Shown here: positions 1 through 64,000 of the stretch, one piece after another
How the letters are laid out: every line of letters begins with the position of its first letter
Position numbering within the stretch: the stretch's first letter is position 1
NCBI GenBank assembly: GCA_014218215.1
Contig: CP043652.1
Coordinates: 4,216,001 to 4,280,000, forward strand
Direction of reading: 5' to 3'
Length of the DNA stretch: 64,000 nucleotides
Source: Geodermatophilaceae bacterium NBWT11
GTDB lineage: Bacteria > Actinomycetota > Actinomycetes > Mycobacteriales > Geodermatophilaceae
Translations under genes and position numbers: made by a program
Notes under the pieces: model-generated
Told to the model about the DNA's origin: nothing
Seen by the model: only the letters and a program-made list of their open reading frames with translations
Database searches by the model: none

Positions 1-450
1 GACCGCTACGGCGACGACGATGCCGGGGGTGACGATGGAGATCATCAGCACCGTGCGGGCGAGGCCCGCGACCCGGCCGGTGAGCGCGTGCAGACCGACG
101 GCGGCGGCGGTGCCGACCACCGTGGCGAGCACGGCCGCGGCCGTGGCGACGAACACCGAGTTGCGCAGGGACGTCAGCCAGACCGGGTCGGTGAAGAAGT
201 TCCGGTAGAGGTCCAGGGAGAAGCCCTGCGGCGGGAAGGAGAAGGTCGTCGAGGAGCTGAAGCTCATCGGGATGACGAAGAGCGTCGGCAGGACGAAGAA
301 CAGCGCGACCGCGGCGGCCAGCAGCCGCAGCCACCACGGCACGGCGTCCAGGCCCGGGCGTCGCCCGACCCGTCGCACCCGGGGGGTCTGGGCCCGGCGC
401 GGGGCAGGCCCGTGCGTCCCGACGGTGGGACGCTCGGTGGTCGCGGTCAT
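1..450 (-). CDS. ABC transporter permease, second subunit (partial)
   Basis: Inner-membrane permease of a binding-protein-dependent importer of the spermidine/putrescine type. The ATG overlaps the stop of the upstream permease by 4 bases (ATGA), and the frame stays open to the window edge, so only the N-terminal 150 residues are present. After a basic, Pro-rich N-terminus come a first hydrophobic helix (about residues 44-64), a periplasmic stretch with GFSLDLYRNFF and two more hydrophobic helices. The GFSLDLYxxFF pattern after TM1 is typical of PotC-like permeases. The ATPase and the binding protein are presumably beyond the left edge. The substrate cannot be read from sequence; divergence from a catabolic operon suggests it imports that operon's substrate. 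Confidence 0.85.
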   Translation of the reverse strand, partial: MTATTERPTVGTHGPAPRRAQTPRVRRVGRRPGLDAVPWWLRLLAAAVALFFVLPTLFVIPMSFSSSTTFSFPPQGFSLDLYRNFFTDPVWLTSLRNSVFVATAAAVLATVVGTAAAVGLHALTGRVAGLARTVLMISIVTPGIVVAVAV

Positions 451-1370
451 CGCTTGCCCTCCGGGGTGCTGGTGGCGACGACCCCGATGGCCGACACGGT
501 CCCGCCGAGCCGGTTGGCCCAGGCGACGAGTCCGAGGGTGGCCACGAGGACGACCATGCCGAGGGCGCCGGCGCCCTCGAAGTCCAGGAGCTGGGTGGTG
601 CGGGCGGCCAGCAGCTGGGCCACCAGGGACTCCTGTGGTGTGCCCAGCAGCGCCGGGGTGACGTAGAAGCCGAGGCTGAGGGTGAAGACGAGGATGAGTC
701 CGGCGGTCACACCGCCTCGGGACAGCGGCCAGTAGACCTTCCAGAACGCGACGAGAGGACGCGATCCCAGGCTCTGTGCTGCCAGCAGCAGCCGACGGTC
801 GATGCCGCTCAAGGCGCTGAACAGCGGGAGCACCATGAACGGCAGGAGCACCTGGCTCATGGCGATGACCACGCCGGCCTGCTTGCCGTAGAGCACGACG
901 TCCAGGCCGAAGAGGCCGAAGAAGGAGTCGACGGGCCCCCCGCGCTGGAGGATGAGGATCCAGGCGAAGTTGCGGGCCATCACCGAGGTCCAGAACGGCA
1001 CGAGGACGACGACCAGCAGGAGTGCCCGCATGCGGGGCCCGACGCGGGTCATCACGTAGGCGTAGGGGTAGCCCAGCGCGAACGCGATGACGGTGACCAG
1101 CACCGCCGTCTGCACGGTGCGCCAGAGGACCCGGAGGGTCACCCCGTCGGTGAACAGCTCGGTGTAGTGCTCCCCGGTCAAGGTGGCCGGGGCGCCGATG
1201 CTGCGGAGCAGGCTCTGGCCGAGCGGCAGCACCAGCACGGCGACGACCAGCGCCAGCGCCGGCAGCAGGAGCAACCAGTGCGGCCGTGGTCGGCGACGTC
1301 CTGCTGGGGCCGGCGACTGCTCCGATGACGTGCCCTGTGCGGTGCCTGGTTCGAGAACGGTCTGTGTCAC
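447..1370 (-). CDS. ABC transporter permease, first subunit (PotB-like)
   Basis: Complete 307-residue inner-membrane permease of the spermidine/putrescine/phosphonate-type ABC importer family. A Pro/Arg-rich N-terminus is followed by a TM helix near residues 31-50, a loop with EHYTELFTDGV, and five more hydrophobic segments. The EAA-like loop is around residues 190-215 (AAQSLGSRPLVAFWKVYWPL), which contacts the ATPase. The GTG start is chosen because a strong purine-rich Shine-Dalgarno (GAGAGGAGAGGAA) precedes it. It lies 14 bp after the IclR gene and overlaps the next permease, so iclR-permease-permease form one minus-strand operon. Pairing of two permeases makes a heterodimeric importer likely; substrate unknown. 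Confidence 0.88.
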   Translation of the reverse strand: MTQTVLEPGTAQGTSSEQSPAPAGRRRPRPHWLLLLPALALVVAVLVLPLGQSLLRSIGAPATLTGEHYTELFTDGVTLRVLWRTVQTAVLVTVIAFALGYPYAYVMTRVGPRMRALLLVVVLVPFWTSVMARNFAWILILQRGGPVDSFFGLFGLDVVLYGKQAGVVIAMSQVLLPFMVLPLFSALSGIDRRLLLAAQSLGSRPLVAFWKVYWPLSRGGVTAGLILVFTLSLGFYVTPALLGTPQESLVAQLLAARTTQLLDFEGAGALGMVVLVATLGLVAWANRLGGTVSAIGVVATSTPEGKR

Positions 1371-1384
1371 GGGTTCCTCTCCTC

Positions 1385-2179
1385 TCAGCCCGACACGGTC
1401 GAGCTGAGCGTGGCGGCGGCGCCGCGCAGGGCGCGCACCTGGTTGGTCGCCCCGGATGCCCGGTCGACCATCGTGGTGGTGCCGATCAGCGCCATCGCAG
1501 CCTGGACGTCGTAGGTGGCCAGCACGGGGACGGCGACGGAGGCCAGGCCGGCCCTGCCCAGGTCGGCCCAGGCGACGCGCTGCTGGCGGACCTCGTGGAG
1601 CACCTGTCGCTCGACCGCGGCCTCGGCGTCGGTGAGGCGGGCGTGCGCGCGGGTGACGGCCGTGGGGTCGGACTGGAAGGCCAGCAGGGCCCGGGTCTGG
1701 GCGGCCCGCACCTCGAGCACCGTGCCGATGCGGACGGTGATGAGGATGGTGCCCTGCAGTGGCTCCTCGACGAGGGTGACGACGGCCCCCGTGCGTCCCA
1801 GGAAGCTCAGCACCGTGGTCAGACCGGTCGTGTCCGACAACTGACGCATGATCGCCGGCGCCGTGGTGAGGATCTGCTGGCGGACCGAGGTGAGCGCGGA
1901 CAGCTGGTCGAGCAGCGGCCCGGGTCCACCGGTCGCACTGAGGAAGCCCGAGCGCCGCAGGGACTGCAGGTAACGGTGCGCCGTCGTCCTGTTGAGTCCC
2001 AGCCGCTCCGCGACGAGGGGCGCGCTGAGGGTGCCGGTGTCCTGGTCCAGCAGCGCCAGGATGTTCGCGGCCCGGTCGATCGCCTGGATCAGCCCGCCCT
2101 CGGACTCGCTCGTGTTCGCGGCCGCGGCGTGACCAGGACCCCGCGACGGTCCGCCTGCCGGGTGACGCAGCGTCTCCAC
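1385..2179 (-). CDS. IclR-family transcriptional regulator
   Basis: A 264-residue IclR-type regulator. The N-terminal winged helix-turn-helix spans roughly residues 30-80 (LNRTTAHRYLQSLRRSGFL is the recognition part), followed by the C-terminal effector-binding domain. The frame is open further upstream to a TTG at 2248, but the GTG at 2179 is preferred because GAGAGGAGG lies just 5' of it; the TTG also falls inside the putative operator. It is co-oriented with the two permeases and divergent from the catabolic operon at 2359. By family habit it probably represses or activates that operon in response to a pathway intermediate. The effector cannot be deduced. Confidence 0.85.
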   Translation of the reverse strand: METLRHPAGGPSRGPGHAAAANTSESEGGLIQAIDRAANILALLDQDTGTLSAPLVAERLGLNRTTAHRYLQSLRRSGFLSATGGPGPLLDQLSALTSVRQQILTTAPAIMRQLSDTTGLTTVLSFLGRTGAVVTLVEEPLQGTILITVRIGTVLEVRAAQTRALLAFQSDPTAVTRAHARLTDAEAAVERQVLHEVRQQRVAWADLGRAGLASVAVPVLATYDVQAAMALIGTTTMVDRASGATNQVRALRGAAATLSSTVSG

Positions 2180-2232
2180 GGTGCCTCCTCTCGTGACGTC
2201 GGTGCGGTCCACGTCACGGAGTGAAGCAGCAG

Positions 2233-2273
2233 TTTGTTCATCATGCAATCACCGGTTTCACATGACGAACAAA
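2233..2273. promoter_or_regulatory. Inverted repeat, probable IclR operator (site 1)
   Basis: Thirteen-base arms TTTGTTCATCATG (2233-2245) and CATGACGAACAAA (2261-2273) are inverted with one mismatch, separated by 15 bases. They lie in the 179-bp intergenic region between the IclR start and the catabolic operon. Position and symmetry fit an operator for the adjacent regulator; binding itself is inferred. Confidence 0.6.
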
Positions 2274-2303
2274 GTTGCTGGCGCCCCTAGACGCGACCCG
2301 GCC

Positions 2304-2344
2304 GTTGTGCATAGCGTGAACTCCAAGCTCACGATACGAACAAC
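2304..2344. promoter_or_regulatory. Second related inverted repeat and likely operon promoter
   Basis: GTTGTGCATAGC (2304-2315) and GATACGAACAAC (2333-2344) form a weaker inverted repeat (9 of 12). The right arm resembles the right arm of site 1 (CGAACAA core). A TAnnnT hexamer, TAGCGT (2312-2317), could be the -10 of the catabolic operon. The Shine-Dalgarno GGAGG at 2346-2350 directly follows, so a protein bound here would cover the start of transcription. Functional assignment is inferred. Confidence 0.45.
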
Positions 2345-2358
2345 GGAGGCACCAGGGC

Positions 2359-3282
2359 ATGACCACCACGGAGGCCGGTACGTCACCGTCGCCGGCACTG
2401 CTGCAGGTCCTCGACGGCACCGTCGACCTGCACTGCCACTCGGGTCCCAGCCCGTTCCCCCGCCGACTCGACCACGTCGAGGCGTCCCACGACGGGGCTC
2501 GCATCGGGATGCGCGCGATCCTCGTGAAGTCCCACCACCACAACACCGCCATGGACGTGTTGGCGATGGGGCCGCAGCTGGCGCAGGCGCCCACCCCGGT
2601 CTACGGCGGGGTCGCGATGAACTCCGAGGTGGGCGGGATGAACCCGTCGGCCGTGGCCGTGGCCGTGCTGATGGGCGGGCGTTGCGTCTGGGGCCCGACC
2701 GTCTCAGCCGGTCAGCACCTGCTCGCCCACCAGCACGACGACGGTTTCCCCAACAACACCGGCAACCTCTACGAGGAGGAGGTGTCGGTCTTCGACTCGA
2801 CCGGCGCGGTCTCCCAGCAGGCCGACCTGGTGACCAGGCTCGTCTCCGACGCCGGGATCCTGCTGACGGGCGGTCACCTGGACGGTGAGTCCATGTCCGC
2901 CTTCTTCGCCACCGCAGCCCGCAACGGGGTGAAGCGGCTGCTGGTGCACCACCCGGACTACATCATCAACGCCTCGGAGACCGCGATCGAGGAGATGCTG
3001 GGGCACGGTGCGTTCATCGAGCACGAGCTGTCGATGTACCACCCCGACGTCGCCGCCCCGCACTGGCCGATCGAGCAGCTCGTGGACTGGATCCACAAGA
3101 TCGGCCCGGAGCGCACGGTGCTGGACTCCGACCTCGGCCAGGTCGGCAACCCCCTGCCGGTGGACGCCTACCTGCTGATCGTCCAGCAGCTGCTCGACCA
3201 CGGCATCAAGGCCGAGGACATCCGGCAGATGACCTGTCGCAACACCGCGTTCCTGCTGGGCCTCGAGGAGACCAACCGGTGA
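2359..3282 (+). CDS. DUF6282 family protein, amidohydrolase-like
   Basis: First gene of the catabolic operon, 307 residues. The N-terminal DLHCHSG (His25 and His27) followed by KSHHHNT near residues 57-63 and a late DSDLGQ (about residue 257) resemble metal ligands of the amidohydrolase/PHP-like TIM barrels, so a metal-dependent hydrolase or lyase acting in the cytoplasm is likely. I recognise the sequence as the DUF6282 type, for which no reaction is established. The ATG has a good Shine-Dalgarno (GGAGG, 8-base spacing). The stop overlaps the BKACE gene start by 4 bases, implying co-translation and a shared pathway. Confidence 0.8.
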   Translation: MTTTEAGTSPSPALLQVLDGTVDLHCHSGPSPFPRRLDHVEASHDGARIGMRAILVKSHHHNTAMDVLAMGPQLAQAPTPVYGGVAMNSEVGGMNPSAVAVAVLMGGRCVWGPTVSAGQHLLAHQHDDGFPNNTGNLYEEEVSVFDSTGAVSQQADLVTRLVSDAGILLTGGHLDGESMSAFFATAARNGVKRLLVHHPDYIINASETAIEEMLGHGAFIEHELSMYHPDVAAPHWPIEQLVDWIHKIGPERTVLDSDLGQVGNPLPVDAYLLIVQQLLDHGIKAEDIRQMTCRNTAFLLGLEETNR

Positions 3283-4226
3283 AGCGGGCGGAGAAGGTCG
3301 TCATCACGACCGCGGTGACCGGCTCGGTCAACGTGCCCTCGCAGAGCCCGCACCTGCCGCTCTCGGCCGATCAGGTGGTCGCCTCCGCGCTGGAGGCGAT
3401 CGAGGCGGGGTCGGCCGTGGTGCACCTGCACGCCCGGCACCCCGACGGCCGGCCGGCGTTCGAGGCCGAGGTCTTCGAGCAGATCGTCCCGCGCATCACC
3501 GAGGCCACCGACGTCGTCGTCAACATCACCACCGGCGGTTCCTCGGCGATGACCATGGAGGAGCGGCTGGCCGGCGCACTGCGCTTCGAGCCCGAGCTCG
3601 CCTCGATGAACATGGGCTCGATGAACTTCGTGTACTCGGGGATCGCGGACAAGGTCACCGCGTGGCAGCACGACTGGGAAGAGCCCTACGTGCGCAACAC
3701 CTGGTCGCACCCCTTCATCAACACCTTCGACCGGATCGAGCACACCCTGCGCGTGCTCGGGGACCGCGGGACCAAGTTCGAGTTCGAGTGCTACGACATC
3801 GGCCACCTCTACTCCTTGGCGCACTTCGTGGACAAGGGCCTGGCTGAGCCGCCGTTCCTGGTCCAGGGCGTGTTCGGGATCCTCGGCGGCATCGGGGCCG
3901 ACCACGAGAACCTCGCGCACATGGTCCGCATCGCCGACAAGCTCTTCGGCGACGACTACGCCTTCTCCGCCTTCGCCGCCGGCCGCAGCCAGTTCGAGTT
4001 CGGCACCCACAGCGCCTGGCTCGGCGGGCACGTCCGGGTCGGCCTGGAGGACAGCCTCTGGATCGGCAAGGGCCGCCTCGCCGAGAGCAACGCCCAGCAG
4101 GTCACCAAGATCCGCGCCGTCCTCGAGGACATGGGCAAGCAGATCGCCACCCCCGACGACGCCCGCGCCCAGCTCGGGCTGCGCGGTCGGACCACCCCCA
4201 CCACCGACAGGAGCGCCCGCGCATGA
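3279..4226 (+). CDS. BKACE: beta-keto acid cleavage enzyme (DUF849)
   Basis: A 315-residue enzyme of the 3-keto-5-aminohexanoate cleavage family. Known members condense a beta-keto acid with acetyl-CoA and release acetoacetate plus a new acyl-CoA, using Zn2+. Visible hallmarks are the N-terminal ITTAVTGSV, the VVHLHAR metal motif (His49, His51), NITTGG and a central FEFECYDIGHL segment. Length is normal for the family. Overlapping genes on both sides (ATGA) put it in the catabolic operon. The CoA-transferase at the end of the operon would activate the acetoacetate released here, a coherent link. The actual beta-keto acid is unknown. Confidence 0.88.
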   Translation: MKRAEKVVITTAVTGSVNVPSQSPHLPLSADQVVASALEAIEAGSAVVHLHARHPDGRPAFEAEVFEQIVPRITEATDVVVNITTGGSSAMTMEERLAGALRFEPELASMNMGSMNFVYSGIADKVTAWQHDWEEPYVRNTWSHPFINTFDRIEHTLRVLGDRGTKFEFECYDIGHLYSLAHFVDKGLAEPPFLVQGVFGILGGIGADHENLAHMVRIADKLFGDDYAFSAFAAGRSQFEFGTHSAWLGGHVRVGLEDSLWIGKGRLAESNAQQVTKIRAVLEDMGKQIATPDDARAQLGLRGRTTPTTDRSARA

Positions 4227-5140
4227 CCACCTACGCAGCCGACGACATCCGCTCGACACTGGCCCCCGTGGCGCCGACCCGCACCGTGGACGCCGGCACC
4301 CCCATCCGGCCCTCGCAGTGGGTGGAGTTCCTGGCCCTGCCGCCCACCGAGACCACCCGCGCCGGCAGCCGGACCTGGATCGCCCGGGCCGCCAACATGG
4401 TGGTCGCCTACACCGACGCCCGCGCCGGGGACGTGTTCAGCCGGACCGGCCAGCCCGACGAGTACCTGGTGCTGGTGCACTCCGACAGCAGCGCCATCCA
4501 GGTGCAGGCCGGCGGTGCCACCCGCGCTGTCGACGACGAGGCGCTGGTGGTCGTCCCTCCCGGGGACAGCGAGATCCGGGTACAGACCGACGGCCCGCTC
4601 ATCCGGGTCTTCTCCGTCGTCGCCGAGGACCTCGCCGCAGCCGCACTCAACGCCGAGGTCTACGCCGAGCCCGACCCCCGGGCGACGCCGATGGTGCCCG
4701 GGCCGGACCCCGTCGGCGGTTTCGCGCTGCGGGTCTACCCGCTGGCCGAGCACCCCGTCGTGGAGGGACGGTTCGGGCGGGTCTTCCGGACGACCAACCT
4801 GATGGTGAACTTCCTCGCCGAGGAGCCCACCCCGCGCCCGCCGCACAAGCTGTCCCCGCACCACCACGACGACTTCGAACAGGTGTCGATGGCGGTCAAG
4901 GGCCGCTTCGTGCACCACATCCGCTACCCGTGGGGCCCGGACTCCGCGCAGTGGCGACCCGACGAGAGCCGGGAGATCGCCACACCGTCGATCTGCGTCA
5001 TCCCCCCGCCCACCGTGCACACCACCCAGGGTGTCGGCCCGTACCAGCAGCTCATCGACCTGTTCTCCCCGCCCCGGGCGGACTTCGCCGCCTCCGGCTG
5101 GGTGGTCAACGCCGAGGACTACCCCCGCCCCGCCTCGTGA
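4223..5140 (+). CDS. Cupin-domain protein (double cupin)
   Basis: A 305-residue cytoplasmic protein with two cupin-like halves. The C-terminal half carries HHHDDFEQVSMAVKGRF (about residues 213-229) followed by a later PPTVHTTQG, matching the two His-containing motifs of metal cupins; the N-terminal half has the barrel pattern without an obvious His set. Such proteins are isomerases, dioxygenases or sugar-acid enzymes, so the reaction stays open. It overlaps BKACE upstream (ATGA) and the aldolase downstream (GTGA), implying a role in the same pathway, perhaps isomerising or oxygenating the substrate before cleavage. Confidence 0.75.
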   Translation: MTTYAADDIRSTLAPVAPTRTVDAGTPIRPSQWVEFLALPPTETTRAGSRTWIARAANMVVAYTDARAGDVFSRTGQPDEYLVLVHSDSSAIQVQAGGATRAVDDEALVVVPPGDSEIRVQTDGPLIRVFSVVAEDLAAAALNAEVYAEPDPRATPMVPGPDPVGGFALRVYPLAEHPVVEGRFGRVFRTTNLMVNFLAEEPTPRPPHKLSPHHHDDFEQVSMAVKGRFVHHIRYPWGPDSAQWRPDESREIATPSICVIPPPTVHTTQGVGPYQQLIDLFSPPRADFAASGWVVNAEDYPRPAS

Positions 5141-5955
5141 GCCCCCGGCGCAGCCTGCTGCGTGCGGCCCTCGCCGACACGTCCCGGCCGGCTCTGGGCA
5201 CCTGGCTGAAGATCGCCTCGACCGAGCTGCTGGAGCTCGTCGCGATCGCCGGGTTCGACTTCGTCGTCCTGGACCTGGAGCACTCCCCGATGGACCTGGA
5301 GTCCGCGTCCGGGCTCATCGGCGTCGCCCGGCACGCGGGACTGCCCGCGGTGGTCCGGGTGCCCGACCTGCACCCCGGTCTCGTCCAGCGGGTCCTCGAC
5401 GCCGGCGCCGAGGGCGTGATGGTGCCGCACGTGGACACCGTCGAGCAGGCGCAGGCTGCGGCCGCCGCGGTGCGCTTCCCGCCACGAGGCACCCGCGGCG
5501 TCGGCGCCACCAGCCGCGTGGGGGACTGGGGGGCGCTGCCACTGGAGGAGTACCTCCGCTACGGACAGGAGGAGGTCGTGCTCATCGCCCAGGTCGAGAG
5601 CGCCGACGCCGCCCGGCAGGCCGCCGCGATCGGCGGGGTGGACGGCGTCGACGCCCTCCTCGTCGGGGCCGCCGACCTCGCAGTCAGCCAGGGCGCCGCC
5701 GTCTCCGATTTCGTCGTCCAGGACCTCATCGCCGAGGCGGTCCGCGGCGCCCGGGCTGCCGGGGTGCCGGTCGGCAACGCCGGCGGGGCCACCGCCGAGG
5801 CCGTTCGGGCCGCTCTGGAGACCGGGTTCGGGTTCACGATGCTCAGCAACGACGCGAGCCTGTTCGGTGCCGCGGCCACGGCCGCGGTGCAGGCCGCCCG
5901 GAGCGTGCCGCTCCCCACGCTCGACCCCCACCCCACAGCAGGAAGGACGTCATGA
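5137..5955 (+). CDS. HpcH/HpaI-type aldolase
   Basis: A 272-residue class II pyruvate-dependent aldolase of the HpcH/HpaI family, which cleaves 4-hydroxy-2-oxo acids to pyruvate (or relatives) and an aldehyde. Visible are LDLEHSPMD with the catalytic His (residue 49), VPHVDTVEQA, the metal-binding Glu in AQVES and the Asp in VGAADLA. The GTG start at 5137 overlaps the cupin stop (GTGA). The open frame reaches further back, but that part is out-of-frame cupin sequence. The aldehyde product would be a substrate for the ALDH or Fe-ADH later in the operon. Confidence 0.88.
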   Translation: MSPRRSLLRAALADTSRPALGTWLKIASTELLELVAIAGFDFVVLDLEHSPMDLESASGLIGVARHAGLPAVVRVPDLHPGLVQRVLDAGAEGVMVPHVDTVEQAQAAAAAVRFPPRGTRGVGATSRVGDWGALPLEEYLRYGQEEVVLIAQVESADAARQAAAIGGVDGVDALLVGAADLAVSQGAAVSDFVVQDLIAEAVRGARAAGVPVGNAGGATAEAVRAALETGFGFTMLSNDASLFGAAATAAVQAARSVPLPTLDPHPTAGRTS

Positions 5956-6722
5956 CCCACCCCACGCCACACCGCCCCCTGGAGGGGCGGGTGGTCCTCG
6001 TCGTCGGCGCCAGCAGCGGCATCGGCGCCGACGCCGCTCGACTGCTCGCCGAGGACGGCGCCCGCCTCATGCTCGTCGCCCGTTCCGCCGGCCCCCTGGC
6101 CGCGATCACCGACGAGCTCACTGCCGCCGGCCACGACGTCGCCTCCAGCACCGGCGACGTCTCCCGGGCCTGGGACGTCGCCCGGTTCGTCGACGCGACC
6201 GTCGAGCGGTTCGGGCGGCTGGACGGCGCGCTGAACAACGCCGCGGCGACCCAGGCCGGCCGGCTGGACCAGGTCTCCGAGGCCGACTTCGACCAGCTGA
6301 TGGCCGTCAACGTCAAGGGCACCTGGCTGTGCCTGCGCGAGGAGGCCAGGGTCATGGTCGCCCAGGGGCAGGGCTCCATCGTCAACGTCAGCAGCATCGG
6401 CGGACTGCGCGGCAGCTCCGGCATGGGCGCCTACCAGGCCTCCAAGCACGCCGTGATCGGCTTGACCAAGACCGCCGCGCACGACCTGGGACCGCTCGGC
6501 GTCCGGGTCAACGCCGTCGCCCCCGGCCCCACCGAGTCCCCGATGCTGGACGCCACCCGGCGGGCGATCCCCGGCGGCGTCGAGGCCCGCGTCGCAGCGA
6601 CGCCGCTGCGCAAGACCGGGACCGGTCGGGACGTCGCGGCCGCGGTGTCCTTCCTGCTCGGCGACCGGGCGGGGCACCTGTCCGGCGTCGTCCTCCCCGT
6701 GGACGGTGGGTTCCTTGCCTGA
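5952..6722 (+). CDS. Short-chain dehydrogenase/reductase
   Basis: A 256-residue classical SDR, NAD(P)H-dependent oxidoreductase. The Rossmann motif VVGASSGIG is near residues 18-26, the NNAA motif near residue 97, and the catalytic Ser and Tyr-x3-Lys are in VNVSSIGG and YQASK. The C-terminal GVVLPVDGG is typical. The ATG overlaps the aldolase stop (ATGA), and the end overlaps the Fe-ADH gene by 17 bp. Most likely it oxidises a hydroxyl of the pathway substrate to a ketone, which would create the beta-keto acid needed by BKACE. That link is inferred. Confidence 0.88.
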   Translation: MTHPTPHRPLEGRVVLVVGASSGIGADAARLLAEDGARLMLVARSAGPLAAITDELTAAGHDVASSTGDVSRAWDVARFVDATVERFGRLDGALNNAAATQAGRLDQVSEADFDQLMAVNVKGTWLCLREEARVMVAQGQGSIVNVSSIGGLRGSSGMGAYQASKHAVIGLTKTAAHDLGPLGVRVNAVAPGPTESPMLDATRRAIPGGVEARVAATPLRKTGTGRDVAAAVSFLLGDRAGHLSGVVLPVDGGFLA

Positions 6723-7929
6723 CTCCCTCAGCACCGTCGGCACGCTGCGGCTGCCGGCCCGGGTGCACGTCGGGTACGGCGCCCGCCACCAGCTGCCCGA
6801 GGTCCTCGCCCTGCACGGCCGCCGGGTGCTCGCGGTCGTCGACCCCTTCCTGCTGGGCACACCGGTGCTCACCGAGACGGTGGACCGGTTGACCGCGGTC
6901 GGCCTCGAGGTGCACGTGCACGCCGACGTCACCCCGGAGCTGCCCGTCGACAGCCTGGTCGCCGGGGCCGAGGTGGCCCGCGGGTTCGGCGCAGACGTGG
7001 TGCTGGCCATCGGCGGCGGCAGCGCACTGGACGCGGCGAAGGTCCTCGCCCTGCTGTGCACCCACGAGGGCCCACTGAGCCGGTACTACGGCGAGAACCA
7101 GGTGCCCGGTCCGGTGCTGCCGGTCGTCGCGGTCCCCACCACCGCGGGGACCGGTTCCGAGGTCACCCCCGTCGCCGTCGTCTCCGACCCCGACCGGGAG
7201 CTCAAGGTCGGGATCTCCAGCCCGTTCCTGGTGCCCGTCGCCGCCGTCGTCGATCCCGAGCTGACCCTCGGCGCCCCCGCCCCGGTGACCGCGTTCTCCG
7301 GGATCGACGCCCTGGTGCACGCCGTCGAGTCCTACACGGCGCGGTCCCTGGAGGTGGACTGGACGTCGCCGCTGCCGGTGTTCACCGGCCGCAACGCCCT
7401 GGCCGAGCCGCTGTCCCTGCAGGCCGCGGCCCACCTGGGCCCCTGGCTGCCGGTGGCCGTGGCCCAGCCGGGCAACAGGGTGGCCCGGGAGGAGGTGGCT
7501 CGCGGGGCGCTGCTGGCCGGCGTCGCGTTCGGGTCCACCGGCACCCACCTGTGCCACGCCCTGCAGTACCCGATCGGGGCGATGACCAAGACCCCGCACG
7601 GCCTGGGGACCGGACTGCTGCTGCCCTACGTGATGGACGCCGTCCGTCCGGTGGCCGCAGACCGGCTCGCTGCCCTGGGTGCGGCTCTGGAGGGCATCGC
7701 CCCGGCCGAGTCCTCCGCCGAACGCACCCGGGCCAGGGTCGCGGAGATGAACGTCGCGATCGGCGTCCCCGCCGACCTCGCCGCCATCGGGATCACCCGG
7801 GACCAGCTGCCCCGCATCGTCGAACTGGGCCTGCGTTCGGCCCGACTCCTGGCCATCGCCCCGGTGGACCCCACGCCCGAGCTCCTGCTCGACGTCCTCG
7901 AACACGCCTACGCAGGGAGCGCCTCGTGA
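6706..7929 (+). CDS. Iron-containing alcohol dehydrogenase
   Basis: A 407-residue group III (Fe2+-dependent) alcohol dehydrogenase. The nucleotide motif IGGGSALDAAK, the hallmark PTTAGTGSEVTPVAVVSD and the metal ligands in GIDALVHAVES and in LCHALQ...KTPHGLGTG are intact. Such enzymes interconvert short alcohols or hydroxy acids and aldehydes, or act as maleylacetate reductases. The GTG at 6706 overlaps the SDR end by 17 bp; a TTG at 6715 is the alternative start. The stop overlaps the ALDH start (GTGA). It may reduce or oxidise the aldehyde or alcohol generated in this operon. Confidence 0.87.
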   Translation: MGSLPDSLSTVGTLRLPARVHVGYGARHQLPEVLALHGRRVLAVVDPFLLGTPVLTETVDRLTAVGLEVHVHADVTPELPVDSLVAGAEVARGFGADVVLAIGGGSALDAAKVLALLCTHEGPLSRYYGENQVPGPVLPVVAVPTTAGTGSEVTPVAVVSDPDRELKVGISSPFLVPVAAVVDPELTLGAPAPVTAFSGIDALVHAVESYTARSLEVDWTSPLPVFTGRNALAEPLSLQAAAHLGPWLPVAVAQPGNRVAREEVARGALLAGVAFGSTGTHLCHALQYPIGAMTKTPHGLGTGLLLPYVMDAVRPVAADRLAALGAALEGIAPAESSAERTRARVAEMNVAIGVPADLAAIGITRDQLPRIVELGLRSARLLAIAPVDPTPELLLDVLEHAYAGSAS

Positions 7930-9362
7930 CCGACACCCCGCTGCACACCGACCTCTACATCGACGGCAGGTGGCGCCCGGGATCCGGTGGCGAGCGTCTG
8001 GACGTCCTGGACCCCGCCGACCTCTCCGTCATCGCCGACGTAGCGGTGGCCACCGAGCAGGACTGCATGGACGCCGTCGACGCCGCGGCTGCGGCCGCCG
8101 AGGGCTGGGCGGCGACCGCCCCGCGCGTGCGCAGCGAGCTGCTGCGCACCGTCTTCGACATCCTCACCGCCGAGGCCGAACAGCTCGCGGAGCTGATGGT
8201 CCGGGAGAACGGCAAGTCCTGGGGTGACGCCATCGGCGAAGCCGCGTACGCCACCGAGTTCTTCCGCTGGTTCGCCGAGGAGGCCGTCCGCGTGCCCGGG
8301 GACTACCGGCTCTCGCCGGCGGGGGACAAGCGGATGGTCGTGGACCGCCAGCCGATCGGGGTGTCGCTGCTCATCACCCCGTGGAACTTCCCGGCCGCGA
8401 TGGCCACCCGCAAGCTCGCCCCGGCGCTGGCCGCCGGCTGCACCACGATCCTCAAGCCCGCGCCGGAGACCCCGCTGACCGCCGGCTACGTCGTGGACGT
8501 GCTGCACCGGGCCGGGGTGCCCCGCGGGGTGGTCAACCTGGTCATGCCGACCCCGCCGGACGTCCCGGTGCGCGCCATGCTCGACAGGCCGGAGGTCCGC
8601 AAGCTGTCCTTCACCGGCTCCACCGAGGTCGGTCGCGCGCTCCTGCACGCCTGCGCCGACTCGGTGGTCAGCGCCTCCATGGAACTGGGTGGCAACGCGC
8701 CCCTCGTCGTCCTCCCCGGCGCCGACCTCGAGGAGGCCGTGGCCGGTGCGCTGCTGGCCAAGATGCGCAACGGCGGCGCCGCCTGCACGGCAGCCAACCG
8801 GTTCTACGTGCACGACTCCGTGCACGACGAGTTCGTGGCACGGATGGACACCGCCCTGGCTCAGGTCACGGTCGGACCAGGGGTCGACCGCCGCAACACC
8901 CTGGGCGCGCTGGTCTCCACCGGCGAGCGGGACAAGGTGGCCTCGCTGGTCGAGGAGGCGGTGGCCGAGGGCGCGACCGTCGTCCGCGGCGGGACGTCGC
9001 ACGAGGTCGGTGCCTTCTACGACGCGACGCTGCTGACCGGGGTCCGGCACGGGTCGGCGATCACCCGCACCGAGGTCTTCGGTCCGGTGACCCCCGTCGT
9101 CCGCTACAGCGACGTGGACGAGGCCGTGGCGATGGCCAACGACACCGAGTTCGGGCTCATGGCCTACGTCTTCGGCGAGGAGCGGGAGGCCATGGCGGTC
9201 GCTCGGCGACTGGAGTCCGGGATGGTCGCGGTCAACCGCGGGGTCGTCAGTGACCCGGCCGCACCCTTCGGCGGGGTGAAGCAGAGCGGGCTGGGCCGGG
9301 AGGGGAGCTCCGAGGGGATCTTGGAGTTCCTCGAGGAGAAGTACATCGCGCTGACCGCATGA
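7926..9362 (+). CDS. Aldehyde dehydrogenase, succinate-semialdehyde type
   Basis: A 478-residue NAD(P)+-dependent aldehyde dehydrogenase. Key features are the ITPWNFP segment, KPAPETPL, the FTGSTEVG cofactor loop, the general base Glu in MELGGNAP and the catalytic Cys in NGGAACTAANR. The arrangement is closest to succinate- or glutarate-semialdehyde dehydrogenases, but specificity cannot be fixed by eye. The GTG start overlaps the Fe-ADH stop. It likely oxidises the aldehyde released by the HpaI-type aldolase to an acid for central metabolism. A 35-bp gap with a new Shine-Dalgarno separates it from the CoA-transferase. Confidence 0.88.
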   Translation: MTDTPLHTDLYIDGRWRPGSGGERLDVLDPADLSVIADVAVATEQDCMDAVDAAAAAAEGWAATAPRVRSELLRTVFDILTAEAEQLAELMVRENGKSWGDAIGEAAYATEFFRWFAEEAVRVPGDYRLSPAGDKRMVVDRQPIGVSLLITPWNFPAAMATRKLAPALAAGCTTILKPAPETPLTAGYVVDVLHRAGVPRGVVNLVMPTPPDVPVRAMLDRPEVRKLSFTGSTEVGRALLHACADSVVSASMELGGNAPLVVLPGADLEEAVAGALLAKMRNGGAACTAANRFYVHDSVHDEFVARMDTALAQVTVGPGVDRRNTLGALVSTGERDKVASLVEEAVAEGATVVRGGTSHEVGAFYDATLLTGVRHGSAITRTEVFGPVTPVVRYSDVDEAVAMANDTEFGLMAYVFGEEREAMAVARRLESGMVAVNRGVVSDPAAPFGGVKQSGLGREGSSEGILEFLEEKYIALTA

Positions 9363-9397
9363 TCGCCGACCCCCCAGCACCCCGGAGGAAGGCGGAC

Positions 9398-10171
9398 ATG
9401 GACAAGGTCGTTGCCAGCACAGCCGAGGCGGTGGCCGACATCGGTGCCGGCTCGTCGTTGGCGGTGGGTGGTTTCGGGCTCTGCGGGGTGCCGATCAAGC
9501 TGATCGACGCGCTCCTGGAGCAGGGCGCGGACGGGTTGACCACGATCAGCAACAACTGCGGGGTGGACGACGCCGCGCTCGGGGTGCTGCTCTACGCCGG
9601 CCGGATCGCCAAGACGATCTCCTCCTTCGTGGGCGGCAACAAGGAGCTGGCCCGGCTCTACCTGTCTGGCCAGCTCGACGTCGAGCTGACCCCGCAGGGC
9701 ACGCTCGCCGAGCGGCTGCGCGCCGGCGGCTGCGGGATCCCCGCCTTCTTCACCCCCACCGGCGTCGGCACGATGGTCGCCGACGGCGGGATCCCGGTGC
9801 GCTACGACGCCGACGGGAACGTCGTGCTGGTCAGCGAGCCCAAGGAGACCCGGGACTTCGGTGGGCAGGACTTCGTGCTGGAGACCGCGCTGACCGCCGA
9901 CTTCGCGCTGGTCCGAGCTGCGGTCGGTGACCGGCACGGCAACCTGGTGTTCCACGAGTCCGCGCGCAACTTCAACCCGCTGTGCGCGATGGCCGGCACC
10001 ATCACCATCGCCGAGGTGGAGCGGCTGGTCGAGCCCGGGGAGATCCTCCCGGAGTCGATCCACCTGCCCGGGGTCTTCGTGCAGCGCGTGGTCGAGGTCG
10101 GTGTCGAGGGCAAGGACATCGAGAAGCGCACCACCCGCCCCCGCCCCGCCGCGCAGATCGAGGAGGCCTGA
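9398..10171 (+). CDS. scoA: 3-oxoacid CoA-transferase, subunit A
   Basis: Alpha subunit (257 residues) of a succinyl-CoA:3-ketoacid CoA-transferase. It shows the N-terminal VGGFGLCGVPIKLID, the ISNNCG motif and GGNKELARLYLSGQ. A 13-codon longer start at 9359 would overlap the ALDH stop, but the ATG at 9398 has GGAGGAAGG at good spacing and gives the usual family N-terminus. With the B subunit it moves CoA from succinyl-CoA to acetoacetate. Acetoacetate is the by-product expected from BKACE, which gives the gene a clear job in this operon. Confidence 0.9.
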   Translation: MDKVVASTAEAVADIGAGSSLAVGGFGLCGVPIKLIDALLEQGADGLTTISNNCGVDDAALGVLLYAGRIAKTISSFVGGNKELARLYLSGQLDVELTPQGTLAERLRAGGCGIPAFFTPTGVGTMVADGGIPVRYDADGNVVLVSEPKETRDFGGQDFVLETALTADFALVRAAVGDRHGNLVFHESARNFNPLCAMAGTITIAEVERLVEPGEILPESIHLPGVFVQRVVEVGVEGKDIEKRTTRPRPAAQIEEA

Positions 10172-10174
10172 CCG

Positions 10175-10843
10175 ATGGCTCTGACCCGTGACCAGCTCGC
10201 CGCCCGCGTCGCCCTGGACCTGCAGGACGGCCAGTACGTCAACCTCGGGATCGGCATGCCGACCCTGGTCCCGAACTTCATCCCCGACGGCGTGCACGTG
10301 GTGCTGCAGTCGGAGAACGGCGTCCTCGGTGTCGGCCCCTACCCCTTCGAGGGCGAGGAGGACCCGGACCTGATCAACGCCGGCAAGGAGACGATCACCC
10401 TGCAGCCCGGGGCGAGCTTCTTCGACTCGGCGCTGTCGTTCGGGATGATCCGCGGCAAGCACATCGACGTCGCCGTCCTGGGCGCCATGCAGGTCGACCC
10501 GCGCGGTGACCTCGCCAACTGGCTGATCCCCGGCAAGATGGTCAACGGCATGGGCGGGGCCATGGACCTCGTCCACGGAGCCCGCGCGGTGATCATCATG
10601 ATGGAGCACGTCGCCCGCGACGGATCCCCCAAGCTCGTCGAGGAGTGCACCCTGCCGCTCACCGGCAAGGCCTGCGTCGACCGGATCATCACCGACCTCG
10701 CCGTCGTCGACGTCACCGGGACCGGCTTCCTGCTGCGCGAGACCGCCCCAGGCGTGTCCGTCGAGGACGTCGTGACAGCCACCGGCGCACCGCTCGCGGT
10801 CGCCGACGACGTCCGCGAGATGGCCGTGGGCGCACCTGCGTGA
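10175..10843 (+). CDS. scoB: 3-oxoacid CoA-transferase, subunit B
   Basis: Beta subunit (222 residues) carrying the catalytic glutamate in the [10 protein letters not shown] motif (about residues 48-57), which forms the gamma-glutamyl-CoA thioester, plus GIGMPTLVP near the N-terminus and the MGGAMDLV loop. It starts 3 bp after scoA with a Shine-Dalgarno (GGAGG) inside the scoA end. The family length is 205-225 residues, so it is complete. It is the last gene of the operon. The resulting acetoacetyl-CoA would enter thiolysis encoded elsewhere. Confidence 0.9.
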
Positions 10844-11174
10844 CTCGGGTGGGCCCGGGCCGTGCTGTCAGCGGTCGAGTCCGACCGTCCGGGTCGCCCG
10901 GACCGCTGGACCGCCTGCGGACCCTGCTGGCTCGCCGGCCAGGCAGTCGGACTCCCGGGACGTCCTCGAGCACTGCGGGTCGCGCGGACTCGAGCTGGGT
11001 GTTCGTCGGAGCTGCCGAGGGGACGATCGTCTTCCGCTCCCGCTGCGGGTCGGACCTGATGGTCAACGGGGTGGTCATCCCGGGGTCCGACGGCCGGCCC
11101 GGGGCCGGACTGCCCACCGGTCCGTCGTCCTGACACCGGGCTGGCGCACGAGCGCGACCGAGACGGTGCCCAGG
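10844..11174. other. Gene-poor stretch between convergent genes
   Basis: About 330 bp between the CoA-transferase operon and the minus-strand methyltransferase. Short open frames exist on both strands, but none has a recognisable domain, a Shine-Dalgarno or convincing codon use. The first 30 bases are rich in GGGCCC-type symmetry that could end transcription. I see no gene here. Confidence 0.5.
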
Positions 11175-11945
11175 TCAGGCCCGGCGGACGGCCACCACCA
11201 GCGTCGGCCGCACCGCTCCCGCGGACAGCAGCGCTCCCATCCGCCCGGACTGTTGGGAGGAGCGGCGGAAGCGGGGGTCCGCGCCGTGCCGGCGCTCCAT
11301 CTCGGCGTCCACCGCGTCGGCCGCGTCGTCCCAGCCGGGTGGGTTGTCGTCCAGGTCGGCGACCGCTCGGTCCACCACGTCGAAGCCCGCAGCCCCGAGC
11401 AGGTCGTCCAGGTCGTCGTCGGTGGGGAACGAGTTCCCCTCCGGCGCGGGAGCGGGCAGCGGGTCGACCGCCTGCACGAAGACGAGCAGCCCCAGCCGTC
11501 CTCCCGGGCGCAGGACCCGGTGCAGCTCGGCCAGCGCGCCGGCCTTGTCGTCGGTGGTGCAGAGGACCCCCAGGCTCCAGGCCGCCGCGGTGACGCCGTC
11601 GAGCAACGGGAGCGACTGCCCCATCGCGACGGCCGACGGCAGCCCGAACAGGTGGCGGGAGGCGTGCACCGCACCGGCCATGGGCTCCAGGCAGACCGGC
11701 CGCACCTGCCGGTCACCGGCCGCCCACGCGGCCGGGCCGCCGACCCCCGCCCCGGCATCGACGAGCAGGTCACCCGGGTGCAGGGCCATGCGGTCGGCGA
11801 GCCAGCGCAGTGACCCGACGCTGCCCGAGCCCCGGCAGCCCGCAGGGACGGCGTGCCCCGGGCCGAGCACGCGTGCGGCCTCCTCGGTCCACGCCGCGGT
11901 GACGTCGAACTCGTCCTCCATCGCGGCGCTGTCCAGTTCGCTCAT
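11175..11945 (-). CDS. Class I SAM-dependent methyltransferase
   Basis: A 256-residue cytoplasmic methyltransferase. The SAM-binding motif I is LLVDAGAGVGGPAAWAA, followed by an acidic residue in CLEPM and by LHRVLRPGGRLGLLVF (post-motif region), so the Rossmann fold is intact. The ATG is preceded by GGGAGGAA and overlaps the stop of the MTHFR-like gene (ATGA). Pairing with a folate-type enzyme suggests one-carbon transfer, for example methylation coupled to methyl-group recycling; the acceptor is unknown. The open frame runs much further upstream only as an out-of-frame shadow. Confidence 0.8.
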   Translation of the reverse strand: MSELDSAAMEDEFDVTAAWTEEAARVLGPGHAVPAGCRGSGSVGSLRWLADRMALHPGDLLVDAGAGVGGPAAWAAGDRQVRPVCLEPMAGAVHASRHLFGLPSAVAMGQSLPLLDGVTAAAWSLGVLCTTDDKAGALAELHRVLRPGGRLGLLVFVQAVDPLPAPAPEGNSFPTDDDLDDLLGAAGFDVVDRAVADLDDNPPGWDDAADAVDAEMERRHGADPRFRRSSQQSGRMGALLSAGAVRPTLVVAVRRA

Positions 11946-12970
11946 GCTTGTTCCTCCCGGATCCGTCGTGCCACCTCGGCCTTGACCCGTGCCCCGTCCA
12001 GCCCCCCGCGGTCGGCGGCCCGTCCGGACAGGTTGACCCCGACCACCCCGGGCACCGAGAGCAGTGCCCGGGCCTCGGCGACGGCTGCGGCGATTCCGGC
12101 CTCGACCGGGTCCGGGGCGGCGAGCACCCGTTCGACAGCGGTGCCGTCCAGGTGCAGGCCGGGGAAGCGCTGCAGCGTCCGTGCCGACGGCTCGTCGCTG
12201 TAGACCGCGACCGAGGCCAGGAACGGCAGCGTGGCCCCGGCTGCCCGGGCCGCTCCCACGAAGGCCGCCACCTCCGCCGGACCGGACACGTGGTTGAGCA
12301 CGCAGAGGGCGGCGCCGGCCTGCTGCTTGAGTGCCACCCGCGCCGGTCGACCGGCGGTCGGCGGGGTCTGCGGCGACTCGGGGACGGCGGCGCTCAGCCC
12401 GGCCCGGGCGGCCAGTGCGGTGAGCCGGGGCCCGTCGAGGTCGAAGACCTGGGTCACCCCCGGTCGCACACCCGGTCCCCGGCCGTCGCCGGTCACGCAG
12501 AGCACGCCGTCCACCCCGACAGCCGCGAGACCGGCCAGCTCCTGCTCCAGGACGAGCTGGTTGCGGTCCCGGCAGGCCAGGGTGACCCAGGGCCGACCGC
12601 CGGCGGCGACCACCTCGGCGGCGACCAGGGTCGGAGGCAGGTCGGGTTGGTCCTGGTGCTCGGCGGTGAGCAGGCCGTCGCTCACCCCGGCCAGCACCGC
12701 CACCACCGACCGCACCGAGGCCAGGTCGCCCGGCGCAGCAGTGAGGTCGGTGAGGACGACGGGCCCGCGCTGGGCGCGGGCCAGCAGACCGCCTGGCCGC
12801 GGTGCGGGCGCGGCGACCGGCGTGGACCAGCCGGGCGCCGGCTCGCTGAGGAAGGGGCACGGGTGGTCGGCGAGCTCGCACCGGCCGTCGTCGCGCACGC
12901 CCCCGCAGGGCCCGAAGACCATCCTCTTGGGGCAGCCGATCCGGGCGGCGTCCACGGCGGTCGTCGTCAC
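11942..12970 (-). CDS. Methylenetetrahydrofolate reductase-like protein with Cys-rich N-terminus
   Basis: A 342-residue protein. The N-terminus has CPKRMVFGPCGG, then RCE and HPCPF, the cysteine pattern usually found in the MTHFR C-terminal-type (MetV-like) domain, which may bind a metal or Fe-S cluster. The rest looks like a degenerate MTHFR TIM barrel, with VLCVTGDGRGPG as the likely flavin/folate loop. In other bacteria such proteins take part in C1 metabolism and demethylation. Translational coupling to a SAM methyltransferase strengthens a C1 role. True reductase activity is uncertain, as catalytic residues could not be aligned by eye. GTG start. Confidence 0.7.
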   Translation of the reverse strand: MTTTAVDAARIGCPKRMVFGPCGGVRDDGRCELADHPCPFLSEPAPGWSTPVAAPAPRPGGLLARAQRGPVVLTDLTAAPGDLASVRSVVAVLAGVSDGLLTAEHQDQPDLPPTLVAAEVVAAGGRPWVTLACRDRNQLVLEQELAGLAAVGVDGVLCVTGDGRGPGVRPGVTQVFDLDGPRLTALAARAGLSAAVPESPQTPPTAGRPARVALKQQAGAALCVLNHVSGPAEVAAFVGAARAAGATLPFLASVAVYSDEPSARTLQRFPGLHLDGTAVERVLAAPDPVEAGIAAAVAEARALLSVPGVVGVNLSGRAADRGGLDGARVKAEVARRIREEQA

Positions 12971-13093
12971 CCCCAGGCGCTGCCCACGGACCGGGGGTGC
13001 GAACCGCCCGACGCCGCCGGCCTCGCGAGGGAGGTGGGCCTCGGCGAGGTGTCAGCGGTCCTCGGCGCCGGCCACGAGCGGGGCCGGTGCCGC

Positions 13094-13723
13094 TCAGGCA
13101 GTGCCGGGCAGCGACCAGGTGCGCAGGGCCTCGAGGCAGTGGACGAGGTGGTCCCGGGCGTCGCCACCCGTGGCCGCCCAGGTCTCCACGGCCAGTCGGT
13201 TGGCGGTCACGACGAGGGTGGCGCCGAAGCGGAGGGGGAGTGGGTCGAGGGCGGCGGGGAGCCGGGGTGCCAGCAGGGGCACCAGCCCGTGGACGCACTC
13301 CTCGTGCATGCGCAGCCACACGGAGAGCAGTTCGGGTTCGCCGACGACCAGGCGCACCCGCTCGGCCTCGCGTGCACCGTCCGGGCCCTCGAAGGTGACG
13401 GCGAGGGCGTCCACGAGGGCGGCGCCGAGCTCGTCGAGGTCGTGTCGGCGCGAGGGGATCGAGGCGACCGCGGCCAGGTAGTCCTGCAGGCCCTCCCGGA
13501 GCACCGGGGCGAGCACGTCGGCCTTGTTGGCGAAGTACCGCTGCACGGTGCGGGTGCTGACCTCCGCGGCGGCGGCGATGTCGGCCAGCGTCGTCGTCGC
13601 CACCCCGTCACGCAGGAAGAGCTCGGCCGCCACCGCCGAGATCTCCGTCGCGGTGTGCAGACGGCGGCGCTCGCGCAGCGAGGGCCGGCGGTCGCGTTCG
13701 TCGGGGCCCGTCACGGCGTCCAC
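13094..13723 (-). CDS. TetR-family transcriptional regulator
   Basis: A 209-residue TetR/AcrR-type repressor. The helix-turn-helix is at about residues 40-68 (TTTLADIAAAAEVSTRTVQ, then RYFANKADVL). The C-terminal ligand domain is diverged as usual. It starts at GTG 13723 and diverges from an SDR gene 99 bp away. The intergenic region holds two related symmetrical elements over the likely SDR promoter, so it presumably represses the two SDR genes until a lipophilic alcohol or ketone is sensed. The ligand is unknown. Confidence 0.85.
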   Translation of the reverse strand: MDAVTGPDERDRRPSLRERRRLHTATEISAVAAELFLRDGVATTTLADIAAAAEVSTRTVQRYFANKADVLAPVLREGLQDYLAAVASIPSRRHDLDELGAALVDALAVTFEGPDGAREAERVRLVVGEPELLSVWLRMHEECVHGLVPLLAPRLPAALDPLPLRFGATLVVTANRLAVETWAATGGDARDHLVHCLEALRTWSLPGTA

Positions 13724-13740
13724 CGTAAGACCCGTCCTCG

Positions 13741-13773
13741 TGTCGTGTTGCGCCTTCTTGTCGCTTTGCGACA
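13741..13773. promoter_or_regulatory. Repeated TGTCG-N3-TGCG elements, probable TetR operator
   Basis: TGTCGTGTTGCGCC (13741-13754) and TGTCGCTTTGCGACA (13759-13773) repeat at an 18-bp offset; the second is a perfect 6-3-6 palindrome. TTGTCG (13758-13763) with TAGGTT (13782-13787), 18 bp apart, makes a plausible -35/-10 for the SDR gene, so a bound repressor would cover the -35. Assignment to the adjacent TetR is inferred. Confidence 0.55.
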
Positions 13774-13822
13774 GGCCGGGCTAGGTTGTGACCGGGAACA
13801 CCGGACGGTCGAGGGAGCGCAC

Positions 13823-15500
<1,678 letters not shown>

Positions 15501-15505
15501 ACCGA

Positions 15506-15528
15506 TCGGGGTCCGACACGAGGCCCCG
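15506..15528. terminator. Short hairpin between convergent genes
   Basis: CGGGGTCC and GGCCCCG form a 7-bp stem with a one-base bulge around the loop GACACGA, just after the SDR stop and before the minus-strand remnant. The left 14 bases TCGGGGTCCGACAC recur at 57024, also between convergent genes, supporting a terminator role. There is no T-tract. Confidence 0.5.
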
Positions 15529-15551
15529 TCCGCGCTGTCCGCGTGGCTCGA

Positions 15552-17554
<2,003 letters not shown>

Positions 17555-17559
17555 TCACG

Positions 17560-20500
17560 TCACCGGCCCACGGCGGTCCCGTTCTCGAGCGGCGTCGCAC
17601 CGGCGGCCCCGAGCGTGGCGAGCAGCTCCGCCCCGGGGAGCGCCGGCGAGTAGAGGTGGCCCTGGGCCGTGGCGCAGCCCGCGCGCCGCAGCCACTCGTG
17701 CTGGTCGGCGGTCTCCACGCCCTCGGCGACGACGTCCACGCCCAGTGCGGTGCTCATCCCGAGCACGGCCCGCACGACCGCCTCGCAGGCCGGGTCCACG
17801 CCGAGCCCGGCGACGAACAGCCGGTCCACCTTGAGCGTGTCCACCGGCAGCTCGGTCAGCCGGACCAGGCTGGACCAGCCGGTGCCCACGTCGTCCAACG
17901 CCAGCCGGACGCCCCGGGCACGCAGCCGGTCCAGGTCCCGGCGCATGCTGTCGGCCAGCGCCGGCACGTGGGTCTCGGTGAGCTCGAGCACCAGCTTGTC
18001 CGCCGGCAGGCCGGCTGCCTCCAGCGCGCCCAGCACGTCAGCGGTCAGGTCGCCCTCCTCCAGCTGCCGGCCCGACACGTTGACGTGCACGTCGGGCGCC
18101 GCCGGCCCGAGCCGCGCCACCCACTCGGCCGCGAGGGCGCAGGAGGCCGTGAGCACCAGCCGACCCACCGGCAGCACCAGGTCGGAGGTCTCGACCACGT
18201 CGATGAACTCCGCCGGGAGCAGCAGGCCGCGGGTGGGGTGCTGCCAGCGGAGCAGGGTCTCCACGGCGACGACAGCGCCGGTGACCAGCTCCACGACCGG
18301 CTGCCCGTACAGGACCAGCTCCCCGGCGGCCAGTGCCCGGCGCAGCTCCGGGAGCACGCGGGTGGTGCGCGCTGCCCGGGTCTCGGTCTCGCTGGTGTGC
18401 ACCGAGACCCGGCCCTTGCCGGCGGTCTTCGAGGCGTACATGGCCTGGTCGGCGTCGTGCAGCAGCTGCTCCACGGAGCCGCCTGCTCCGGAGGCGACCA
18501 GACCGATGCTGGCGCTCACGGTGTGCGTGCGTCCACCGATCGGCACGGGGGTGGACACGGCGGCCAGCAGTCGATCGGCGACGGCGTGCAGGTCGTCGGG
18601 GTCGCCGACGTCGGGGCACAGCACGGCGAACTCGTCGCCACCCAGCCGGGCCACGGTGTCCCCGGGCCGGACGGCGGCCCGGAGACGGCGGCCCACCTGG
18701 ACCAGCAGGGTGTCACCGGCGGCGTGCCCGGCGGTGTCGTTGACCGCCTTGAACCCGTCCAGGTCCAGGTAGAGCAGCCCGACCCGGTGGTGGGACCGGG
18801 TGAGACCGCCGAGGGCCTGCTCGATCCGGTCGACCAGGAGCGACCGGTTCGGCAGTCCGGTGAGGGCGTCGTGCAGGGCCTGGTGGGTCAGGGCGTCCTC
18901 GGCGTGCCGCCGGGCCGTGACGTCCTCGACGAGGAGCACCACCTGGCCGGGGGCGGTGGGGTCCGGGCGCATCACCGACGCCGAGCACCGGCCCCAGACC
19001 ACCTCGCCGTCCGGGTGCCGGAACCGCTGTTCGGCGGACCAGTCCTCCCGCTCGCCGGCGGCCAGCTGGGCCAGCACCCCGGAGGTCACCCGCGTCTCGT
19101 CGGCGTGCAGCAACCCGGTCAGGTCGAGCCCCGGCAGGGCGGCCCGGGGCAGTCCGGTCAGCGCGGCCATGGCCTCGTTTGCCTGCAGCACCACCCCGAT
19201 CCGGCCCGGTGCCAGGTCGAGCAGCGCCAGCCCGACCGGGGCGGTGTCGAAGGCGAGCCGGAAGCGCAGCTCGCTGTCGGCCAGGGCACGCTCGGCGGCC
19301 AGCTGGGCGGTGACGTCGCGGGCGACGCCCAGGTAGCCGGCGAGTGCGCCGCCGGGGCCGGTGCGCAGCGCCGTGACGGTGAGCCGGACGGCGAGCCGGT
19401 CACCCCCGGCGGTGCGGAAGGTCCAGGGCCGGGTCTCGACCTGCCCGGCCCGGACGGCGTCGACGAACACCTCGTACCCGGGTGCGACGCCCAGCTCGAC
19501 GGCGCGGGCCGCCACCTCGTCGGGGTCCCAGAAGAGACTGGCCTGTCTGCCCAGCACCTGCTCCTGGGTCCAGCCCAGCATCAGCTCGGCGCCCCGGGAG
19601 AACAGCGTGATCGAGCCCTCGGCGTCCGCGGCGATGATCGCCTGCTCGGTCGCGGAGTCCAGCACGCCCTGCAGCAGGTCGCGGGAGTTCTGCACCCGGC
19701 GGGCGGCGGCCCGGGCGTCGGTGACGTCGTGGAAGGCGGCGACGGCTCCCCGGCCCTCGGGGAGCGGCCGGGCGCTGACCGACAGCACGCGGTGGCCACC
19801 GTGGGCGCGGCTGACCAGGTCCGCGCCGGGGACGACCTCCCCGCCCAGGGCGCGGACCAGCGGCAGCCGGTCGACGGGGAAGGGCTCCCCGGTCGTCGTC
19901 TCCAGGGCGAAGTCGAGCGGCCACCGGGCCGGGCCGACGCTGGCGGGGACGACGCCGAGCAGGTCGACCGCCGACGGGTTGTGCAGCAGGAACCGGCCCG
20001 CCGCGTCGACGACCACGATGCCGTCGTTCGTGCTGGCGAAGACCGCCTCCAGCAGCTCGGTCTGCTCCCGGGACCGTCGCGCCGAGTCCAGCACCCGACG
20101 CAGCAGCACGAGCCGGTCGTCGCGGTGGAGTGCCAGCACGAGCGTGACCGTGGTGAGCACCAGGAGGAACAGCTGGGAGGTGAGGGCGCGCTCGGCCAGG
20201 GGGAGCCCGCCGAAGGGTCCGCGGCCCGCCAGGGTGGCGACGACGACGGCGGTGCCCAGGGCGGCGGTGGACAGGGCGGCCGACCGGGTGGGCTGTCGCA
20301 GACCCGCCCAGACCCCGACCGGGACCAGCAGGAAGGACAGCGGCACGCCGCGCGTGAGCGCCAGCACGGTGACGGCGAGGGCCGTGCCGCCGAGCAGCAG
20401 GGCAGCGGTCTCGGCGCGGGCGGGGTGCGGTCGGTGTCCGGCGGGTGCCGGTGCTCTCCAGGCCAGTCCCACGGCGGCGACCACGACGGTCCCGGTGGTG

Positions 20501-20967
20501 GTGCGCACCGTCCACTGCGCGGCGAGGGTCAGCAGGTCGCCGTCACCGACGAGGGCGGCCACGGGCGGCCCGACCAGGGCGCTCGCGACGGCTCCGGCGA
20601 GAGCTGCGAGCAGCAGCGCCGCCAGGTCGCGCGGCACGTGCAGCGCGTCGTCGGGACCCGAGCGCCACCGGGACCACGCCGTCACGGCCACCCCGGCGAG
20701 CACGGTGGTGGCCAGACCGAGGGCGACGGCGAGCACCACCGGCGCGCCCGTGACGACGTTGACCGCGCCGGTCGTGACGGCCAGCAGGACCCCGTCGACC
20801 AGCGGGCGCCCGGTGCGTGACCGGGCGCTCAGGAGCCACAGGAACGCCACCCCGGCGGCCGGCCAGCAGAGCGCGAGCTCGCCGTCCTCCGGGCGGGTCC
20901 AGCGGCCCAGCAGGACGGCGACGGCGAGACCGGTCGCCCACCCCGCTCGCTCTCGCCAGCTGATCAC
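17560..20967 (-). CDS. MASE1-like/PAS/GGDEF/EAL cyclic-di-GMP enzyme
   Basis: A 1135-residue membrane protein that likely makes and/or degrades c-di-GMP. The N-terminus has about eight hydrophobic segments (MASE1-like). Three PAS regions follow (one with VFASTNDGIVVVDAAG), then GGDEF with an intact ARLGGDEFAVL site. The EAL domain has VETLLRW, NVSGRQL, ELTETH, LALDDVGTGWSS and AEGVETADQ, close to catalytic consensus apart from Ala-to-Thr in EAL and Phe-to-Val in DDFGTG. The GTG at 20967 is preferred because GGGAGGGAG precedes it. Co-oriented with the DevS-like kinase. A DosR-like box lies 109 bp upstream. Confidence 0.87.
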   Translation of the reverse strand: MISWRERAGWATGLAVAVLLGRWTRPEDGELALCWPAAGVAFLWLLSARSRTGRPLVDGVLLAVTTGAVNVVTGAPVVLAVALGLATTVLAGVAVTAWSRWRSGPDDALHVPRDLAALLLAALAGAVASALVGPPVAALVGDGDLLTLAAQWTVRTTTGTVVVAAVGLAWRAPAPAGHRPHPARAETAALLLGGTALAVTVLALTRGVPLSFLLVPVGVWAGLRQPTRSAALSTAALGTAVVVATLAGRGPFGGLPLAERALTSQLFLLVLTTVTLVLALHRDDRLVLLRRVLDSARRSREQTELLEAVFASTNDGIVVVDAAGRFLLHNPSAVDLLGVVPASVGPARWPLDFALETTTGEPFPVDRLPLVRALGGEVVPGADLVSRAHGGHRVLSVSARPLPEGRGAVAAFHDVTDARAAARRVQNSRDLLQGVLDSATEQAIIAADAEGSITLFSRGAELMLGWTQEQVLGRQASLFWDPDEVAARAVELGVAPGYEVFVDAVRAGQVETRPWTFRTAGGDRLAVRLTVTALRTGPGGALAGYLGVARDVTAQLAAERALADSELRFRLAFDTAPVGLALLDLAPGRIGVVLQANEAMAALTGLPRAALPGLDLTGLLHADETRVTSGVLAQLAAGEREDWSAEQRFRHPDGEVVWGRCSASVMRPDPTAPGQVVLLVEDVTARRHAEDALTHQALHDALTGLPNRSLLVDRIEQALGGLTRSHHRVGLLYLDLDGFKAVNDTAGHAAGDTLLVQVGRRLRAAVRPGDTVARLGGDEFAVLCPDVGDPDDLHAVADRLLAAVSTPVPIGGRTHTVSASIGLVASGAGGSVEQLLHDADQAMYASKTAGKGRVSVHTSETETRAARTTRVLPELRRALAAGELVLYGQPVVELVTGAVVAVETLLRWQHPTRGLLLPAEFIDVVETSDLVLPVGRLVLTASCALAAEWVARLGPAAPDVHVNVSGRQLEEGDLTADVLGALEAAGLPADKLVLELTETHVPALADSMRRDLDRLRARGVRLALDDVGTGWSSLVRLTELPVDTLKVDRLFVAGLGVDPACEAVVRAVLGMSTALGVDVVAEGVETADQHEWLRRAGCATAQGHLYSPALPGAELLATLGAAGATPLENGTAVGR

Positions 20968-21075
20968 CGGACTCCCTCCCGTCGACCGGACGCGACGCGG
21001 GGTGCCTCCCGGGTCCGGTGGCGACCGCTCCGGCCGACACCCCCTACAGGCACCATCCAGCAGCCCTGCGGCACC

Positions 21076-21091
21076 AGGGTCCAACGTCCCT
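21076..21091. promoter_or_regulatory. DosR-like box between divergent genes
   Basis: On the minus strand AGGGAC-GTTG-GACCCT, a 12 of 12 match to the model AGGGAC-N4-GNCCCT; on the plus strand 11 of 12. It lies 36 nt before the ATG at 21128, which lacks a Shine-Dalgarno and has CACAGT at -13 to -8. It could also serve the GGDEF-EAL gene. Binding is inferred. Confidence 0.6.
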
Positions 21092-21127
21092 GCCGGAGCG
21101 GACCACCCCTCTGCCACAGTGCCGGCC

Positions 21128-21367
21128 ATGCCCTCCTACCGGCTCATCGCCGACCACGGGGACCCGGTGGCGGCGTTCGACGCACCGGACGACGACGAGG
21201 CCGAGCGCCTCGGCCGACGGCTGTCCGACCGGGTGCCCGCGGCCCGCACGACGGGCTTCCACGTCGAGCGCCTGGACGCCGGGCGGTGGCGCACCGTGCT
21301 GACCTGGATGCCGGCCCGGGCTCGCCGGACGTCCGCACCGGTCGGCGCCGAGCCCCCGGCCCCCTGA
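21128..21367 (+). CDS. Small conserved-looking protein, unknown function
   Basis: A 79-residue soluble protein with no domain I recognise. It has a compact central segment (DDDEAERLGRRLSDRVPAA, then GFHVERLDAGRWRTVLTWMP) resembling small domains that follow stress genes in actinomycetes, and a Pro-rich tail. No Shine-Dalgarno precedes the ATG. A DosR-like box ends 36 nt upstream, the same geometry as at four other genes here, which supports a real leaderless gene in the stress regulon. Function unknown. Confidence 0.65.
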   Translation: MPSYRLIADHGDPVAAFDAPDDDEAERLGRRLSDRVPAARTTGFHVERLDAGRWRTVLTWMPARARRTSAPVGAEPPAP

Positions 21368-21378
21368 GACCCGTCGGC

Positions 21379-21975
21379 TCACAGCAGCTGCTGCCGCCAG
21401 CGCGGCTCCACGGCAGCCCAGCCGGCAGCCCACCGGCGGGCGCGTGCGCGGTCGAGCAGGGCGACGCCGGCCAGGTAGGCCAGCCCCGCACCCACGACGC
21501 TCATCAGGGCGGCCACCACCCCGATCGCCCCGGACTGCACTTTGACGTCCTCGGCCTCCAGCGGCGCCGGCCGACGCCGGCCGTCGGCGCCGACCCACAC
21601 GACGACCCGGTCGCCGGACCGGGCGTCGACGGCGGCCAGCACCTGGCCCTCGACCTGCTCGCCGTCGGGGGACTGCCAGACGGCAGGGGCCCAGCCGGTC
21701 TCCTCGGGGGACGGGTCGGGGGACGTCGAGGGCGGCCCGGTCAGCTCGGCCTCGACCTCGACCAGCGAGGCCCGGACGGCGTCGGCGGTGGCGGTCAGTG
21801 CGGCCCGTGAAGCTGCGGCCGCGGTCAGCCCGACCTGGGGGCTGGAGACGACCGCCAGGGCGAGCAGCACCCGGAGGAGGACGTGCACCCGGTCGGTGGA
21901 CCGCTTGAGGGGTCCGCCGCCGAGGACGACCCGCCGGACGGCGTGCCCCAGGCACAGCACCGGACCCGCACCCAT
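21379..21975 (-). CDS. Rv1733c-like membrane protein
   Basis: A 198-residue protein with two hydrophobic segments, near residues 30-53 and 147-169, flanking an extracytoplasmic domain that contains GDRVVVWVGADGRRRPAPL. The N-terminal RRVVLGGGPLKRSTDRV and the two-helix layout are those of the Rv1733c family, a DosR-regulon membrane antigen of Mycobacterium tuberculosis with unknown biochemical role. It follows the 21989 gene by 13 bp, so the box at 22363 probably drives both. Clustering with DosR-type genes matches the family's known regulation. Confidence 0.75.
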   Translation of the reverse strand: MGAGPVLCLGHAVRRVVLGGGPLKRSTDRVHVLLRVLLALAVVSSPQVGLTAAAASRAALTATADAVRASLVEVEAELTGPPSTSPDPSPEETGWAPAVWQSPDGEQVEGQVLAAVDARSGDRVVVWVGADGRRRPAPLEAEDVKVQSGAIGVVAALMSVVGAGLAYLAGVALLDRARARRWAAGWAAVEPRWRQQLL

Positions 21976-21988
21976 CGCCTGGCCCGGC

Positions 21989-22288
21989 TCAGACCGGCGG
22001 GACGGGCCGGACCGGCGGCCGGTTCACGGGGTGCGTGCTGCGCAGGTGGTGGCCGCCCTGGGGCAGGGTCAGGGTCAGGGTCACCACCGGACGTCGACCA
22101 CCCAGCCAGGACACGACGTGGCGGGCCGACGTGTCGCGCAGGTCGGTGAGCACGCCCCCCAGCGGGCGGGGAGACCACGCCTCGGCGGCCCTCCCGGAGC
22201 AGAGGGCGACGACGTCGCCGGCTCCGGACCGGTGCACGTGGTGCACCACCCGGACCGGGTCTGCTGCCGGGTCTGTCGCCGGGTCCAC
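21989..22288 (-). CDS. Hypothetical protein
   Basis: A 99-residue protein I do not recognise. The GTG at 22288 is chosen because GGAGGT lies just upstream; the frame extends to another GTG at 22336. It contains VRVVHHVHRSGAGDVVALCS and later HVVSWLGGRRPVVTLTL, suggesting a small alpha/beta domain, with a Pro-rich C-terminus. It lies directly before the Rv1733c-like gene and downstream of a strong DosR-like box, so it is probably a stress-regulon member. Confidence 0.5.
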   Translation of the reverse strand: MDPATDPAADPVRVVHHVHRSGAGDVVALCSGRAAEAWSPRPLGGVLTDLRDTSARHVVSWLGGRRPVVTLTLTLPQGGHHLRSTHPVNRPPVRPVPPV

Positions 22289-22362
22289 GGGCACCTCCAG
22301 GTCTCGGCGACCCGAGCGGGGCGCCCCGGAGCACACGGTCTGACCCGGCCGCCCCGACGGAC

Positions 22363-22378
22363 AGGGCCCAACGTCCCG
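22363..22378 (-). promoter_or_regulatory. DosR-like box
   Basis: In gene direction CGGGAC-GTTG-GGCCCT, 11 of 12 to the model. A start of transcription about 43 bases from its centre (near 22328) would have GACCGT as -10 and leave a 40-nt leader with the GGAGGT Shine-Dalgarno of the gene starting at 22288. It sits between the flavodoxin stop and that gene. Confidence 0.6.
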
Positions 22379-22385
22379 GAACCGG

Positions 22386-22925
22386 TCAGGCGGGCAGCCG
22401 CTGGGCGATCTGCTCGGCCCACGCGCTCAGCGCCGGCCAGTCGCGGGAGTCCCCCAGGGGTGCCCGCATCGCCGTCACGACCGCTCGCTCGGCGAACCCC
22501 AGGCCGGCGACGTCGAGCCGACCCGGGAGCGTGCACCGTCCGAGTGCACCCACCTGGCGGGCCAGGGGGCCCATGTCGTGGGCCTCGTCCGTCGGGAAGG
22601 GCGGATGCCCGATGGGACCGCTGCTGAGCAGCCAGACCGGGCGGGCGCGCAGCGCGGACAGGTGCCGGGTCGCCCACGTGCGGGCGGGCTCGGCCCAGCG
22701 GCCCGCGTACACGCAGCTGCCCAGCACCACGGCGTCGTAGCGGGCCGGGTCGGGGTCCCGTTCGACCCGCAGCGCGACGGCGGTCAGGCCGCACCGGAGG
22801 CCGGCGGGGGACTCCGCCAGGGCGACTGCCAGGAACTCCGCCATCTCCGCAGTGGCCCCGTGCCGGCTGGCCACCGTGACCAGCACCCGTCGGCCGGTGG
22901 GTCGTTCGCCGACGGTCGGGCTCAC
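22386..22925 (-). CDS. Flavodoxin-domain protein
   Basis: A 179-residue FMN-binding-type protein. The phosphate loop region is VLVTVASRHGATAEMAEFLA, and YDAVVLGSCVYAGRW and WLLSSGPIG match the flavin-contacting loops of protoporphyrinogen-oxidase-like (HemG/flavodoxin_5) domains. It probably acts as a redox carrier or quinone/haem-related reductase; not provable here. No in-frame ATG is available; the GTG at 22925 overlaps the stop of an 8-codon upstream ORF that carries the Shine-Dalgarno. A paralogue occurs at 54036. DosR-like box about 108 bp upstream. Confidence 0.78.
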   Translation of the reverse strand: MSPTVGERPTGRRVLVTVASRHGATAEMAEFLAVALAESPAGLRCGLTAVALRVERDPDPARYDAVVLGSCVYAGRWAEPARTWATRHLSALRARPVWLLSSGPIGHPPFPTDEAHDMGPLARQVGALGRCTLPGRLDVAGLGFAERAVVTAMRAPLGDSRDWPALSAWAEQIAQRLPA

Positions 22926-22948
22926 GGGACGGGGACGCGTGCAGGCAT
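22922..22948 (-). CDS. Eight-residue leader ORF coupled to the flavodoxin gene
   Basis: ATG CCT GCA ... CCG TGA encodes MPARVPVP. It has a good Shine-Dalgarno (GAGGAG at 22954-22959, 5-base spacing), and its TGA overlaps the flavodoxin GTG (GTGA). The flavodoxin GTG has no Shine-Dalgarno of its own, so translation by re-initiation after this leader is likely. The peptide may have no role beyond coupling. Confidence 0.4.
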   Translation of the reverse strand: MPARVPVP

Positions 22949-23032
22949 CGGTGCTCCTCGGGAGAGGGACGGGACCGGGACACCGGTGTCCGTCGCTGCC
23001 CCGATCCTGCGACCGGGGCCCCGGTCCGGGTC

Positions 23033-23047
23033 GGGGTCCGAGGTCCT
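23033..23047 (-). promoter_or_regulatory. DosR-like box upstream of the flavodoxin gene
   Basis: In gene direction CAGGAC-CTCG-GACCCC, 9 of 12 to the model. About 43 bases downstream of its centre a start of transcription near 22997 would have CAGGAT as -10. Weaker than the other sites. Confidence 0.4.
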
Positions 23048-23158
23048 GCGTCCCCGAGCCCTTGCGCCCTGCTCGGCGCGCACCTCTCCGCGAGGTGACA
23101 GCACCCCCATGACCGACCGACGGTCCGCCGCCGCCGTCCCAGGACGCCAATACCCCCA

Positions 23159-23431
23159 CAGCTGCAGGGCACCGGCGGGGAGTTCCACACCTTCACCGAG
23201 GTCGCGGCCTTCGGTGGCGGGTGCGTGGCCCCGCTCAACGACCTGCTCGGGCTCACCCCCGTGCCCGAGTGCGCCCCGGAGGCCGCGCCGGGGGTCCCTC
23301 TGGCGTTCGTCACCACCGGGGTCGCCCCGGGTGGACACCACGACGTAAGCGGGCTCGGTGCGGGCCGGCACCTGTTCGAGTGCCTGGTGCACCCGTGGAT
23401 GCGGGCGGTGGTGACCGTCCGCGCCTCCTGA
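23159..23431 (+). pseudogene. Cupredoxin-like protein, N-terminally lost
   Basis: The frame reads GTGGEFHTFTEVAAFGGGCV, NDLLGLTPVPEC and ends HLFECLVHPWMRAVVTVR. This is the C-terminal two thirds of a secreted cupredoxin-like copper protein: His in the HTFTEV region and Cys-x2-His-x2-Trp-Met at the end look like type 1 copper ligands. No signal peptide or ATG/GTG exists upstream in this frame; a stop lies at 23096, and the first GTG (23225) is inside the domain. So the N-terminus is missing or shifted. Degenerate remnant, flanked by stress genes on the other strand. Confidence 0.6.
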
Positions 23432-23502
23432 CCCGTCGGCCCCGGACCCCGCGCCCCCCACGCGGGCCCGGGGCCGGCGTCCGTCGCGGTCCCGCTGCGC
23501 CG

Positions 23503-24318
23503 TCACGGGGGAGCGCCGGCCACCGCCCAGCCCAGCCGCAGCACGGCCTGTGGGACGTGCCCGTCGGCCAGCTCCGCAGCGACCCGGGCACGCACCTCGG
23601 GCACGTCGAAGAGCTGGGTCACCGGCCGTCCGGCCAGCCCGGCGACGGCGGCCTCGAGCAGCACCGCGCTCAGCGCCTCCCCGGCGCGCAGGCGGGACAG
23701 TCGGCTGTCGTCCCGGGTGACCAGCAGGGCGGGCCAGGTGCCGGGGCCCTCGTGCCCGTCGCTCTCCACGACCGCACCCGGGGCGAGTGCCCGGGCGACG
23801 GCGGCCCCGTCGGCGAGCCGCGCCGCGCGCCACCGCGCGACCGGGCCGTCCCACGGGACGAGCAGGGTGCCGGCCGCGGCGGCCAGGTCGCAGAACCCCT
23901 CGCGCAGCCGGGCGGGCACCGGCCGGGAGGTGTGGCTGCGTCGAGCGGTGCGCCGTCGGTCGATCGCCACGGCCAGGGCGAGGTCCTCCGGTCGGGTCCG
24001 ACCCGGGCGCACCTCGACCGCCGCGAGGTGGTCGGGCCGGGCGGGGTGGGGGAGGTGGTGCACGACCGAGTCCCAGCCGACGGCACGCAACGCCACCTGC
24101 AGGTGGTGCACTGCTGCTCCGCAGGAGAGCAGCAGGCCCCGCTCGTCGGGGTCGAGCGCCGCCGGCCTGCGGTTCCGCTCGAGGAACAGGTGCAGCTCGG
24201 TGGGCCCGATGCGCCACCGCCACGGCCGTGTGTGGTGCACCGACGGCGCCCGGCAGGCCAGCTCGACCGCGGTCCACGCGGTCACCGGGTCCAGGAGGTC
24301 CTCGTGGTCGCTGAGCAC
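23503..24318 (-). CDS. Acg-like nitroreductase family protein
   Basis: A 271-residue protein of the diverged nitroreductase (Acg) family, with FMN-fold features ELACRAPSVHHTRPWRW at the N-terminus, LLLSCGAAVHHLQVALRA, and VTQLFDVPEVRARVAAEL followed by LRLGWA at the end. M. tuberculosis Acg and its relatives are DosR-regulated; their catalytic role is unsettled and some may sequester flavin. The GTG at 24318 is chosen over an upstream GTG (24351) because the latter lies against the regulatory box; no Shine-Dalgarno is visible, fitting a leaderless message. Second copy at 60405. Confidence 0.75.
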   Translation of the reverse strand: MLSDHEDLLDPVTAWTAVELACRAPSVHHTRPWRWRIGPTELHLFLERNRRPAALDPDERGLLLSCGAAVHHLQVALRAVGWDSVVHHLPHPARPDHLAAVEVRPGRTRPEDLALAVAIDRRRTARRSHTSRPVPARLREGFCDLAAAAGTLLVPWDGPVARWRAARLADGAAVARALAPGAVVESDGHEGPGTWPALLVTRDDSRLSRLRAGEALSAVLLEAAVAGLAGRPVTQLFDVPEVRARVAAELADGHVPQAVLRLGWAVAGAPP

Positions 24319-24352
24319 GGGGGCAGGCTGCCGGGCCCGTCCGGAGTCCACC

Positions 24353-24368
24353 AGGGACTTCCGTCCCT
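24353..24368 (-). promoter_or_regulatory. DosR-like box, perfect palindrome arms
   Basis: AGGGAC-TTCC-GTCCCT on the plus strand, with perfectly inverted 6-base arms; it matches the core of the mycobacterial DosR consensus GGGACT-W2-AGTCCC at most positions. It lies 34 nt before the GTG at 24318, with CAGCCT at -12 to -7. Strongest single site in the window. Confidence 0.65.
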
Positions 24369-24423
24369 CTGTCCGTCCCGGGAGGGCCCGGCGCCGGTCA
24401 GCTCCCGGGCCCGACCCCGGGGC

Positions 24424-24843
24424 TCACCGGGACGGTGCCGACGGGTCGGAGCGGCGGGCGAGGGGACCGAACACGAGGACCAGCAGCCAGACCACCCCGG
24501 CGGTGAGCACCATGGCGCCGGGGACGTGGACCCACAGCGTGGAACGGCCGCCGACGGCGGCCTGGGCCAGACCGGCGAGGAAGACCACGACCGCGAGGGC
24601 CGGGAGCAGCAGGGGCGCACCGTGGCGCCGCCACAGGTAGAGCGCGGCGAGGGCGCCGACACCGGAGAAGACGTGCAGCACGATCGCGCCGGCGGCGTGC
24701 AGCTCCTCGGGGCCGCCCTGGGGGAAGAGCCGGCCGGCGGTGACGAACTGGGCGAACACGTTCAGGGCGGCCAGCACCGTGCTGACCTGGAGGACCCGGA
24801 CGACGGCGGCGGGCGTGCCGGTGGTGGGGGCGTGCGTGGTCAC
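24424..24843 (-). CDS. Small four-helix membrane protein, unknown
   Basis: A 139-residue integral membrane protein with four hydrophobic helices (about 17-38, 52-70, 77-97, 105-128) and short loops. The loop EELHAAGAIVLHVFSGVGAL has two His residues that could, but need not, bind haem or metal. The family resembles DUF6220-type or cytochrome-like small membrane proteins; I cannot name it. The GTG at 24843 is chosen for GAGAGGA upstream. Located between the APC permease and the nitroreductase on the same strand. Confidence 0.65.
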   Translation of the reverse strand: MTTHAPTTGTPAAVVRVLQVSTVLAALNVFAQFVTAGRLFPQGGPEELHAAGAIVLHVFSGVGALAALYLWRRHGAPLLLPALAVVVFLAGLAQAAVGGRSTLWVHVPGAMVLTAGVVWLLVLVFGPLARRSDPSAPSR

Positions 24844-24957
24844 GGGTGGTCCTCTCGGGGTGGGGACGTGCTCGTGACCGCATCGTGCGCGCTGCGCGGC
24901 GGGAACGCCGGACCTCGACCGCAACAGGCAGCACGGAGGGCGCCGTGCTGCGGGCCC

Positions 24958-26916
24958 TCAGCCGACGTGCACGTGCGGACGGCGGGCCCGGTCGGGCTCG
25001 GCCTCCCGCAGCACCTCGCGGGTGACCGGGGCGACCTCGCCCGAACCCAGCAGCAGGAAGCGCAGCAGCTGGGTGAGCGGGTTGCCCTCGGTCCACTCGA
25101 AGTAGACGTGCGGGATCGTGCCGCTGCGGTCGCGGACCTGCAGCAGCAGGGCGGCGATGGCGTTGGGCACCGAGGAGCCGGTGACCGCGAGCACCCGGTA
25201 CCGGTCGTGCAGGATCTCCCCGCGCACGTCCAGCCGGCTCTCGAAGTCCGAGGGGTCGCGGACGGTGACCTCGACGAAGACGACCTCCTCGTCGGGGATG
25301 TCGTGGTCGCGGCGGATCTGCTCGAGCTTGGCGCGGTACTCCTCGGGGTCCCTCCGGTCGGGCTCGTTGGCGACCAGCCGGATCCGGCGGTGCCGGCAGT
25401 CGCGCAAGAACACCTCGGCCGTGGGGTCGAAGGAGACCTCGGTGGTGCGCAGCTCCAGCGACCGGCGGGAGCGGGAGACGAAGGAGACCGCGACGATCGC
25501 GGCGATGAACAGCAGCCCGATCTTCAGCCCGTCGGGACGCTCGACGATGTTGGCGACGGTCGTGTAGGTGAAGACCGCGGCGACGACGCCGAAGCCGACC
25601 GTCGCCCTGCGCTGGCCGGCGGCCCGGGCGGAGAGGGTGACGGCGACCGAGGCGGAGGTGATGAGCACCAGGACGCCGGTGGCGTAGGCACCGCCCTGGG
25701 CGTCGACGTCGGCGTCGAAGAGCCAGGTGACCACGAACGCGATGGCGGTGAGCACCAGGACCATCGGCCGGACGGCGCGGGCCCACTCCGGTGCCATCCC
25801 GTAGCGGGGCAGGTAGCGGGGCACGATGTTGAGCAGGCCGGCCATCGCCGAGGCCCCGGCGAACCACAGGATCGCGATCGTCGAGACGTCGTAGACCGTG
25901 CCGAAGACCGGGCCGAGATACTCGTGGGCCAGGTAGGCCAGGGCGCGCCCGTTGGCCTCGCCGCCGGGCTGGAACGCCGCCTGCGGGATGAGCAGGGTCG
26001 TGATCAGGCTGGACGTGAGCAGGAACCCGCTCATGATCAACGCGGCCGTGGTGAGCAGCTTCTTCGTGCCGGCGATGCGGCCGGCCGGGTGTGCCTCGGT
26101 GTCTGTCGGTGCGCCCTGCACCAGCGGCATGACGGCGACGCCGGTCTCGAACCCGGACAGGCCCAGGGCCAACCGGGGGAAGACGATCAGGGCGATCGCG
26201 ATGACCATGAACGGGTTGCCGTGCTGGGTGGTGAGCGCCTGCGACCAGTCGGTGACCAGGCCCGACGTCGTCGCCACCTGGTAGAGCCCGACGAGGACGA
26301 CGACGAGGTTCAGGGCCAGGTAGACGCCGACGAGGGCGACGGCGACCCCGACCGCCTCGCCCAGGCCCTTGAGGAAGACCGCACCGAGCAGGGCGAGCAG
26401 CACCAGGGTGATGACCACCCGGTGGTCGCCCAGGCCCTCGGGCAGCAGCGGGTTCTCCACCAGGTGCGCGGTCGCGTCGGCGGCCGACAGGGTCATGGTG
26501 ATGAGGAAGTCGGTGGCGGCGAACCCGAGCAGCACCAGCACGAAGAGCTTCCCCCGCCAGAAGGGCAGCAGCTTCTCCAGCATCGCGATCGACCCCTCCC
26601 CGTGGGGGCTCTCGCGCGCCACGCGGCGGTAGACGGGCAGCGCGCCCAGCAGGGTCAGCGCGACCAGCACCAGGGTGGCGATGGGGGAGATGACGCCGGC
26701 GGCCAGCGCGGCGATGCCGGGCTGGTAGCCCAGGGTGGAGAAGTAGTCGACGCCGGTGAGGCACATGACCTTCCACCAGGGACGCCGGTGCTCCTCGTGC
26801 TGGGGCTCCACGTGCGGGCCGGGGTGGGCTGCGACGCGGTGCGCCTGGTCCTGGAGCAGCCAGTCACGGACCGGCTGCCGGGCCTCCTGTGCACCCGTCG
26901 TCGCTGTCGCCACCAC
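24958..26916 (-). CDS. APC-superfamily permease, candidate KimA-like potassium transporter
   Basis: A 652-residue inner-membrane protein: a cytoplasmic N-terminus of about 45 residues, roughly 12 hydrophobic helices starting at [21 protein letters not shown], then a cytoplasmic C-terminal domain of about 170 residues ([16 protein letters not shown] onward). This layout matches APC proteins such as Bacillus KimA, a K+ importer, as well as amino-acid transporters. A tandem GTCAAG repeat with 11-bp period, the same as near kdpF and kdpD, lies 80 bp upstream, and the gene follows kdpE on the same strand. That context favours K+ transport. GTG start. Confidence 0.75.
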
Positions 26917-26957
26917 TGCTCCCCGTCTCGGTCGGCCACCGGTGTGGCCCGTCGGCG

Positions 26958-27013
26958 ACGGTAGGAGCAGTCCGGACCCCCGGACCGACGACGGGCGTCA
27001 AGATGCCGTCAAG
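26958..27013 (-). promoter_or_regulatory. Candidate KdpE box and promoter of the APC permease
   Basis: In gene direction CTTGAC-N5-CTTGAC (26997-27013), two half-sites at an exact 11-bp period, between the kdpE stop and the permease start. Downstream, GCTCCTACCGTC contains TACCGT (TAnnnT) at 26963-26958; the string CTCCTACCGTC is shared with the kdpF upstream region. Direct repeats at 11 bp are typical of OmpR/PhoB-class regulators such as KdpE. Inferred. Confidence 0.55.
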
Positions 27014-27032
27014 ATCGGCTGCGGCCCCGGGA

Positions 27033-27707
27033 TCACGGGGTGAACCGGTAGCCGGCCCCCGGTTCGGTGTGTAGGTAGCGGGGGTGGGAGGGGTCGGGCT
27101 CCAGCTTGCGGCGCAGCTGGGCCAGGTAGACCCGCAGGTAGTTGGTCTCCCGCTCGTAGGCCGGGCCCCACACCGACTGCAGCAGCTGGCGCTGGGAGAC
27201 CAGCCGGCCGGTGTTGTGCACGAGCTCGGCCAGCAGCGCCCACTCGGTCGGGGTCAGGCGCACCGGCACGCCGTCGGCGAGGACCTGCCGGGCCGCGAGG
27301 TCGACGGTGAAGTGCTCGGTGACCACCACCGGGTCCGACCCCTCGGACACCCGCCGGCGCAGGGCCGCGCGCAGCCGGGCGAGCAGCTCGGCCATGTCGA
27401 AGGGCTTGGTGACGTAGTCGTCGGCACCGGCGTCCAGGGCGCCGATCTTGTCGTTGCTGCCGGCCCGGGCCGACAGCACGATCACCGGCCCGGCGAACCA
27501 GGGCCGCAGCCCCGCCAGCACCTCGGTGCCGTCCATGTCGGGCAGGCCCAGGTCCAGCACGATCACGTCGGGGTGGGCCGAGGCGGCCTCGCGCAGGGCG
27601 GTGGTGCCGTCGGGTGCGGTGACGACCTCGTGGCCGGCTGCGGACAGCGTGATCCGCAGGGCGCGCAGCAGCTGGCGATCGTCGTCGACGACCAGCACCC
27701 GGCTCAC
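27033..27707 (-). CDS. kdpE: Response regulator KdpE
   Basis: A 224-residue OmpR-class regulator. The receiver domain has the acidic pocket VVDDD, phospho-acceptor Asp in VIVLDLGLPDMDG, Thr/Ser in VLSAR and Lys in TKPFD. The C-terminal winged helix ends with NYLRVYLAQLRRKLEPDP and GAGYRF. The GTG start overlaps the kdpD stop (GTGA), so the sensor and regulator are co-translated. It should activate kdpFABC under K+ limitation; candidate DNA sites with an 11-bp period are described separately. The longer frame seen upstream is kdpD read out of frame. Confidence 0.93.
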   Translation of the reverse strand: MSRVLVVDDDRQLLRALRITLSAAGHEVVTAPDGTTALREAASAHPDVIVLDLGLPDMDGTEVLAGLRPWFAGPVIVLSARAGSNDKIGALDAGADDYVTKPFDMAELLARLRAALRRRVSEGSDPVVVTEHFTVDLAARQVLADGVPVRLTPTEWALLAELVHNTGRLVSQRQLLQSVWGPAYERETNYLRVYLAQLRRKLEPDPSHPRYLHTEPGAGYRFTP

Positions 27708-30220
27708 CGGGCCACCGCCGTCGACACGCGGGGACCGTGCACCGGCGCCACCTGCAGCCCGAGCACCATCGTCAACCCGCCCCCGGGGGTGTCCTCGGCC
27801 TCCAACGTCCCGCCCATGGCCTCGGTGAGCCCGCGGGCCACGGCCAGCCCGAGGCCGACGCCCTGCCCGGCGGGGGCGTCCCCGAGTCGTTGGAAGGGGG
27901 CGAAGACCCGGGCCCGGTCGGCGGCGGCGACCCCGCGGCCGCGGTCCACGACGCGCAGCTCGACCCGGTCGGCGACCGCGCCGGCGGACACCGTGATCGG
28001 CCCGTCGGGGGCGTGCCGGGCGGCGTTGTCGGCCAGGTTGGCCACCACCCGCTCCAGCAGCCCGGGGTCGGCGAGGACGACGGGCAGGTCGTCGGGGGCG
28101 GTGACGGTGATGCGGCTGGGGTCGCTGACCCAGGTCAGGGCCCGGTGGACGACGCTCACCAGGTCGGCCGGGGCGGTGACCGGGGTGACCGCACCGGCCT
28201 GCAGCCGGCTCATGTCCAGCAGGTTGTCGACCAGTCCGGTGAGCCGGTCGGCGGACTCGTCGACGGTCTCGACCAGCTCGGCCCGGTCGGCCTCGGTGAG
28301 GTCCAGGTCGGTCGACCGCAGCGCCGAGGAGGCGATCTTGATGCCGGCGAGCGGGGTGCGCAGGTCGTGGCTCACCGCGGCGAGCAGTGCCGTGCGCATG
28401 CTGTTGCCGGCGGCGAGCTCGGCTGCCTCCGCCGCCTGGGCGGTCAACCGGCCCTGCTGCAGGGCCACGGCGGCCTGCTCGGCGAAGGCGACCAGCACCC
28501 GCCGGTCGCTGGGGGTCAGCGACCGTCCGCACAGCCGCAGCCGCAGCGTGTCGGTGACGACGACGTCCTCGGTCGGGCCGTGCTCGTGGCCGCAGGAGGC
28601 CACGACGGCGGCCGCACCGGTCTCGGAGCCGGCCTCGACCATGCTCACGGCCTGCAACCCGAACGCCTCTCGCACCTGCTCCAGCAGGCTGGGCAGACCG
28701 CGGTTGCCGGCCAGCACGGCCCGGGACAGCGACGCCAGCAGCGCGGTCTCGGCGCGGGACCGGGCGGCGGCCGTGGCCCGGCGGGCGGAGCGGTCGACCA
28801 CGGTGGCCACGGCCACCGCGACCACGAGGTAGCCGACCAGGGCGATGACGTCGTCCAGCTCGGCGATGGTCAGCCGGCCGGTGGGCTGGGTGAAGAACCA
28901 GTTCTCGGCCAGTCCGCCGACGACCGCCGCGACCAGCGCCGGGTACAGGCCGCCGACCAGGGCGACGGCGACCACGAAGAGCAGGAAGACCAGCAGGATG
29001 CTGGCCAGCGAGATGGCCGACCCCGCCGCCAGGCAGAGCGCGGTGACAGCCGGCACCCCCAGGAGGGCGACGGCCAGGCCGATCCACCGCCGGCGGGCGG
29101 TCAGGGACCCGGTGAGCGGGGGCAGGGCGAGGCCCCGGGGGCCGGCGGCGTCGTGGGTGACGATGTGCACGTCGATCTCCCCGGACGCGGCGATCACGTC
29201 CCCGCCGATGCCCCCGCGCAGGGCGCGGGCCCAGCGGGACCGGCGGGAGGTGCCCAGCACCAGCTGGGTGGCGTCGACGCTGCGGGCGAACTCCAGCAGG
29301 GCTGCGGACGTGTCGTCCCCGACGACCTGGTGGTACGTGCCGCCGAGGGACTCCACCAGCGTCCGCTGGGCGCGCAGCGCGGTGGGGGAGGCCCCGGTCA
29401 GGCCGTCGGCCGACAGCACGTGCACGGCCAGCAGCACCCCGTCGCCCTGCCGGCGGGCGACCCGGGCGGCCCGCCGCACGAGCGTCTCGCCCTCGGGGCC
29501 GCCGGTGAGGGCGACGACGACCCGCTCGCGGGTCTCCCAGACGTGGTCGATGTCGTGTTCGGCGCGGTAGCGGCGCAGACCCTCGTCCACCCGGTCGGCC
29601 AGCCACAGCAGGGCCAGCTCGCGCAGCGCGGTCAGGTTGCCGACCCGGAACCAGTTGCCCATGGCGGCGTCGACCCGCTCGGCCGGGTAGACGTTGCCGT
29701 GCGCCAGTCGGCGGCGCAGCGCCTCGGGGCTCATGTCGACCAGCTCGACCTGGTCGGCCCGGCGGACCACCTCGTCGGGCACCGTCTCGCCCTGGGTGAT
29801 GCCGGTGATCTGGGCGACGACGTCGGTGAGGCTGGCCAGGTGCTGCACGTTGACGGTGCTGATCACGCTGATGCCGGCCGCGACGAGCTCCTCGACGTCC
29901 TCCCAGCGGTGGGCGTTGCGGGACCCCGGGGCGTTGGTGTGCGCGAGCTCGTCGACGACCAGCCACTCCGGGTGGCGCTGCAGGGCCCCGTCGACGTCGA
30001 ACTCCGACAGCGTCACCCCGCGGTGGGTGACCTCGGCACGGGGCAGGACCTCCAGGCCCTCCAGCTGCCCGCGGGTGCGGTCGCGACCGTGCGTCTCGAC
30101 CAGCCCGACGACGACGTCGGCGCCCCGTTCGGCGCGGCGGTGGGCCTCGCCGAGCGCGGCGAAGGTCTTCCCGACCCCCGGTGCCGCGCCCAGGTAGATC
30201 CGCAGGGTCCCTCGTGCCAT
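27704..30220 (-). CDS. kdpD: Sensor histidine kinase KdpD
   Basis: An 838-residue membrane kinase that senses K+ supply/turgor. Domains in order: N-terminal KdpD ATPase-like domain with Walker A GAAPGVGKT and VVDELAHTNAPGSRN; a USP-like domain (about 240-350); four clustered TM helices (about 385-480, DUF4118); a GAF-like region; HisKA with AAVSHDLRTPLAG; and HATPase with NLADNAARHAPDGP. The ATG at 30220 is preferred to a GTG 11 codons earlier because it gives the family N-terminus (MARGTLRIYLG). A KdpE-type repeat sits 46 bp upstream, suggesting autoregulation. Confidence 0.92.
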   Translation of the reverse strand: MARGTLRIYLGAAPGVGKTFAALGEAHRRAERGADVVVGLVETHGRDRTRGQLEGLEVLPRAEVTHRGVTLSEFDVDGALQRHPEWLVVDELAHTNAPGSRNAHRWEDVEELVAAGISVISTVNVQHLASLTDVVAQITGITQGETVPDEVVRRADQVELVDMSPEALRRRLAHGNVYPAERVDAAMGNWFRVGNLTALRELALLWLADRVDEGLRRYRAEHDIDHVWETRERVVVALTGGPEGETLVRRAARVARRQGDGVLLAVHVLSADGLTGASPTALRAQRTLVESLGGTYHQVVGDDTSAALLEFARSVDATQLVLGTSRRSRWARALRGGIGGDVIAASGEIDVHIVTHDAAGPRGLALPPLTGSLTARRRWIGLAVALLGVPAVTALCLAAGSAISLASILLVFLLFVVAVALVGGLYPALVAAVVGGLAENWFFTQPTGRLTIAELDDVIALVGYLVVAVAVATVVDRSARRATAAARSRAETALLASLSRAVLAGNRGLPSLLEQVREAFGLQAVSMVEAGSETGAAAVVASCGHEHGPTEDVVVTDTLRLRLCGRSLTPSDRRVLVAFAEQAAVALQQGRLTAQAAEAAELAAGNSMRTALLAAVSHDLRTPLAGIKIASSALRSTDLDLTEADRAELVETVDESADRLTGLVDNLLDMSRLQAGAVTPVTAPADLVSVVHRALTWVSDPSRITVTAPDDLPVVLADPGLLERVVANLADNAARHAPDGPITVSAGAVADRVELRVVDRGRGVAAADRARVFAPFQRLGDAPAGQGVGLGLAVARGLTEAMGGTLEAEDTPGGGLTMVLGLQVAPVHGPRVSTAVAR

Positions 30221-30265
30221 GCCCCCATGATCACCGCTCCCGTCGTCCTGCACCGGTCCGGCGGC

Positions 30266-30282
30266 GTCAAGGTCGCGTCAGG
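30266..30282 (-). promoter_or_regulatory. Candidate KdpE box upstream of kdpD
   Basis: In gene direction CCTGAC-N5-CTTGAC, half-sites 11 bp apart, ending 46 bp before the kdpD ATG and overlapping the end of a small upstream ORF. Same motif and orientation relative to the gene as at the APC permease. Confidence 0.5.
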
Positions 30283-30367
30283 ATCCCCGGTAGCAGCGGT
30301 CCACCAGCACGGACAACAGCCACGCGGTGGCCAGGAACGCCGCGAGCTGCAGCAGGCCGGCGATCAC
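30278..30367 (-). CDS. Tiny membrane protein (29 aa) upstream of kdpD
   Basis: Reads MIAGLLQLAAFLATAWLLSV, then LVDRCYRGS: one hydrophobic helix with a short basic tail. Its GTG start overlaps the stop of the 39-residue ORF before it (GTGA), which argues for coupled translation rather than chance. It is too short for standard gene callers. A single-helix protein in a kdp locus might associate with KdpD or the KdpFABC complex; function unknown. Confidence 0.45.
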   Translation of the reverse strand: MIAGLLQLAAFLATAWLLSVLVDRCYRGS

Positions 30368-30483
30368 CGGGCCGGCTCGTTCTCGGCGTCGGCGGGGGAG
30401 TGGGCTCGGCACCAGCGGCCGATCCCGACGTTGAGGGCGATCGCGGTCAGACCCCACGCGATCACGACCAGGGAGGTGTCCAT
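30364..30483 (-). CDS. Small membrane protein (39 aa) divergent from kdpF
   Basis: Starts MDTSLVVIAWGLTAIALNVG, one hydrophobic helix, followed by a charged tail (RWCRAHSPADAENEPAR). ATG start; its TGA overlaps the next tiny ORF. It lies in the kdpD-kdpF divergent region with the tandem GTCAAG-type repeats just upstream. No family recognised. The overlap of two helix-coding ORFs supports real genes, but evidence is limited to composition and coupling. Confidence 0.45.
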   Translation of the reverse strand: MDTSLVVIAWGLTAIALNVGIGRWCRAHSPADAENEPAR

Positions 30484-30523
30484 GCCGCCATCCAGCACCC
30501 GTGGGGGGCCCGCCCGCGAGGGT

Positions 30524-30683
30524 CTTGACGGGCGCTTGACGACCCGCGGGACGACCTTGACGCCGTCGTGACGCCGACCGGCACCACCGGACCGGGCGGC
30601 GTCAGCAGAGCGTCAAGGACCGGGGTGGTCGGTGTCAGGAAGACGTCAAGACGGCCCGAGGGAGGGTCCCGGGCTCCTACCGT
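30524..30683 (+). promoter_or_regulatory. kdpF upstream region with multiple 11-bp-period repeats
   Basis: Half-site pairs with exact 11-bp spacing: CTTGAC 30524 and 30535; CTTGAC 30556 and CGTGAC 30567; GTCAGC 30601 and GTCAAG 30612; GTCAGG 30634 and GTCAAG 30645. The last four fall in one 11-bp register (601, 612, gap at 623, 634, 645), in the opposite orientation to the first two pairs. CTCCTACCGTC (30675-30685) holds a TAnnnT -10. This fits cooperative KdpE binding before kdpFABC and the divergent small ORFs. Inferred. Confidence 0.6.
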
Positions 30684-30744
30684 CCCCGGCTGCAGGTGAT
30701 CGGCATCGGGCCGGTCACGGCGCGAGAACGAGGATGCAACTGTC

Positions 30745-30828
30745 GTGACCGACGTGGTCTACGTGCTGCTGACGCTGGTGGTCTTCGGACTGCTGGCACT
30801 GGCCGTGCGCGGGGTGGAGAAGCTGTGA
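30745..30828 (+). CDS. Tiny membrane protein (27 aa) preceding kdpF
   Basis: GTG start; reads [20 protein letters not shown] then VRGVEKL, a single hydrophobic helix with a basic end. Its stop overlaps the kdpF start (GTGA). Such an extra peptide before kdpF is common in actinomycete kdp operons as far as I recall, but its role is not known to me. It may be an additional helix of the KdpFABC complex. Confidence 0.6.
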
Positions 30829-30911
30829 TCGAGACCTGGATCGGGTTGGCGGTCGCGATCGGACTGGTCGGCTACCTGCTGGCGTCCCTGCTGTTCCCGG
30901 ACCGGTTCTGA
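30825..30911 (+). CDS. kdpF: K+-transporting ATPase subunit KdpF
   Basis: A 28-residue single-helix peptide ([20 protein letters not shown], then SLLFPDRF), the typical size and ending of KdpF, which stabilises the KdpABC complex in the membrane. The GTG start overlaps the preceding tiny ORF, and the TGA overlaps the kdpA ATG (TGATG). Together these overlaps give a continuous kdpFABC transcript. Confidence 0.85.
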
Positions 30912-32572
30912 TGTCCTCGACGGCAGCCGGGTGGCTGCAGCTGGCGCTGCTGGTCGTCGCCCTGGTGGCGGTGCACAAGCCGCTGGGTGACTGGATGGCG
31001 CGGGTCTACACCAGCCCGCGGCACTGGCGGGTGGAGAAGCTGGTCTACCGGGCGGTCGGGGTGGACGCCGAGTCCGACCAGCGCTGGCCCACCTACCTGC
31101 GGGCGGTGCTCGCCTTCTCCCTGGTCGGCGTGCTCGTGCTCTACCTGCTCCAGCGCATCCAGGGGCTGCTGCCGCTGGGCAACGGGATGGCTGCGGTCGA
31201 GCCGGGGTCGGCCTGGAACACCGCGATCAGCTTCGTGACCAACACGAACTGGCAGGGCTACGCCGGTGAGTCGACGATGGGCCACCTGGTCCAGATGGCC
31301 GGCCTCGCGGTGCAGAACTTCCTCTCCGCCGCGGTAGGGCTGGCCGTGCTGGCCGCCGTGGTCCGCGGGTTCGCCCGCCGGGACACCGACCGGCTGGGCA
31401 ACGCCTGGGTCGACGTCACGCGGTCGATCACCCGCCTGCTCCTGCCGCTGGCGGTCGTGGCCACCGTGGTGATGGTGCTCGGCGGCGTCGTCCAGAACCT
31501 GTCCGCCGGCACGGACGTCTCCACGCTGGCCGGGGGGTCGCAGTTCGTCCCCGGCGGGCCGGTGGCCTCGCAGGAGGCGATCAAGGAGCTGGGCACCAAC
31601 GGCGGCGGGTTCTTCAACGCCAACTCCGCACACCCCTTCGAGGGCCCGACGGCCTGGGTGTCGCTGTTCCAGGTGTTCCTGATCCTGCTGATCCCGTTCT
31701 CGCTGCCCCGCACCTTCGGGAAGATGGTCGGCGACCGCCGCCAGGGGCTGGCGATCCTCGGGGTCATGGCCACGCTGGCCACGGTCTCCCTGACCCTGAT
31801 CACCGTCTTCCAGTCCCGCGCCGGCGGCGCCGCCACGCAGCTGGCCGGGGGAGCCCTCGAGGGTCAGGAGGTGCGCTTCGGCGGACCGCTGTCCTCGCTG
31901 TTCGCCGCGTCCACCACCCTCACCTCGACCGGCGCCATCAACGCCCAGCACGACAGCCTCACCCCGCTGGGCGGGATGGTGACGCTGTTCAACATGATGC
32001 TGGGCGAGGTCGCGCCCGGCGGTGTCGGCTCGGGCCTCTACGGGATGCTCGTGCTCGCCGTCGTCGCCGTCTTCGTCTCCGGCCTGATGGTCGGGCGGAC
32101 GCCGGAGTACCTGGGCAAGAAGCTGGGCCGCCGGGAGATGACCCTGGCCAGCCTCTACATCCTCACCACCCCGGCCATCGTGCTCGTCGGTGCCGCCGTC
32201 GCGATCGCGGTGCCCGCCGGGCAGGCCGGGATGCTCAACGACGGTCCGCACGGGTTGAGCGAGGTGCTCTACGCCTTCACCTCCGCGGGCAACAACAACG
32301 GCTCCGCGTTCGCCGGGCTCAGCGCCAACACGCCGTTCTACAACACGGCCCTGGGGCTGGCGATGGTGTTCGGACGCTTCCTGCCCATCGTCCTGGTCCT
32401 CGCCCTGGCCGGCAGCCTCGCCCGGCAGGGCCGCGCCCCGGTCACCGAGGGCACCTTCCCCACCCACCGGCCGCTGTTCGCCGGGCTCCTGACCGCCGTC
32501 GTGCTCGTCGTCGTCGGCCTCACCTACTTCCCGGTGCTCGCACTCGGGCCTCTTGCAGAAGGACTGTCATGA
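30911..32572 (+). CDS. kdpA: K+-transporting ATPase subunit KdpA
   Basis: A 553-residue, about ten-helix channel-like subunit that selects and conducts K+. The four pore-type repeats are visible, with [33 protein letters not shown], the [15 protein letters not shown] region and [14 protein letters not shown] supplying the selectivity-filter glycines. Normal length. It overlaps kdpF and kdpB. Works with KdpB (ATP hydrolysis), KdpC and KdpF for high-affinity uptake when K+ is scarce. Confidence 0.95.
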
Positions 32573-34626
32573 CCGCCTCACCCGTCACCGAACGGCCCGA
32601 CGCGCCGACGGAGACACCCGCCGCGCGTCGGCCCACGATCCAGTGGGGCCCGGCCCTGGTCGGCGCCGTCCGCAAGCTGGACCCGCGCGGCCTTGTCCGC
32701 CAGCCCGTCGTCTTCACCGTCTGGGTGGGCTCGGTGTTCTCCACCGTGCTGGCCGTCACCGACCCCACGGTCTTCGGCTGGCTGATCGCGGTGTGGCTGT
32801 GGCTGACCGTGCTGTTCGCCAACGTCGCCGAGGCCGTCGCCGAGGGCCGCGGCAAGGCCCAGGCCGCGTCACTGCGCAAGGCCCGGACGACGACGGTCGC
32901 CCACCGCACCGACGGCACCGAGGTGGCCTCGGCCGACCTGCGCCCCGGCGACGAGGTCGTCGTGGTCGCCGGCCAGTCGATCCCCGGGGACGGCGACGTC
33001 GTCGAGGGCATCGCCAGCGTCGACGAGTCCGCGGTGACCGGGGAGTCCGCGCCGGTGATCCGGGAGTCCGGCGGCGACCGCTCGGCGGTCACCGGCGGCA
33101 CCACGGTGCTGTCGGACCGGATCGTCGTGCGGATCACCAGCAAGCCCGGGGAGACCTTCGTCGACCGGATGATCGCCCTGGTCGAGGGCGCCTCCCGGCA
33201 GAAGACCCCCAACGAGACGGCGCTGAACATCCTGCTGTCCTCGCTGACGATCGTCTTCGTCCTCGCCGTGGTGACCCTGCAGCCCTTCGCGGTCTACTCC
33301 GGCGCCGAGCAGTCGATCACCGTGCTGATCGCGCTGATCGTCTGCCTGATCCCGACGACCATCGGGGCGCTGCTCTCGGCCATCGGGATCGCCGGGATGG
33401 ACCGGCTCGTGCAGCGCAACGTGCTGGCGATGAGCGGGCGCGCCGTGGAGGCCGCCGGCGACGTCGGCACCCTGCTGCTGGACAAGACGGGCACGATCAC
33501 GCTGGGCAACCGGCAGGCGGCGTCCTTCCAGCCGGTCGGCGGGTGCTCGGACGCCGAGGTCGCCGACGCCGCGCAGCTCGCCTCGCTGGCCGACGAGACC
33601 CCCGAGGGCCGCTCCATCGTCGTGCTGGCCAAGACCGGCTACGGCCTGCGCGAGCGCAGCGACCTGCCCGGTGCCGAGTTCGTGCCCTTCACCGCGCAGA
33701 CCCGGATGAGCGGGGTCGACCTGCCCGACGGCCGGCAGCTGCGCAAGGGCGCGGCCGGGGCCGTGCAGGCCTGGGTCCGCTCCCTGGACGGGCCGATCCC
33801 CCCGGAGGTCGGGGACGTCGTCGACGGCATCTCCGCTGCCGGTGGCACCCCGTTGCTGCTGGCCGAGTCGGTCGGTGAGCGGGCCCGCGTCCTGGGCGTC
33901 ATCGAGCTCAAGGACGTCGTCAAGGAGGGCATGCGGGAGCGCTTCGACGAGCTCCGCCGGATGGGCATCCGCACCGTGATGATCACCGGGGACAACGAGC
34001 GCACCGCCCGCGCCATCGCCGCCGAGGCCGGCGTCGACGACGTGCTCGCCGAGGCCACGCCGGAGGACAAGCTCGCCCTCATCGCCAAGGAGCAGGAGGG
34101 CGGCCGGCTGGTCGCCATGACCGGCGACGGCACCAACGACGCCCCGGCGCTGGCCCAGGCCGACGTCGGCGTGGCGATGAACACCGGCACGTCGGCCGCG
34201 AAGGAGGCCGGCAACATGGTCGACCTCGACTCGAACCCGACGAAGCTCATCGAGATCGTGGCCATCGGCAAGCAGCTGCTCATCACCCGCGGCTCGCTGA
34301 CCACGTTCTCCATCGCCAACGACCTCGCGAAGTACTTCGCGATCCTGCCCGCGATGTTCGCCCCGGTCTTCCCCGGCCTGGACACCCTCAACGTGATGCG
34401 GCTGAGCTCGCCGGAGTCGGCGATCCTCTCCGCCGTCGTCTTCAACGCCCTGATCATCGTCGCGCTGGTGCCGCTGGCCCTGCGCGGCGTGAAGTACACC
34501 CCCGGCTCGGCCTCGGCGATGCTGCAGCGCAACCTGCTGGTCTACGGACTCGGCGGGGTCGTGCTGCCCTTCATCGGGATCAAGCTCATCGACCTGCTCG
34601 TCTCCCTCATCCCCGGGATCGCGTGA
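32569..34626 (+). CDS. kdpB: K+-transporting ATPase ATP-binding subunit KdpB
   Basis: A 685-residue P1A-type ATPase. Visible are the actuator motif TGESAPV, the [11 protein letters not shown] membrane segment, the phosphorylation site DKTGTITLG, the KGAAGAV nucleotide-domain motif and [19 protein letters not shown] start overlaps kdpA (ATGA); the end overlaps kdpC. The membrane part has seven hydrophobic helices as expected. It powers K+ movement through KdpA. Confidence 0.95.
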
Positions 34627-35228
34627 TGCCTGCACCTCGTCAGGGCCGCCAGCTGCTGGCCGCCGTCCGCGCCGTCGTCCTCGCCACCGTGGCGCTCGGA
34701 CTCGTCTACCCGCTGCTGATGACCGGGATCGCCCAGGTCATCGCGCCCTCGAAGGCCGACGGGTCGCTGGTCACCAGCGCCGACGGCACCGTCGTCGGGT
34801 CCTCCCTCCTCGGGCAGGGGTTCCTCGACGGGTCCGGTGACCCGCTGCCGGAGTACTTCCAGTCCCGGCCCTCGGCCGGCGACTGGGACGGCGCGGCGTC
34901 CGGGGGCTCCAACCTCGGGCCGAACTCCACCGAGCTCGCCGACACGATCGCCGAGCGCCGCACCGAGGTGGCCGCCTTCAACGGCGTCCCCGAGGCCGAC
35001 GTTCCCGCCGACGCCGTGACCGCCTCGGCCTCGGGCCTGGACCCGGGCATCTCCCCGGAGTACGCCGCGATCCAGGTCCAGCGGGTCGCCACCGCGCGGG
35101 GTGTGTCCGCCGACGAGGTGGCCGCCCTGGTCGACACGGCGACCACGGGCCGGGACCTGGGCGTCATCGGGGCGCCCTCGGTGGACGTGCTGGAGCTGAA
35201 CCTGGCCCTGGACGAGCAGCTGGGCTGA
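34626..35228 (+). CDS. kdpC: K+-transporting ATPase subunit KdpC
   Basis: A 200-residue subunit with one N-terminal TM helix (about 15-38, VLATVALGLVYPLLMTGIAQ) and a periplasmic domain with GSSLLGQGF, YFQSRPSAGDWDGAASGGSN and ASGLDPGISPEYA, all KdpC signatures. The ATG at 34626 overlaps the kdpB stop; a GTG one codon earlier is the alternative. Last gene of the operon, followed by a hairpin terminator at 35244. Confidence 0.94.
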   Translation: MPAPRQGRQLLAAVRAVVLATVALGLVYPLLMTGIAQVIAPSKADGSLVTSADGTVVGSSLLGQGFLDGSGDPLPEYFQSRPSAGDWDGAASGGSNLGPNSTELADTIAERRTEVAAFNGVPEADVPADAVTASASGLDPGISPEYAAIQVQRVATARGVSADEVAALVDTATTGRDLGVIGAPSVDVLELNLALDEQLG

Positions 35229-35243
35229 CCAGCTGGAGCCTTG

Positions 35244-35275
35244 GCGCCGCCGGCCCCCACAGGGGTCGGCGGCGC
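35244..35275. terminator. Hairpin terminator after kdpC
   Basis: Fourteen-base arms GCGCCGCCGGCCCC (35244-35257) and GGGGTCGGCGGCGC (35262-35275) pair with one mismatch around the loop CACA. It lies between the convergent kdpC and DUF2268 genes. A T-tract is absent, as is common in such GC-rich genomes. Confidence 0.7.
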
Positions 35276-35315
35276 TCCCACACCGGCGCCTGCGTCCAGG
35301 ACCCGTCCCCGGTCG

Positions 35316-36203
35316 TCAGCCGAGGAGGGTCGAGGCTGCTCCGAGGACGACGCGGCTCGGGACGTGGAGCGCCTGCGCGGCGTCGGTCCCGGCGGCAGCC
35401 AGGTGGGCGTCGACGAGGCGGTTGCCCGCCGCGTACCCGGCCCCGGTGGGCAGTCCGACGGGATCCGCGCCGAACCGCCTCGCCGCCTCGTCACCGTGGA
35501 CCCAGGAGACGAAGTGCTGCATCCCGGTGACCTCGAGCCCCTCGACCACCCGGGCCAGGACCGCGTCGTCCTCGAGGTGGGGCCGGCCGATCGGGGTGTG
35601 GCCGAGCCGGTCGCCGTAGAGCTGCCGGGCGAAGGCATCGGCGAGGCCCTCGGACACGACCTGCTCGCCGACGGTGACGGTGGCGGGGTCCCAGACCACC
35701 CCGCCCGGGGCGTAGCGCAGGTTGTGGTGCAGCTCGTGGACGGCGGCGGCCTCCAGACGATCGAGGTTCTCCTGCGTGGGCCACACGGTCAGCGACAGGA
35801 AGCCGGTCGCGCTGCCGTTCCCGCTGAACCCACGGGCCGGGCCGGTGAAGTAGGCGTCGGTGGGGTCGCCGAGCACCAGCAGGACGGTCAGGTCGGGGAC
35901 GGTCAGCCCCGGTACCGCCTCCTGCAGGACGGTCACCCCGTGTGCGAGGGCGTCCTCGACGCGCGTCCAGGCGTCGGCGTCCCGCAGCGCGGTGAGCGCC
36001 GCTGCGCACTGCTCGTCGCTCCCGGTCAGGGGGAAGCCGAAGCCGGCCCGGTGCACCTGGACGAGGTCGACGGCCCCCGGGAAGTACCGGTACATGCCGG
36101 CCATCGGCTCCAGCAGCGAGCGCAGTCGGGCCTCCCGCTCCCGTGGTGGCGCGGCGAGGACCTGGCTGAGGCCCGTGTCGGTGTCCAGGACGGTCGTCGG
36201 CAT
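35316..36203 (-). CDS. DUF2268-type putative zinc protease
   Basis: A 295-residue protein with the metallopeptidase motif HELHH (in AAAVHELHHNLRYAPGG, about residues 159-175) and a downstream Glu in VSEGLADAF that would be the third zinc ligand. This is the DUF2268 pattern, predicted Zn-dependent proteases with little experimental study. No signal peptide is seen, so probably cytoplasmic. The ATG at 36203 is chosen as the first Met before the conserved region; the frame is open further upstream without a good start. It stands alone between the kdp terminator and a small unknown gene. Confidence 0.75.
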   Translation of the reverse strand: MPTTVLDTDTGLSQVLAAPPREREARLRSLLEPMAGMYRYFPGAVDLVQVHRAGFGFPLTGSDEQCAAALTALRDADAWTRVEDALAHGVTVLQEAVPGLTVPDLTVLLVLGDPTDAYFTGPARGFSGNGSATGFLSLTVWPTQENLDRLEAAAVHELHHNLRYAPGGVVWDPATVTVGEQVVSEGLADAFARQLYGDRLGHTPIGRPHLEDDAVLARVVEGLEVTGMQHFVSWVHGDEAARRFGADPVGLPTGAGYAAGNRLVDAHLAAAGTDAAQALHVPSRVVLGAASTLLG

Positions 36204-36265
36204 GGACGGGAAGGTAGAGCCTGACGTCGGGTGAGGGTCCAGCCGCAGCGCCGGCACCGGCACCG

Positions 36266-36724
36266 TCACCGGCGGGGCAGCGCCCGGACCTCGTTGCCGC
36301 GGGAGTGGTGGCTCAGTTCCACCAGGCCGAGCGCCTCGAGCAGGGGTGGCAGGTAGGCACCGACGCGTCCGCGGTACCCCGTGCGCAGTCCGTACCAGCC
36401 GCCCACGGGGTTCGTCGTGGACCTGCCCCACGCCTCGACGGTCCCGGGGACGGGTGTCTTCCCCTCGTCGGCCGCCCCGAGCGGGACCCACCCCTGCTGA
36501 TCCAGCAACCAGGCGTGGAGGTCCTCGACGATCCGGGCCCGGTACCGCAGCGTCGTGGAGCCCACCCGGCAGACGAGTTCGGCCGGGTCGGGCTCCACGT
36601 CCAGGAACGCCGTGTAGGACGACGTCCCCGCCGCGGTGGCGAGCACCCAGGGGCTCCCCGGTGTCCCGGACCCCTCCGCCGTCGCGCGGGGGAGGGTGTC
36701 CTCGGTGCGTGTCTCGTGCTCCAT
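36266..36724 (-). CDS. Hypothetical protein in the DosR-like regulon
   Basis: A 152-residue soluble protein with no family I can name with confidence. It has PGSPWVLATAAGTSSYTAFL, a central LRYRARIVEDLHAWLLDQQG and a C-terminal VGAYLPPLLEALGLVELSHH that looks like a winged or alpha-helical end. The N-terminus is Glu/Thr-rich. No Shine-Dalgarno precedes the ATG, and a DosR-like box ends 34 nt upstream with GAAGGT at -12, the same layout as at the USP and nitroreductase genes, which supports expression with them. Confidence 0.6.
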   Translation of the reverse strand: MEHETRTEDTLPRATAEGSGTPGSPWVLATAAGTSSYTAFLDVEPDPAELVCRVGSTTLRYRARIVEDLHAWLLDQQGWVPLGAADEGKTPVPGTVEAWGRSTTNPVGGWYGLRTGYRGRVGAYLPPLLEALGLVELSHHSRGNEVRALPRR

Positions 36725-36758
36725 GCCCGGACCTTCCGGGGGGACCGGCCCCGTGCCC

Positions 36759-36774
36759 AGGGTCGGAGGTCCTG
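36759..36774 (-). promoter_or_regulatory. DosR-like box
   Basis: In gene direction CAGGAC-CTCC-GACCCT, 10 of 12 to the model, with 34 nt to the ATG at 36724 and GAAGGT at -12 to -7. Inferred activator site. Confidence 0.55.
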
Positions 36775-36812
36775 CCCGGTGGGACCGTGTCGAGGCGGGG
36801 GAGGCCCGGGTC

Positions 36813-37856
36813 TCAGCCGGGGTGCCCGGGCGCGTGGTGCGCCAGGCGGTGGTGCGGGTCCCTCTCGTGCCCGGCGGGGCCGACGTGGACCGTCGCGTCG
36901 ACGAGCTGGGGGACGTCGTGGAGCAGCCGGTGGTGGACCTCGACGGCGATGTCGTGGCCGGCGACGACGCTCAGGGCCGGGTCCACGGTGACGGCGGCCT
37001 CGGCGCGCAGGCGGTGCCCGGTCCAGCGCAGCCGCAGCCGTTCGACGTCCAGGACGCCGGGGGTCGCCCGGATGCCGGCCTCGGCGGCGTCGACGGCCTC
37101 GGGGTCGACCGCGTCCATCAGCCGACGCCAGACGTCGGTGGCGGCGCCCTTCAGGACGATCAGGATCGCGACGGTGATGGCCAGGCCCACGAGCGGGTCG
37201 GCCAGGGGGAACCCGGCGAGGACCCCGAGGGCACCGACGACGACGGCCAGCGAGGTGAGCCCGTCGGTACGGGCGTGCAGGCCGTCGGCGACGAGTGCGG
37301 CCGAGCCGATCCTGCGCCCGATCCGGATGCGGTAGACCGCGACCACCTCGTTGCCCACGGCCCCGATGAGGCCGGCGGCGATGACGAGGCCGACGTGGCT
37401 GAGCGGCTGGGGGTCCAGGAGCCGTCGGACGGACTCGTACCCGGCCAGCGCTGCGGACAGGGCGATCATCAGGACGATGAACACGCCCGCGAGGTCCTCG
37501 GCCCGGTCGTAGCCGTAGGTGTAGCGGCGGGAGGCGGCGCGGCGGCCGAGCAGGAACGCGATCCACAGCGGGACGGCGGTCAGCGCGTCGGAGACGTTGT
37601 GCACGGTGTCGGCCAACAACGCGGTCGACCCGCTGGTCCAGACGACCGCCGCCTGGGCGAGCGCGGTGGCCAGCAGCACGAGCAGGCTGACCTTGAGTGC
37701 GCGGATGCCTGCGGTGCTGGACTCCAGCGCTGCGTCGATCGAGTCGGCGGAGTCGTGGCTGTGCGGGCGGAGCAGCCCCAGCACGAGCCCCTTCAGGCCG
37801 GTCGGGTGGTCGTGCGGGTGCTCGTGGCCGTGGTGGTGCTCGCTCGGCCTGGTCAC
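36813..37856 (-). CDS. Cation diffusion facilitator (CDF) metal exporter
   Basis: A 347-residue inner-membrane transporter exporting Zn2+, Co2+, Ni2+ or similar. It has a His-rich N-terminus (EHHHGHEHPHDH), six helices, metal-site residues in LLADTVHNVSDAL (TM2) and ADGLHARTDGLTS (TM5), and a cytoplasmic C-terminal ferredoxin-like domain with a His-rich tail. The GTG start overlaps the stop of the SmtB-like regulator (GTGA). Coupling to a metal-sensing ArsR-type protein supports inducible metal export; the ion cannot be specified. Confidence 0.9.
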   Translation of the reverse strand: MTRPSEHHHGHEHPHDHPTGLKGLVLGLLRPHSHDSADSIDAALESSTAGIRALKVSLLVLLATALAQAAVVWTSGSTALLADTVHNVSDALTAVPLWIAFLLGRRAASRRYTYGYDRAEDLAGVFIVLMIALSAALAGYESVRRLLDPQPLSHVGLVIAAGLIGAVGNEVVAVYRIRIGRRIGSAALVADGLHARTDGLTSLAVVVGALGVLAGFPLADPLVGLAITVAILIVLKGAATDVWRRLMDAVDPEAVDAAEAGIRATPGVLDVERLRLRWTGHRLRAEAAVTVDPALSVVAGHDIAVEVHHRLLHDVPQLVDATVHVGPAGHERDPHHRLAHHAPGHPG

Positions 37857-38248
37857 CGTCCGGTGCTCTCGTCGCGGGCGGTGAGGGGTGTGACGTCGGT
37901 GTCGGCGCGGTGGTGGTCGGGGACGGCGGCGGTGGCGTGGTCGGCGTTGTAGACGGCGTCGGTGACCAGCTGGGCGATGTGGTCGTTCTCCAGCCGGTAG
38001 AACACCGACGTCCCCTCCCGCCGGGTGTGCACGAGCCGGGTCATCCGCAGCTTGGCCAGGTGCTGGGAGACGGAGGCGGGGGTCTTGCCCACCTGCGCGG
38101 CGAGCTCGTTGACCGACAGCTCACGGCCGATGAGGGCCCACAGCAGCTGGATCCGGGTGGCGTCGGACAGCATCCGGAACACCTCGACCGCGAGGTCCAC
38201 CTGCTCCTCGGGCAGCGGGCCCCGGTCTCTCTGGTTCTCCGCACGCAT
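37853..38248 (-). CDS. ArsR/SmtB-family metal-responsive repressor
   Basis: A 131-residue winged-helix repressor. The recognition helix is in VGKTPASVSQHLAKLRM; the C-terminal helix has ENDHIAQLVTDAVYNADHA, where the Asp, His and His pattern fits the alpha-5 metal site of the SmtB/NmtR/CzrA group (Zn, Co or Ni sensing). The ATG at 38248 follows arsC by 14 bp; the frame is open upstream but no better start is seen. It is coupled to the CDF exporter and likely releases DNA when metal is bound. Confidence 0.87.
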   Translation of the reverse strand: MRAENQRDRGPLPEEQVDLAVEVFRMLSDATRIQLLWALIGRELSVNELAAQVGKTPASVSQHLAKLRMTRLVHTRREGTSVFYRLENDHIAQLVTDAVYNADHATAAVPDHHRADTDVTPLTARDESTGR

Positions 38249-38262
38249 ACGCAGACAGTAGC

Positions 38263-38691
38263 TCAGCCAGACGTGCGGACACCTAGACGTGCGGCGAGGT
38301 CGGCGACCCGGGCGGCGATGTCGTCGCGGACCAGGCGCATCCGGTCCATGCCCTCGATGCCCCGGGCGGACGGTTCGTCGGTCACCCACGTCTCGAACCT
38401 GGTGCCGGCCGCGCCCCGGACGAGCACCGGGTCGATCCGGGCCTCACTGCCCAGGGTGACGACGACGTCGGCAGCCGCGAGGAGCTCGGCGGTGACCGGC
38501 TTGGGCACGCCCCCGGAGACGTCCACCCCGACCTCGGCGAGCGAGGCGACCGACTGGGCGTTGAGCGTCGTGCCCGGGTCGGTGCCGGCGGACTCCACCG
38601 TCACCCCGGGAGCAGCAGCACGCATCAGCCCGGCGGCCATCTGGGACTTGCCGCCGTTGCGGGCGCAGACGAAGAGCACGCTCGGGGTCAC
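38263..38691 (-). CDS. arsC: Arsenate reductase / low-MW phosphatase-type ArsC
   Basis: A 142-residue protein with the phosphatase P-loop start [15 protein letters not shown]; the usual C-x5-R motif reads CARNGGKS, so the Arg is replaced by Lys. In actinobacterial mycothiol-dependent arsenate reductases the loop is often CVxNxGKSQ, so this fits that ArsC branch. The conserved SAGTDPG and VTLGSEA follow. GTG start overlaps the acr3 stop (GTGA). It would reduce arsenate to arsenite for export by Acr3. Confidence 0.85.
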
Positions 38692-39821
38692 GACCGGGTC
38701 TCCCCGGTCTGCGCCGACACCGGGGCCGTGGGGTCCCCGGGGAACCAGCGCCGGGCCGCCCACAGCGACACGTAGACCAGCGCGACGAGCACCGGCACCT
38801 CGATCAGCGGGCCCACGACCCCGGCCAGCGCCTGTCCGGAGGTGACTCCGAAGGTCCCGATCGCCACCGCGATGGCCAACTCGAAGTTGTTGCCGGCGGC
38901 GGTGAAGGCCAGCGTCGCTGTCTTGGCGTAGCCCAGCCGCAGGCGAATGCCCAGCAGGAACGACCCGCCGAACATGAGGGCGAAGTAGGCCAGCAGCGGC
39001 AGCGCGATCCGGACGACGTCCCACGGCTGGGAGGTGATCGCGTCACCCTGCAGCGCGAAGAGCATCACGATGGTGAACAGCAGCCCGTAGAGGGCGACCG
39101 GCCCGATCCTCGGGAGGAACCGGCCCTCGTACCAGTCGCGGCCCCTGGTGCGCTCCCCGATCGTGCGGGTCAGGAACCCGGCGACCAGGGGGATGCCGAG
39201 GAACACCAGCACCGACACGACGATCGCCCCGACGCTGAACTCCGCCGAGGTGGTCGACAGGCCCAGCCAGCTCGGCAGGAGCTGCAGGTAGAACCAGCCC
39301 AGCGCCGCGAAGGCGATGATCTGGAACACCGAGTTGATCGCGACCAACACCGCGGCGGCCTCCCGGTCACCGCACGACAGGTCGTTCCAGATGAGCACCA
39401 TCGCGATGCACCGGGCCAGGCCGACGATGATCAGGCCGGTCCGGTACTCCGGCAGGTCGGGCAGCAGGACCCAGGCCAGGACGAACATCAGCGCCGGCCC
39501 GAGGACCCAGTTGAGACCGAGCGAGGCCAGGAGCAGCCTGCGGTCCCCGGTGACCCGGTCCAGCTGGTCGTAGCGCACCTTGGCGAGCACCGGGTACATC
39601 ATCAGCAGCAGCCCGATGGCGATCGGCAGGCTCACGTCCCCGACCTCCACCGCCCCGAGTGCGGTGTCCAGTCCGGGGACGAACCGGCCCAGCAGCAGGC
39701 CCAGGGCCATCGCGGCGACGATCCACACCGGTAGGAACCGGTCCAGCGTGGACAGCCGGGCCAGCACCGGCGTCTCCAGGTCGGTGCCCGGACGGGCGGT
39801 CTCTCGGACGGGGTCGCTCAT
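38688..39821 (-). CDS. acr3: Arsenite efflux permease Acr3
   Basis: A 377-residue, ten-helix inner-membrane arsenite exporter. The conserved Cys lies in [19 protein letters not shown], together with the [20 protein letters not shown] motif typical of ACR3. The N-terminal 25 residues are polar. It is the first gene after the divergent arsR promoter region, which contains two operator-like palindromes. Works with ArsC downstream. Confidence 0.93.
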
Positions 39822-39842
39822 GCGGGGGCCTCTCGACAGGAG

Positions 39843-39899
39843 GGATCGACGCCTGTCGATCCGACGGCGACTGTGCCCGAGGCATCGACAGACGTCAAT
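39843..39899. promoter_or_regulatory. Two ArsR-type operators in the acr3/arsR divergent region
   Basis: GGATCGAC-GCCT-GTCGATCC (39843-39862, perfect 8-base arms) and ATCGAC-AGAC-GTCAAT (39884-39899) share the geometry ATCGAC-N4-GTCRAT. They lie between the acr3 and arsR starts, positioned to repress both. Assigned to the adjacent ArsR by location. Confidence 0.65.
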
Positions 39900-39919
39900 C
39901 CGTCCGTCACGATGGCGGC

Positions 39920-40297
39920 GTGGACAGCAACGGGACGAGGCCGGAGCTCCCCCTGCTGGTCGACGGCAGCTGCTCCGCCGGTCCGTTGAGCGGTGGCATG
40001 CCCGCCGAGGAGGCCGCCGAGCTGGCCCGGGTGCTCAAGGCCCTGGCCGATCCGGCCCGGTTGCGGCTCCTGTCGCTGGTCGCCGACAGCCCCACCGCGG
40101 CGGCCTGCGCCTGCGACCTCACCGAGCCCCTCGGGTTGTCCCAGCCCACCGTGTCCCACCACCTCAAGGTGCTGGTCGAGGCGGGCTTCCTGGACGGGGA
40201 GAAGCGCGGGGTGTGGACCTGGTACTCCCTGGTGCCCGACGCCGTCGAGCGTGCGGTGACCGCGCTGCCCGGCCTGGGGCGGCTGGCACGGGCCTAG
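39920..40297 (+). CDS. arsR: Arsenic-responsive repressor ArsR
   Basis: A 125-residue ArsR/SmtB winged-helix repressor. AACACDLTEPLGLSQPTVSH combines a Cys-x-Cys that likely binds As(III) with the recognition helix. An additional Cys is in DGSCSAG near the N-terminus. GTG start; the frame opens further upstream only as antisense to acr3. Divergent from acr3-arsC with two operator-like palindromes between, so autoregulation and arsenite induction are expected. Confidence 0.9.
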   Translation: MDSNGTRPELPLLVDGSCSAGPLSGGMPAEEAAELARVLKALADPARLRLLSLVADSPTAAACACDLTEPLGLSQPTVSHHLKVLVEAGFLDGEKRGVWTWYSLVPDAVERAVTALPGLGRLARA

Positions 40298-40307
40298 ACC
40301 GCCGCCC

Positions 40308-41027
40308 TCAGTGCCGGTCGGTGGGCAGGGTGCCGGTGGAGGCGAGGTCGTCGGCGATGTCGCGCAGCTTGCGGTTGGTGACCGAGGAGGAGCGCACCAG
40401 CAGCCCGAACGCCTCGTCGGCGGTCACCTTGTAGCGCTCCATCAGGATGCCCTTGGCCTGCCCGATCGCGTCGCGGTGGGTCACCCGGCCGTACAGCCCC
40501 TCCTCGCGCTGCGCGCCGGCCAGCGCGATCGCGGCGTGACTGGCGAGCATGCGTCCGAACTCCACGGACTCGTCGTCGAAGGCGTGCGACTCCCGGGCGT
40601 AGAGGTTCATCGCGCCCAGTTGGTCGCCCTGCACGAACAGCTGCAGGCAGAGCATGCTGCCGACCCCGGCGGCGGCCGCGGCCACGGTGAAGGCCGGCCA
40701 CCGCGGGTCGCCGGCCACGTCGTCCACCCGGACGACCAGTTCGTCCCAGACCGCGTCCAGGCACGGACCCTGCTGGAGGCGGTTCTGCAGGGCGTCGACC
40801 TCTCGGGGGAGCTCGCTGCTCCAGGCGCGGGCCTCGACGGTCGTGCGGCCGATGACGAAGCTGATGCCGCAGTCCTGGACGTGCGGCACCACCGACACCG
40901 CCGCGGTGGTGATGGCCTGCAGGGTGGCGTCGGTGTCGCCGTGTTCCTCCTGCAGCTGGCGGGCCACCCGGCTCATCACCGAGCCGAGGTCGTCGTCGCT
41001 GGCCGCGCCCTGCTCGTCCGGCGTCAT
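40308..41027 (-). CDS. GAF-ANTAR domain RNA-binding regulator
   Basis: A 239-residue cytoplasmic protein: a GAF domain (about residues 20-165) followed by an ANTAR domain (about 170-232, RDAIGQAKGILMERYKVTADE, with the typical A-x3-G-x-L-M pattern). ANTAR proteins act as antiterminators by binding paired hairpins in nascent RNA; the GAF domain probably senses a small ligand. The ATG at 41027 is the first Met before the conserved part. No kinase or target hairpin is evident nearby. Confidence 0.87.
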   Translation of the reverse strand: MTPDEQGAASDDDLGSVMSRVARQLQEEHGDTDATLQAITTAAVSVVPHVQDCGISFVIGRTTVEARAWSSELPREVDALQNRLQQGPCLDAVWDELVVRVDDVAGDPRWPAFTVAAAAAGVGSMLCLQLFVQGDQLGAMNLYARESHAFDDESVEFGRMLASHAAIALAGAQREEGLYGRVTHRDAIGQAKGILMERYKVTADEAFGLLVRSSSVTNRKLRDIADDLASTGTLPTDRH

Positions 41028-41076
41028 CTGTCGAACGTACGGCCACCCGGTGGACGACGGGTGGTCGTCCGGGGGC

Positions 41077-42301
41077 TCAGGGGTCGAGCATCGGCCGGTC
41101 GAGGACGATCTCGATGCCGTCGGGTCGGTACGTACGCCAGCGCTCACCGGGTGGCGCCCCGTCATCACGGTCGACGCGGAACCCGTGGTGGACCTTGGTG
41201 TGGTGGCGTTCGCACAGCAGCGCCGAGTTCTCCAGCGAGGTGTCGCCGTCGTCGCGGAGCCACTCGGCGAGATGGTGGACGTCGCACCAGTGGGGGGGCG
41301 TGGCAGCCGGCGAACACGCAGTGCCCGTCCCTGGCTTCGACGGCCTTGCGGATGTGCGGGGGGACGACCCGCTTGGTGCGCCCGACGTCGAGGGGGAGCC
41401 CGTCGGGGCCCATGACGATGCGGGTGACTGCGGAGTCGCAGGCGATCCAGCGGGCCCTCGCGGCGGAGATGGTGGCGCCGAAGCCGGTGGCGGCGGTGTC
41501 GTGGCCGGTGGCGGGGTCCATGAGGTCTTCGAGGTCGATGGTGACCATCACCTGCGGCTTGACCGTCCGCAGGAACGGCAGGTCACCCGCGGCGAGGGTG
41601 TTGTCGGCCCACTGCGCCAGCGCATCGGCCTGCTGCTGGGCCCGGTTCGGCCACCCCCAGGGGCCCGCGGCGAGCTTGCGAGTCGCGGGGAGGGGGTGGT
41701 CCTTCTACTTCTCGAACCCCACGGCGTCGAGCTCGAAGCGCCCGGACCCGGAGCCGTTGGCGTTCCGGGTCAGGGTGAACCGGCGCTCCTCGGTTGGGTC
41801 GGGCTCCGGGCCGTCAGGGTCCAGGGCGTTGCGGAACGCGTTCACCGCAGTCGCGAGCTTCGCGTGCGGCAGCGTGCGTGCGACCTCGGTCCAGGCCTCG
41901 TCAAAGGCACCGAGGTCGACGTCCTGCTCCGCGGCCGCCGCGATGTCACACGGCCGCAGCGCGTCGGCCACGACCCCGACCTGAGCCGCGGTCACCGCTC
42001 CCTCGGCGAACGCCGCCTCCAGCCGCGGCAGGTGCTCCAGCACCCGTCCGGCCCTCACCACCGCGGAGGCGGCACCGGCCGACCAGTGGTGGTGTCCGCG
42101 CAGCAGCGACTGCATCGTCCTCAGCCCGTCGTGCTCGGCGGCGTCGACCACGTCGGCGTGCCGCACGGTGCGGGTCAGCTCGGCGTTGAGCCGGTTGATC
42201 GACTGCACGAGCTCCGCGGTCCGGTCGACCAGCTGACCGTCGACCAGGGCATGCAGGTCGTCGCCGGCGAGGGCGTCCAGAGCAGACCGCAGTTCGCTCA
42301 C
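41077..42301 (-). pseudogene. DUF222/HNH endonuclease (13E12-repeat family), broken
   Basis: The DUF222 part runs from GTG 42301 to an in-frame amber TAG at 41705-41707 after VGFEK. The same frame resumes with FLRTVKPQVMVTIDLEDLMD and VPPHIRKAVEARDGHCVFAGC, the HNH entry. A second lesion, a G7 run at 41292-41298, then shifts frame; in the other frame HWCDVHHLAEWL, CERHHTKVHHGF and a normal end follow. Without both lesions the product would be about 407 residues. These multicopy actinobacterial proteins are putative nucleases often under SOS control; an SOS-like box is present. The G-run shift may be a sequencing error. Confidence 0.82.
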
Positions 42302-42318
42302 GACACCTCCCGGGCTGT

Positions 42319-42334
42319 TCGATCAGGTGTTCGA
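42319..42334 (-). promoter_or_regulatory. LexA/SOS-like box upstream of the HNH gene
   Basis: In gene direction TCGAAC-ACCT-GATCGA, one mismatch to the actinobacterial SOS consensus TCGAAC-N4-GTTCGA. It ends 17 bp upstream of the HNH gene start. DUF222/HNH genes are frequent LexA targets, so this is plausible although the gene is broken. Confidence 0.6.
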
Positions 42335-42542
42335 AGTCCATCGCGGGTGAACGGTCCAGGCGAGGGAAATGGCCAGCTCAGAGGGGGTGTGGGTGGGTTG
42401 CTGTCGCGTCGTCACCCCTCGTGTCGCTGCGGCGGCACCGGGTCCTCGCTGTCACCGGGCCTGCCCGGTCGGGCAGTTGTGGCCGGGCCCAGGAGGGAGT
42501 CCAGTGGGGGCGTCCCGAACACCGTCGTCCGGAGGTCCTCCC

Positions 42543-42944
42543 GTGCCGTCCTTCCCCCCGATCGCCCACGTCGCGGTGACCGTCACCGACCTGGCCCGCT
42601 CCACCGACTGGTACTCCCGGCTCTTCGGCGCGGACGCGGTGCTGGACGAGGACGAGACCACCGGCGGTTTCCACCACACGGTCTTCGCCCTCGACGGCGG
42701 CTCGCTGTTCGGCCTGCACACCCACGGTGCCGAGCAGACCACCGACGCCTTCGACGCCCGGCGCACCGGCATGGACCACGTCGCGTTCGCCTGTGCGGAC
42801 CGGGCCGCCCTCGAGCAGCAGGCCGCCCGGCTGGACGAGCTCGGCATCCCGCACGGCGGCATCGTCGACGCCCACTACGGCTCGGGCGTCTCCTTCACCG
42901 ACCCCGACGGCATCGCCCTGGAGTTCTTCGCGCCCCCGGCCTGA
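42543..42944 (+). CDS. VOC-family (glyoxalase/dioxygenase-fold) protein
   Basis: A 133-residue single-domain VOC protein with two beta-alpha-beta-beta-beta halves: IAHVAVTVTDLARSTDWYSR with the first metal-type His, and MDHVAFACADRA with SFTDPDGIALEFFAPP carrying His and Glu. Family members are metal-dependent glyoxalases, dioxygenases or antibiotic-resistance proteins. The GTG at 42543 has GGAGG seven bases upstream. The 240 bp before it carry only the SOS-like box. Specific substrate not inferable. Confidence 0.82.
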   Translation: MPSFPPIAHVAVTVTDLARSTDWYSRLFGADAVLDEDETTGGFHHTVFALDGGSLFGLHTHGAEQTTDAFDARRTGMDHVAFACADRAALEQQAARLDELGIPHGGIVDAHYGSGVSFTDPDGIALEFFAPPA

Positions 42945-42957
42945 CCCCCGCGGCCGG

Positions 42958-43338
42958 TCAGGCCGGCGCTGCCTGGTGCACGGTGATCGCGTAGCCGTCG
43001 GGGTCGCTGAAGGTGAAGGTGCGGCCGAACGGCGAGTCGAACGGGGCGACCAGGACCGGGACCTGCTGGGCGGCGAGGTGGTCGTGCAGGCCCTGGGCGT
43101 CGTCGGCGGCCAGCCAGAGGGCGACCCCGGCCCCGGGTCGGGGGCTGACCGCGTCCAGGTCGAGGCCGGGGAGGGGCTCCCGGACGGCGAAGGCGATCGG
43201 GCTGGTGGTGAACACGACCGCCCCGGGAGGGCCGGCCGGGGCCCGTGTCAGGCCGAGGTGGGTCTCGTAGAACTCTGCGGCGCGCTGCACGTCGCGCACC
43301 TGGAGTGCGATGAAGTCGGGTCCGGTCACAGTGGGCAC
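42958..43338 (-). CDS. VOC-family protein under MarR control
   Basis: A 126-residue VOC protein: FIALQVRDVQRAAEFYETHL at the N-terminus and GRTFTFSDPDGYAITVHQ at the end. The first position that is often His is Ile-Ala here, so metal binding may be altered; bleomycin-resistance-like or ligand-binding members are alternatives. GTG start with GAGGAG upstream. It diverges from a MarR gene across two near-perfect palindromes, so it is probably induced by the MarR ligand. Confidence 0.82.
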   Translation of the reverse strand: MPTVTGPDFIALQVRDVQRAAEFYETHLGLTRAPAGPPGAVVFTTSPIAFAVREPLPGLDLDAVSPRPGAGVALWLAADDAQGLHDHLAAQQVPVLVAPFDSPFGRTFTFSDPDGYAITVHQAAPA

Positions 43339-43355
43339 GTCGTCTCCTCGGTCGA

Positions 43356-43400
43356 TGTCAGGTTCCTGACACGCATGAGGCTATGTCAGACTCCTGACAT
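43356..43400. promoter_or_regulatory. Two MarR-type palindromes, one overlapping the start codon
   Basis: TGTCAGG-TT-CCTGACA (43356-43371) is a perfect palindrome; ATGTCAG-ACTC-CTGACAT (43383-43400) has perfect 7-base arms and ends on the first two bases of the marR ATG. The two centres are 28 bp apart. Placement between divergent VOC and MarR genes fits repression of both. Confidence 0.7.
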
Positions 43401-43848
43401 GGCGCAAGAGGTGGACCTGGAGAGCTCCGTCGGCTACGCCCTCAAGCAGGCCTCCTCGGCGCTGCGGGGTGCGATGGACACCGCCCTGGACCCCCTGGGG
43501 CTGACCGTCTCCCAGTACTCCTGCCTCGAGCTCCTCGGTCAACGACCCGGGTTGTCCGGGTCGGAGCTGGCCCGCGGGGTCTTCGTGACACGGCAGTCGA
43601 TGCAGACCCTGCTGCAGGGCCTGCAGGACCGGGGCCTGGTGGAGCGCCCGGAGTCCGCACCCCACGGTCGGGCGCTGCCCGCCGGCCTCACCCGGCGGGG
43701 GGCGGCGGTGCTCGCCGAGGCCAGCCGGGCCGTCGCCGCCGTCGAGACCCGGATGGTCCAGGCGCTGCCGGACCGCGACCGGAGGCGGCTGCTAGCCGAC
43801 CTGCGCACCTGCGTCACGGCACTCGCCGGCCCCGTCGAGGGCGACTGA
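43399..43848 (+). CDS. MarR-family transcriptional regulator
   Basis: A 149-residue winged-helix dimer-type regulator. The DNA-binding part is LSGSELARGVFVTRQSMQTL and LVERPESAPHGRALPAGLT (wing); the flanking helices form the dimer and ligand site. ATG start inside the second palindrome, so autorepression by blocking transcription or translation initiation is likely. It presumably senses a small aromatic or oxidant and controls the divergent VOC gene. Confidence 0.87.
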   Translation: MAQEVDLESSVGYALKQASSALRGAMDTALDPLGLTVSQYSCLELLGQRPGLSGSELARGVFVTRQSMQTLLQGLQDRGLVERPESAPHGRALPAGLTRRGAAVLAEASRAVAAVETRMVQALPDRDRRRLLADLRTCVTALAGPVEGD

Positions 43849-43895
43849 TCGACCGCCGGCGGTCGGTCCGCCCGACGTCGTCGCGCGGACGCGGG

Positions 43896-44594
43896 TCAGT
43901 CCCGGCGGTCCAGCAGCAGGTCGGCGACCGCCTGCGGGCGGGACAGGAAGGGGTGGTGCCCGGCGTCCAGCTCGACGACCTCGTCGGCGCGACGGGCGAA
44001 CTCCCGCTGCGCCGAGGCCGGGGTGCCCCGGTCTCCCGTGCACACCAGGTACGTGGTGGGCACGTCGTGCCAGGCCGCGGCCCGGACCGGCGCGCCCACC
44101 ACGCCTAGGCTCTGCCGGGCCAACCGCTCCAGGGCGGCGGGGACGACGTCGGGACAGTCCTGCAGGAAGGTGTCGGCCAGGGAGTCCGGTCGGACGCCCA
44201 GGGTGCCGGACCCGCCGTCGGGGTCGAGGAAGGGCGCGGGGTCGGGGCCGCCGAACGTCGCGAGGCTCTCCCCGACCTCGGGCAGGTAGCTGGACACCAG
44301 CAGCAGTCGGCGTACCGAGGTCACCCCGGCGGCGGCCTCGGCGATCACGATCCCGCCGTAGCTGTGCGCGACCACGACCGTGGGCTCGTCGCTGCTCTGC
44401 AGCACCGCCCGGACGGCCGCGACGTCCTCGGCCAGTCCGGGGCCGTCCGGTCCGGCCGCCCGGCCGGTCTCGCCACAGCTGGGCAGGGCGGGCGCGAGGC
44501 TGACCACCCCGTGGCGCTGCAGCAGCTCGTCGGTGCGGTGCCACCACCAGGCCCCGTCGCGCACACAGGCGCCGTGCACGAACACGATGCGCAT
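43896..44594 (-). CDS. Alpha/beta hydrolase
   Basis: A 232-residue alpha/beta-fold hydrolase or esterase. The oxyanion region is VFVHGACVRDGAWWW, the nucleophile elbow is VAHSYGG (Ser near residue 78), an acidic residue is in CTGDRGTPAS and the His is in ELDAGHHPFLSRP near the C-terminus. ATG start. It resembles the short plant-esterase-like or salicylate-esterase-like group in actinomycetes; substrate unknown. Divergent from a broken TetR gene with a palindrome between, which may leave it constitutive. Confidence 0.85.
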   Translation of the reverse strand: MRIVFVHGACVRDGAWWWHRTDELLQRHGVVSLAPALPSCGETGRAAGPDGPGLAEDVAAVRAVLQSSDEPTVVVAHSYGGIVIAEAAAGVTSVRRLLLVSSYLPEVGESLATFGGPDPAPFLDPDGGSGTLGVRPDSLADTFLQDCPDVVPAALERLARQSLGVVGAPVRAAAWHDVPTTYLVCTGDRGTPASAQREFARRADEVVELDAGHHPFLSRPQAVADLLLDRRD

Positions 44595-44635
44595 CGGGTC
44601 TCCTCCACCGTCGGGCCGTCTCGTGGGGACGCTAG

Positions 44636-44653
44636 ACGTACCGCTCGTTACGT
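44636..44653. promoter_or_regulatory. TetR-type palindrome between hydrolase and tetR remnant
   Basis: ACGTA-CCGCTCGT-TACGT: 18 bp in which ACGTA/TACGT and the inner CG/CG are symmetric (14 of 18 positions). It lies 15 bp before the broken TetR gene start and 42 bp before the hydrolase start. Likely the operator of the once-functional repressor. Confidence 0.5.
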
Positions 44654-44667
44654 GAAAACGTGCCGGC

Positions 44668-45228
44668 GTGGGACGACGTAAGCAGCCCGAGATCAGAGAG
44701 CGGTTGCTCGAGGCCCTCACCGACCACGTGCTCGACCACGGGGTGCCCGACCGGCTGCAGCCGCTGGCCGACGCCGCGGGCACGTCGCCCCGGATGCTGC
44801 TGTACCACTTCGGCACGCAGCAGGAGCTCCTGCGTGCGGTACTGCGGCAGGCGCGGCTGCGCCAGCGGGAGGACTGGGGGAACCTGCTCCGGGCCCGCGC
44901 GGGGGAGGACTACCGGACGACGCTGGCCCGCGCCTGAGCCGGGATCACCGGCAGCTCCGGTCAGCGCTACCTGGCCGTGTTCGACCGGCTCCGCGAGGAC
45001 CCGGCGCAGCAGCTGTGGCCCGGCTTCCGCCGGGAGGCCACCACGGACTGGTTCGCCCCCCTGGAGGAGGGTCTGGCCGCTCTGGGTCGACCTGAGCTCG
45101 CCACGCTGGTCCTCGCCGTCATCCGTGGGCTGGTGATGGACCTGACCACCACCGGTGACCGCAGCCGGGTGGACGCCGCGTTCGAGGACTTCCTGGGCTC
45201 GCTGCCGACAGGATCGACCGGGGGCTGA
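44668..45228 (+). pseudogene. TetR-family regulator with in-frame TGA
   Basis: The N-terminal helix-turn-helix (LQPLADAAGTSPRMLLYHFG) and helices up to TTLARA read normally; then a TGA at 44935-44937 interrupts. The same frame continues with GSSGQRYLAVFDRLREDP, WFAPLEEGLAALG and LVLAVIRGLVMDLTTTGDR to a normal end at 45228. The family often has a Trp at this position, so TGG to TGA by one base change is the simplest explanation. A truncated 89-residue DNA-binding half could still be made. Sequencing error is possible. Confidence 0.72.
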
Positions 45229-45404
45229 GGGCCGGCCGGCCGCGTTCGGCGCCGTGGCCGCTGTCCCGGGTGTGTCGGGTCTGCTCTACTGATCGACAGC
45301 GGCTCCAAGAGCGAGGGTCGTGGTCGTGTCCGGACCCGTCGACACGACTGCGCGTGCCCTCGTGAGTCCGTGCACCTCTCGCCCCAGTCAGGCGCGCTGC
45401 CCCC

Positions 45405-47288
45405 TTGTCCGTCCGCACCCCGCCCGCCGCCGCCGCCGTCCCGTCCACGGGCACGCCCGCGGCGCGGTCCGCCGCGTCGGCACCGACCGACGCACCCCCC
45501 GATCCCCTCGGCGGGCCCCGTGACCCCGGGCCGACGGCGGAGCGCCACCAGCCCCCTGCGCTGGTGGCGTTCCCTGTCGCCGACCCGTCGGTCCGGGGAC
45601 ACCCCGACCCCATCCGACAGCTCCGCGAGGACGCGGTCGTGGCCACCGACGTCTGCTTCGTCATCACCGACCCGCGCCAGCCCGACAACCCGGTCGTCTG
45701 GGTGAACCCGGCGTTCACCCGGGTCACCGGCTGGACCGAGGAGGAGATCCTCGGCCGCAACTGCCGCGTCCTCCAGGCCCCGACCGCCGACCCCGCCGCG
45801 GTCGCCGAGCTGCGGGCCGCGGTGGCCGAGCGGCGGCCGACCACCGTCACCGTGCTGAACCGGCGCCGCGACGGCACCGAGTTCTGGAACGAGCTCACCG
45901 TGACCCCCGTCTTCGACGTCGACGGCGAGCTGGTCAGCCACGTGGGCGTGCAGGCCGACGTCTCCACCCGGGTCCGCGCGGAGGGCGAGCGGCTGCGGGC
46001 GCTGGAGGCCGAGCGGGTGGCCCGACGGCACATCGAGCAGGCGCAGAACCGGCTGCTGCTCATGGCCGAGGGCACCAGCCAGCTGGCGGCCACGCTGGAC
46101 GGCGACGAGCTACTGCGACGCCTGGTCCGGTTGTGCGTGCCGGGCCTGGCGGACTGGGCCTGGGCCGTCGGGCTCACCGAGTCCGGCACGGTCGGTGGGG
46201 TGGCGGCTGCGCACGTCGCCGGACGGGAGGACGAGCTCGAGAGGCTGGGTGCCGGGCTGACGGGACGGCCGGTGGCCCCGGGGTCGGCGGCCGAGGCGGC
46301 CGTCGCGACCGGTCGGCCCCGGGTGGACCCCGACGTCACGGCGACCGGTCCGTCCGCGGTCTTCCGCACCGAGCAGGAGGTCGAACTGGCCACCGGGCTG
46401 GGGCTGCACTCGGTGTTGACCGTCCCGATGGTGGCCCGGGGGCGCACCCTCGGCGTGCTCACCCTGGTCTCCGCGGACGGCCCGCCCGACAGCGAGGACG
46501 TCGGCGTGGCCACCGACCTGGGACGACGGGCAGCGATGGCCATGGACAACGCCCGGCTGTACCAGCAGGAGTTCTCCGTCGCCGAGACGCTGCAGCGGTC
46601 GCTGCTGCCCGCACTGCCCGTCGTCCCCGGGGTGACCGCGCACGCCCACTACCAGGCGGCGTCGTCCACCGCGGCCGTCGGTGGGGACTTCTACGACCTC
46701 ATCGACCTGCCCGACGGTTCCGTGGCCCTGGCCATCGGGGACGTCGCCGGGCACGACATCGACGCCGCAGCGCACATGGGCCAGCTCCGCGGGCTGCTGC
46801 GGGCCTGCGCCTTCGAGGCGCCCGACCCCGACCCCGCCGCAGTGCTCAACCGGCTGGACCGCCTGGTCCTCGGCCTCCGGCTGCAGACCCTGGCCACCCT
46901 CGCCTACGCCCGGGCGGTCCGGCTGCCCGACGGCGGCGGGTGGCGACTGCAGGTGGCGACGGCCGGTCACCCCCCGCTGGTGGTGTGTGCGCCCGACGGC
47001 GCCGTCCGGCAGCTCGACGAGGTCCGCGGGCTGATGCTCGGCGTCACCACCGAACGGACCCGGTCCTCCACCGTGGTCGACGTCCCCCGGGGGACCACGG
47101 TGCTGGCCTACACCGACGGGCTGGTCGAGCACCGCGGGGCCGACCTGGACGAGGGCACCGCCGACCTCCTCGCGCTGCTGGCCGCCCTGGGCCCGCGGCC
47201 GGACCCCTCGGCCGTCACCCGCGCGGCGATGACGCTGGCCGACAACCGGCTCGACGACGTGGCCTGCATCAGCCTCACGCTGCACTGA
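45405..47288 (+). CDS. LOV-GAF-SpoIIE (PP2C-type) blue-light-type phosphatase
   Basis: A protein of up to 627 residues. The PAS domain (about 75-185) is a LOV type: WVNPAFTRVTGW, then GRNCRVLQAP with the photoactive Cys, RRRDGTEFWNELTVTPV and VGVQADVS. A GAF domain (about 240-385) and a SpoIIE-like serine phosphatase (about 400-627; GGDFYDLI, AIGDVAGHD, ATAGHPPLVV, YTDGLVEHRG) follow. Such proteins usually dephosphorylate anti-sigma-antagonists in partner-switching stress control. The TTG at 45405 lacks a Shine-Dalgarno; GTG 45564 is an alternative start. No anti-sigma factor lies nearby. Confidence 0.88.
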   Translation: MSVRTPPAAAAVPSTGTPAARSAASAPTDAPPDPLGGPRDPGPTAERHQPPALVAFPVADPSVRGHPDPIRQLREDAVVATDVCFVITDPRQPDNPVVWVNPAFTRVTGWTEEEILGRNCRVLQAPTADPAAVAELRAAVAERRPTTVTVLNRRRDGTEFWNELTVTPVFDVDGELVSHVGVQADVSTRVRAEGERLRALEAERVARRHIEQAQNRLLLMAEGTSQLAATLDGDELLRRLVRLCVPGLADWAWAVGLTESGTVGGVAAAHVAGREDELERLGAGLTGRPVAPGSAAEAAVATGRPRVDPDVTATGPSAVFRTEQEVELATGLGLHSVLTVPMVARGRTLGVLTLVSADGPPDSEDVGVATDLGRRAAMAMDNARLYQQEFSVAETLQRSLLPALPVVPGVTAHAHYQAASSTAAVGGDFYDLIDLPDGSVALAIGDVAGHDIDAAAHMGQLRGLLRACAFEAPDPDPAAVLNRLDRLVLGLRLQTLATLAYARAVRLPDGGGWRLQVATAGHPPLVVCAPDGAVRQLDEVRGLMLGVTTERTRSSTVVDVPRGTTVLAYTDGLVEHRGADLDEGTADLLALLAALGPRPDPSAVTRAAMTLADNRLDDVACISLTLH

Positions 47289-47337
47289 GCGGGCGCGCCG
47301 GCCCCCGTCCGGACAGCTCGGGTGGGGGAGGGGCGGC

Positions 47338-47727
47338 TCAAGCGACCAGGCCCTCCAGCAGACAGGTCGAGCCAGCGACGCGGGTGCTGGTCACTGACAG
47401 GTGGCTGCGCAGCTCGGCGATCAGGCCGGCGTCCTCGTGGGGGAGCGTGGCCAGCACGCGCTGCCGGGGCGCCAGCGACGCGTGGGTGAAGGCGGTGCGC
47501 ACGAGCTCCCCGCGGGTGTCGGCGGTCAGGGCGTGGGCCGCGACCCAGAACCGGACGACGACCTGGGGCCCGGCGACCACGTCGGCCTGGGCGACGGTCA
47601 CCCCGCCGCTGACCACGGACACCTGGTCGGGGCCGGTCATGGAGACGGTGGCGACGGGGAGCGCCCCGTCGGTGGCTCGCGTCCTCGGGTCGGTCCAGCG
47701 GTGTCGGTCGTCGTTCTCCGAGGTCAT
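47338..47727 (-). CDS. Hypothetical protein in the DosR-like regulon
   Basis: A 129-residue soluble protein, family not recognised. Beta-rich centre (GPDQVSVVSGGVTVAQADV, VVVRFWVAAHALTAD) and C-terminal helices with ATLPHEDAGLIAELRSHL, then a Ser/Thr-rich end. ATG without Shine-Dalgarno; a strong DosR-like box ends 35 nt upstream. It sits just downstream of a USP gene on the same strand. By position it belongs to the hypoxia/stress group; no biochemical guess is justified. Confidence 0.6.
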   Translation of the reverse strand: MTSENDDRHRWTDPRTRATDGALPVATVSMTGPDQVSVVSGGVTVAQADVVAGPQVVVRFWVAAHALTADTRGELVRTAFTHASLAPRQRVLATLPHEDAGLIAELRSHLSVTSTRVAGSTCLLEGLVA

Positions 47728-47762
47728 GCCGGTGACCCTGCCCGCAAGGCGCCCCGGTGACG

Positions 47763-47778
47763 AGGGTCCGACGTCCCG
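47763..47778 (-). promoter_or_regulatory. DosR-like box
   Basis: In gene direction CGGGAC-GTCG-GACCCT, 11 of 12 to the model; 35 nt to the ATG at 47727, with CAGGGT at -13 to -8. It lies between this gene and the end of the USP gene. Confidence 0.6.
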
Positions 47779-47800
47779 GACCGCCCGCCGTTCGACCCGG

Positions 47801-48682
47801 TCACCGGCCGACCAGCTCCCGGGCCTCCGCCGTGGATCGGGCCTGCTGCAGGGCGTCGTCCCCGGGCACCACCAGCACCGGGCAGGACGCGCGCAGCAGG
47901 AGGGTGGACCCGGTGCTCGAGGTGGGCCGGCCCGCGCCCCGCACGCGCCGGCCGACCACCAGCACCTGCGCCGCCGTGGCGGCCTCCAGCACGAGGGTCG
48001 TGGCGTTGGCCGCCCGGGCCTCCACGTGCACCCGCAGGAGAGGGAGGTGGTGCCGGACCCGGTCGACGAGCCGTTCGAGGAGCCGCTGTTCGGCAGTGAG
48101 CACCCCGGGGGTCGACAGCCGCGACATCCGGCCGTGCACGACGTGCAGCACGGCGCCGCGCAGGCACGCCTCGTCGGCGGCGACCCGCAGCAGCACCTCG
48201 GTGCCGGGCAGGCAGTCCAGGCCGACCACGACGGAGCCGGCCGGGCGGCCGGTCCCGCGGTGCAGCAGCAGCGGCGCGTGCGCGTGCCGGACGAGCTCAT
48301 CTCCCACAGCGCCCAGGCCCGGGCCGCCGGTGTGCTCGCCCAGCACGACCCGCTCGGCCGTCGCCGACTCGACCGTCAGCTCCTCCGCCGTGCCGCCCCG
48401 TCGCACCGCGGCGGTGACCTGCTGGCCGGGGAGCAGGGTGGCCAGCTCGCCGCGCAGCCGGTCCAGCTCCACCCCGGCGTGCTGCAGGGCCACCCCGTTG
48501 CCGCGCTCGTCGACCGGGTCCTCGCTGGGCAGCGGCACCACCCGGACCAGCCGCAGCGGCGCACCGAGCTGCTGCGCGGTCCGGGCCGCGGCGTGCGCGG
48601 CAGCCAGCGAGGCGGGGGAACCGTCCACCGCGGCCACCACCGGTGCTGTCGTGGCGGCAGCGGGTGCCGCGGGCAGGGTCAT
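47801..48682 (-). CDS. Universal stress protein, two USP domains
   Basis: A 293-residue tandem UspA-type protein. Domain 1 (about 14-145) starts APVVAAVDGSPASL; its nucleotide loop GEHTGGPGLGAVGDEL is degenerate. Domain 2 (about 148-285) has VVVGLDCLPG and VLVVGRRVRGAGRPTSSTGS, only partly like the G-x2-G-x9-G-S/T ATP site. Tandem USPs of this kind are major DosR-regulon members in mycobacteria and help persistence. ATG start without Shine-Dalgarno; a DosR-like box is 34 nt upstream. Confidence 0.85.
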   Translation of the reverse strand: MTLPAAPAAATTAPVVAAVDGSPASLAAAHAAARTAQQLGAPLRLVRVVPLPSEDPVDERGNGVALQHAGVELDRLRGELATLLPGQQVTAAVRRGGTAEELTVESATAERVVLGEHTGGPGLGAVGDELVRHAHAPLLLHRGTGRPAGSVVVGLDCLPGTEVLLRVAADEACLRGAVLHVVHGRMSRLSTPGVLTAEQRLLERLVDRVRHHLPLLRVHVEARAANATTLVLEAATAAQVLVVGRRVRGAGRPTSSTGSTLLLRASCPVLVVPGDDALQQARSTAEARELVGR

Positions 48683-48716
48683 GGCCCCAGCGTCCCGACT
48701 CCGGGCCGTCGTCCCC

Positions 48717-48732
48717 AGTGCCGTTGGCCCCC
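48717..48732 (-). promoter_or_regulatory. DosR-like box upstream of the USP gene
   Basis: In gene direction GGGGGC-CAAC-GGCACT, 9 of 12 to the model; 34 nt to the ATG at 48682, GACGCT at -12 to -7. The variant half-site GGCACT recurs in the site at 62991. Confidence 0.5.
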
Positions 48733-48771
48733 ACCGGGTCGCTGTGACGACCCCACCCGCCACCCCCCCCC

Positions 48772-48863
48772 GGCGTTGATCAGGGTCGACGACCAGAGTG
48801 CGTCCTCCTCCACCGACGCCGGTGGAGGAGGACGCACGGTGCTCGTCGGAGCTGATCAACGCC
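48772..48863. repeat. 92-bp near-perfect inverted repeat (hairpin)
   Basis: Two 44-base arms (48772-48815 and 48820-48863) match at 38 of 44 positions around a 4-base loop. The stem has a 12-bp base (GGCGTTGATCAG), a 3-base internal loop, 6 bp (CGACGA), a 5-base internal loop and a perfect 18-bp tip (GTGCGTCCTCCTCCACCG). A C9 run (48763-48771) abuts it. It lies 15 bp beyond the phosphoketolase stop, so it may terminate that gene; its size suggests a REP- or MITE-like origin is also possible. Confidence 0.7.
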
Positions 48864-48878
48864 GAGCGAGGGGGGCGG

Positions 48879-51284
48879 TCAGCCGGACCAGGTCCACTCG
48901 CGGATCTCGGGCAGGTCCTGGAAGTGCTCCCGGACGTACGCGTGGTGACGGGCGAGCTGGTCCCGGCAGGTCGCGGCCAGCTCGTCGGCGCCGGTCAGAC
49001 CCGCCGGGGCGTGGGCGAGGGCGAGCAGCACCAGGTGGTAGCGGCTCATCCGGTTGAGCACGACCATGTCGAAGGGCGTCGTGGTGGTGCCCTGCTCCTC
49101 GAAGCCGCGCACGTGGAAGCGGTCGGTGTCCGGTCGCCCGTGCAGGAGCTGGTGCACCGCCCGCGGGTAGCCGTGGAAGGCCACGACCACGTCGACGGTG
49201 TCGGTGAACAGCGAGCGGAACACGTCGTCGTCGAAGCCGTGCGGGTGCACCGCACGGGGCAGCAGGGCCATCAGGTCGACCACGTTCACCACCCGCAGCG
49301 CCAGGTCGGGCACCCCGTGCCGCAACAGCTCGGCGGCGGCCAGCACCTCCAGCGTGGGGACGTCGCCGGCCGCGGCGAGGACGACGTCGGGGTCGCCGGT
49401 CGTGCGTTCGGTGCCGGCCCAGCGCCACACCGACGCCCCGGCCGCGCAGTGGGCCTCGGCCTCGGGCAGGGTCAGGAACTGCAGGTGCTCCTGCTTGTCG
49501 GCCACGACCAGGTTGACGTGGTCGGTGCTCTGCAGGCAGTGCCGGGCGATCGACAGCAGGCAGTTGGCGTCCGGCGGCAGCCAGACCCGCACGACCTGGG
49601 GGGACAGCGGCAGGACGGTGTCGATCAGCCCCGGGCCCTGGTGGCTGAACCCGTTGTGGTCGTTGCGCCAGCACGTGCTGGTCAGCAGCACGGTCAGGCT
49701 GGACACCGGCTCCCGCCAGGACACCGCGGCGGCGTGCTGCAGCCACTTGACGTGCTGCACCACCATCGACGCGCTGACCATCGCGAACGCCTCGTAGGTG
49801 GCGAACAGCCCATGCCGGCCCGAGAGCAGGTAGCCCTCCAGCCAGCCCTCGCACAGGTGCTCGCTGAGCACCTCCATCACCCGGCCGTGCGGGGAGAGGT
49901 GGTCGTCGGTGGGCAGCACCTCGGCCTGCAGGCACCGGTCGGTCACGTCGAAGACCGACTGCAGGCGGTTGCTGGCGGTCTCGTCCGGGCTGAACAACCG
50001 GAAGGTGCCGCCGCCGTCGGGCGTCGTCGTCCGCCGGTAGACCTCGGCGAGCAGCTCGCCGAGGGGGTGCGTGGTCTCCCGGGAGACGGTCCCGGGGCTG
50101 GGGACGTCGACGGCGTAGCCGGCCAGGGCGGGCAGGTCCAGGGGACGTCGGAGCCGGCCGCCGTTGGCGTACGGGGTCGAGCCCATCCGCAGGTCGCCCA
50201 GCGGGGCCAGCGCGGCCAGCTCGGGGGCCAGCCGGCCGCCGGGGAACTGCTGGTCGGGGTCGTAGCTGCGCAGCCAGTCCTCCAGCAGCGCCAGGTGCGC
50301 GTCGTCGGTCTGCACTCCCGTCAGCGGCACCTGGTGGGAGCGCTGGGTGCCCTGCACCTGGATCCCGTCGACCACGTCGGGCCCGGTCCAGCCCTTGGGG
50401 GTGCGCAGGACGATCGCCGGCCACCCCGGCCGCAGGTCCTCCCCGCCGCTGCGGGCGTGGGCCTGGATCTCCCCGATCCGGGTGTGTGCGGCGGTCAGCG
50501 CCGCCTGCAGGTCGGTGAACACCAGCCGCGGGTCGTCCCCGGAGACCACGACCGGCGCCCAGCCCTGGCTGGCCAGGTAGGCACAGACCTCCTCGTTGGA
50601 GGAGCGGCCCCACACGGTCGGGCCGCTGATCTTGTAGCCGTTGAGGTGCAGCACCGGCAGCACGGCGCCGTCCCGGCGGGCGTCGAGGAACGCCGGGACC
50701 TTCCACGACCCCGACAGCGGACCGGTCTCGGCCTCGCCGTCCCCGACCACGCAGGCGACCAGCAGGTCGGGGTGGTCGAAGGCGGCGCCGGCGGCGTGCA
50801 CGAGGGCGTAGCCGAGCTCGCCGCCCTCGTGGATCGACCCCGGGGTGGGGACGCCGACGTGGCTGGGGATGCCGCCGGGGGTGGAGAACTGCCGCACCAG
50901 CGCCCGGACGCCGGCCCCGTCGGGGCCGACCGCCGGGTACAGCTCGCTGTAGGTCCCCTCCAGCCAGGTGCAGGCGACCAGGGCCGGCCCGCCGTGACCG
51001 GGGCCGGTCACGTAGAGCACCTCCTGCCCGGTCCGGCGGATCAGCCGGTTCAGCTGCACGTACAGCGCGGACAGCCCGGGTGAGGTGCCCCAGTGGCCCA
51101 GCAGCCGCGGCTTGACGTCGGTGTGCGTGAGCGGCCGGTCGAGCAGGGCGTTCTCGGTCAGGTGGATCTGACCGACGGTGAGCAGGTTGGCCGCGGCCCA
51201 CCACCGCAGGTCCAGCTCGAGCTCCTCCACCGGGTACGGGTCGGCGGGGTCGAGCGCGGAGGACACGGGGGAGGCCGACGACAT
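48879..51284 (-). CDS. xfp: Phosphoketolase (xylulose-5-P/fructose-6-P)
   Basis: An 801-residue thiamin-diphosphate enzyme that splits xylulose 5-phosphate (and/or fructose 6-phosphate) with phosphate to acetyl-phosphate and glyceraldehyde 3-phosphate (or erythrose 4-P). Visible are GHWGTSPGLSALY, YVTGPGHGGPA, the ThDP site VVGDGEAETGPLSGSWK, SNEEVCAYLASQ and the C-terminal WRNDHNGFSHQGPG. Normal length. The ATG at 51284 is the first Met of the family N-terminus. It would supply ATP and acetate when respiration is limited, in keeping with the surrounding stress genes. DosR-like box 58 nt upstream. Confidence 0.93.
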   Translation of the reverse strand: MSSASPVSSALDPADPYPVEELELDLRWWAAANLLTVGQIHLTENALLDRPLTHTDVKPRLLGHWGTSPGLSALYVQLNRLIRRTGQEVLYVTGPGHGGPALVACTWLEGTYSELYPAVGPDGAGVRALVRQFSTPGGIPSHVGVPTPGSIHEGGELGYALVHAAGAAFDHPDLLVACVVGDGEAETGPLSGSWKVPAFLDARRDGAVLPVLHLNGYKISGPTVWGRSSNEEVCAYLASQGWAPVVVSGDDPRLVFTDLQAALTAAHTRIGEIQAHARSGGEDLRPGWPAIVLRTPKGWTGPDVVDGIQVQGTQRSHQVPLTGVQTDDAHLALLEDWLRSYDPDQQFPGGRLAPELAALAPLGDLRMGSTPYANGGRLRRPLDLPALAGYAVDVPSPGTVSRETTHPLGELLAEVYRRTTTPDGGGTFRLFSPDETASNRLQSVFDVTDRCLQAEVLPTDDHLSPHGRVMEVLSEHLCEGWLEGYLLSGRHGLFATYEAFAMVSASMVVQHVKWLQHAAAVSWREPVSSLTVLLTSTCWRNDHNGFSHQGPGLIDTVLPLSPQVVRVWLPPDANCLLSIARHCLQSTDHVNLVVADKQEHLQFLTLPEAEAHCAAGASVWRWAGTERTTGDPDVVLAAAGDVPTLEVLAAAELLRHGVPDLALRVVNVVDLMALLPRAVHPHGFDDDVFRSLFTDTVDVVVAFHGYPRAVHQLLHGRPDTDRFHVRGFEEQGTTTTPFDMVVLNRMSRYHLVLLALAHAPAGLTGADELAATCRDQLARHHAYVREHFQDLPEIREWTWSG

Positions 51285-51342
51285 GCCCGCGACGGTGCCG
51301 CGCGGCCGGTCGTGGGCGACGGGGTCGCCGGGCCCCGGCCAG

Positions 51343-51358
51343 GGGGTCGGAGGGCCCT
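51343..51358. promoter_or_regulatory. DosR-like box between phosphoketolase and mgtA-like gene
   Basis: On the minus strand AGGGCC-CTCC-GACCCC, 10 of 12 to the model. It is 58 nt from the phosphoketolase ATG and 68 nt from the ATPase ATG on the plus strand; it may serve either. A clear -10 at the expected place was not seen, so weaker. Confidence 0.42.
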
Positions 51359-51426
51359 GTCGGCCCGGGCCGCGTCCACGCACCCTGGTGGCCGGTCGTC
51401 ACCACCGAGACAGGCGAGGAGCACCG

Positions 51427-54039
51427 ATGACCGCCCTCGCCACCCGCCCGCCGACGTCCGCGACCGCCGACGCCGCCACCTGGAGCACCGCCGGCACGCT
51501 GCGCGCCCTGGACGTCGACCCGGCCGTCGGGGTGCGCGACGGGGAGCTGGACGCCCGCCGCGCCCGGTCCGGGCCCAACGCCGTCACCTCGCACCGCGCC
51601 CGGGCGCTGCCCGCGCTGTGGCACCAGCTGGCCTCACCGCTGCTGGGGCTGCTGCTCGTGGCGGCGCTGGTGTCCGCGGCGGTGGGGGAGCGCGGCGGGG
51701 CCGCCACCATCGCGGTCGTCATCGCCCTGTCGGTCGGTCTCGGCTTCGGCAACGAGTACCGGGCCGAGAAGGCCGCCGAGACGTTGCACGACCAGGTCCG
51801 GCACACCACCGTGGCACTGCGCCAGGGCCGTCGGCACGAGGTCGACGTGACCGGGCTGGTGCCCGGTGACCTGGTCGACATCGGCCTGGGCGACGTCGTC
51901 CCGGCCGACCTGCGGCTGCTCGCGGTGACCGGGCTGGAGTGCGACGAGTCCGTGCTGACCGGCGAGTCGGTGCCCACGGCCAAGGGCGTCGAGCCGGTGC
52001 CGACCGGCACGCCACTGGCCGAGCTCACCTGCTGCGCGCTGATGGGCACCGTGGTCGCCGCCGGCAGCGGGCACGGCGTCGTGGTGGCCACCGGGGCCCG
52101 CACCGAGTTCGGCAGCGTCACGGCCGGCCTGGACACCCACCCGCTGGACACCCGCTTCCAGGTCGGGCTGCGCGACTTCTCGGTGCTCCTCGCCTGGGTC
52201 GCCGGGGTGCTGTCGGCAGTGGTGCTGGTGGTCGACGTGGTGCTCGGCCGCCCGCTCCTGGACGCCGTGCTGTTCTCCCTGGCCATCGCCGTCGGCATCA
52301 CCCCGCAGCTGCTCCCGGCCGTGGTCTCCAGCAGCCTGGCCGCCGGCTCGCGACGGCTGCGCCGACGGCACGTGCTGGTCAAGCGGCTGGTCTGCATCGA
52401 GGACCTCGGGGACGTCGACGTCCTCCTCACCGACAAGACCGGCACCCTCACCACCGGCCGTCCGGTGTTCCTGCGCGCCGTCCCGGCTCGCGGGAACAGC
52501 GCTGACGAGGTGCTTCGCTGGGGCCTGCGGGCCGCCGAGACCGTGGACGGCACCGGTGGCAACGCCCTGGACCGGGCGCTCTGGGCGGCGGCCACCCCGG
52601 GCGAGGTGAGCGAGCGCCTCGCCCTGGTGCCCTTCGACCACGCCCGGCAGCTCGTCTCCGCGCTGGTCCGCACCGCCGACGGCACCTGCGTGGTGGTCAC
52701 CAAGGGCGCCCCCGAGGTCGTGCTGGACCGCTGCACCGCCGTCCCCGCAGGGGTGGCGGCCGCCCTGGGCGCGGAGTTCGCGGCCGGCAACCGGGTCGTC
52801 GCCGTCGCCACGCGGACGGTGCCGGCCGGGCACCTGCTCACCACCGCCGACGAGCACGGCCTGACCCTGCGGGGGCTGCTCGTGGCGAGCGACCCGCCGA
52901 AGGCCGACGCCGCGGCCGCGCTCGCCCGCCTCGCCGCGCTCGGCATCTCCGTCAAGGTCGTCACCGGTGACGCCGCCCCGGTCGCCGCGCACGTCTGCCG
53001 GGAGCTCGGGCTCGACGACACGGTGCTCACCGGCGCCGACCTCGCCGGCCTGGACGACGACCAGCTGGCCGCCGCGCTGCCCACGACCACCGTGTTCGCC
53101 CGGGTGGGCCCGCAGGACAAGGCCCGGATCGTGGCCGTGCAGCGTCGCACCGGGGGCGGGGTCGCCTTCCTCGGGGACGGCGTGAACGACGCACTGGCCC
53201 TGCACGGGGCCGACGTCGGGATCTCGGTGGACAGCGCCACCGACGTCGCGAAGGACGCCGCGGACGTGATCCTGCTCCAGAAGGACCTGGGGGTGCTGGC
53301 CGACGGGGTCGCCGAGGGGCGCCGGATCTTCGCCAACACGGTCAAGTACGTGCTGATGGGCACCTCGAGCAACGTCGGCAACATGGCCTCGGCCGCCGGC
53401 GCGTCGCTGTTCCTGGGGTTCCTGCCGATGCTGCCCAGCCAGATCCTGCTGAACAACCTGCTCTACGACACCAGCCAGCTGGCCATCCCCACCGACCACG
53501 CCGACGACGAGCAGGTGCGCCGGCCCGCGCACTGGGACCTGGCCTTCATCCGGCGGTTCATGCTGGTGTTCGGCCCGCTCAGCTCGCTGTTCGACGCGTT
53601 CACGTTCGTCGTCCTGCTGACCGTGCTGCACGCCGGCCCGACGGAGTTCCGCACCGGCTGGTTCGTGGAGTCCCTGGCCACCCAGACGCTGGTGGTGCTC
53701 GCCATCCGCACGCGGCGGGTGCCGTTCTGGCGCAGCCGGCCCTCGCTCCCGCTGGTGCTCGCCGCCGTCGGCGTCGTCACGGTGGGGGCGGTGCTGCCGG
53801 CGACCCCGCTGGCGCAGGCCCTCGGCTTCACCCCGCTGCCCGGCGTCTACTACGCGGTCCTGGTCGGGTTCGTCGTGGGCTACCTGCTGCTCATCGAGGT
53901 CGGCAAGGCCGCCTTCTACGCCACCGCCCGCCGGCCCGGCCCGGCACGACCCCGTGACCCCCGCCGGCACCTGCGGCGGCGGGCGGCCCGGTTCTCCTCC
54001 ACGCACCGCACGGTCCAGGCACCGCGGAGGGTCCGGTGA
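51427..54039 (+). CDS. Magnesium-type P-type ATPase (MgtA-like)
   Basis: An 870-residue P3B-like ATPase. In order: actuator LTGESVPTAKG, membrane AIAVGITPQLLPAVVS, phosphorylation site LLTDKTGTLTTGR, nucleotide domain VTKGAPEVVLDRC, hinge FLGDGVNDALAL, and a C-terminal part with LPSQILLNNLLYDTSQLAIP that is diagnostic of MgtA/MgtB. Predicted to import Mg2+ into the cell. The ATG has GGCGAGGAG upstream. The end overlaps the flavodoxin-domain gene, which overlaps the second ATPase, so all three are co-translated. Confidence 0.9.
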   Translation: MTALATRPPTSATADAATWSTAGTLRALDVDPAVGVRDGELDARRARSGPNAVTSHRARALPALWHQLASPLLGLLLVAALVSAAVGERGGAATIAVVIALSVGLGFGNEYRAEKAAETLHDQVRHTTVALRQGRRHEVDVTGLVPGDLVDIGLGDVVPADLRLLAVTGLECDESVLTGESVPTAKGVEPVPTGTPLAELTCCALMGTVVAAGSGHGVVVATGARTEFGSVTAGLDTHPLDTRFQVGLRDFSVLLAWVAGVLSAVVLVVDVVLGRPLLDAVLFSLAIAVGITPQLLPAVVSSSLAAGSRRLRRRHVLVKRLVCIEDLGDVDVLLTDKTGTLTTGRPVFLRAVPARGNSADEVLRWGLRAAETVDGTGGNALDRALWAAATPGEVSERLALVPFDHARQLVSALVRTADGTCVVVTKGAPEVVLDRCTAVPAGVAAALGAEFAAGNRVVAVATRTVPAGHLLTTADEHGLTLRGLLVASDPPKADAAAALARLAALGISVKVVTGDAAPVAAHVCRELGLDDTVLTGADLAGLDDDQLAAALPTTTVFARVGPQDKARIVAVQRRTGGGVAFLGDGVNDALALHGADVGISVDSATDVAKDAADVILLQKDLGVLADGVAEGRRIFANTVKYVLMGTSSNVGNMASAAGASLFLGFLPMLPSQILLNNLLYDTSQLAIPTDHADDEQVRRPAHWDLAFIRRFMLVFGPLSSLFDAFTFVVLLTVLHAGPTEFRTGWFVESLATQTLVVLAIRTRRVPFWRSRPSLPLVLAAVGVVTVGAVLPATPLAQALGFTPLPGVYYAVLVGFVVGYLLLIEVGKAAFYATARRPGPARPRDPRRHLRRRAARFSSTHRTVQAPRRVR

Positions 54040-54560
54040 CCGCAGCGCCCCGGGTGCTCGTCGCGTACTCCAGCCGGCACGAGGCCACCGCCGAGATCGC
54101 CCGCTGCCTCGCTGACGCCGTCCGGTCCGGGTCGGGGGACACCGCGGTGGTCGACGTCCGGGACGTCGTCGACGTGCCCGACGTGGCCGGCTGGGACGCG
54201 GTCGTCCTGGGCAGCGCCGTCTACGCCGGCCGGTGGACCCGGGAGGCCCGGGACGCCGTCGAACGCTGCGCGGTCGAACTGGGGCGACGCCCGGTCTGGC
54301 TGTTCTCCAGCGGCCCGGTCGGCGACCCGCCGCGCCCGGACGCCGACCTGGTCGACGTCGACGAGGAGCTCGCCCTCACCAAGGCCCGGGAGCACCGGGT
54401 GTTCACCGGTCTGCTGGACCGCGACCGGCTGAGCGCGGTCGAACGACTGGTCACCCGGCTGTTCCGGGCCGGCACCGGCGACGGCCGGGACTGGCCGGCG
54501 ATCCGCGCCTGGGGGACGGCGATCGGGGTCGAGCTGACGGCCGGGGCCACGACCCGGTGA
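54036..54560 (+). CDS. Flavodoxin-domain protein, paralogue of 22386
   Basis: A 174-residue flavodoxin-like protein: VLVAYSSRHEATAEIARCLA (FMN phosphate loop region), WDAVVLGSAVYAGRW and WLFSSGPVGDPP. It parallels the flavodoxin gene at 22386 throughout. Start GTG overlaps the MgtA-like gene (GTGA); the end overlaps the second ATPase. A redox partner placed between two cation pumps is unusual. Likely cytoplasmic, FMN-bound; electron partner unknown. Confidence 0.78.
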   Translation: MTAAPRVLVAYSSRHEATAEIARCLADAVRSGSGDTAVVDVRDVVDVPDVAGWDAVVLGSAVYAGRWTREARDAVERCAVELGRRPVWLFSSGPVGDPPRPDADLVDVDEELALTKAREHRVFTGLLDRDRLSAVERLVTRLFRAGTGDGRDWPAIRAWGTAIGVELTAGATTR

Positions 54561-57022
54561 CCGTCGTGACCGACAGCGGGCTCCGGGCCTGGGAGCGGCC
54601 CGGAGCCGACGTCGTCCACGACCTGGGGTCGGACCCCGGGCACGGGCTGACCGCCACCGAGGCGGCCCGCCGACTCGCCCGGGACGGGCCCAACGAGGTG
54701 CCGGTGCACCCGGCGCCCCCGCTGTGGCGGTCGGTGCTGGGCCAGCTCACCGACGTGCTGGTGCTCGTGCTGCTCGGTGCGGCGGTGCTCACCGCGGTCA
54801 CCGGCGACCTCGTCGACACGGCGGCGATCCTGCTGGTGGTCACGGTGAACACGGTGCTGGGTGTGGTGCAGGAGCGGCGCGCGCTGCGCGAGGTGCGTGC
54901 CCTGGACGACCTGGTCGCCCCCCGTGCCCGGGTGGTCCGGGACGGCGCCGACCACTGGGTGCCGACCCGCGAGCTGGTCACCGGGGACCTGCTCGGTCTC
55001 GCGGCCGGGGACGTGGTGGGCGCGGACGCCCGCCTGCTCACCGCTGTCCAGCTGCAGGTGGACGAGGCGCTGCTGACCGGGGAGTCCCAGCCCAGCGACC
55101 GCGATGCCGACGCACTCGCCGCGGCCGACGCCCCGGCCGCCGACCGGGCCGGGATGGTGCACGCCGGTGCCACCGTGCTGCGCGGCTCAGCCCGGGCGGT
55201 GGTCGTGGCGGTCGGTGCCGGCACCGCGATCGGCCAGGTCGCCGCGCTGGTGGCCGGCCACCGCTCCCCGCAGACACCGCTGCAGCGCCGGCTCGCCGCG
55301 CTGGGCCGCCAGATCTCGCTCGCCGTGGCGGTCGCCTGCCTGCTCTTCGTCGCCTCCGGGCTGCTGCGCGGCCAGCCCTGGGAGACCACCGTCGTCGCCG
55401 CGGTGGCCCTGGCGGTCGCCGCCGTCCCCGAGTCGCTGCCCGCCGTGGTGACCCTGGCGCTGTCGGCCGGGGCGGGCCGGATGGGCCGCCGCGGCGCCGT
55501 CGTCCGGTCGCTGCCCGCGGTGGAGACCCTGGGCTCGGTGACCCTCCTGGCCACCGACAAGACCGGCACCCTCACCCGCGGCGCGATGGTCGTCGACCGG
55601 GTCTGGACGGCCGACGACGGCGACGTCGCGCTGCCGGCCGACAACCCGGCCGTGCGCGCCCTGCTGGCCGCGGCCGCGCTGTGCAACGACGCCGACCCGA
55701 CCGGGGCCGGACCCGGCGGGGCCCGGGGCACCGCGGACACCGAGACCGCGCTGGTGCGTGCGGCCAGGGACGCCGGCTGGGACGTCGGTGCGCTGCGGGC
55801 TGCCCACCCGCGGGAGTCCGAGGTGCCCTTCGACGCGGTGGTGCGCCGGATGACCACGGTGCACCGGGAGCCCGACGGCACCCGGCGCACCCTGGTGAAG
55901 GGCGCACCCGACGTGCTCCTGCCCGCAGGCGCCGCCGGCCGGGACGTCGCCGACTCCTGGGCCGACGACGGTGCCCGGGTGCTCGCCGTCACCGAGGACG
56001 GCGTCCTCCTCGGACTGGTCTCGATGGCCGACCCGGTGCGCCCGGAGGCCACCGACGCGGTCACGGCCCTGCACCGCGCCGGCATCGACGTCGTCCTGGT
56101 CACCGGTGACCACGCCGGCACCGCCGCCGCCGTCGCCCGCCGGGTCGGGGTGCTCCGGGCGGGGGAGGGGCCCGCGGAGCGGGTGCACGCCCGGGTCGAA
56201 CCGGCCGGAAAGCTGGAGCTGGTCACCGGCTGGCAGGCCGCCGGGCACGTCGTGGCGATGACCGGGGACGGGGTGAACGACGCCCCGGCGCTGCGCGCGG
56301 CCGACATCGGGGTGTCGATGGGTCAGCGGGGCACCGAGGTGGCCAAGGAGGCCGCGGACCTGGTGCTGGTCGACGACAGCCTGGCCACGGTGACCGCCGC
56401 GGTGGCCGAGGGCCGGCGGGTGTTCGACAACGTGCGCCGCTTCGTCGGCTACGGCCTGGCCGGCGGGCTCGCCGAGGTGCTGGTCATGCTCGCCGGCCCG
56501 GCGATCGGCCTGGCCCTGCCGCTGGTGCCGGCCCAGGTGCTCTGGATCAACCTGCTCACCCACGGCCCGGTCGGGGTCGCGATGGGCGGGGAGCCGGCCG
56601 CCCCCGACGTCCTGGACCGGGCGCCCCGGGACCCCGCGGTCGGGGTGCTGGACCGGTCGCTGGTCACCCAGCTGGTGGCCAACGGGCTGGCCGTGACCCT
56701 GGTGTGCCTGGCCGTGGCCGGGCTCTCCCGGGCCGCGGACGGACCGTGGCAGACCCAGCTGTTCGTCACCCTCGCCGTCGCCCAGCTGGCCCTGGCCCTC
56801 GCACTGCGCCCGGCCGGGGCCTGGGCCCGGCCGGACGGCGGGATCCCGTGGCTCCCCGTCGCGGTCGGGGTCAACCTGCTGCTGCTCGTGGCCGCGGTCC
56901 TGCTCCCGGGGCTGTCGGACCTGCTGGGCACCGAGCCGCTGGCGCCGGTGGAGACCCTCGCCGCGGTCGGTGCGTCGCTGGTGCCCGCGGCCCTGGTGGT
57001 GCTGGCCCGCAGGCTGCGCTGA
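54557..57022 (+). CDS. Cation-transporting P-type ATPase (P2-like, CtpF-type)
   Basis: An 821-residue ATPase with N-terminal domain GLTATEAARRLARDGPNEVP, actuator LLTGESQPSDR, membrane motif VAAVPESLPAVVTLALS (the PESLP sequence of Ca2+/Na+-type pumps), LATDKTGTLTRG, LVKGAPDVLLP and MTGDGVNDAPALRAADIG. The C-terminal helices include LVPAQVLWINLLTHGPVGVAMG. In mycobacteria CtpF, of similar type, is a DosR-regulon member. Predicted cation export (Ca2+ or similar). GTG start overlaps the flavodoxin gene (GTGA). Confidence 0.88.
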   Translation: MTVVTDSGLRAWERPGADVVHDLGSDPGHGLTATEAARRLARDGPNEVPVHPAPPLWRSVLGQLTDVLVLVLLGAAVLTAVTGDLVDTAAILLVVTVNTVLGVVQERRALREVRALDDLVAPRARVVRDGADHWVPTRELVTGDLLGLAAGDVVGADARLLTAVQLQVDEALLTGESQPSDRDADALAAADAPAADRAGMVHAGATVLRGSARAVVVAVGAGTAIGQVAALVAGHRSPQTPLQRRLAALGRQISLAVAVACLLFVASGLLRGQPWETTVVAAVALAVAAVPESLPAVVTLALSAGAGRMGRRGAVVRSLPAVETLGSVTLLATDKTGTLTRGAMVVDRVWTADDGDVALPADNPAVRALLAAAALCNDADPTGAGPGGARGTADTETALVRAARDAGWDVGALRAAHPRESEVPFDAVVRRMTTVHREPDGTRRTLVKGAPDVLLPAGAAGRDVADSWADDGARVLAVTEDGVLLGLVSMADPVRPEATDAVTALHRAGIDVVLVTGDHAGTAAAVARRVGVLRAGEGPAERVHARVEPAGKLELVTGWQAAGHVVAMTGDGVNDAPALRAADIGVSMGQRGTEVAKEAADLVLVDDSLATVTAAVAEGRRVFDNVRRFVGYGLAGGLAEVLVMLAGPAIGLALPLVPAQVLWINLLTHGPVGVAMGGEPAAPDVLDRAPRDPAVGVLDRSLVTQLVANGLAVTLVCLAVAGLSRAADGPWQTQLFVTLAVAQLALALALRPAGAWARPDGGIPWLPVAVGVNLLLLVAAVLLPGLSDLLGTEPLAPVETLAAVGASLVPAALVVLARRLR

Positions 57023-57023
57023 C

Positions 57024-57046
57024 TCGGGGTCCGACACCGGGACCCG
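57024..57046. terminator. Short hairpin between convergent genes
   Basis: CGGGGTCC and GGACCCG form a 7-bp stem with a one-base bulge around GACACCG, between the ATPase stop and the SulP stop. The left part TCGGGGTCCGACAC is identical to that at 15506. Confidence 0.5.
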
Positions 57047-57056
57047 TTGCTCGACG

Positions 57057-58715
57057 TCACGGAGCGCTGGGCGGCAGGGCCAGCTCGCGGGCGCGGGCGA
57101 TGGCCGAGGGGGTGTCGGGGAACACGAGGCCGGCCGCCCGGAGATGGGCGCCCACACCCAGGGCGTCGAGCACCGCGTCGTGGGTGGCGGAGATGCCCGA
57201 GAGCACCACCGTGATGCTGCGCCGCTCCAACCGCCCGACGGCGTCGCCCAGGACGTGCGCCCCGGTGGCGTCCAGCGTGGTCACCCGGCTCATCCGCAGC
57301 ACGACCACCCGCACCTCGGCCAGGGTCGGCAGCTCGAGGAGCAGCTGGTGGGCGGCGGCGAAGAAGAGCGGTCCGTCGATCCGGAAGGCCACCACGTGCC
57401 GGTCCCGCAGGTCCTGCTCCTCGGCGCTGTGGTCCCCGGCCTCCAGCGGCACCTGCTCGACCCCGGCGGTGCGGGCCACCGACCTCAGCGCCAGCAGGAC
57501 CGCGACGGCCAGGCCGACCCCCACCGCGGTCACCAGGTCCACGGCCACCGTCACCCCGAAGGTGACCAGCACGATGGCTGCGTCGGCCCGGGTGGAGCGC
57601 AGCAGCGCCCGCACCGAGCCCACCTCCACCATCCGCACGCAGGTCGCGAACAGCACGCCGGCCAGTGCGGCCAGCGGGATGCGGGACACCAGGGGTGCGG
57701 CGACGAGCACGACCAGCAGCAGCACGAGCGAGTGCGTGACGGCGGCCAGCCGCGACCCGGCACCGGCCCGGACGGCGACGGCGGTGCGGGCGATGGCCCC
57801 GGTGGCCGGGATGCCGCCGAACACCGGAGCGGCCAGGTTCGCCAGCCCCTGACCGAAGAGCTCCCGGTCCGGGTCGTGCCGTTCGCCGACGCTCATCCCG
57901 TCGGCCACGGTGGCGCAGAGCAGGCTCTCCAGGGCGGCCAGCGCGGCGATGGCCAGCGCGGAGGGCAGCAGCACCCCCACCGCGGAGACGTCCAGGAACG
58001 CCAGCGACGGCGCGGGCAGCCCGGAGGGCAGCGTGCCGAGGGTGACCAGGCCCAGGGGGAGGGCCGCGGCCAGCCCGGTCGCCAGCACCACGGCGACCAG
58101 CGAGAAGGGCAGGCCCGGGCGCCACCGCGCGCCCAGCAGCATCACCGCCGCCACGGCCAGGGCGGTCAGCGGGGCGGCCGGCTGGAGGTCGGCGGCCGCC
58201 CGGACGACGGCGTCGGCGGCGCGGGTGACCACGTGCTCACCGGTGGCGTCGGTGACCCCGAGCGCGGCCGGCACCTGTTGGAGCGCGATCACCACGGCTA
58301 TCCCGGCGGTGAACCCCTCGACGAGCGACACCGGCAGGAACCGGACCACCCGACCGAGCCGGGCGACCGCGAGCAGCACCAGGACGACCCCGGCCATCGC
58401 GCCCACCATGAGCACCCCGGTCGGCCCGAACGCGGCCACCACCGGCACCAGGACGACGGTCATCGCCCCGGTCGGCCCGGTGACCTGCAGGTTCGACCCG
58501 CCGAACACGGCGGCGACGATGCCGGCCACCACGGCGGTGGCCAGGCCGGCCTGTGCGCCCAGGCCCGACGCGACCCCGAAGGCCAGCGCCAGGGGCAGGG
58601 CCACCACGGCGACGGTCACCCCGGCCACTAGGTCCCGCCGCGGCCGACGGCGCACGGCCGTCAGGTCGGCCGGGCCCGGGAGGAGCGCTCGGAGCCGGGC
58701 CGCCGCCGCCCGCAC
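57057..58715 (-). CDS. SulP-family anion transporter with STAS domain
   Basis: A 552-residue inner-membrane transporter. About eleven hydrophobic helices contain VALPLALAFGVASGLG, GGSNLQVTGPTGAM (substrate-site region) and FGGIPATGAIARTAVAVRAG; a cytoplasmic STAS domain follows from about residue 430 (VVAFRIDGPLFFAAA, LRMSRVTTLDATGAH). Likely sulfate, bicarbonate or dicarboxylate uptake. The M. tuberculosis SulP Rv1739c lies near Rv1733c. GTG 58715 is chosen as the first reasonable start after the USP stop; upstream codons are shadow. Last gene of the nitroreductase-USP-USP-sulP operon. Confidence 0.87.
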   Translation of the reverse strand: MRAAAARLRALLPGPADLTAVRRRPRRDLVAGVTVAVVALPLALAFGVASGLGAQAGLATAVVAGIVAAVFGGSNLQVTGPTGAMTVVLVPVVAAFGPTGVLMVGAMAGVVLVLLAVARLGRVVRFLPVSLVEGFTAGIAVVIALQQVPAALGVTDATGEHVVTRAADAVVRAAADLQPAAPLTALAVAAVMLLGARWRPGLPFSLVAVVLATGLAAALPLGLVTLGTLPSGLPAPSLAFLDVSAVGVLLPSALAIAALAALESLLCATVADGMSVGERHDPDRELFGQGLANLAAPVFGGIPATGAIARTAVAVRAGAGSRLAAVTHSLVLLLVVLVAAPLVSRIPLAALAGVLFATCVRMVEVGSVRALLRSTRADAAIVLVTFGVTVAVDLVTAVGVGLAVAVLLALRSVARTAGVEQVPLEAGDHSAEEQDLRDRHVVAFRIDGPLFFAAAHQLLLELPTLAEVRVVVLRMSRVTTLDATGAHVLGDAVGRLERRSITVVLSGISATHDAVLDALGVGAHLRAAGLVFPDTPSAIARARELALPPSAP

Positions 58716-58741
58716 ACCCCGCGCGGTCGTGCCCGGAGCGG

Positions 58742-59668
58742 TCAGGCCTGCACCGGCTCCGGGGCGGCCGCGGCGCGCACGTCGGCCACGGCGGGCAGCG
58801 GCACCACCAAGACCGGGCACCCGGCCCGGTGTGCCGCCTGACGGGTGGTCGCCCGGACCTCCTCGTCCGCGGGCACCGCCGGCCGGCCGACGACCAGGAG
58901 CTGGGCCGTGTGGGAGGCGTGCACGAGAGCGGGGCCGGCCCGGCCCACGACGACGGTTGCCTCGACGTCCAGGCCCGGGGTGTCGCGCCGCAGCGCCGCC
59001 ACGAGCCCGTGGACCACGGCCTGCTCGGTCGTGGTGGTGGCGCGGGCGTCGAGGAGCCACTGCACGGGGGTGCCGGCGTCCTCGGTGAGCTGCGGCCAGG
59101 TGTGCAGGACGTGCAGCGACGTCTGACGCAGGACGGCCTCGCGGGCGGCGATGGCCAGCACGTGGGCGCTGCCGGGGCCACCGTCGACCCCGGCGACGAC
59201 CCCGGTGGGCAGCCCGCTGAGGGCCTCCCGGCTCCGGTGGACCAGGACGGGGCACGGGGAGCGGCGGACCAGGGCCGCGGTCACCGATCCCAGCGTGGCG
59301 CCGCTGTGCCAGGCCTGACCGTGGGCCCCGACCACCAGCAGTGCGGCGTCGGCGGCCGCAGCCCGCAGCACCGCCACCGGTTCGCCGTCGACCAGCCGGG
59401 CCTCGATCTGCCCGGCGGGCAGCCGCTGGGCCAGCTGGGCGACCAGCCACGTGAGCCGGACCTGCGACGAGCCGTGGGCGGCCGACCGTCCGTCGACGTC
59501 GACGGGCAGACCGGTGACCCCGGCGGTCGGCCAGTCGAAGGCCCGGACGACGACCAGGTGGGCGCCCGCGGCGGACGCGGCGACGGCGGCGGCGTGCGCG
59601 GCCTCGTCGGAGCCGGTGGACCCGTCGACACCGACGACGACGGTGCGGGGCGTGGTGCTGGGTGTCAT
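58742..59668 (-). CDS. Universal stress protein, two USP domains
   Basis: A 308-residue tandem USP. Domain 1 begins VVVGVDGSTGSDEA and keeps the nucleotide loop GAHGQAWHSGATLGSV (G-x2-G-x9-G-S). Domain 2 begins VVAGVDGGPGSAHV, but its loop (GRPAVPADEEVRATT) has lost the glycines, so one ATP site per chain is likely. ATG start overlaps the preceding USP-like gene (ATGA). Stress-island operon member. Confidence 0.88.
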   Translation of the reverse strand: MTPSTTPRTVVVGVDGSTGSDEAAHAAAVAASAAGAHLVVVRAFDWPTAGVTGLPVDVDGRSAAHGSSQVRLTWLVAQLAQRLPAGQIEARLVDGEPVAVLRAAAADAALLVVGAHGQAWHSGATLGSVTAALVRRSPCPVLVHRSREALSGLPTGVVAGVDGGPGSAHVLAIAAREAVLRQTSLHVLHTWPQLTEDAGTPVQWLLDARATTTTEQAVVHGLVAALRRDTPGLDVEATVVVGRAGPALVHASHTAQLLVVGRPAVPADEEVRATTRQAAHRAGCPVLVVPLPAVADVRAAAAPEPVQA

Positions 59669-60408
59669 CTGTGGTCCTCCAGGACGCGGGGCTGCAGGTG
59701 GGCGTTCGGGGTGCGTGTGCCGGTGGGGACCAGCTCGACGGGACAGGGCGGGCGGTGCAGCACGAGGCGGACGGCGCCGCGGGCGTGCCGCCGGTGCGTA
59801 CCGAGCACGAGGAGCTGGGCGGACAGGGCGGTCGCCAGCAGGGTGGGTCCGAGCGGGGCCCGGACGACCGCCTGCCTCAGCGGCACGTCGGGCCAGTCCT
59901 CGGCGCAACCGGCCAACACCTCGGCCAGCGTGCGGTGCTCGTCGGGGAGGAGGAGCCCCCAGTCCACCTCGCCCGGGGTGCTGTGGCGGTCGGGTTCCGG
60001 GCCGGTGTCCGACCAGGCGTGCACGGCGAGGACACCGGTGCCACGGGCCGTCGCGGCCGCGAGCGCGGTGTGCAGCAGGAGGGTGTCCGCGGCCCGGCTG
60101 CCCGGGCGGGCCGACATCCCCACCACGACGTCGCGCCGGGGTCGACCCACCGGATCCGGGCGGGGGACCACCAGGACCGGGCAGAGCGCAGCCCCGGCGA
60201 CCGCGAGCCCCGTGCAGGCCCGACCCGGGGACGGCGAGCTCGCACCGAGGACGACCAGGGCGGCCGTCGCCGACGCGGTCACCAGGGTCGAGGGGTTCGA
60301 GCGGCCCCCACGCACCAGCAGCAGGGGTCGGAGGCGGCGCAGCGACTCGACGGAAGCCGCCTCCAGCGTGGCCGGGTCGTCGGCGCACACCACCACGGGA
60401 CGCCTCAC
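59665..60408 (-). CDS. Degenerate USP-family protein
   Basis: A 247-residue USP-like protein. The second half shows VVVGMSARPGSRAADTLLLH and ends with QLLVLGTHRRHARGAVRLVL; the first half (VVVCADDPATLEAASVES) is also USP-like but shortened. Neither glycine-rich nucleotide loop is intact, so ATP binding is doubtful. GTG start overlaps the nitroreductase stop (GTGA), and its end overlaps the next USP gene. Possibly a partner for the neighbouring USPs. Confidence 0.75.
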   Translation of the reverse strand: MRRPVVVCADDPATLEAASVESLRRLRPLLLVRGGRSNPSTLVTASATAALVVLGASSPSPGRACTGLAVAGAALCPVLVVPRPDPVGRPRRDVVVGMSARPGSRAADTLLLHTALAAATARGTGVLAVHAWSDTGPEPDRHSTPGEVDWGLLLPDEHRTLAEVLAGCAEDWPDVPLRQAVVRAPLGPTLLATALSAQLLVLGTHRRHARGAVRLVLHRPPCPVELVPTGTRTPNAHLQPRVLEDHR

Positions 60409-61439
60409 GGTCGCTCCGACCCGCCGCGCAGCACGTCCTGCCGGGAGCGGCGCGGGGTCGGGACGGTCACGGCGGCACGACCGATGCGCAGGACGCTCTG
60501 CGGCCAGCGGTCCCAGGTGAGGGACGACCGCAGCTCCTGCCGGGTCCGGGGGTCCTCCAGCGCCTGGGTGACCGGACCGGCCACGAAGCCGGCCCGGGTG
60601 ACCTCAAGCAGCACCCGCTGGAGCGCCTCGCCCGCGCGCAGCCAGGCCTCCTCGTCGTCGTCGACGGTGCTGAGCAGGACGACGGTGGGCTCGGCGCCGT
60701 CGCCGGTGGAGACGGGCAGCGCCCCGTCACCGCGGGTGTCGAAGTCCCGGACGGGCAGGTCGTCCCGGGCCGAACCGTCCACGTGGGGCACGGCGGCGGG
60801 CACGATGCCGTCCCGGGCCTCGGCCGGCCGGTTGGTCCACCGGCGGAGCTCGGCCCGGTAGGCGGGGTCCTGGTGCTGGCGACCGTCGGCGACCTGGGTC
60901 AGCCGGGCCAGCAGCCGGTGCTGCTCGGCACCGACCACCGGCAGCAGCTCGGCACCCTCGGTGGCGGCCGCTGCCCGGAACTCGTCCTCCTGGCCCCGGG
61001 TCGGCACCCCGGGGGCGAAGGTCCGGCGGTTGGTGTGCCGGCGCCCCACGACGCGGTCGAGCCCGGCGAGCGCGACGTCGGGCGGGCCGTCCTCGAGTTC
61101 GACGACGGCGAGCAGGTCGGGGTCCCCGGCATCGGGCAGCCGGCAGGTCCTGGTCGCGAACCCGTGCGCGGCCAGCGCGACCCGGGCGTTGAGGAGCGCG
61201 GCGCCGCAGCTCTGCACCAGCTCGCGCCCGGTCGGGTCGATGGCGGTCAGGTGCCGGGTCCGGTCGGCCCGGACGTCCAGCCGTCGTGGTCGGTCGGCCG
61301 GGTGCAGCCGGAACGACCACGGTTGGCTGTTGTGCAGCGAGGGGGCGAGCACCGCTCGGTCGACGGCGGCGTCGAGGGCGCGTCGGGCACGGAGGTCGCC
61401 GTCGGCGTCGGTCGTCGTCGTGGGGGAGAGCTCGGCCAT
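60405..61439 (-). CDS. Acg-like nitroreductase family protein
   Basis: A 344-residue, two-lobed nitroreductase-family protein of the Acg type. AVLAPSLHNSQPWSFRLHP (FMN-binding start), LVQSCGAALLNARVALAA, RRHTNRRTFAPGVPTR and the end SSLTWDRWPQSVLRIGRA are family hallmarks. Its mycobacterial relatives are DosR-controlled and possibly hold FMN without turnover. ATG start with GGAG upstream; first gene of a coupled operon with two USPs and SulP. The divergent region toward the next USP has two DosR-like boxes. Confidence 0.85.
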   Translation of the reverse strand: MAELSPTTTTDADGDLRARRALDAAVDRAVLAPSLHNSQPWSFRLHPADRPRRLDVRADRTRHLTAIDPTGRELVQSCGAALLNARVALAAHGFATRTCRLPDAGDPDLLAVVELEDGPPDVALAGLDRVVGRRHTNRRTFAPGVPTRGQEDEFRAAAATEGAELLPVVGAEQHRLLARLTQVADGRQHQDPAYRAELRRWTNRPAEARDGIVPAAVPHVDGSARDDLPVRDFDTRGDGALPVSTGDGAEPTVVLLSTVDDDEEAWLRAGEALQRVLLEVTRAGFVAGPVTQALEDPRTRQELRSSLTWDRWPQSVLRIGRAAVTVPTPRRSRQDVLRGGSERP

Positions 61440-61515
61440 GGTGGCTCCTGCCGTGGGGAGCCCCCAGCCTCGCCGCGGAGCCGTGGGTCCGACCCGGGTC
61501 GGGGGGCCCGACCCG

Positions 61516-61552
61516 GCTGCCGAAGGTCCCGGGCAGCGGGACGTTCGACGGT
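61516..61552. promoter_or_regulatory. Pair of divergent DosR-like boxes
   Basis: Minus strand CGGGAC-CTTC-GGCAGC (61531-61516, 8 of 12) faces the nitroreductase operon; plus strand CGGGAC-GTTC-GACGGT (61537-61552, 9 of 12) faces the USP gene at 61617. For the plus site a CAGGCT hexamer (61576-61581) lies at the expected -10. Moderate matches. Confidence 0.42.
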
Positions 61553-61616
61553 GGGGCGACGGCGGCGGGGCGGCCCAGGCTGGGGCGACCTGCCGGACCC
61601 GACCGAGGAGCACCCC

Positions 61617-62636
61617 GTGACCGCCACACCCCGCACCCACCGCCCCGACGCCGCCTCCGGCACCGTTCCGGGCATCCCCCCGCAGGTGCTGGTGGGCGTC
61701 GACGGGTCCCCGGGCTCGCGGGCCGCCGTGCGGTGGGCCCTGCACTGGGCGGCCCGGCACGGCGCCGAGGTCCAGGTGGTCGCCGCGTACCCCACCGTGG
61801 CGTCGATGGGCTGGCTGGCCGCCGCGGAGGTGACCGACCTCAGCCGGCTGGACGCCGTGCACGACGACACCTGGTCGAGGGCCCGCGAGGTGCTCGACCA
61901 GGTGCGGGAGGAGGACCCGACCGTGCTCGGCGTCCCGGTGGCGATGCACATCGAACCCGGGCACCCCGCCGAGCTGCTGGTGCGTCGCTCGTCGGAGGTC
62001 GACCTGCTGGTCGTGGGCACGCGGGGCCGCGGCGTGGTCGCCAGCGCGGTGACGGGTTCGGTCGCCCTGCACTGCGTGAGCTCGGCAGCCTGCCCGGTGG
62101 TCGTCGTCCCCGAGCCGGGCGGGTGGGCCGATCCCAGCGTGGGCGTCTCCGTGGTCGCCGGGGTCGACGGCTCCGCGCGCTCAGCTGCCGCGGTGGCCTG
62201 GGCGGTCGAGGAGGCCGGGCCGCGGGGGAGGGTGACCGCGGTCCGCGCCTACGGGGTGACCGACCTCTGGTACGACCAGTACCGCGCCGTCACGCCCACG
62301 ACGGCGGAGCGGGACGCCGCCGAGCTCGCAGCCCTGGAGGAGGGGTTGGCGGGCCTGTTCGAGGCCACGATCGGCGAGCACGCCGAGGTCCACCGGCTCT
62401 CCGTCGGTGGCGAGGCGGGCCCGGCGCTGGTGGAGCAGGCCGCCGGGGCCGACCTGCTGGTGGTGGCCAGCCGTGGCCGCGGGGAGTTCCGCGGCCTGGT
62501 GCTGGGGTCGGTGGCGCTGTACTGCGTGCTGCACGCGCCCTGCCCGGTGCTGGTGGTCCGGCCCACCGACCGGTCCTGGGCCCCTGGCCGCCTGCGGGCC
62601 GCTGGGGTCGCCGCGACCGCCGGGGCGTCGGTGTGA
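61617..62636 (+). CDS. Universal stress protein, two intact USP domains
   Basis: A 339-residue tandem USP. Both domains keep the ATP-binding pattern: VLVGVDGSPGSRAAV with GTRGRGVVASAVTGSVAL, and VVAGVDGSARSAAAV with SRGRGEFRGLVLGSVAL. This is the best-preserved USP here and closest to the mycobacterial Rv2623 layout, where ATP binding is linked to growth arrest. GTG start with GAGGAG upstream. The end overlaps the SHOCT gene (GTGA). Confidence 0.9.
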   Translation: MTATPRTHRPDAASGTVPGIPPQVLVGVDGSPGSRAAVRWALHWAARHGAEVQVVAAYPTVASMGWLAAAEVTDLSRLDAVHDDTWSRAREVLDQVREEDPTVLGVPVAMHIEPGHPAELLVRRSSEVDLLVVGTRGRGVVASAVTGSVALHCVSSAACPVVVVPEPGGWADPSVGVSVVAGVDGSARSAAAVAWAVEEAGPRGRVTAVRAYGVTDLWYDQYRAVTPTTAERDAAELAALEEGLAGLFEATIGEHAEVHRLSVGGEAGPALVEQAAGADLLVVASRGRGEFRGLVLGSVALYCVLHAPCPVLVVRPTDRSWAPGRLRAAGVAATAGASV

Positions 62637-62890
62637 GTGGCTGGTGGGGCGGTCACACGGACGGCTGGGGCGGCATGGGCATGGGGAGCACGGTGCTGGC
62701 CGGCCTCCTGCTCGGAGGGCTCCTCCTCGCCATCGCCTGGCTCCTCCTGCGCCGCCCCACGACACCACCGCCGCCCGCGCACGGCGCTCGACCCACCGCG
62801 CACGAGGTGCTGGCCGAACGCTTCGCCCAGGGCGACATCGACGAGGAGGAGTACCGCTGGCGGCTGGTCGTGCTGGGGGCCCAGCCGTGA
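62633..62890 (+). CDS. SHOCT-domain single-pass membrane protein
   Basis: An 85-residue protein: a Gly/Trp-rich N-terminus (GWWGGHTDGWGG), one hydrophobic helix (about 20-41), a Pro linker and a C-terminal SHOCT motif (HEVLAERFAQGDIDEEEYRW). SHOCT segments are short oligomerisation or interaction modules of unclear function, common at the ends of membrane proteins. GTG start overlaps the USP stop. Probably a stress-linked membrane adaptor. Confidence 0.8.
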   Translation: MSGWWGGHTDGWGGMGMGSTVLAGLLLGGLLLAIAWLLLRRPTTPPPPAHGARPTAHEVLAERFAQGDIDEEEYRWRLVVLGAQP

Positions 62891-62990
62891 GACGGGTGCG
62901 CACCCGGCGGCGTCCGGCCACGGCGCGAGCCGCGCCACCGAGCCCCCTGACACCCACCGGGTCCGCTGCAGGGCAGCTGAGGACCCCGCC

Positions 62991-63006
62991 CGGGTACTCC
63001 GGCACT
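62991..63006 (+). promoter_or_regulatory. Weak DosR-like box
   Basis: CGGGTA-CTCC-GGCACT, 8 of 12 to the model, sharing GGCACT with the box at 48717. It is 66 nt before the ATG at 63073. No convincing -10 at the expected distance. The 180-bp gap also holds a perfect CGGGTGCGCACCCG palindrome (62893-62906) that may end the upstream transcript. Confidence 0.35.
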
Positions 63007-63072
63007 GGTGGTCGGGGAGGCCGCGGGAGCCACTGGTGGTGGCACACCGGACCCACCCGAGGAGCACCAGAC

Positions 63073-63366
63073 ATGACGTCCACCGACGACACCGGACGAC
63101 CGGGAGCGCAGGCCCACGAGACGACCCGGATCCGCGGCGATGCACTCGCCGCGCGGGTGGGAGCCCTCCTGCGCGAGGGCAACGTGCGGCGCATCGTGGT
63201 GAGGGACAGCGTCGGCCACACCGTCATCGAGGTCCCGGTCACGGCCGCGGCAGCGCTCGCCGTGCTGGCTCCCGTGGTGACCGGGGTCGCCGCGTTCGCC
63301 GCCCTGGCCGCGGACTGGCAAGTCGACGTCCACCGGCAGGCCGTGCCGATCGTGAGCCCGGCGTGA
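63073..63366 (+). CDS. DUF4342-type small membrane-associated protein
   Basis: A 97-residue protein with an amphipathic N-terminal part (LAARVGALLREGNVRRIVVR), a RDSVGHTVIEVPVTAA segment and a hydrophobic stretch (LAVLAPVVTGVAAFAALAAD), matching the DUF4342 layout, function unknown. ATG with GAGGAG upstream. The stop overlaps the following USP gene (GTGA). Fits the pattern of tiny membrane partners beside USPs in this island. Confidence 0.75.
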   Translation: MTSTDDTGRPGAQAHETTRIRGDALAARVGALLREGNVRRIVVRDSVGHTVIEVPVTAAAALAVLAPVVTGVAAFAALAADWQVDVHRQAVPIVSPA

Positions 63367-64000
63367 CCGCGCCGCCCGTCGGCCCGCCGCCCCGTCCGCG
63401 GGTCGTCATCGGGGTCGACGACTCACCCGGCGCCCGTGCTGGGCTGCGCTGGGGCCTGCCCGAGGCGGTCCGCCGCGGGGCACGCGTCCAGGTCGTGGCC
63501 GCGTTCACCATCGACCACTACTGGTCGGCGCCCTACATGGCCGGCGCCTTCCCCTACGAGGAGATCCGGGACGACACCGCCCGGCGGGCCCGCCAGGTCG
63601 TCGCCGAGGTCACCGCCGAACTGGTCGCGGCCGGGTCAGCTGGCGTGGACGACCTGACGGTGGACGTCGTGACCGAAGCGGGTTCCCCGGCGCTGGAGCT
63701 GGTCGAGCGCTCGCGCGGTGCCGCCCTGCTGGTGGTGGGCTCCCGGGGGCGCGGCTCGGTGCGGAGCCTGCTGCTGGGGTCGGTGTCCCTGCACTGCGCC
63801 GGGCACGCGCACTCCCCGCTGGTGGTCGTCCCGGCCTCACCCACGGACGCTGTGACCGTGGGCCGCCGGCGGGTGGTCGTCGGCATCGACGGCTCACCGG
63901 CTGCGGCCGCGGCGTTGCTGGCCGCGTTCGCGGCGGCCGCACGTGCCGACGCCGTGGTGGACGTGGTCGCCGCCTACGACGACGGCAGCACCTGGACGTC
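63363..64000 (+). CDS. Universal stress protein (partial)
   Basis: Starts at a GTG overlapping the DUF4342 stop and runs off the window after 212 residues. Domain 1 is complete: VVIGVDDSPGARAG to GSRGRGSVRSLLLGSVSLHC with the intact G-x2-G-x9-G-S loop. Domain 2 begins VVVGIDGSPAAAAA and is cut. Therefore another tandem USP of about 290-300 residues is expected. Confidence 0.88.
   Translation, partial: MTAPPVGPPPRPRVVIGVDDSPGARAGLRWGLPEAVRRGARVQVVAAFTIDHYWSAPYMAGAFPYEEIRDDTARRARQVVAEVTAELVAAGSAGVDDLTVDVVTEAGSPALELVERSRGAALLVVGSRGRGSVRSLLLGSVSLHCAGHAHSPLVVVPASPTDAVTVGRRRVVVGIDGSPAAAAALLAAFAAAARADAVVDVVAAYDDGSTWT

Follow-up and report, generated by a model that had tools for sequence, protein, structure and literature searches.

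A conserved actinobacterial catabolic gene cluster with a possible hydrolase-hydratase-aldolase core of DUF6282, bicupin and HpaI-type aldolase

What would a bacterium degrade with an operon that sets a beta-keto acid cleavage enzyme (BKACE) beside a pyruvate aldolase, a protein of Pfam's uncharacterised family DUF6282 and a double cupin? The question arises in a stretch of 64,000 nt from Geodermatophilaceae bacterium NBWT11 (the window), where an earlier note had described a nine-gene catabolic operon joined almost entirely by 4-base overlaps, next to an IclR gene and ABC permeases. We read all nine genes in sequence, at 2359-10843 on the + strand, and the description stood: six of the eight junctions are 4-nt overlaps, the SDR and Fe-ADH genes overlap by 8 nt if the latter starts at 6715, and a 3-nt gap separates ScoA from ScoB. 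The IclR gene and a first permease gene are divergent (Table 1), and the second permease gene lies just outside the window, together with those for the ATPase, the binding protein, a second IclR and a SnoaL_4 protein (L002).

Table 1 Features of the operon and its divergent neighbours, with the evidence for each assignment
Feature	Position	Strand	Evidence
ABC permease (PermA); directly follows IclR in the divergent importer operon	447-1370	-	PF00528 34.9 bits
IclR-family regulator	1385-2179	-	PF09339 and PF01614 over cut-off
Inverted repeat TTTGTTCATCATG / CATGACGAACAAA, candidate operator 1	2233-2273	.	13-nt arms, 92% complementary
Inverted repeat, candidate operator 2	2302-2346	.	21-nt arms, 81% complementary
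DUF6282, predicted metallohydrolase with an amidohydrolase-type fold; putative lactone/pyrone opener	2359-3282	+	PF19799 197.2 bits
BKACE, beta-keto acid cleavage enzyme	3279-4226	+	PF05853 323.5 bits; NF053538 467.8 bits
Bicupin, putative 2-oxo-enoate (dienedioate) hydratase	4223-5140	+	Predicted fold, conserved residues, gene partners
HpaI-type class II aldolase, putative 4-hydroxy-2-oxo acid retro-aldolase	5137-5955	+	PF03328 110.2 bits
SDR, short-chain dehydrogenase	5952-6722	+	PF13561 194.5 bits
Fe-ADH, iron-containing alcohol dehydrogenase	6715 (or 6706)-7929	+	PF00465 160.4, PF25137 102.2 bits
ALDH, nearest succinate-semialdehyde type	7926-9362	+	PF00171 492.2 bits
3-oxoacid CoA-transferase subunit A (ScoA)	9359-10171	+	PF01144; TIGR02429 241.9 bits, over cut-off
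3-oxoacid CoA-transferase subunit B (ScoB)	10175-10843	+	PF01144; TIGR02428 330.1 bits, over cut-off

Eight of the nine genes can be assigned to Pfam families with scores above the cut-offs. The BKACE far exceeds the curated cut-off of PF05853 (24.8 bits), which places it in that family; its closest PDB sequence is 3e02, and it probably releases acetoacetate, as had been suggested. The aldolase aligns with solved HpaI-type aldolases including 7v8t and keeps their EH, R, E and D positions, which we take to have the same metal and catalytic roles; together with the PF03328 match, the conserved positions make it an HpaI-type class II aldolase. The ALDH reaches 498.1 bits with TIGR01780, below the cut-off of 646.35.

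In order to count each species once, we used 13 loci (the operon's own, L023-L033 and L035), leaving out L034 and L036, whose contigs are exactly as long as those of L023 and L024. A neighbourhood search for DUF6282, BKACE and HpaI had been recommended, and these genes, with the cupin between the last two, occur together and in the same order in all 13 loci, the BKACE and cupin of L030 being matched in pieces. Fe-ADH is also present in 13 of 13 and ALDH in 12 (L025 ends before it), both away from the main run in L032; SDR is found in 11 and is unmatched in L030 and in L028, which holds runs of N. The seven genes from DUF6282 to ALDH, together with IclR regulators and a divergent ABC importer, are shared by as many as 13 species of actinobacteria. 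The cluster is real, conserved and catabolic, and its gene order is beyond chance. ScoAB did not keep the place that it had been given in the system: the pair lies beside the cluster in the own locus only (1/13), and we rejected it as a core gene pair, although a CoA-transferase pair also adjoins the DUF6282/bicupin/HpaI run of Microvirga (L073).

Conservation extends to the divergent side. Eleven of the 12 other species loci have a PermA of 70-85% identity (it is unmatched in L030), and the IclR gene is matched in 10 of the 13 (unmatched in L027, L029 and L030). The start first noted, 2233, falls in the IclR/DUF6282 intergenic region on candidate operator 1, one of five inverted pairs reported. 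A related pattern, GTTCA..ATGCAA / TGAAC, is present in most of the 13 aligned upstream regions and not in L030 and L032. Candidate operator 2 overlaps a promoter-like block (TAGACG at 2288-2293, TAGCGT at 2312-2317); for this operator, TGAAC, GAACA and a TnGAC block are invariant in all 13 regions. A sigma-70 consensus scan found no site, and a terminator consensus scan gave no match.

BKACE had been seen as the centre of the system; plasmid records move that centre. The wider core is DUF6282, bicupin and HpaI, to which BKACE is added in some lineages. Among 72,556 plasmid records, 27 bear the bicupin and 46 bear DUF6282; 17 of the 27 hold both, against 0.017 expected, in a count made by hand on related records, so that the chance estimate is a guide only. 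The listed positions are at most 10 kb apart in 16 of these 17. We opened 15 of the 27 bicupin records and 20 of the 46 DUF6282 records (L127 and L128 included). A pyruvate-type aldolase lies near the bicupin in all 15 bicupin loci (14 HpaI, one RraA-type), and a BKACE shares the stretch in four (L078, L082, L127, L129); the BKACE of L081 is of the 3-oxoadipate type, within a pca operon. DUF6282 is present in nine of the 15, an extradiol-type dioxygenase instead in four, and neither in L077 and L079. The dioxygenases are a BphC in L076 (over the NCBIfam cut-off), a LigB/MhpB-type enzyme in L078 (Pfam LigB; NCBIfam 251.7, below 291) and, by Pfam only, VOC types in L080 and L129. Since an extradiol-type dioxygenase is thus present in four of the six bicupin loci that lack DUF6282, the bicupin appears to sit in the slot of the lower-pathway hydratase. 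That the bicupin is itself a ring-cleaving dioxygenase is disfavoured, because such an enzyme is already near it in those four loci. The usual FAH-type hydratase (PF01557) is missing from two of the four dioxygenase plasmids and lies 13 and 41 kb off in the others. L064 has DUF6282 and, some 2 kb beyond HpaI, a gene annotated as a YgiD-type dioxygenase, and L071 and L128 have annotated fumarate hydratase genes whose products could act as the hydratase instead of the bicupin. SnoaL_4 genes, found in the own importer operon, also stand beside the bicupin in L076, L079, L080 and L129; according to the available text of PMC12314914, this is the family of MgaD, a proposed ring-fission-product tautomerase.

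At E 0.001 the bicupin matches no Pfam family, and the PDB sequence search gave it no firm relative (best E 0.0095). Its predicted model (pLDDT 72, 9 close sequences) shows the bicupin fold, a pair of cupin domains bearing a metal-type motif, and H213, H215 and E219 are invariant, and H266 nearly so, among 16 aligned sequences. The bicupin of L028, with N read as X, was kept in alignments A2 and A3 and left out of A5, which was used for the model. A single-domain cupin replaces the bicupin in three DUF6282-HpaI loci (L061, L062, L072); that of L062 aligns with the C-terminal metal domain of the bicupin at E 4e-6 in a single comparison, and a search of 394 class genomes with the single-domain cupin as query gave 4 matches, all distant.

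For the DUF6282 protein, PF19799, which occurs in bacteria and haloarchaea, is the sole Pfam family at E 0.001. Its predicted model (pLDDT 73, from an alignment of 11 close sequences) matches phosphotriesterase-like lactonases, dipeptidases, dihydroorotases and a hydantoinase with Foldseek and VIA, which gives it a predicted amidohydrolase TIM-barrel fold. Viral contigs, searched with DUF6282 and with the bicupin, yielded no relative, and both models were therefore built from close relatives. We aligned 60 DUF6282 sequences, including that of the window and several loci from the same genomes, and left out L057 (short) and L001 and L037 (the own genome again). HxH, K, H, H, H, E and D are invariant in 60 of 60; H25, H27, H59, H173, H198 and D258, kept throughout, form the HxH/His/Asp pattern of amidohydrolases and are presumably metal-site residues. 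L067, an aligned homologue, lacks four conserved residues. The PDB sequence search gave no firm relative, the best plausible match, a renal dipeptidase (E 0.016), ranking below designed proteins. The protein has no match at E 0.001 to PF04909, which we take to be the family of LigI, and LigI is not among the 50 structural matches listed for the model, which excludes nothing.

Gene context adds a second setting. In eight loci (L069, L089-L094, L104), Thermus among the genomes, DUF6282 accompanies genes of catechol 2,3-dioxygenase type, PIG-L (presumably the family of GalB), CHA aldolase and DUF1932/HIBADH type, and by analogy it may occupy the LigI slot there. No PF04909 gene lies within 9 kb of DUF6282 on the contig in the seven loci tested, and in three of them one lies at 9.1-12.3 kb. 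At the threshold applied, HpaI, bicupin and BKACE are all missing from the 38 stretches around other DUF6282 homologues, which limits the association to a subfamily. In six loci (L110, L112, L116, L118, L121, L126) CHA-aldolase and HIBADH-type genes lie about 4-5 kb from DUF6282, with a transporter-like ORF in between in the two that were viewed. The literature searched, mostly without subscription journals, held no characterised enzyme of the bicupin family, no mention of DUF6282 or PF19799 and no characterised enzyme of the latter, which agrees with the view that the system is uncharacterised and DUF6282 without an assigned reaction.

We read the locus, with a probability of about 0.47, as an IclR-controlled catabolic regulon with a hydrolase-hydratase-aldolase core, and we infer its reactions, order of oxidations, IclR control and substrate class as follows. 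The ABC importer would take up a small cyclic or lactonisable hydroxy acid or alcohol; Fe-ADH and ALDH could make a carboxylate from a primary alcohol, and SDR could oxidise a lactol or secondary alcohol. DUF6282, as an amidohydrolase-fold metalloenzyme, would use water to open a lactone or pyrone, the bicupin would hydrate the resulting 2-oxo-enoate to a 4-hydroxy-2-oxo acid, and HpaI would cleave this to pyruvate and a 3-oxo acid (or a semialdehyde for ALDH). BKACE would then turn the 3-oxo acid and acetyl-CoA into acetoacetate and an acyl-CoA, and in this genome ScoAB may activate the acetoacetate. The SDR had been proposed to make the beta-keto acid, which we do not favour, as the HpaI retro-aldol product would be a simpler source of the 3-oxo acid for BKACE. 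A more specific form of the reading is possible but rather less likely than not: the DUF6282 proteins would make up a new hydrolase family that opens pyrone or lactone rings, and the bicupin would be the second hydratase of cupin fold in lower ring-cleavage pathways, the two forming with HpaI an oxygen-independent actinobacterial module whose 3-oxo acid is finished by BKACE.

An SDR-centred alternative follows the logic of deoxyribonate catabolism, in which SDR, BKACE and a lactonase cooperate (PMC6365646, available text): SDR would oxidise a beta-hydroxy to a beta-keto acid, BKACE would yield acetoacetate and an acyl-CoA, ScoAB would salvage the acetoacetate, DUF6282 would be an upstream lactonase, and HpaI and cupin would serve a side product. 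The presence of SDR in 11 of the 13 species loci and of SDR with BKACE in Pseudosulfitobacter (L082) is in its favour, but it leaves the strongest links, bicupin-HpaI and DUF6282-HpaI, without use, SDR is unmatched in the other two loci, and the glycerate kinase that it requires was not found among the nine genes by Pfam profile search, although that gene is apart in P. simiae too, as the available text has it. We consider it unlikely. Less likely still is a nitrogen-containing substrate, for instance one resembling an opine or GABA, whose cyclic amide (of the dihydropyrimidine, hydantoin or lactam type) DUF6282 would hydrolyse, with the other genes degrading the carbon skeleton. The importer binding protein has polyamine/GABA, agropine and mannopine binding proteins as its nearest PDB sequences, the DUF6282 model matches dihydroorotase and hydantoinase, a DHO_dh-family protein adjoins DUF6282 in L061-L063, L072 and L081, and RidA and aminotransferase genes lie near L072; against this, the Pfam profile search assigned none of the nine operon genes to an aminotransferase, deaminase or amidase family, and the extradiol and PIG-L/CHA-aldolase contexts would require no nitrogen step.

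The BKACE also passes NF053538 (3,5-dioxohexanoate:acetyl-CoA acetone transferase; cut-off 430 bits), and triacetate is the substrate of a BKACE-family enzyme in the final stage of phloroglucinol degradation (PMC10470551, available text). DUF6282 could accordingly be imagined to open a 4-hydroxy-2-pyrone to 3,5-dioxohexanoate, which BKACE and ScoAB would convert to two acetoacetyl units. BKACEs of other gene settings pass as well (L078 517.8, L129 470.8, L082 536.4 bits), so NF053538 marks a clade, and we dropped it as a substrate call; HpaI, bicupin, Fe-ADH and ALDH would moreover have no role, which makes this scheme very improbable.

The hydrolase-hydratase-aldolase reading gives specific, testable candidate roles to DUF6282 and to a bicupin for which Pfam has no name, and it accounts for a BKACE gene adjoining a pyruvate aldolase gene. 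If true, many clusters on plasmids and chromosomes could be annotated accordingly, and ring-degradation pathways would gain cupin hydratases and DUF6282 hydrolases as interchangeable parts.

Several known systems resemble the operon in part; for each, what follows concerns the available text of the source. The phloroglucinol pathway of Clostridium scatologenes (PMC10470551) likewise has a dehydrogenase and a CoA transferase alongside a BKACE-family enzyme, triacetate acetoacetate-lyase, and uses a metal enzyme for hydrolytic C-C cleavage. Its ring opener, however, is of the 'cyclase' family, which Pfam does not find among the nine operon genes, and not DUF6282, and that text has no cupin. Deoxyribonate oxidation (PMC6365646) shares SDR, BKACE, lactonase and acetoacetate activation, whereas its text mentions no cupin and its glyceryl-CoA product leads to glycerate kinase, missing from the nine genes. 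The lower pathway of protocatechuate 4,5-cleavage and gallate (LigI, LigJ or GalB, LigK or GalC; PMC12314914) has the same lactonase-hydratase-aldolase order, and in genomes that include Thermus DUF6282 adjoins PIG-L and CHA aldolase; the operon differs in having bicupin and HpaI in place of LigJ/GalB and LigK, a DUF6282 without PF04909 match, and no extradiol dioxygenase among its nine genes.

The claim of a new degradative system stands in part: the combination of DUF6282, bicupin, HpaI and BKACE is in no paper found by the literature search (mostly without subscription journals), but the chemistry that we propose has a precedent in riboflavin catabolism (PMC12746152). The available text of that paper describes, for lumichrome/riboflavin catabolism in Nocardioides simplex, LumW as pyrone hydrolase, LumY as cupin dienedioate hydratase and LumX as retro-aldolase. 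LumW is of 40 kDa and LumY of 16 kDa, whereas the cupin of the operon is a bicupin of 305 aa; oxygenases supply the ring in the Lum route whereas the operon has no such oxygenases, and BKACE and Fe-ADH, both in the operon, were not found in that text. Set alongside by chemistry alone, the two would share metal-dependent opening, cupin hydration and retro-aldol cleavage to pyruvate and a 3-oxo acid. The closest tested chemistry to the putative module is this LumW/LumY/LumX end of riboflavin catabolism, where hydrolysis, cupin-catalysed hydration and retro-aldol cleavage were carried out in vitro and the route to pyruvate and acetoacetate was reconstituted in 2025 (PMC12746152).

All nine genes that the earlier note had read as one catabolic operon were found on the plus strand, with 4-nt overlaps at six of the eight junctions, which bears out that observation. 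The window (G000:C1:4216001-4280000) lies within a single-contig genome of 4.59 Mb and has a G+C content of 68-79% in 2-kb steps. Upstream of the operon, the opposite strand carries IclR, two permeases, an ATPase, a binding protein, a second IclR and a SnoaL_4 protein. Among solved structures, the binding protein is closest to proteins named as binding polyamine/GABA, agropine and mannopine. Five inverted pairs were reported in the intergenic region, two of them standing out; when the regions preceding DUF6282 are aligned for 13 species, the GAAC-type half sites of these two are seen again, the downstream set in every species and the upstream set in most. As read from the frames, window positions 11100-15500, on the 3' side of the operon and outside the conserved cluster, hold opposite-strand frames resembling a methyltransferase and a TetR regulator, then two plus-strand SDR-like genes. 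In the own-genome stretch L002, a 1076-aa frame just past the importer operon (L002:3405-6635) reads like a fused biotin carboxylase and carboxyltransferase, adjoined by an acyl-CoA synthetase-like frame.

Operon and extradiol-type dioxygenases of plasmid bicupin loci (L-numbers).
Feature	Location	Strand	Remarks
Operon	2359-10843	+	Nine genes: DUF6282, BKACE, double cupin (bicupin), HpaI-type aldolase (HpaI), SDR, iron alcohol dehydrogenase (Fe-ADH), aldehyde dehydrogenase (ALDH), CoA-transferase A, B (ScoAB)
Extradiol-type dioxygenase	L076		BphC, 415.4 bits vs cut-off 366
Extradiol-type dioxygenase	L078		MhpB/LigB type, Pfam LigB; below NCBIfam cut-offs
Extradiol-type dioxygenase	L080		VOC type, by Pfam
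Extradiol-type dioxygenase	L129		VOC type, by Pfam; below NCBIfam cut-offs

A DUF6282 search of genome contigs gave ten loci, 70-83% identical, in Modestobacter (two), Paractinoplanes, Micromonospora, Pseudosporangium, Streptomyces, Virgisporangium, Microbacterium, Acrocarpospora and an Actinomycetales MAG. The order DUF6282-BKACE-cupin-HpaI was retained in all ten loci (the Microbacterium copy in pieces). Against the association, HpaI, bicupin and BKACE were not seen in 38 further stretches around DUF6282 homologues; DUF6282 therefore occurs in several settings. Across 13 species (the ten loci, the window and the same-family genomes L033 and L035), Fe-ADH was found in 13, ALDH in 12, SDR in 11 and the ABC importer in 12, with Fe-ADH and ALDH both located away from the gene run in L032; ScoAB accompanies the cluster in the window only. 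Some DUF6282 is present in 28 of 112 genomes of the same family, where 20 loci were returned (identity of about 80% in only four and of about 26-35% in the others), and it is absent from all eight other listed genomes of the same genus. The phylum sample gave a DUF6282 match in 22 of 396 genomes and a full-length bicupin in our own genome only, two others being 20-bit partial matches. The distribution of the cluster is patchy. In Microbacterium elymi (L030:10909-12748), BKACE and bicupin are each matched as two pieces and neither SDR nor close importer genes were matched nearby; this is either a degraded copy or the result of sequence errors.

The association was also surveyed by tblastn against 72,556 plasmid records, of which 27 matched bicupin and 46 DUF6282. 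Both were common to 17 records by hand count, compared to 0.017 expected, and by listed places they lie less than 10 kb apart in 16 of these, being far apart in NZ_CP147998.1. We opened 15 of the 27 bicupin loci (L060, L063, L064, L071, L073, L076-L082, L127-L129). A pyruvate-type aldolase is present in every one (HpaI family in 14, RraA type in L077), DUF6282 in nine, and an extradiol-type dioxygenase in four of the six without DUF6282. The L129 dioxygenase is accompanied by a p-hydroxyphenylacetate 3-hydroxylase-type oxygenase (688 vs cut-off 650), and that stretch also has SnoaL_4, an annotated alpha/beta hydrolase, BKACE and HpaI. These partner counts move the centre of the operon from BKACE, where the earlier note had placed it, to DUF6282-bicupin-HpaI; its interpretation is otherwise supported in part.

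The predicted bicupin model (pLDDT 72) resembles quercetinase, oxalate decarboxylase and ureidoglycine aminohydrolase. The HxHx3E...H motif is kept only in the C-terminal domain, with several conserved arginines. In three DUF6282-HpaI clusters (L061, L062, L072) a single-domain cupin replaces bicupin, and the one in L062 can be aligned to the bicupin C-terminal domain (E 4e-6). An FAH-type hydratase (PF01557) is missing from two of the four dioxygenase-bicupin plasmids and lies 13 and 41 kb off in the other two; none is annotated in the stretches shown of 13 annotated bicupin loci. Fumarate hydratase genes are annotated in L071 and L128. Between the action of a dioxygenase and that of a 4-hydroxy-2-oxo acid aldolase, only hydration is left over, and the usual FAH-type hydratase is absent or distant on these plasmids; from its gene partners, bicupin is therefore our candidate for the hydratase. 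In loci where DUF6282 stands in for the dioxygenase, its hydrolytic action would yield an open-chain acid of the type that the dioxygenase makes elsewhere. The Mameliella alba bicupin (L071:5274-6172) appears to be a broken gene, its annotation giving two hypothetical proteins.

The predicted DUF6282 model (pLDDT 73) matches phosphotriesterase-like lactonases, dipeptidases and dihydroorotases of the amidohydrolase superfamily. All 60 aligned sequences, the window's among them, share D23, H25, H27, P30, K57, H59, G92, G93, G106, H173, G190, H198, E221, D258 and G260; a later set of 24 contains a single row, L067, that differs at four of the conserved positions. Thermus oshimai (L069:6363-11026) and seven further loci (L089-L094, L104) share a five-gene run of catechol 2,3-dioxygenase-type, HIBADH/DUF1932, CHA aldolase, PIG-L and DUF6282 genes. 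This run resembles a meta pathway of the protocatechuate type in which DUF6282 takes the slot of the lactonase LigI, a member of family PF04909. No PF04909 gene lies within 9 kb on the contig in the seven loci tested; one lies at 9.1-12.3 kb in three of them, and the L104 contig is only 6.7 kb. A DHO_dh-family protein (PF01180) precedes DUF6282 in five plasmid clusters (L061:6921-7982, L063:6920-7978, L062, L072, L081); the two tested, of L061 and L063, score far under the cut-offs of named dihydroorotate dehydrogenases.

The NF053538 match of the operon BKACE hints at neutral 3,5-dioxo acids. BKACEs in unlike gene settings also pass NF053538, and promiscuity in the family is stressed in a PLoS Comput Biol paper (PMC4922564). 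Two more BKACE homologues of the genome fall outside the NF053538 clade, G000:C1:1298835-1299635 (143 bits, cut-off 430) and 115276-116139 (no match at 1e-30).

In our literature search, with subscription journals mostly outside its scope, neither DUF6282 nor PF19799 was named in any paper, and BKACE was nowhere combined with the DUF6282-bicupin-HpaI module. According to Sinha et al. 2025 (PMC12746152), the reconstituted end of riboflavin breakdown takes 4-methyl-6-carboxypyrone to pyruvate and acetoacetate by LumW, a cobalt-dependent pyrone hydrolase, LumY, a cupin dienedioate hydratase, and LumX, a retro-aldolase. By analogy, a 4-substituted 6-carboxypyrone would give pyruvate and R-CO-CH2-COOH. 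R-CO-CH2-COOH would be what BKACE cleaves, and the acetoacetate would then go to ScoAB. Fe-ADH and ALDH could turn a hydroxymethyl group into a carboxylate, as could the GMC oxidoreductase and succinate-semialdehyde-type dehydrogenase found in L061 and L062. SnoaL_4 proteins are encoded in the importer operon of our genome and at L076, L079, L080 and L129; MgaD, of the same family, is a proposed ring-fission-product tautomerase (PMC12314914). If DUF6282-bicupin-HpaI shares the chemistry of LumW/LumY/LumX, as we assume, the operon recentred on these three would be a variant of already known chemistry.
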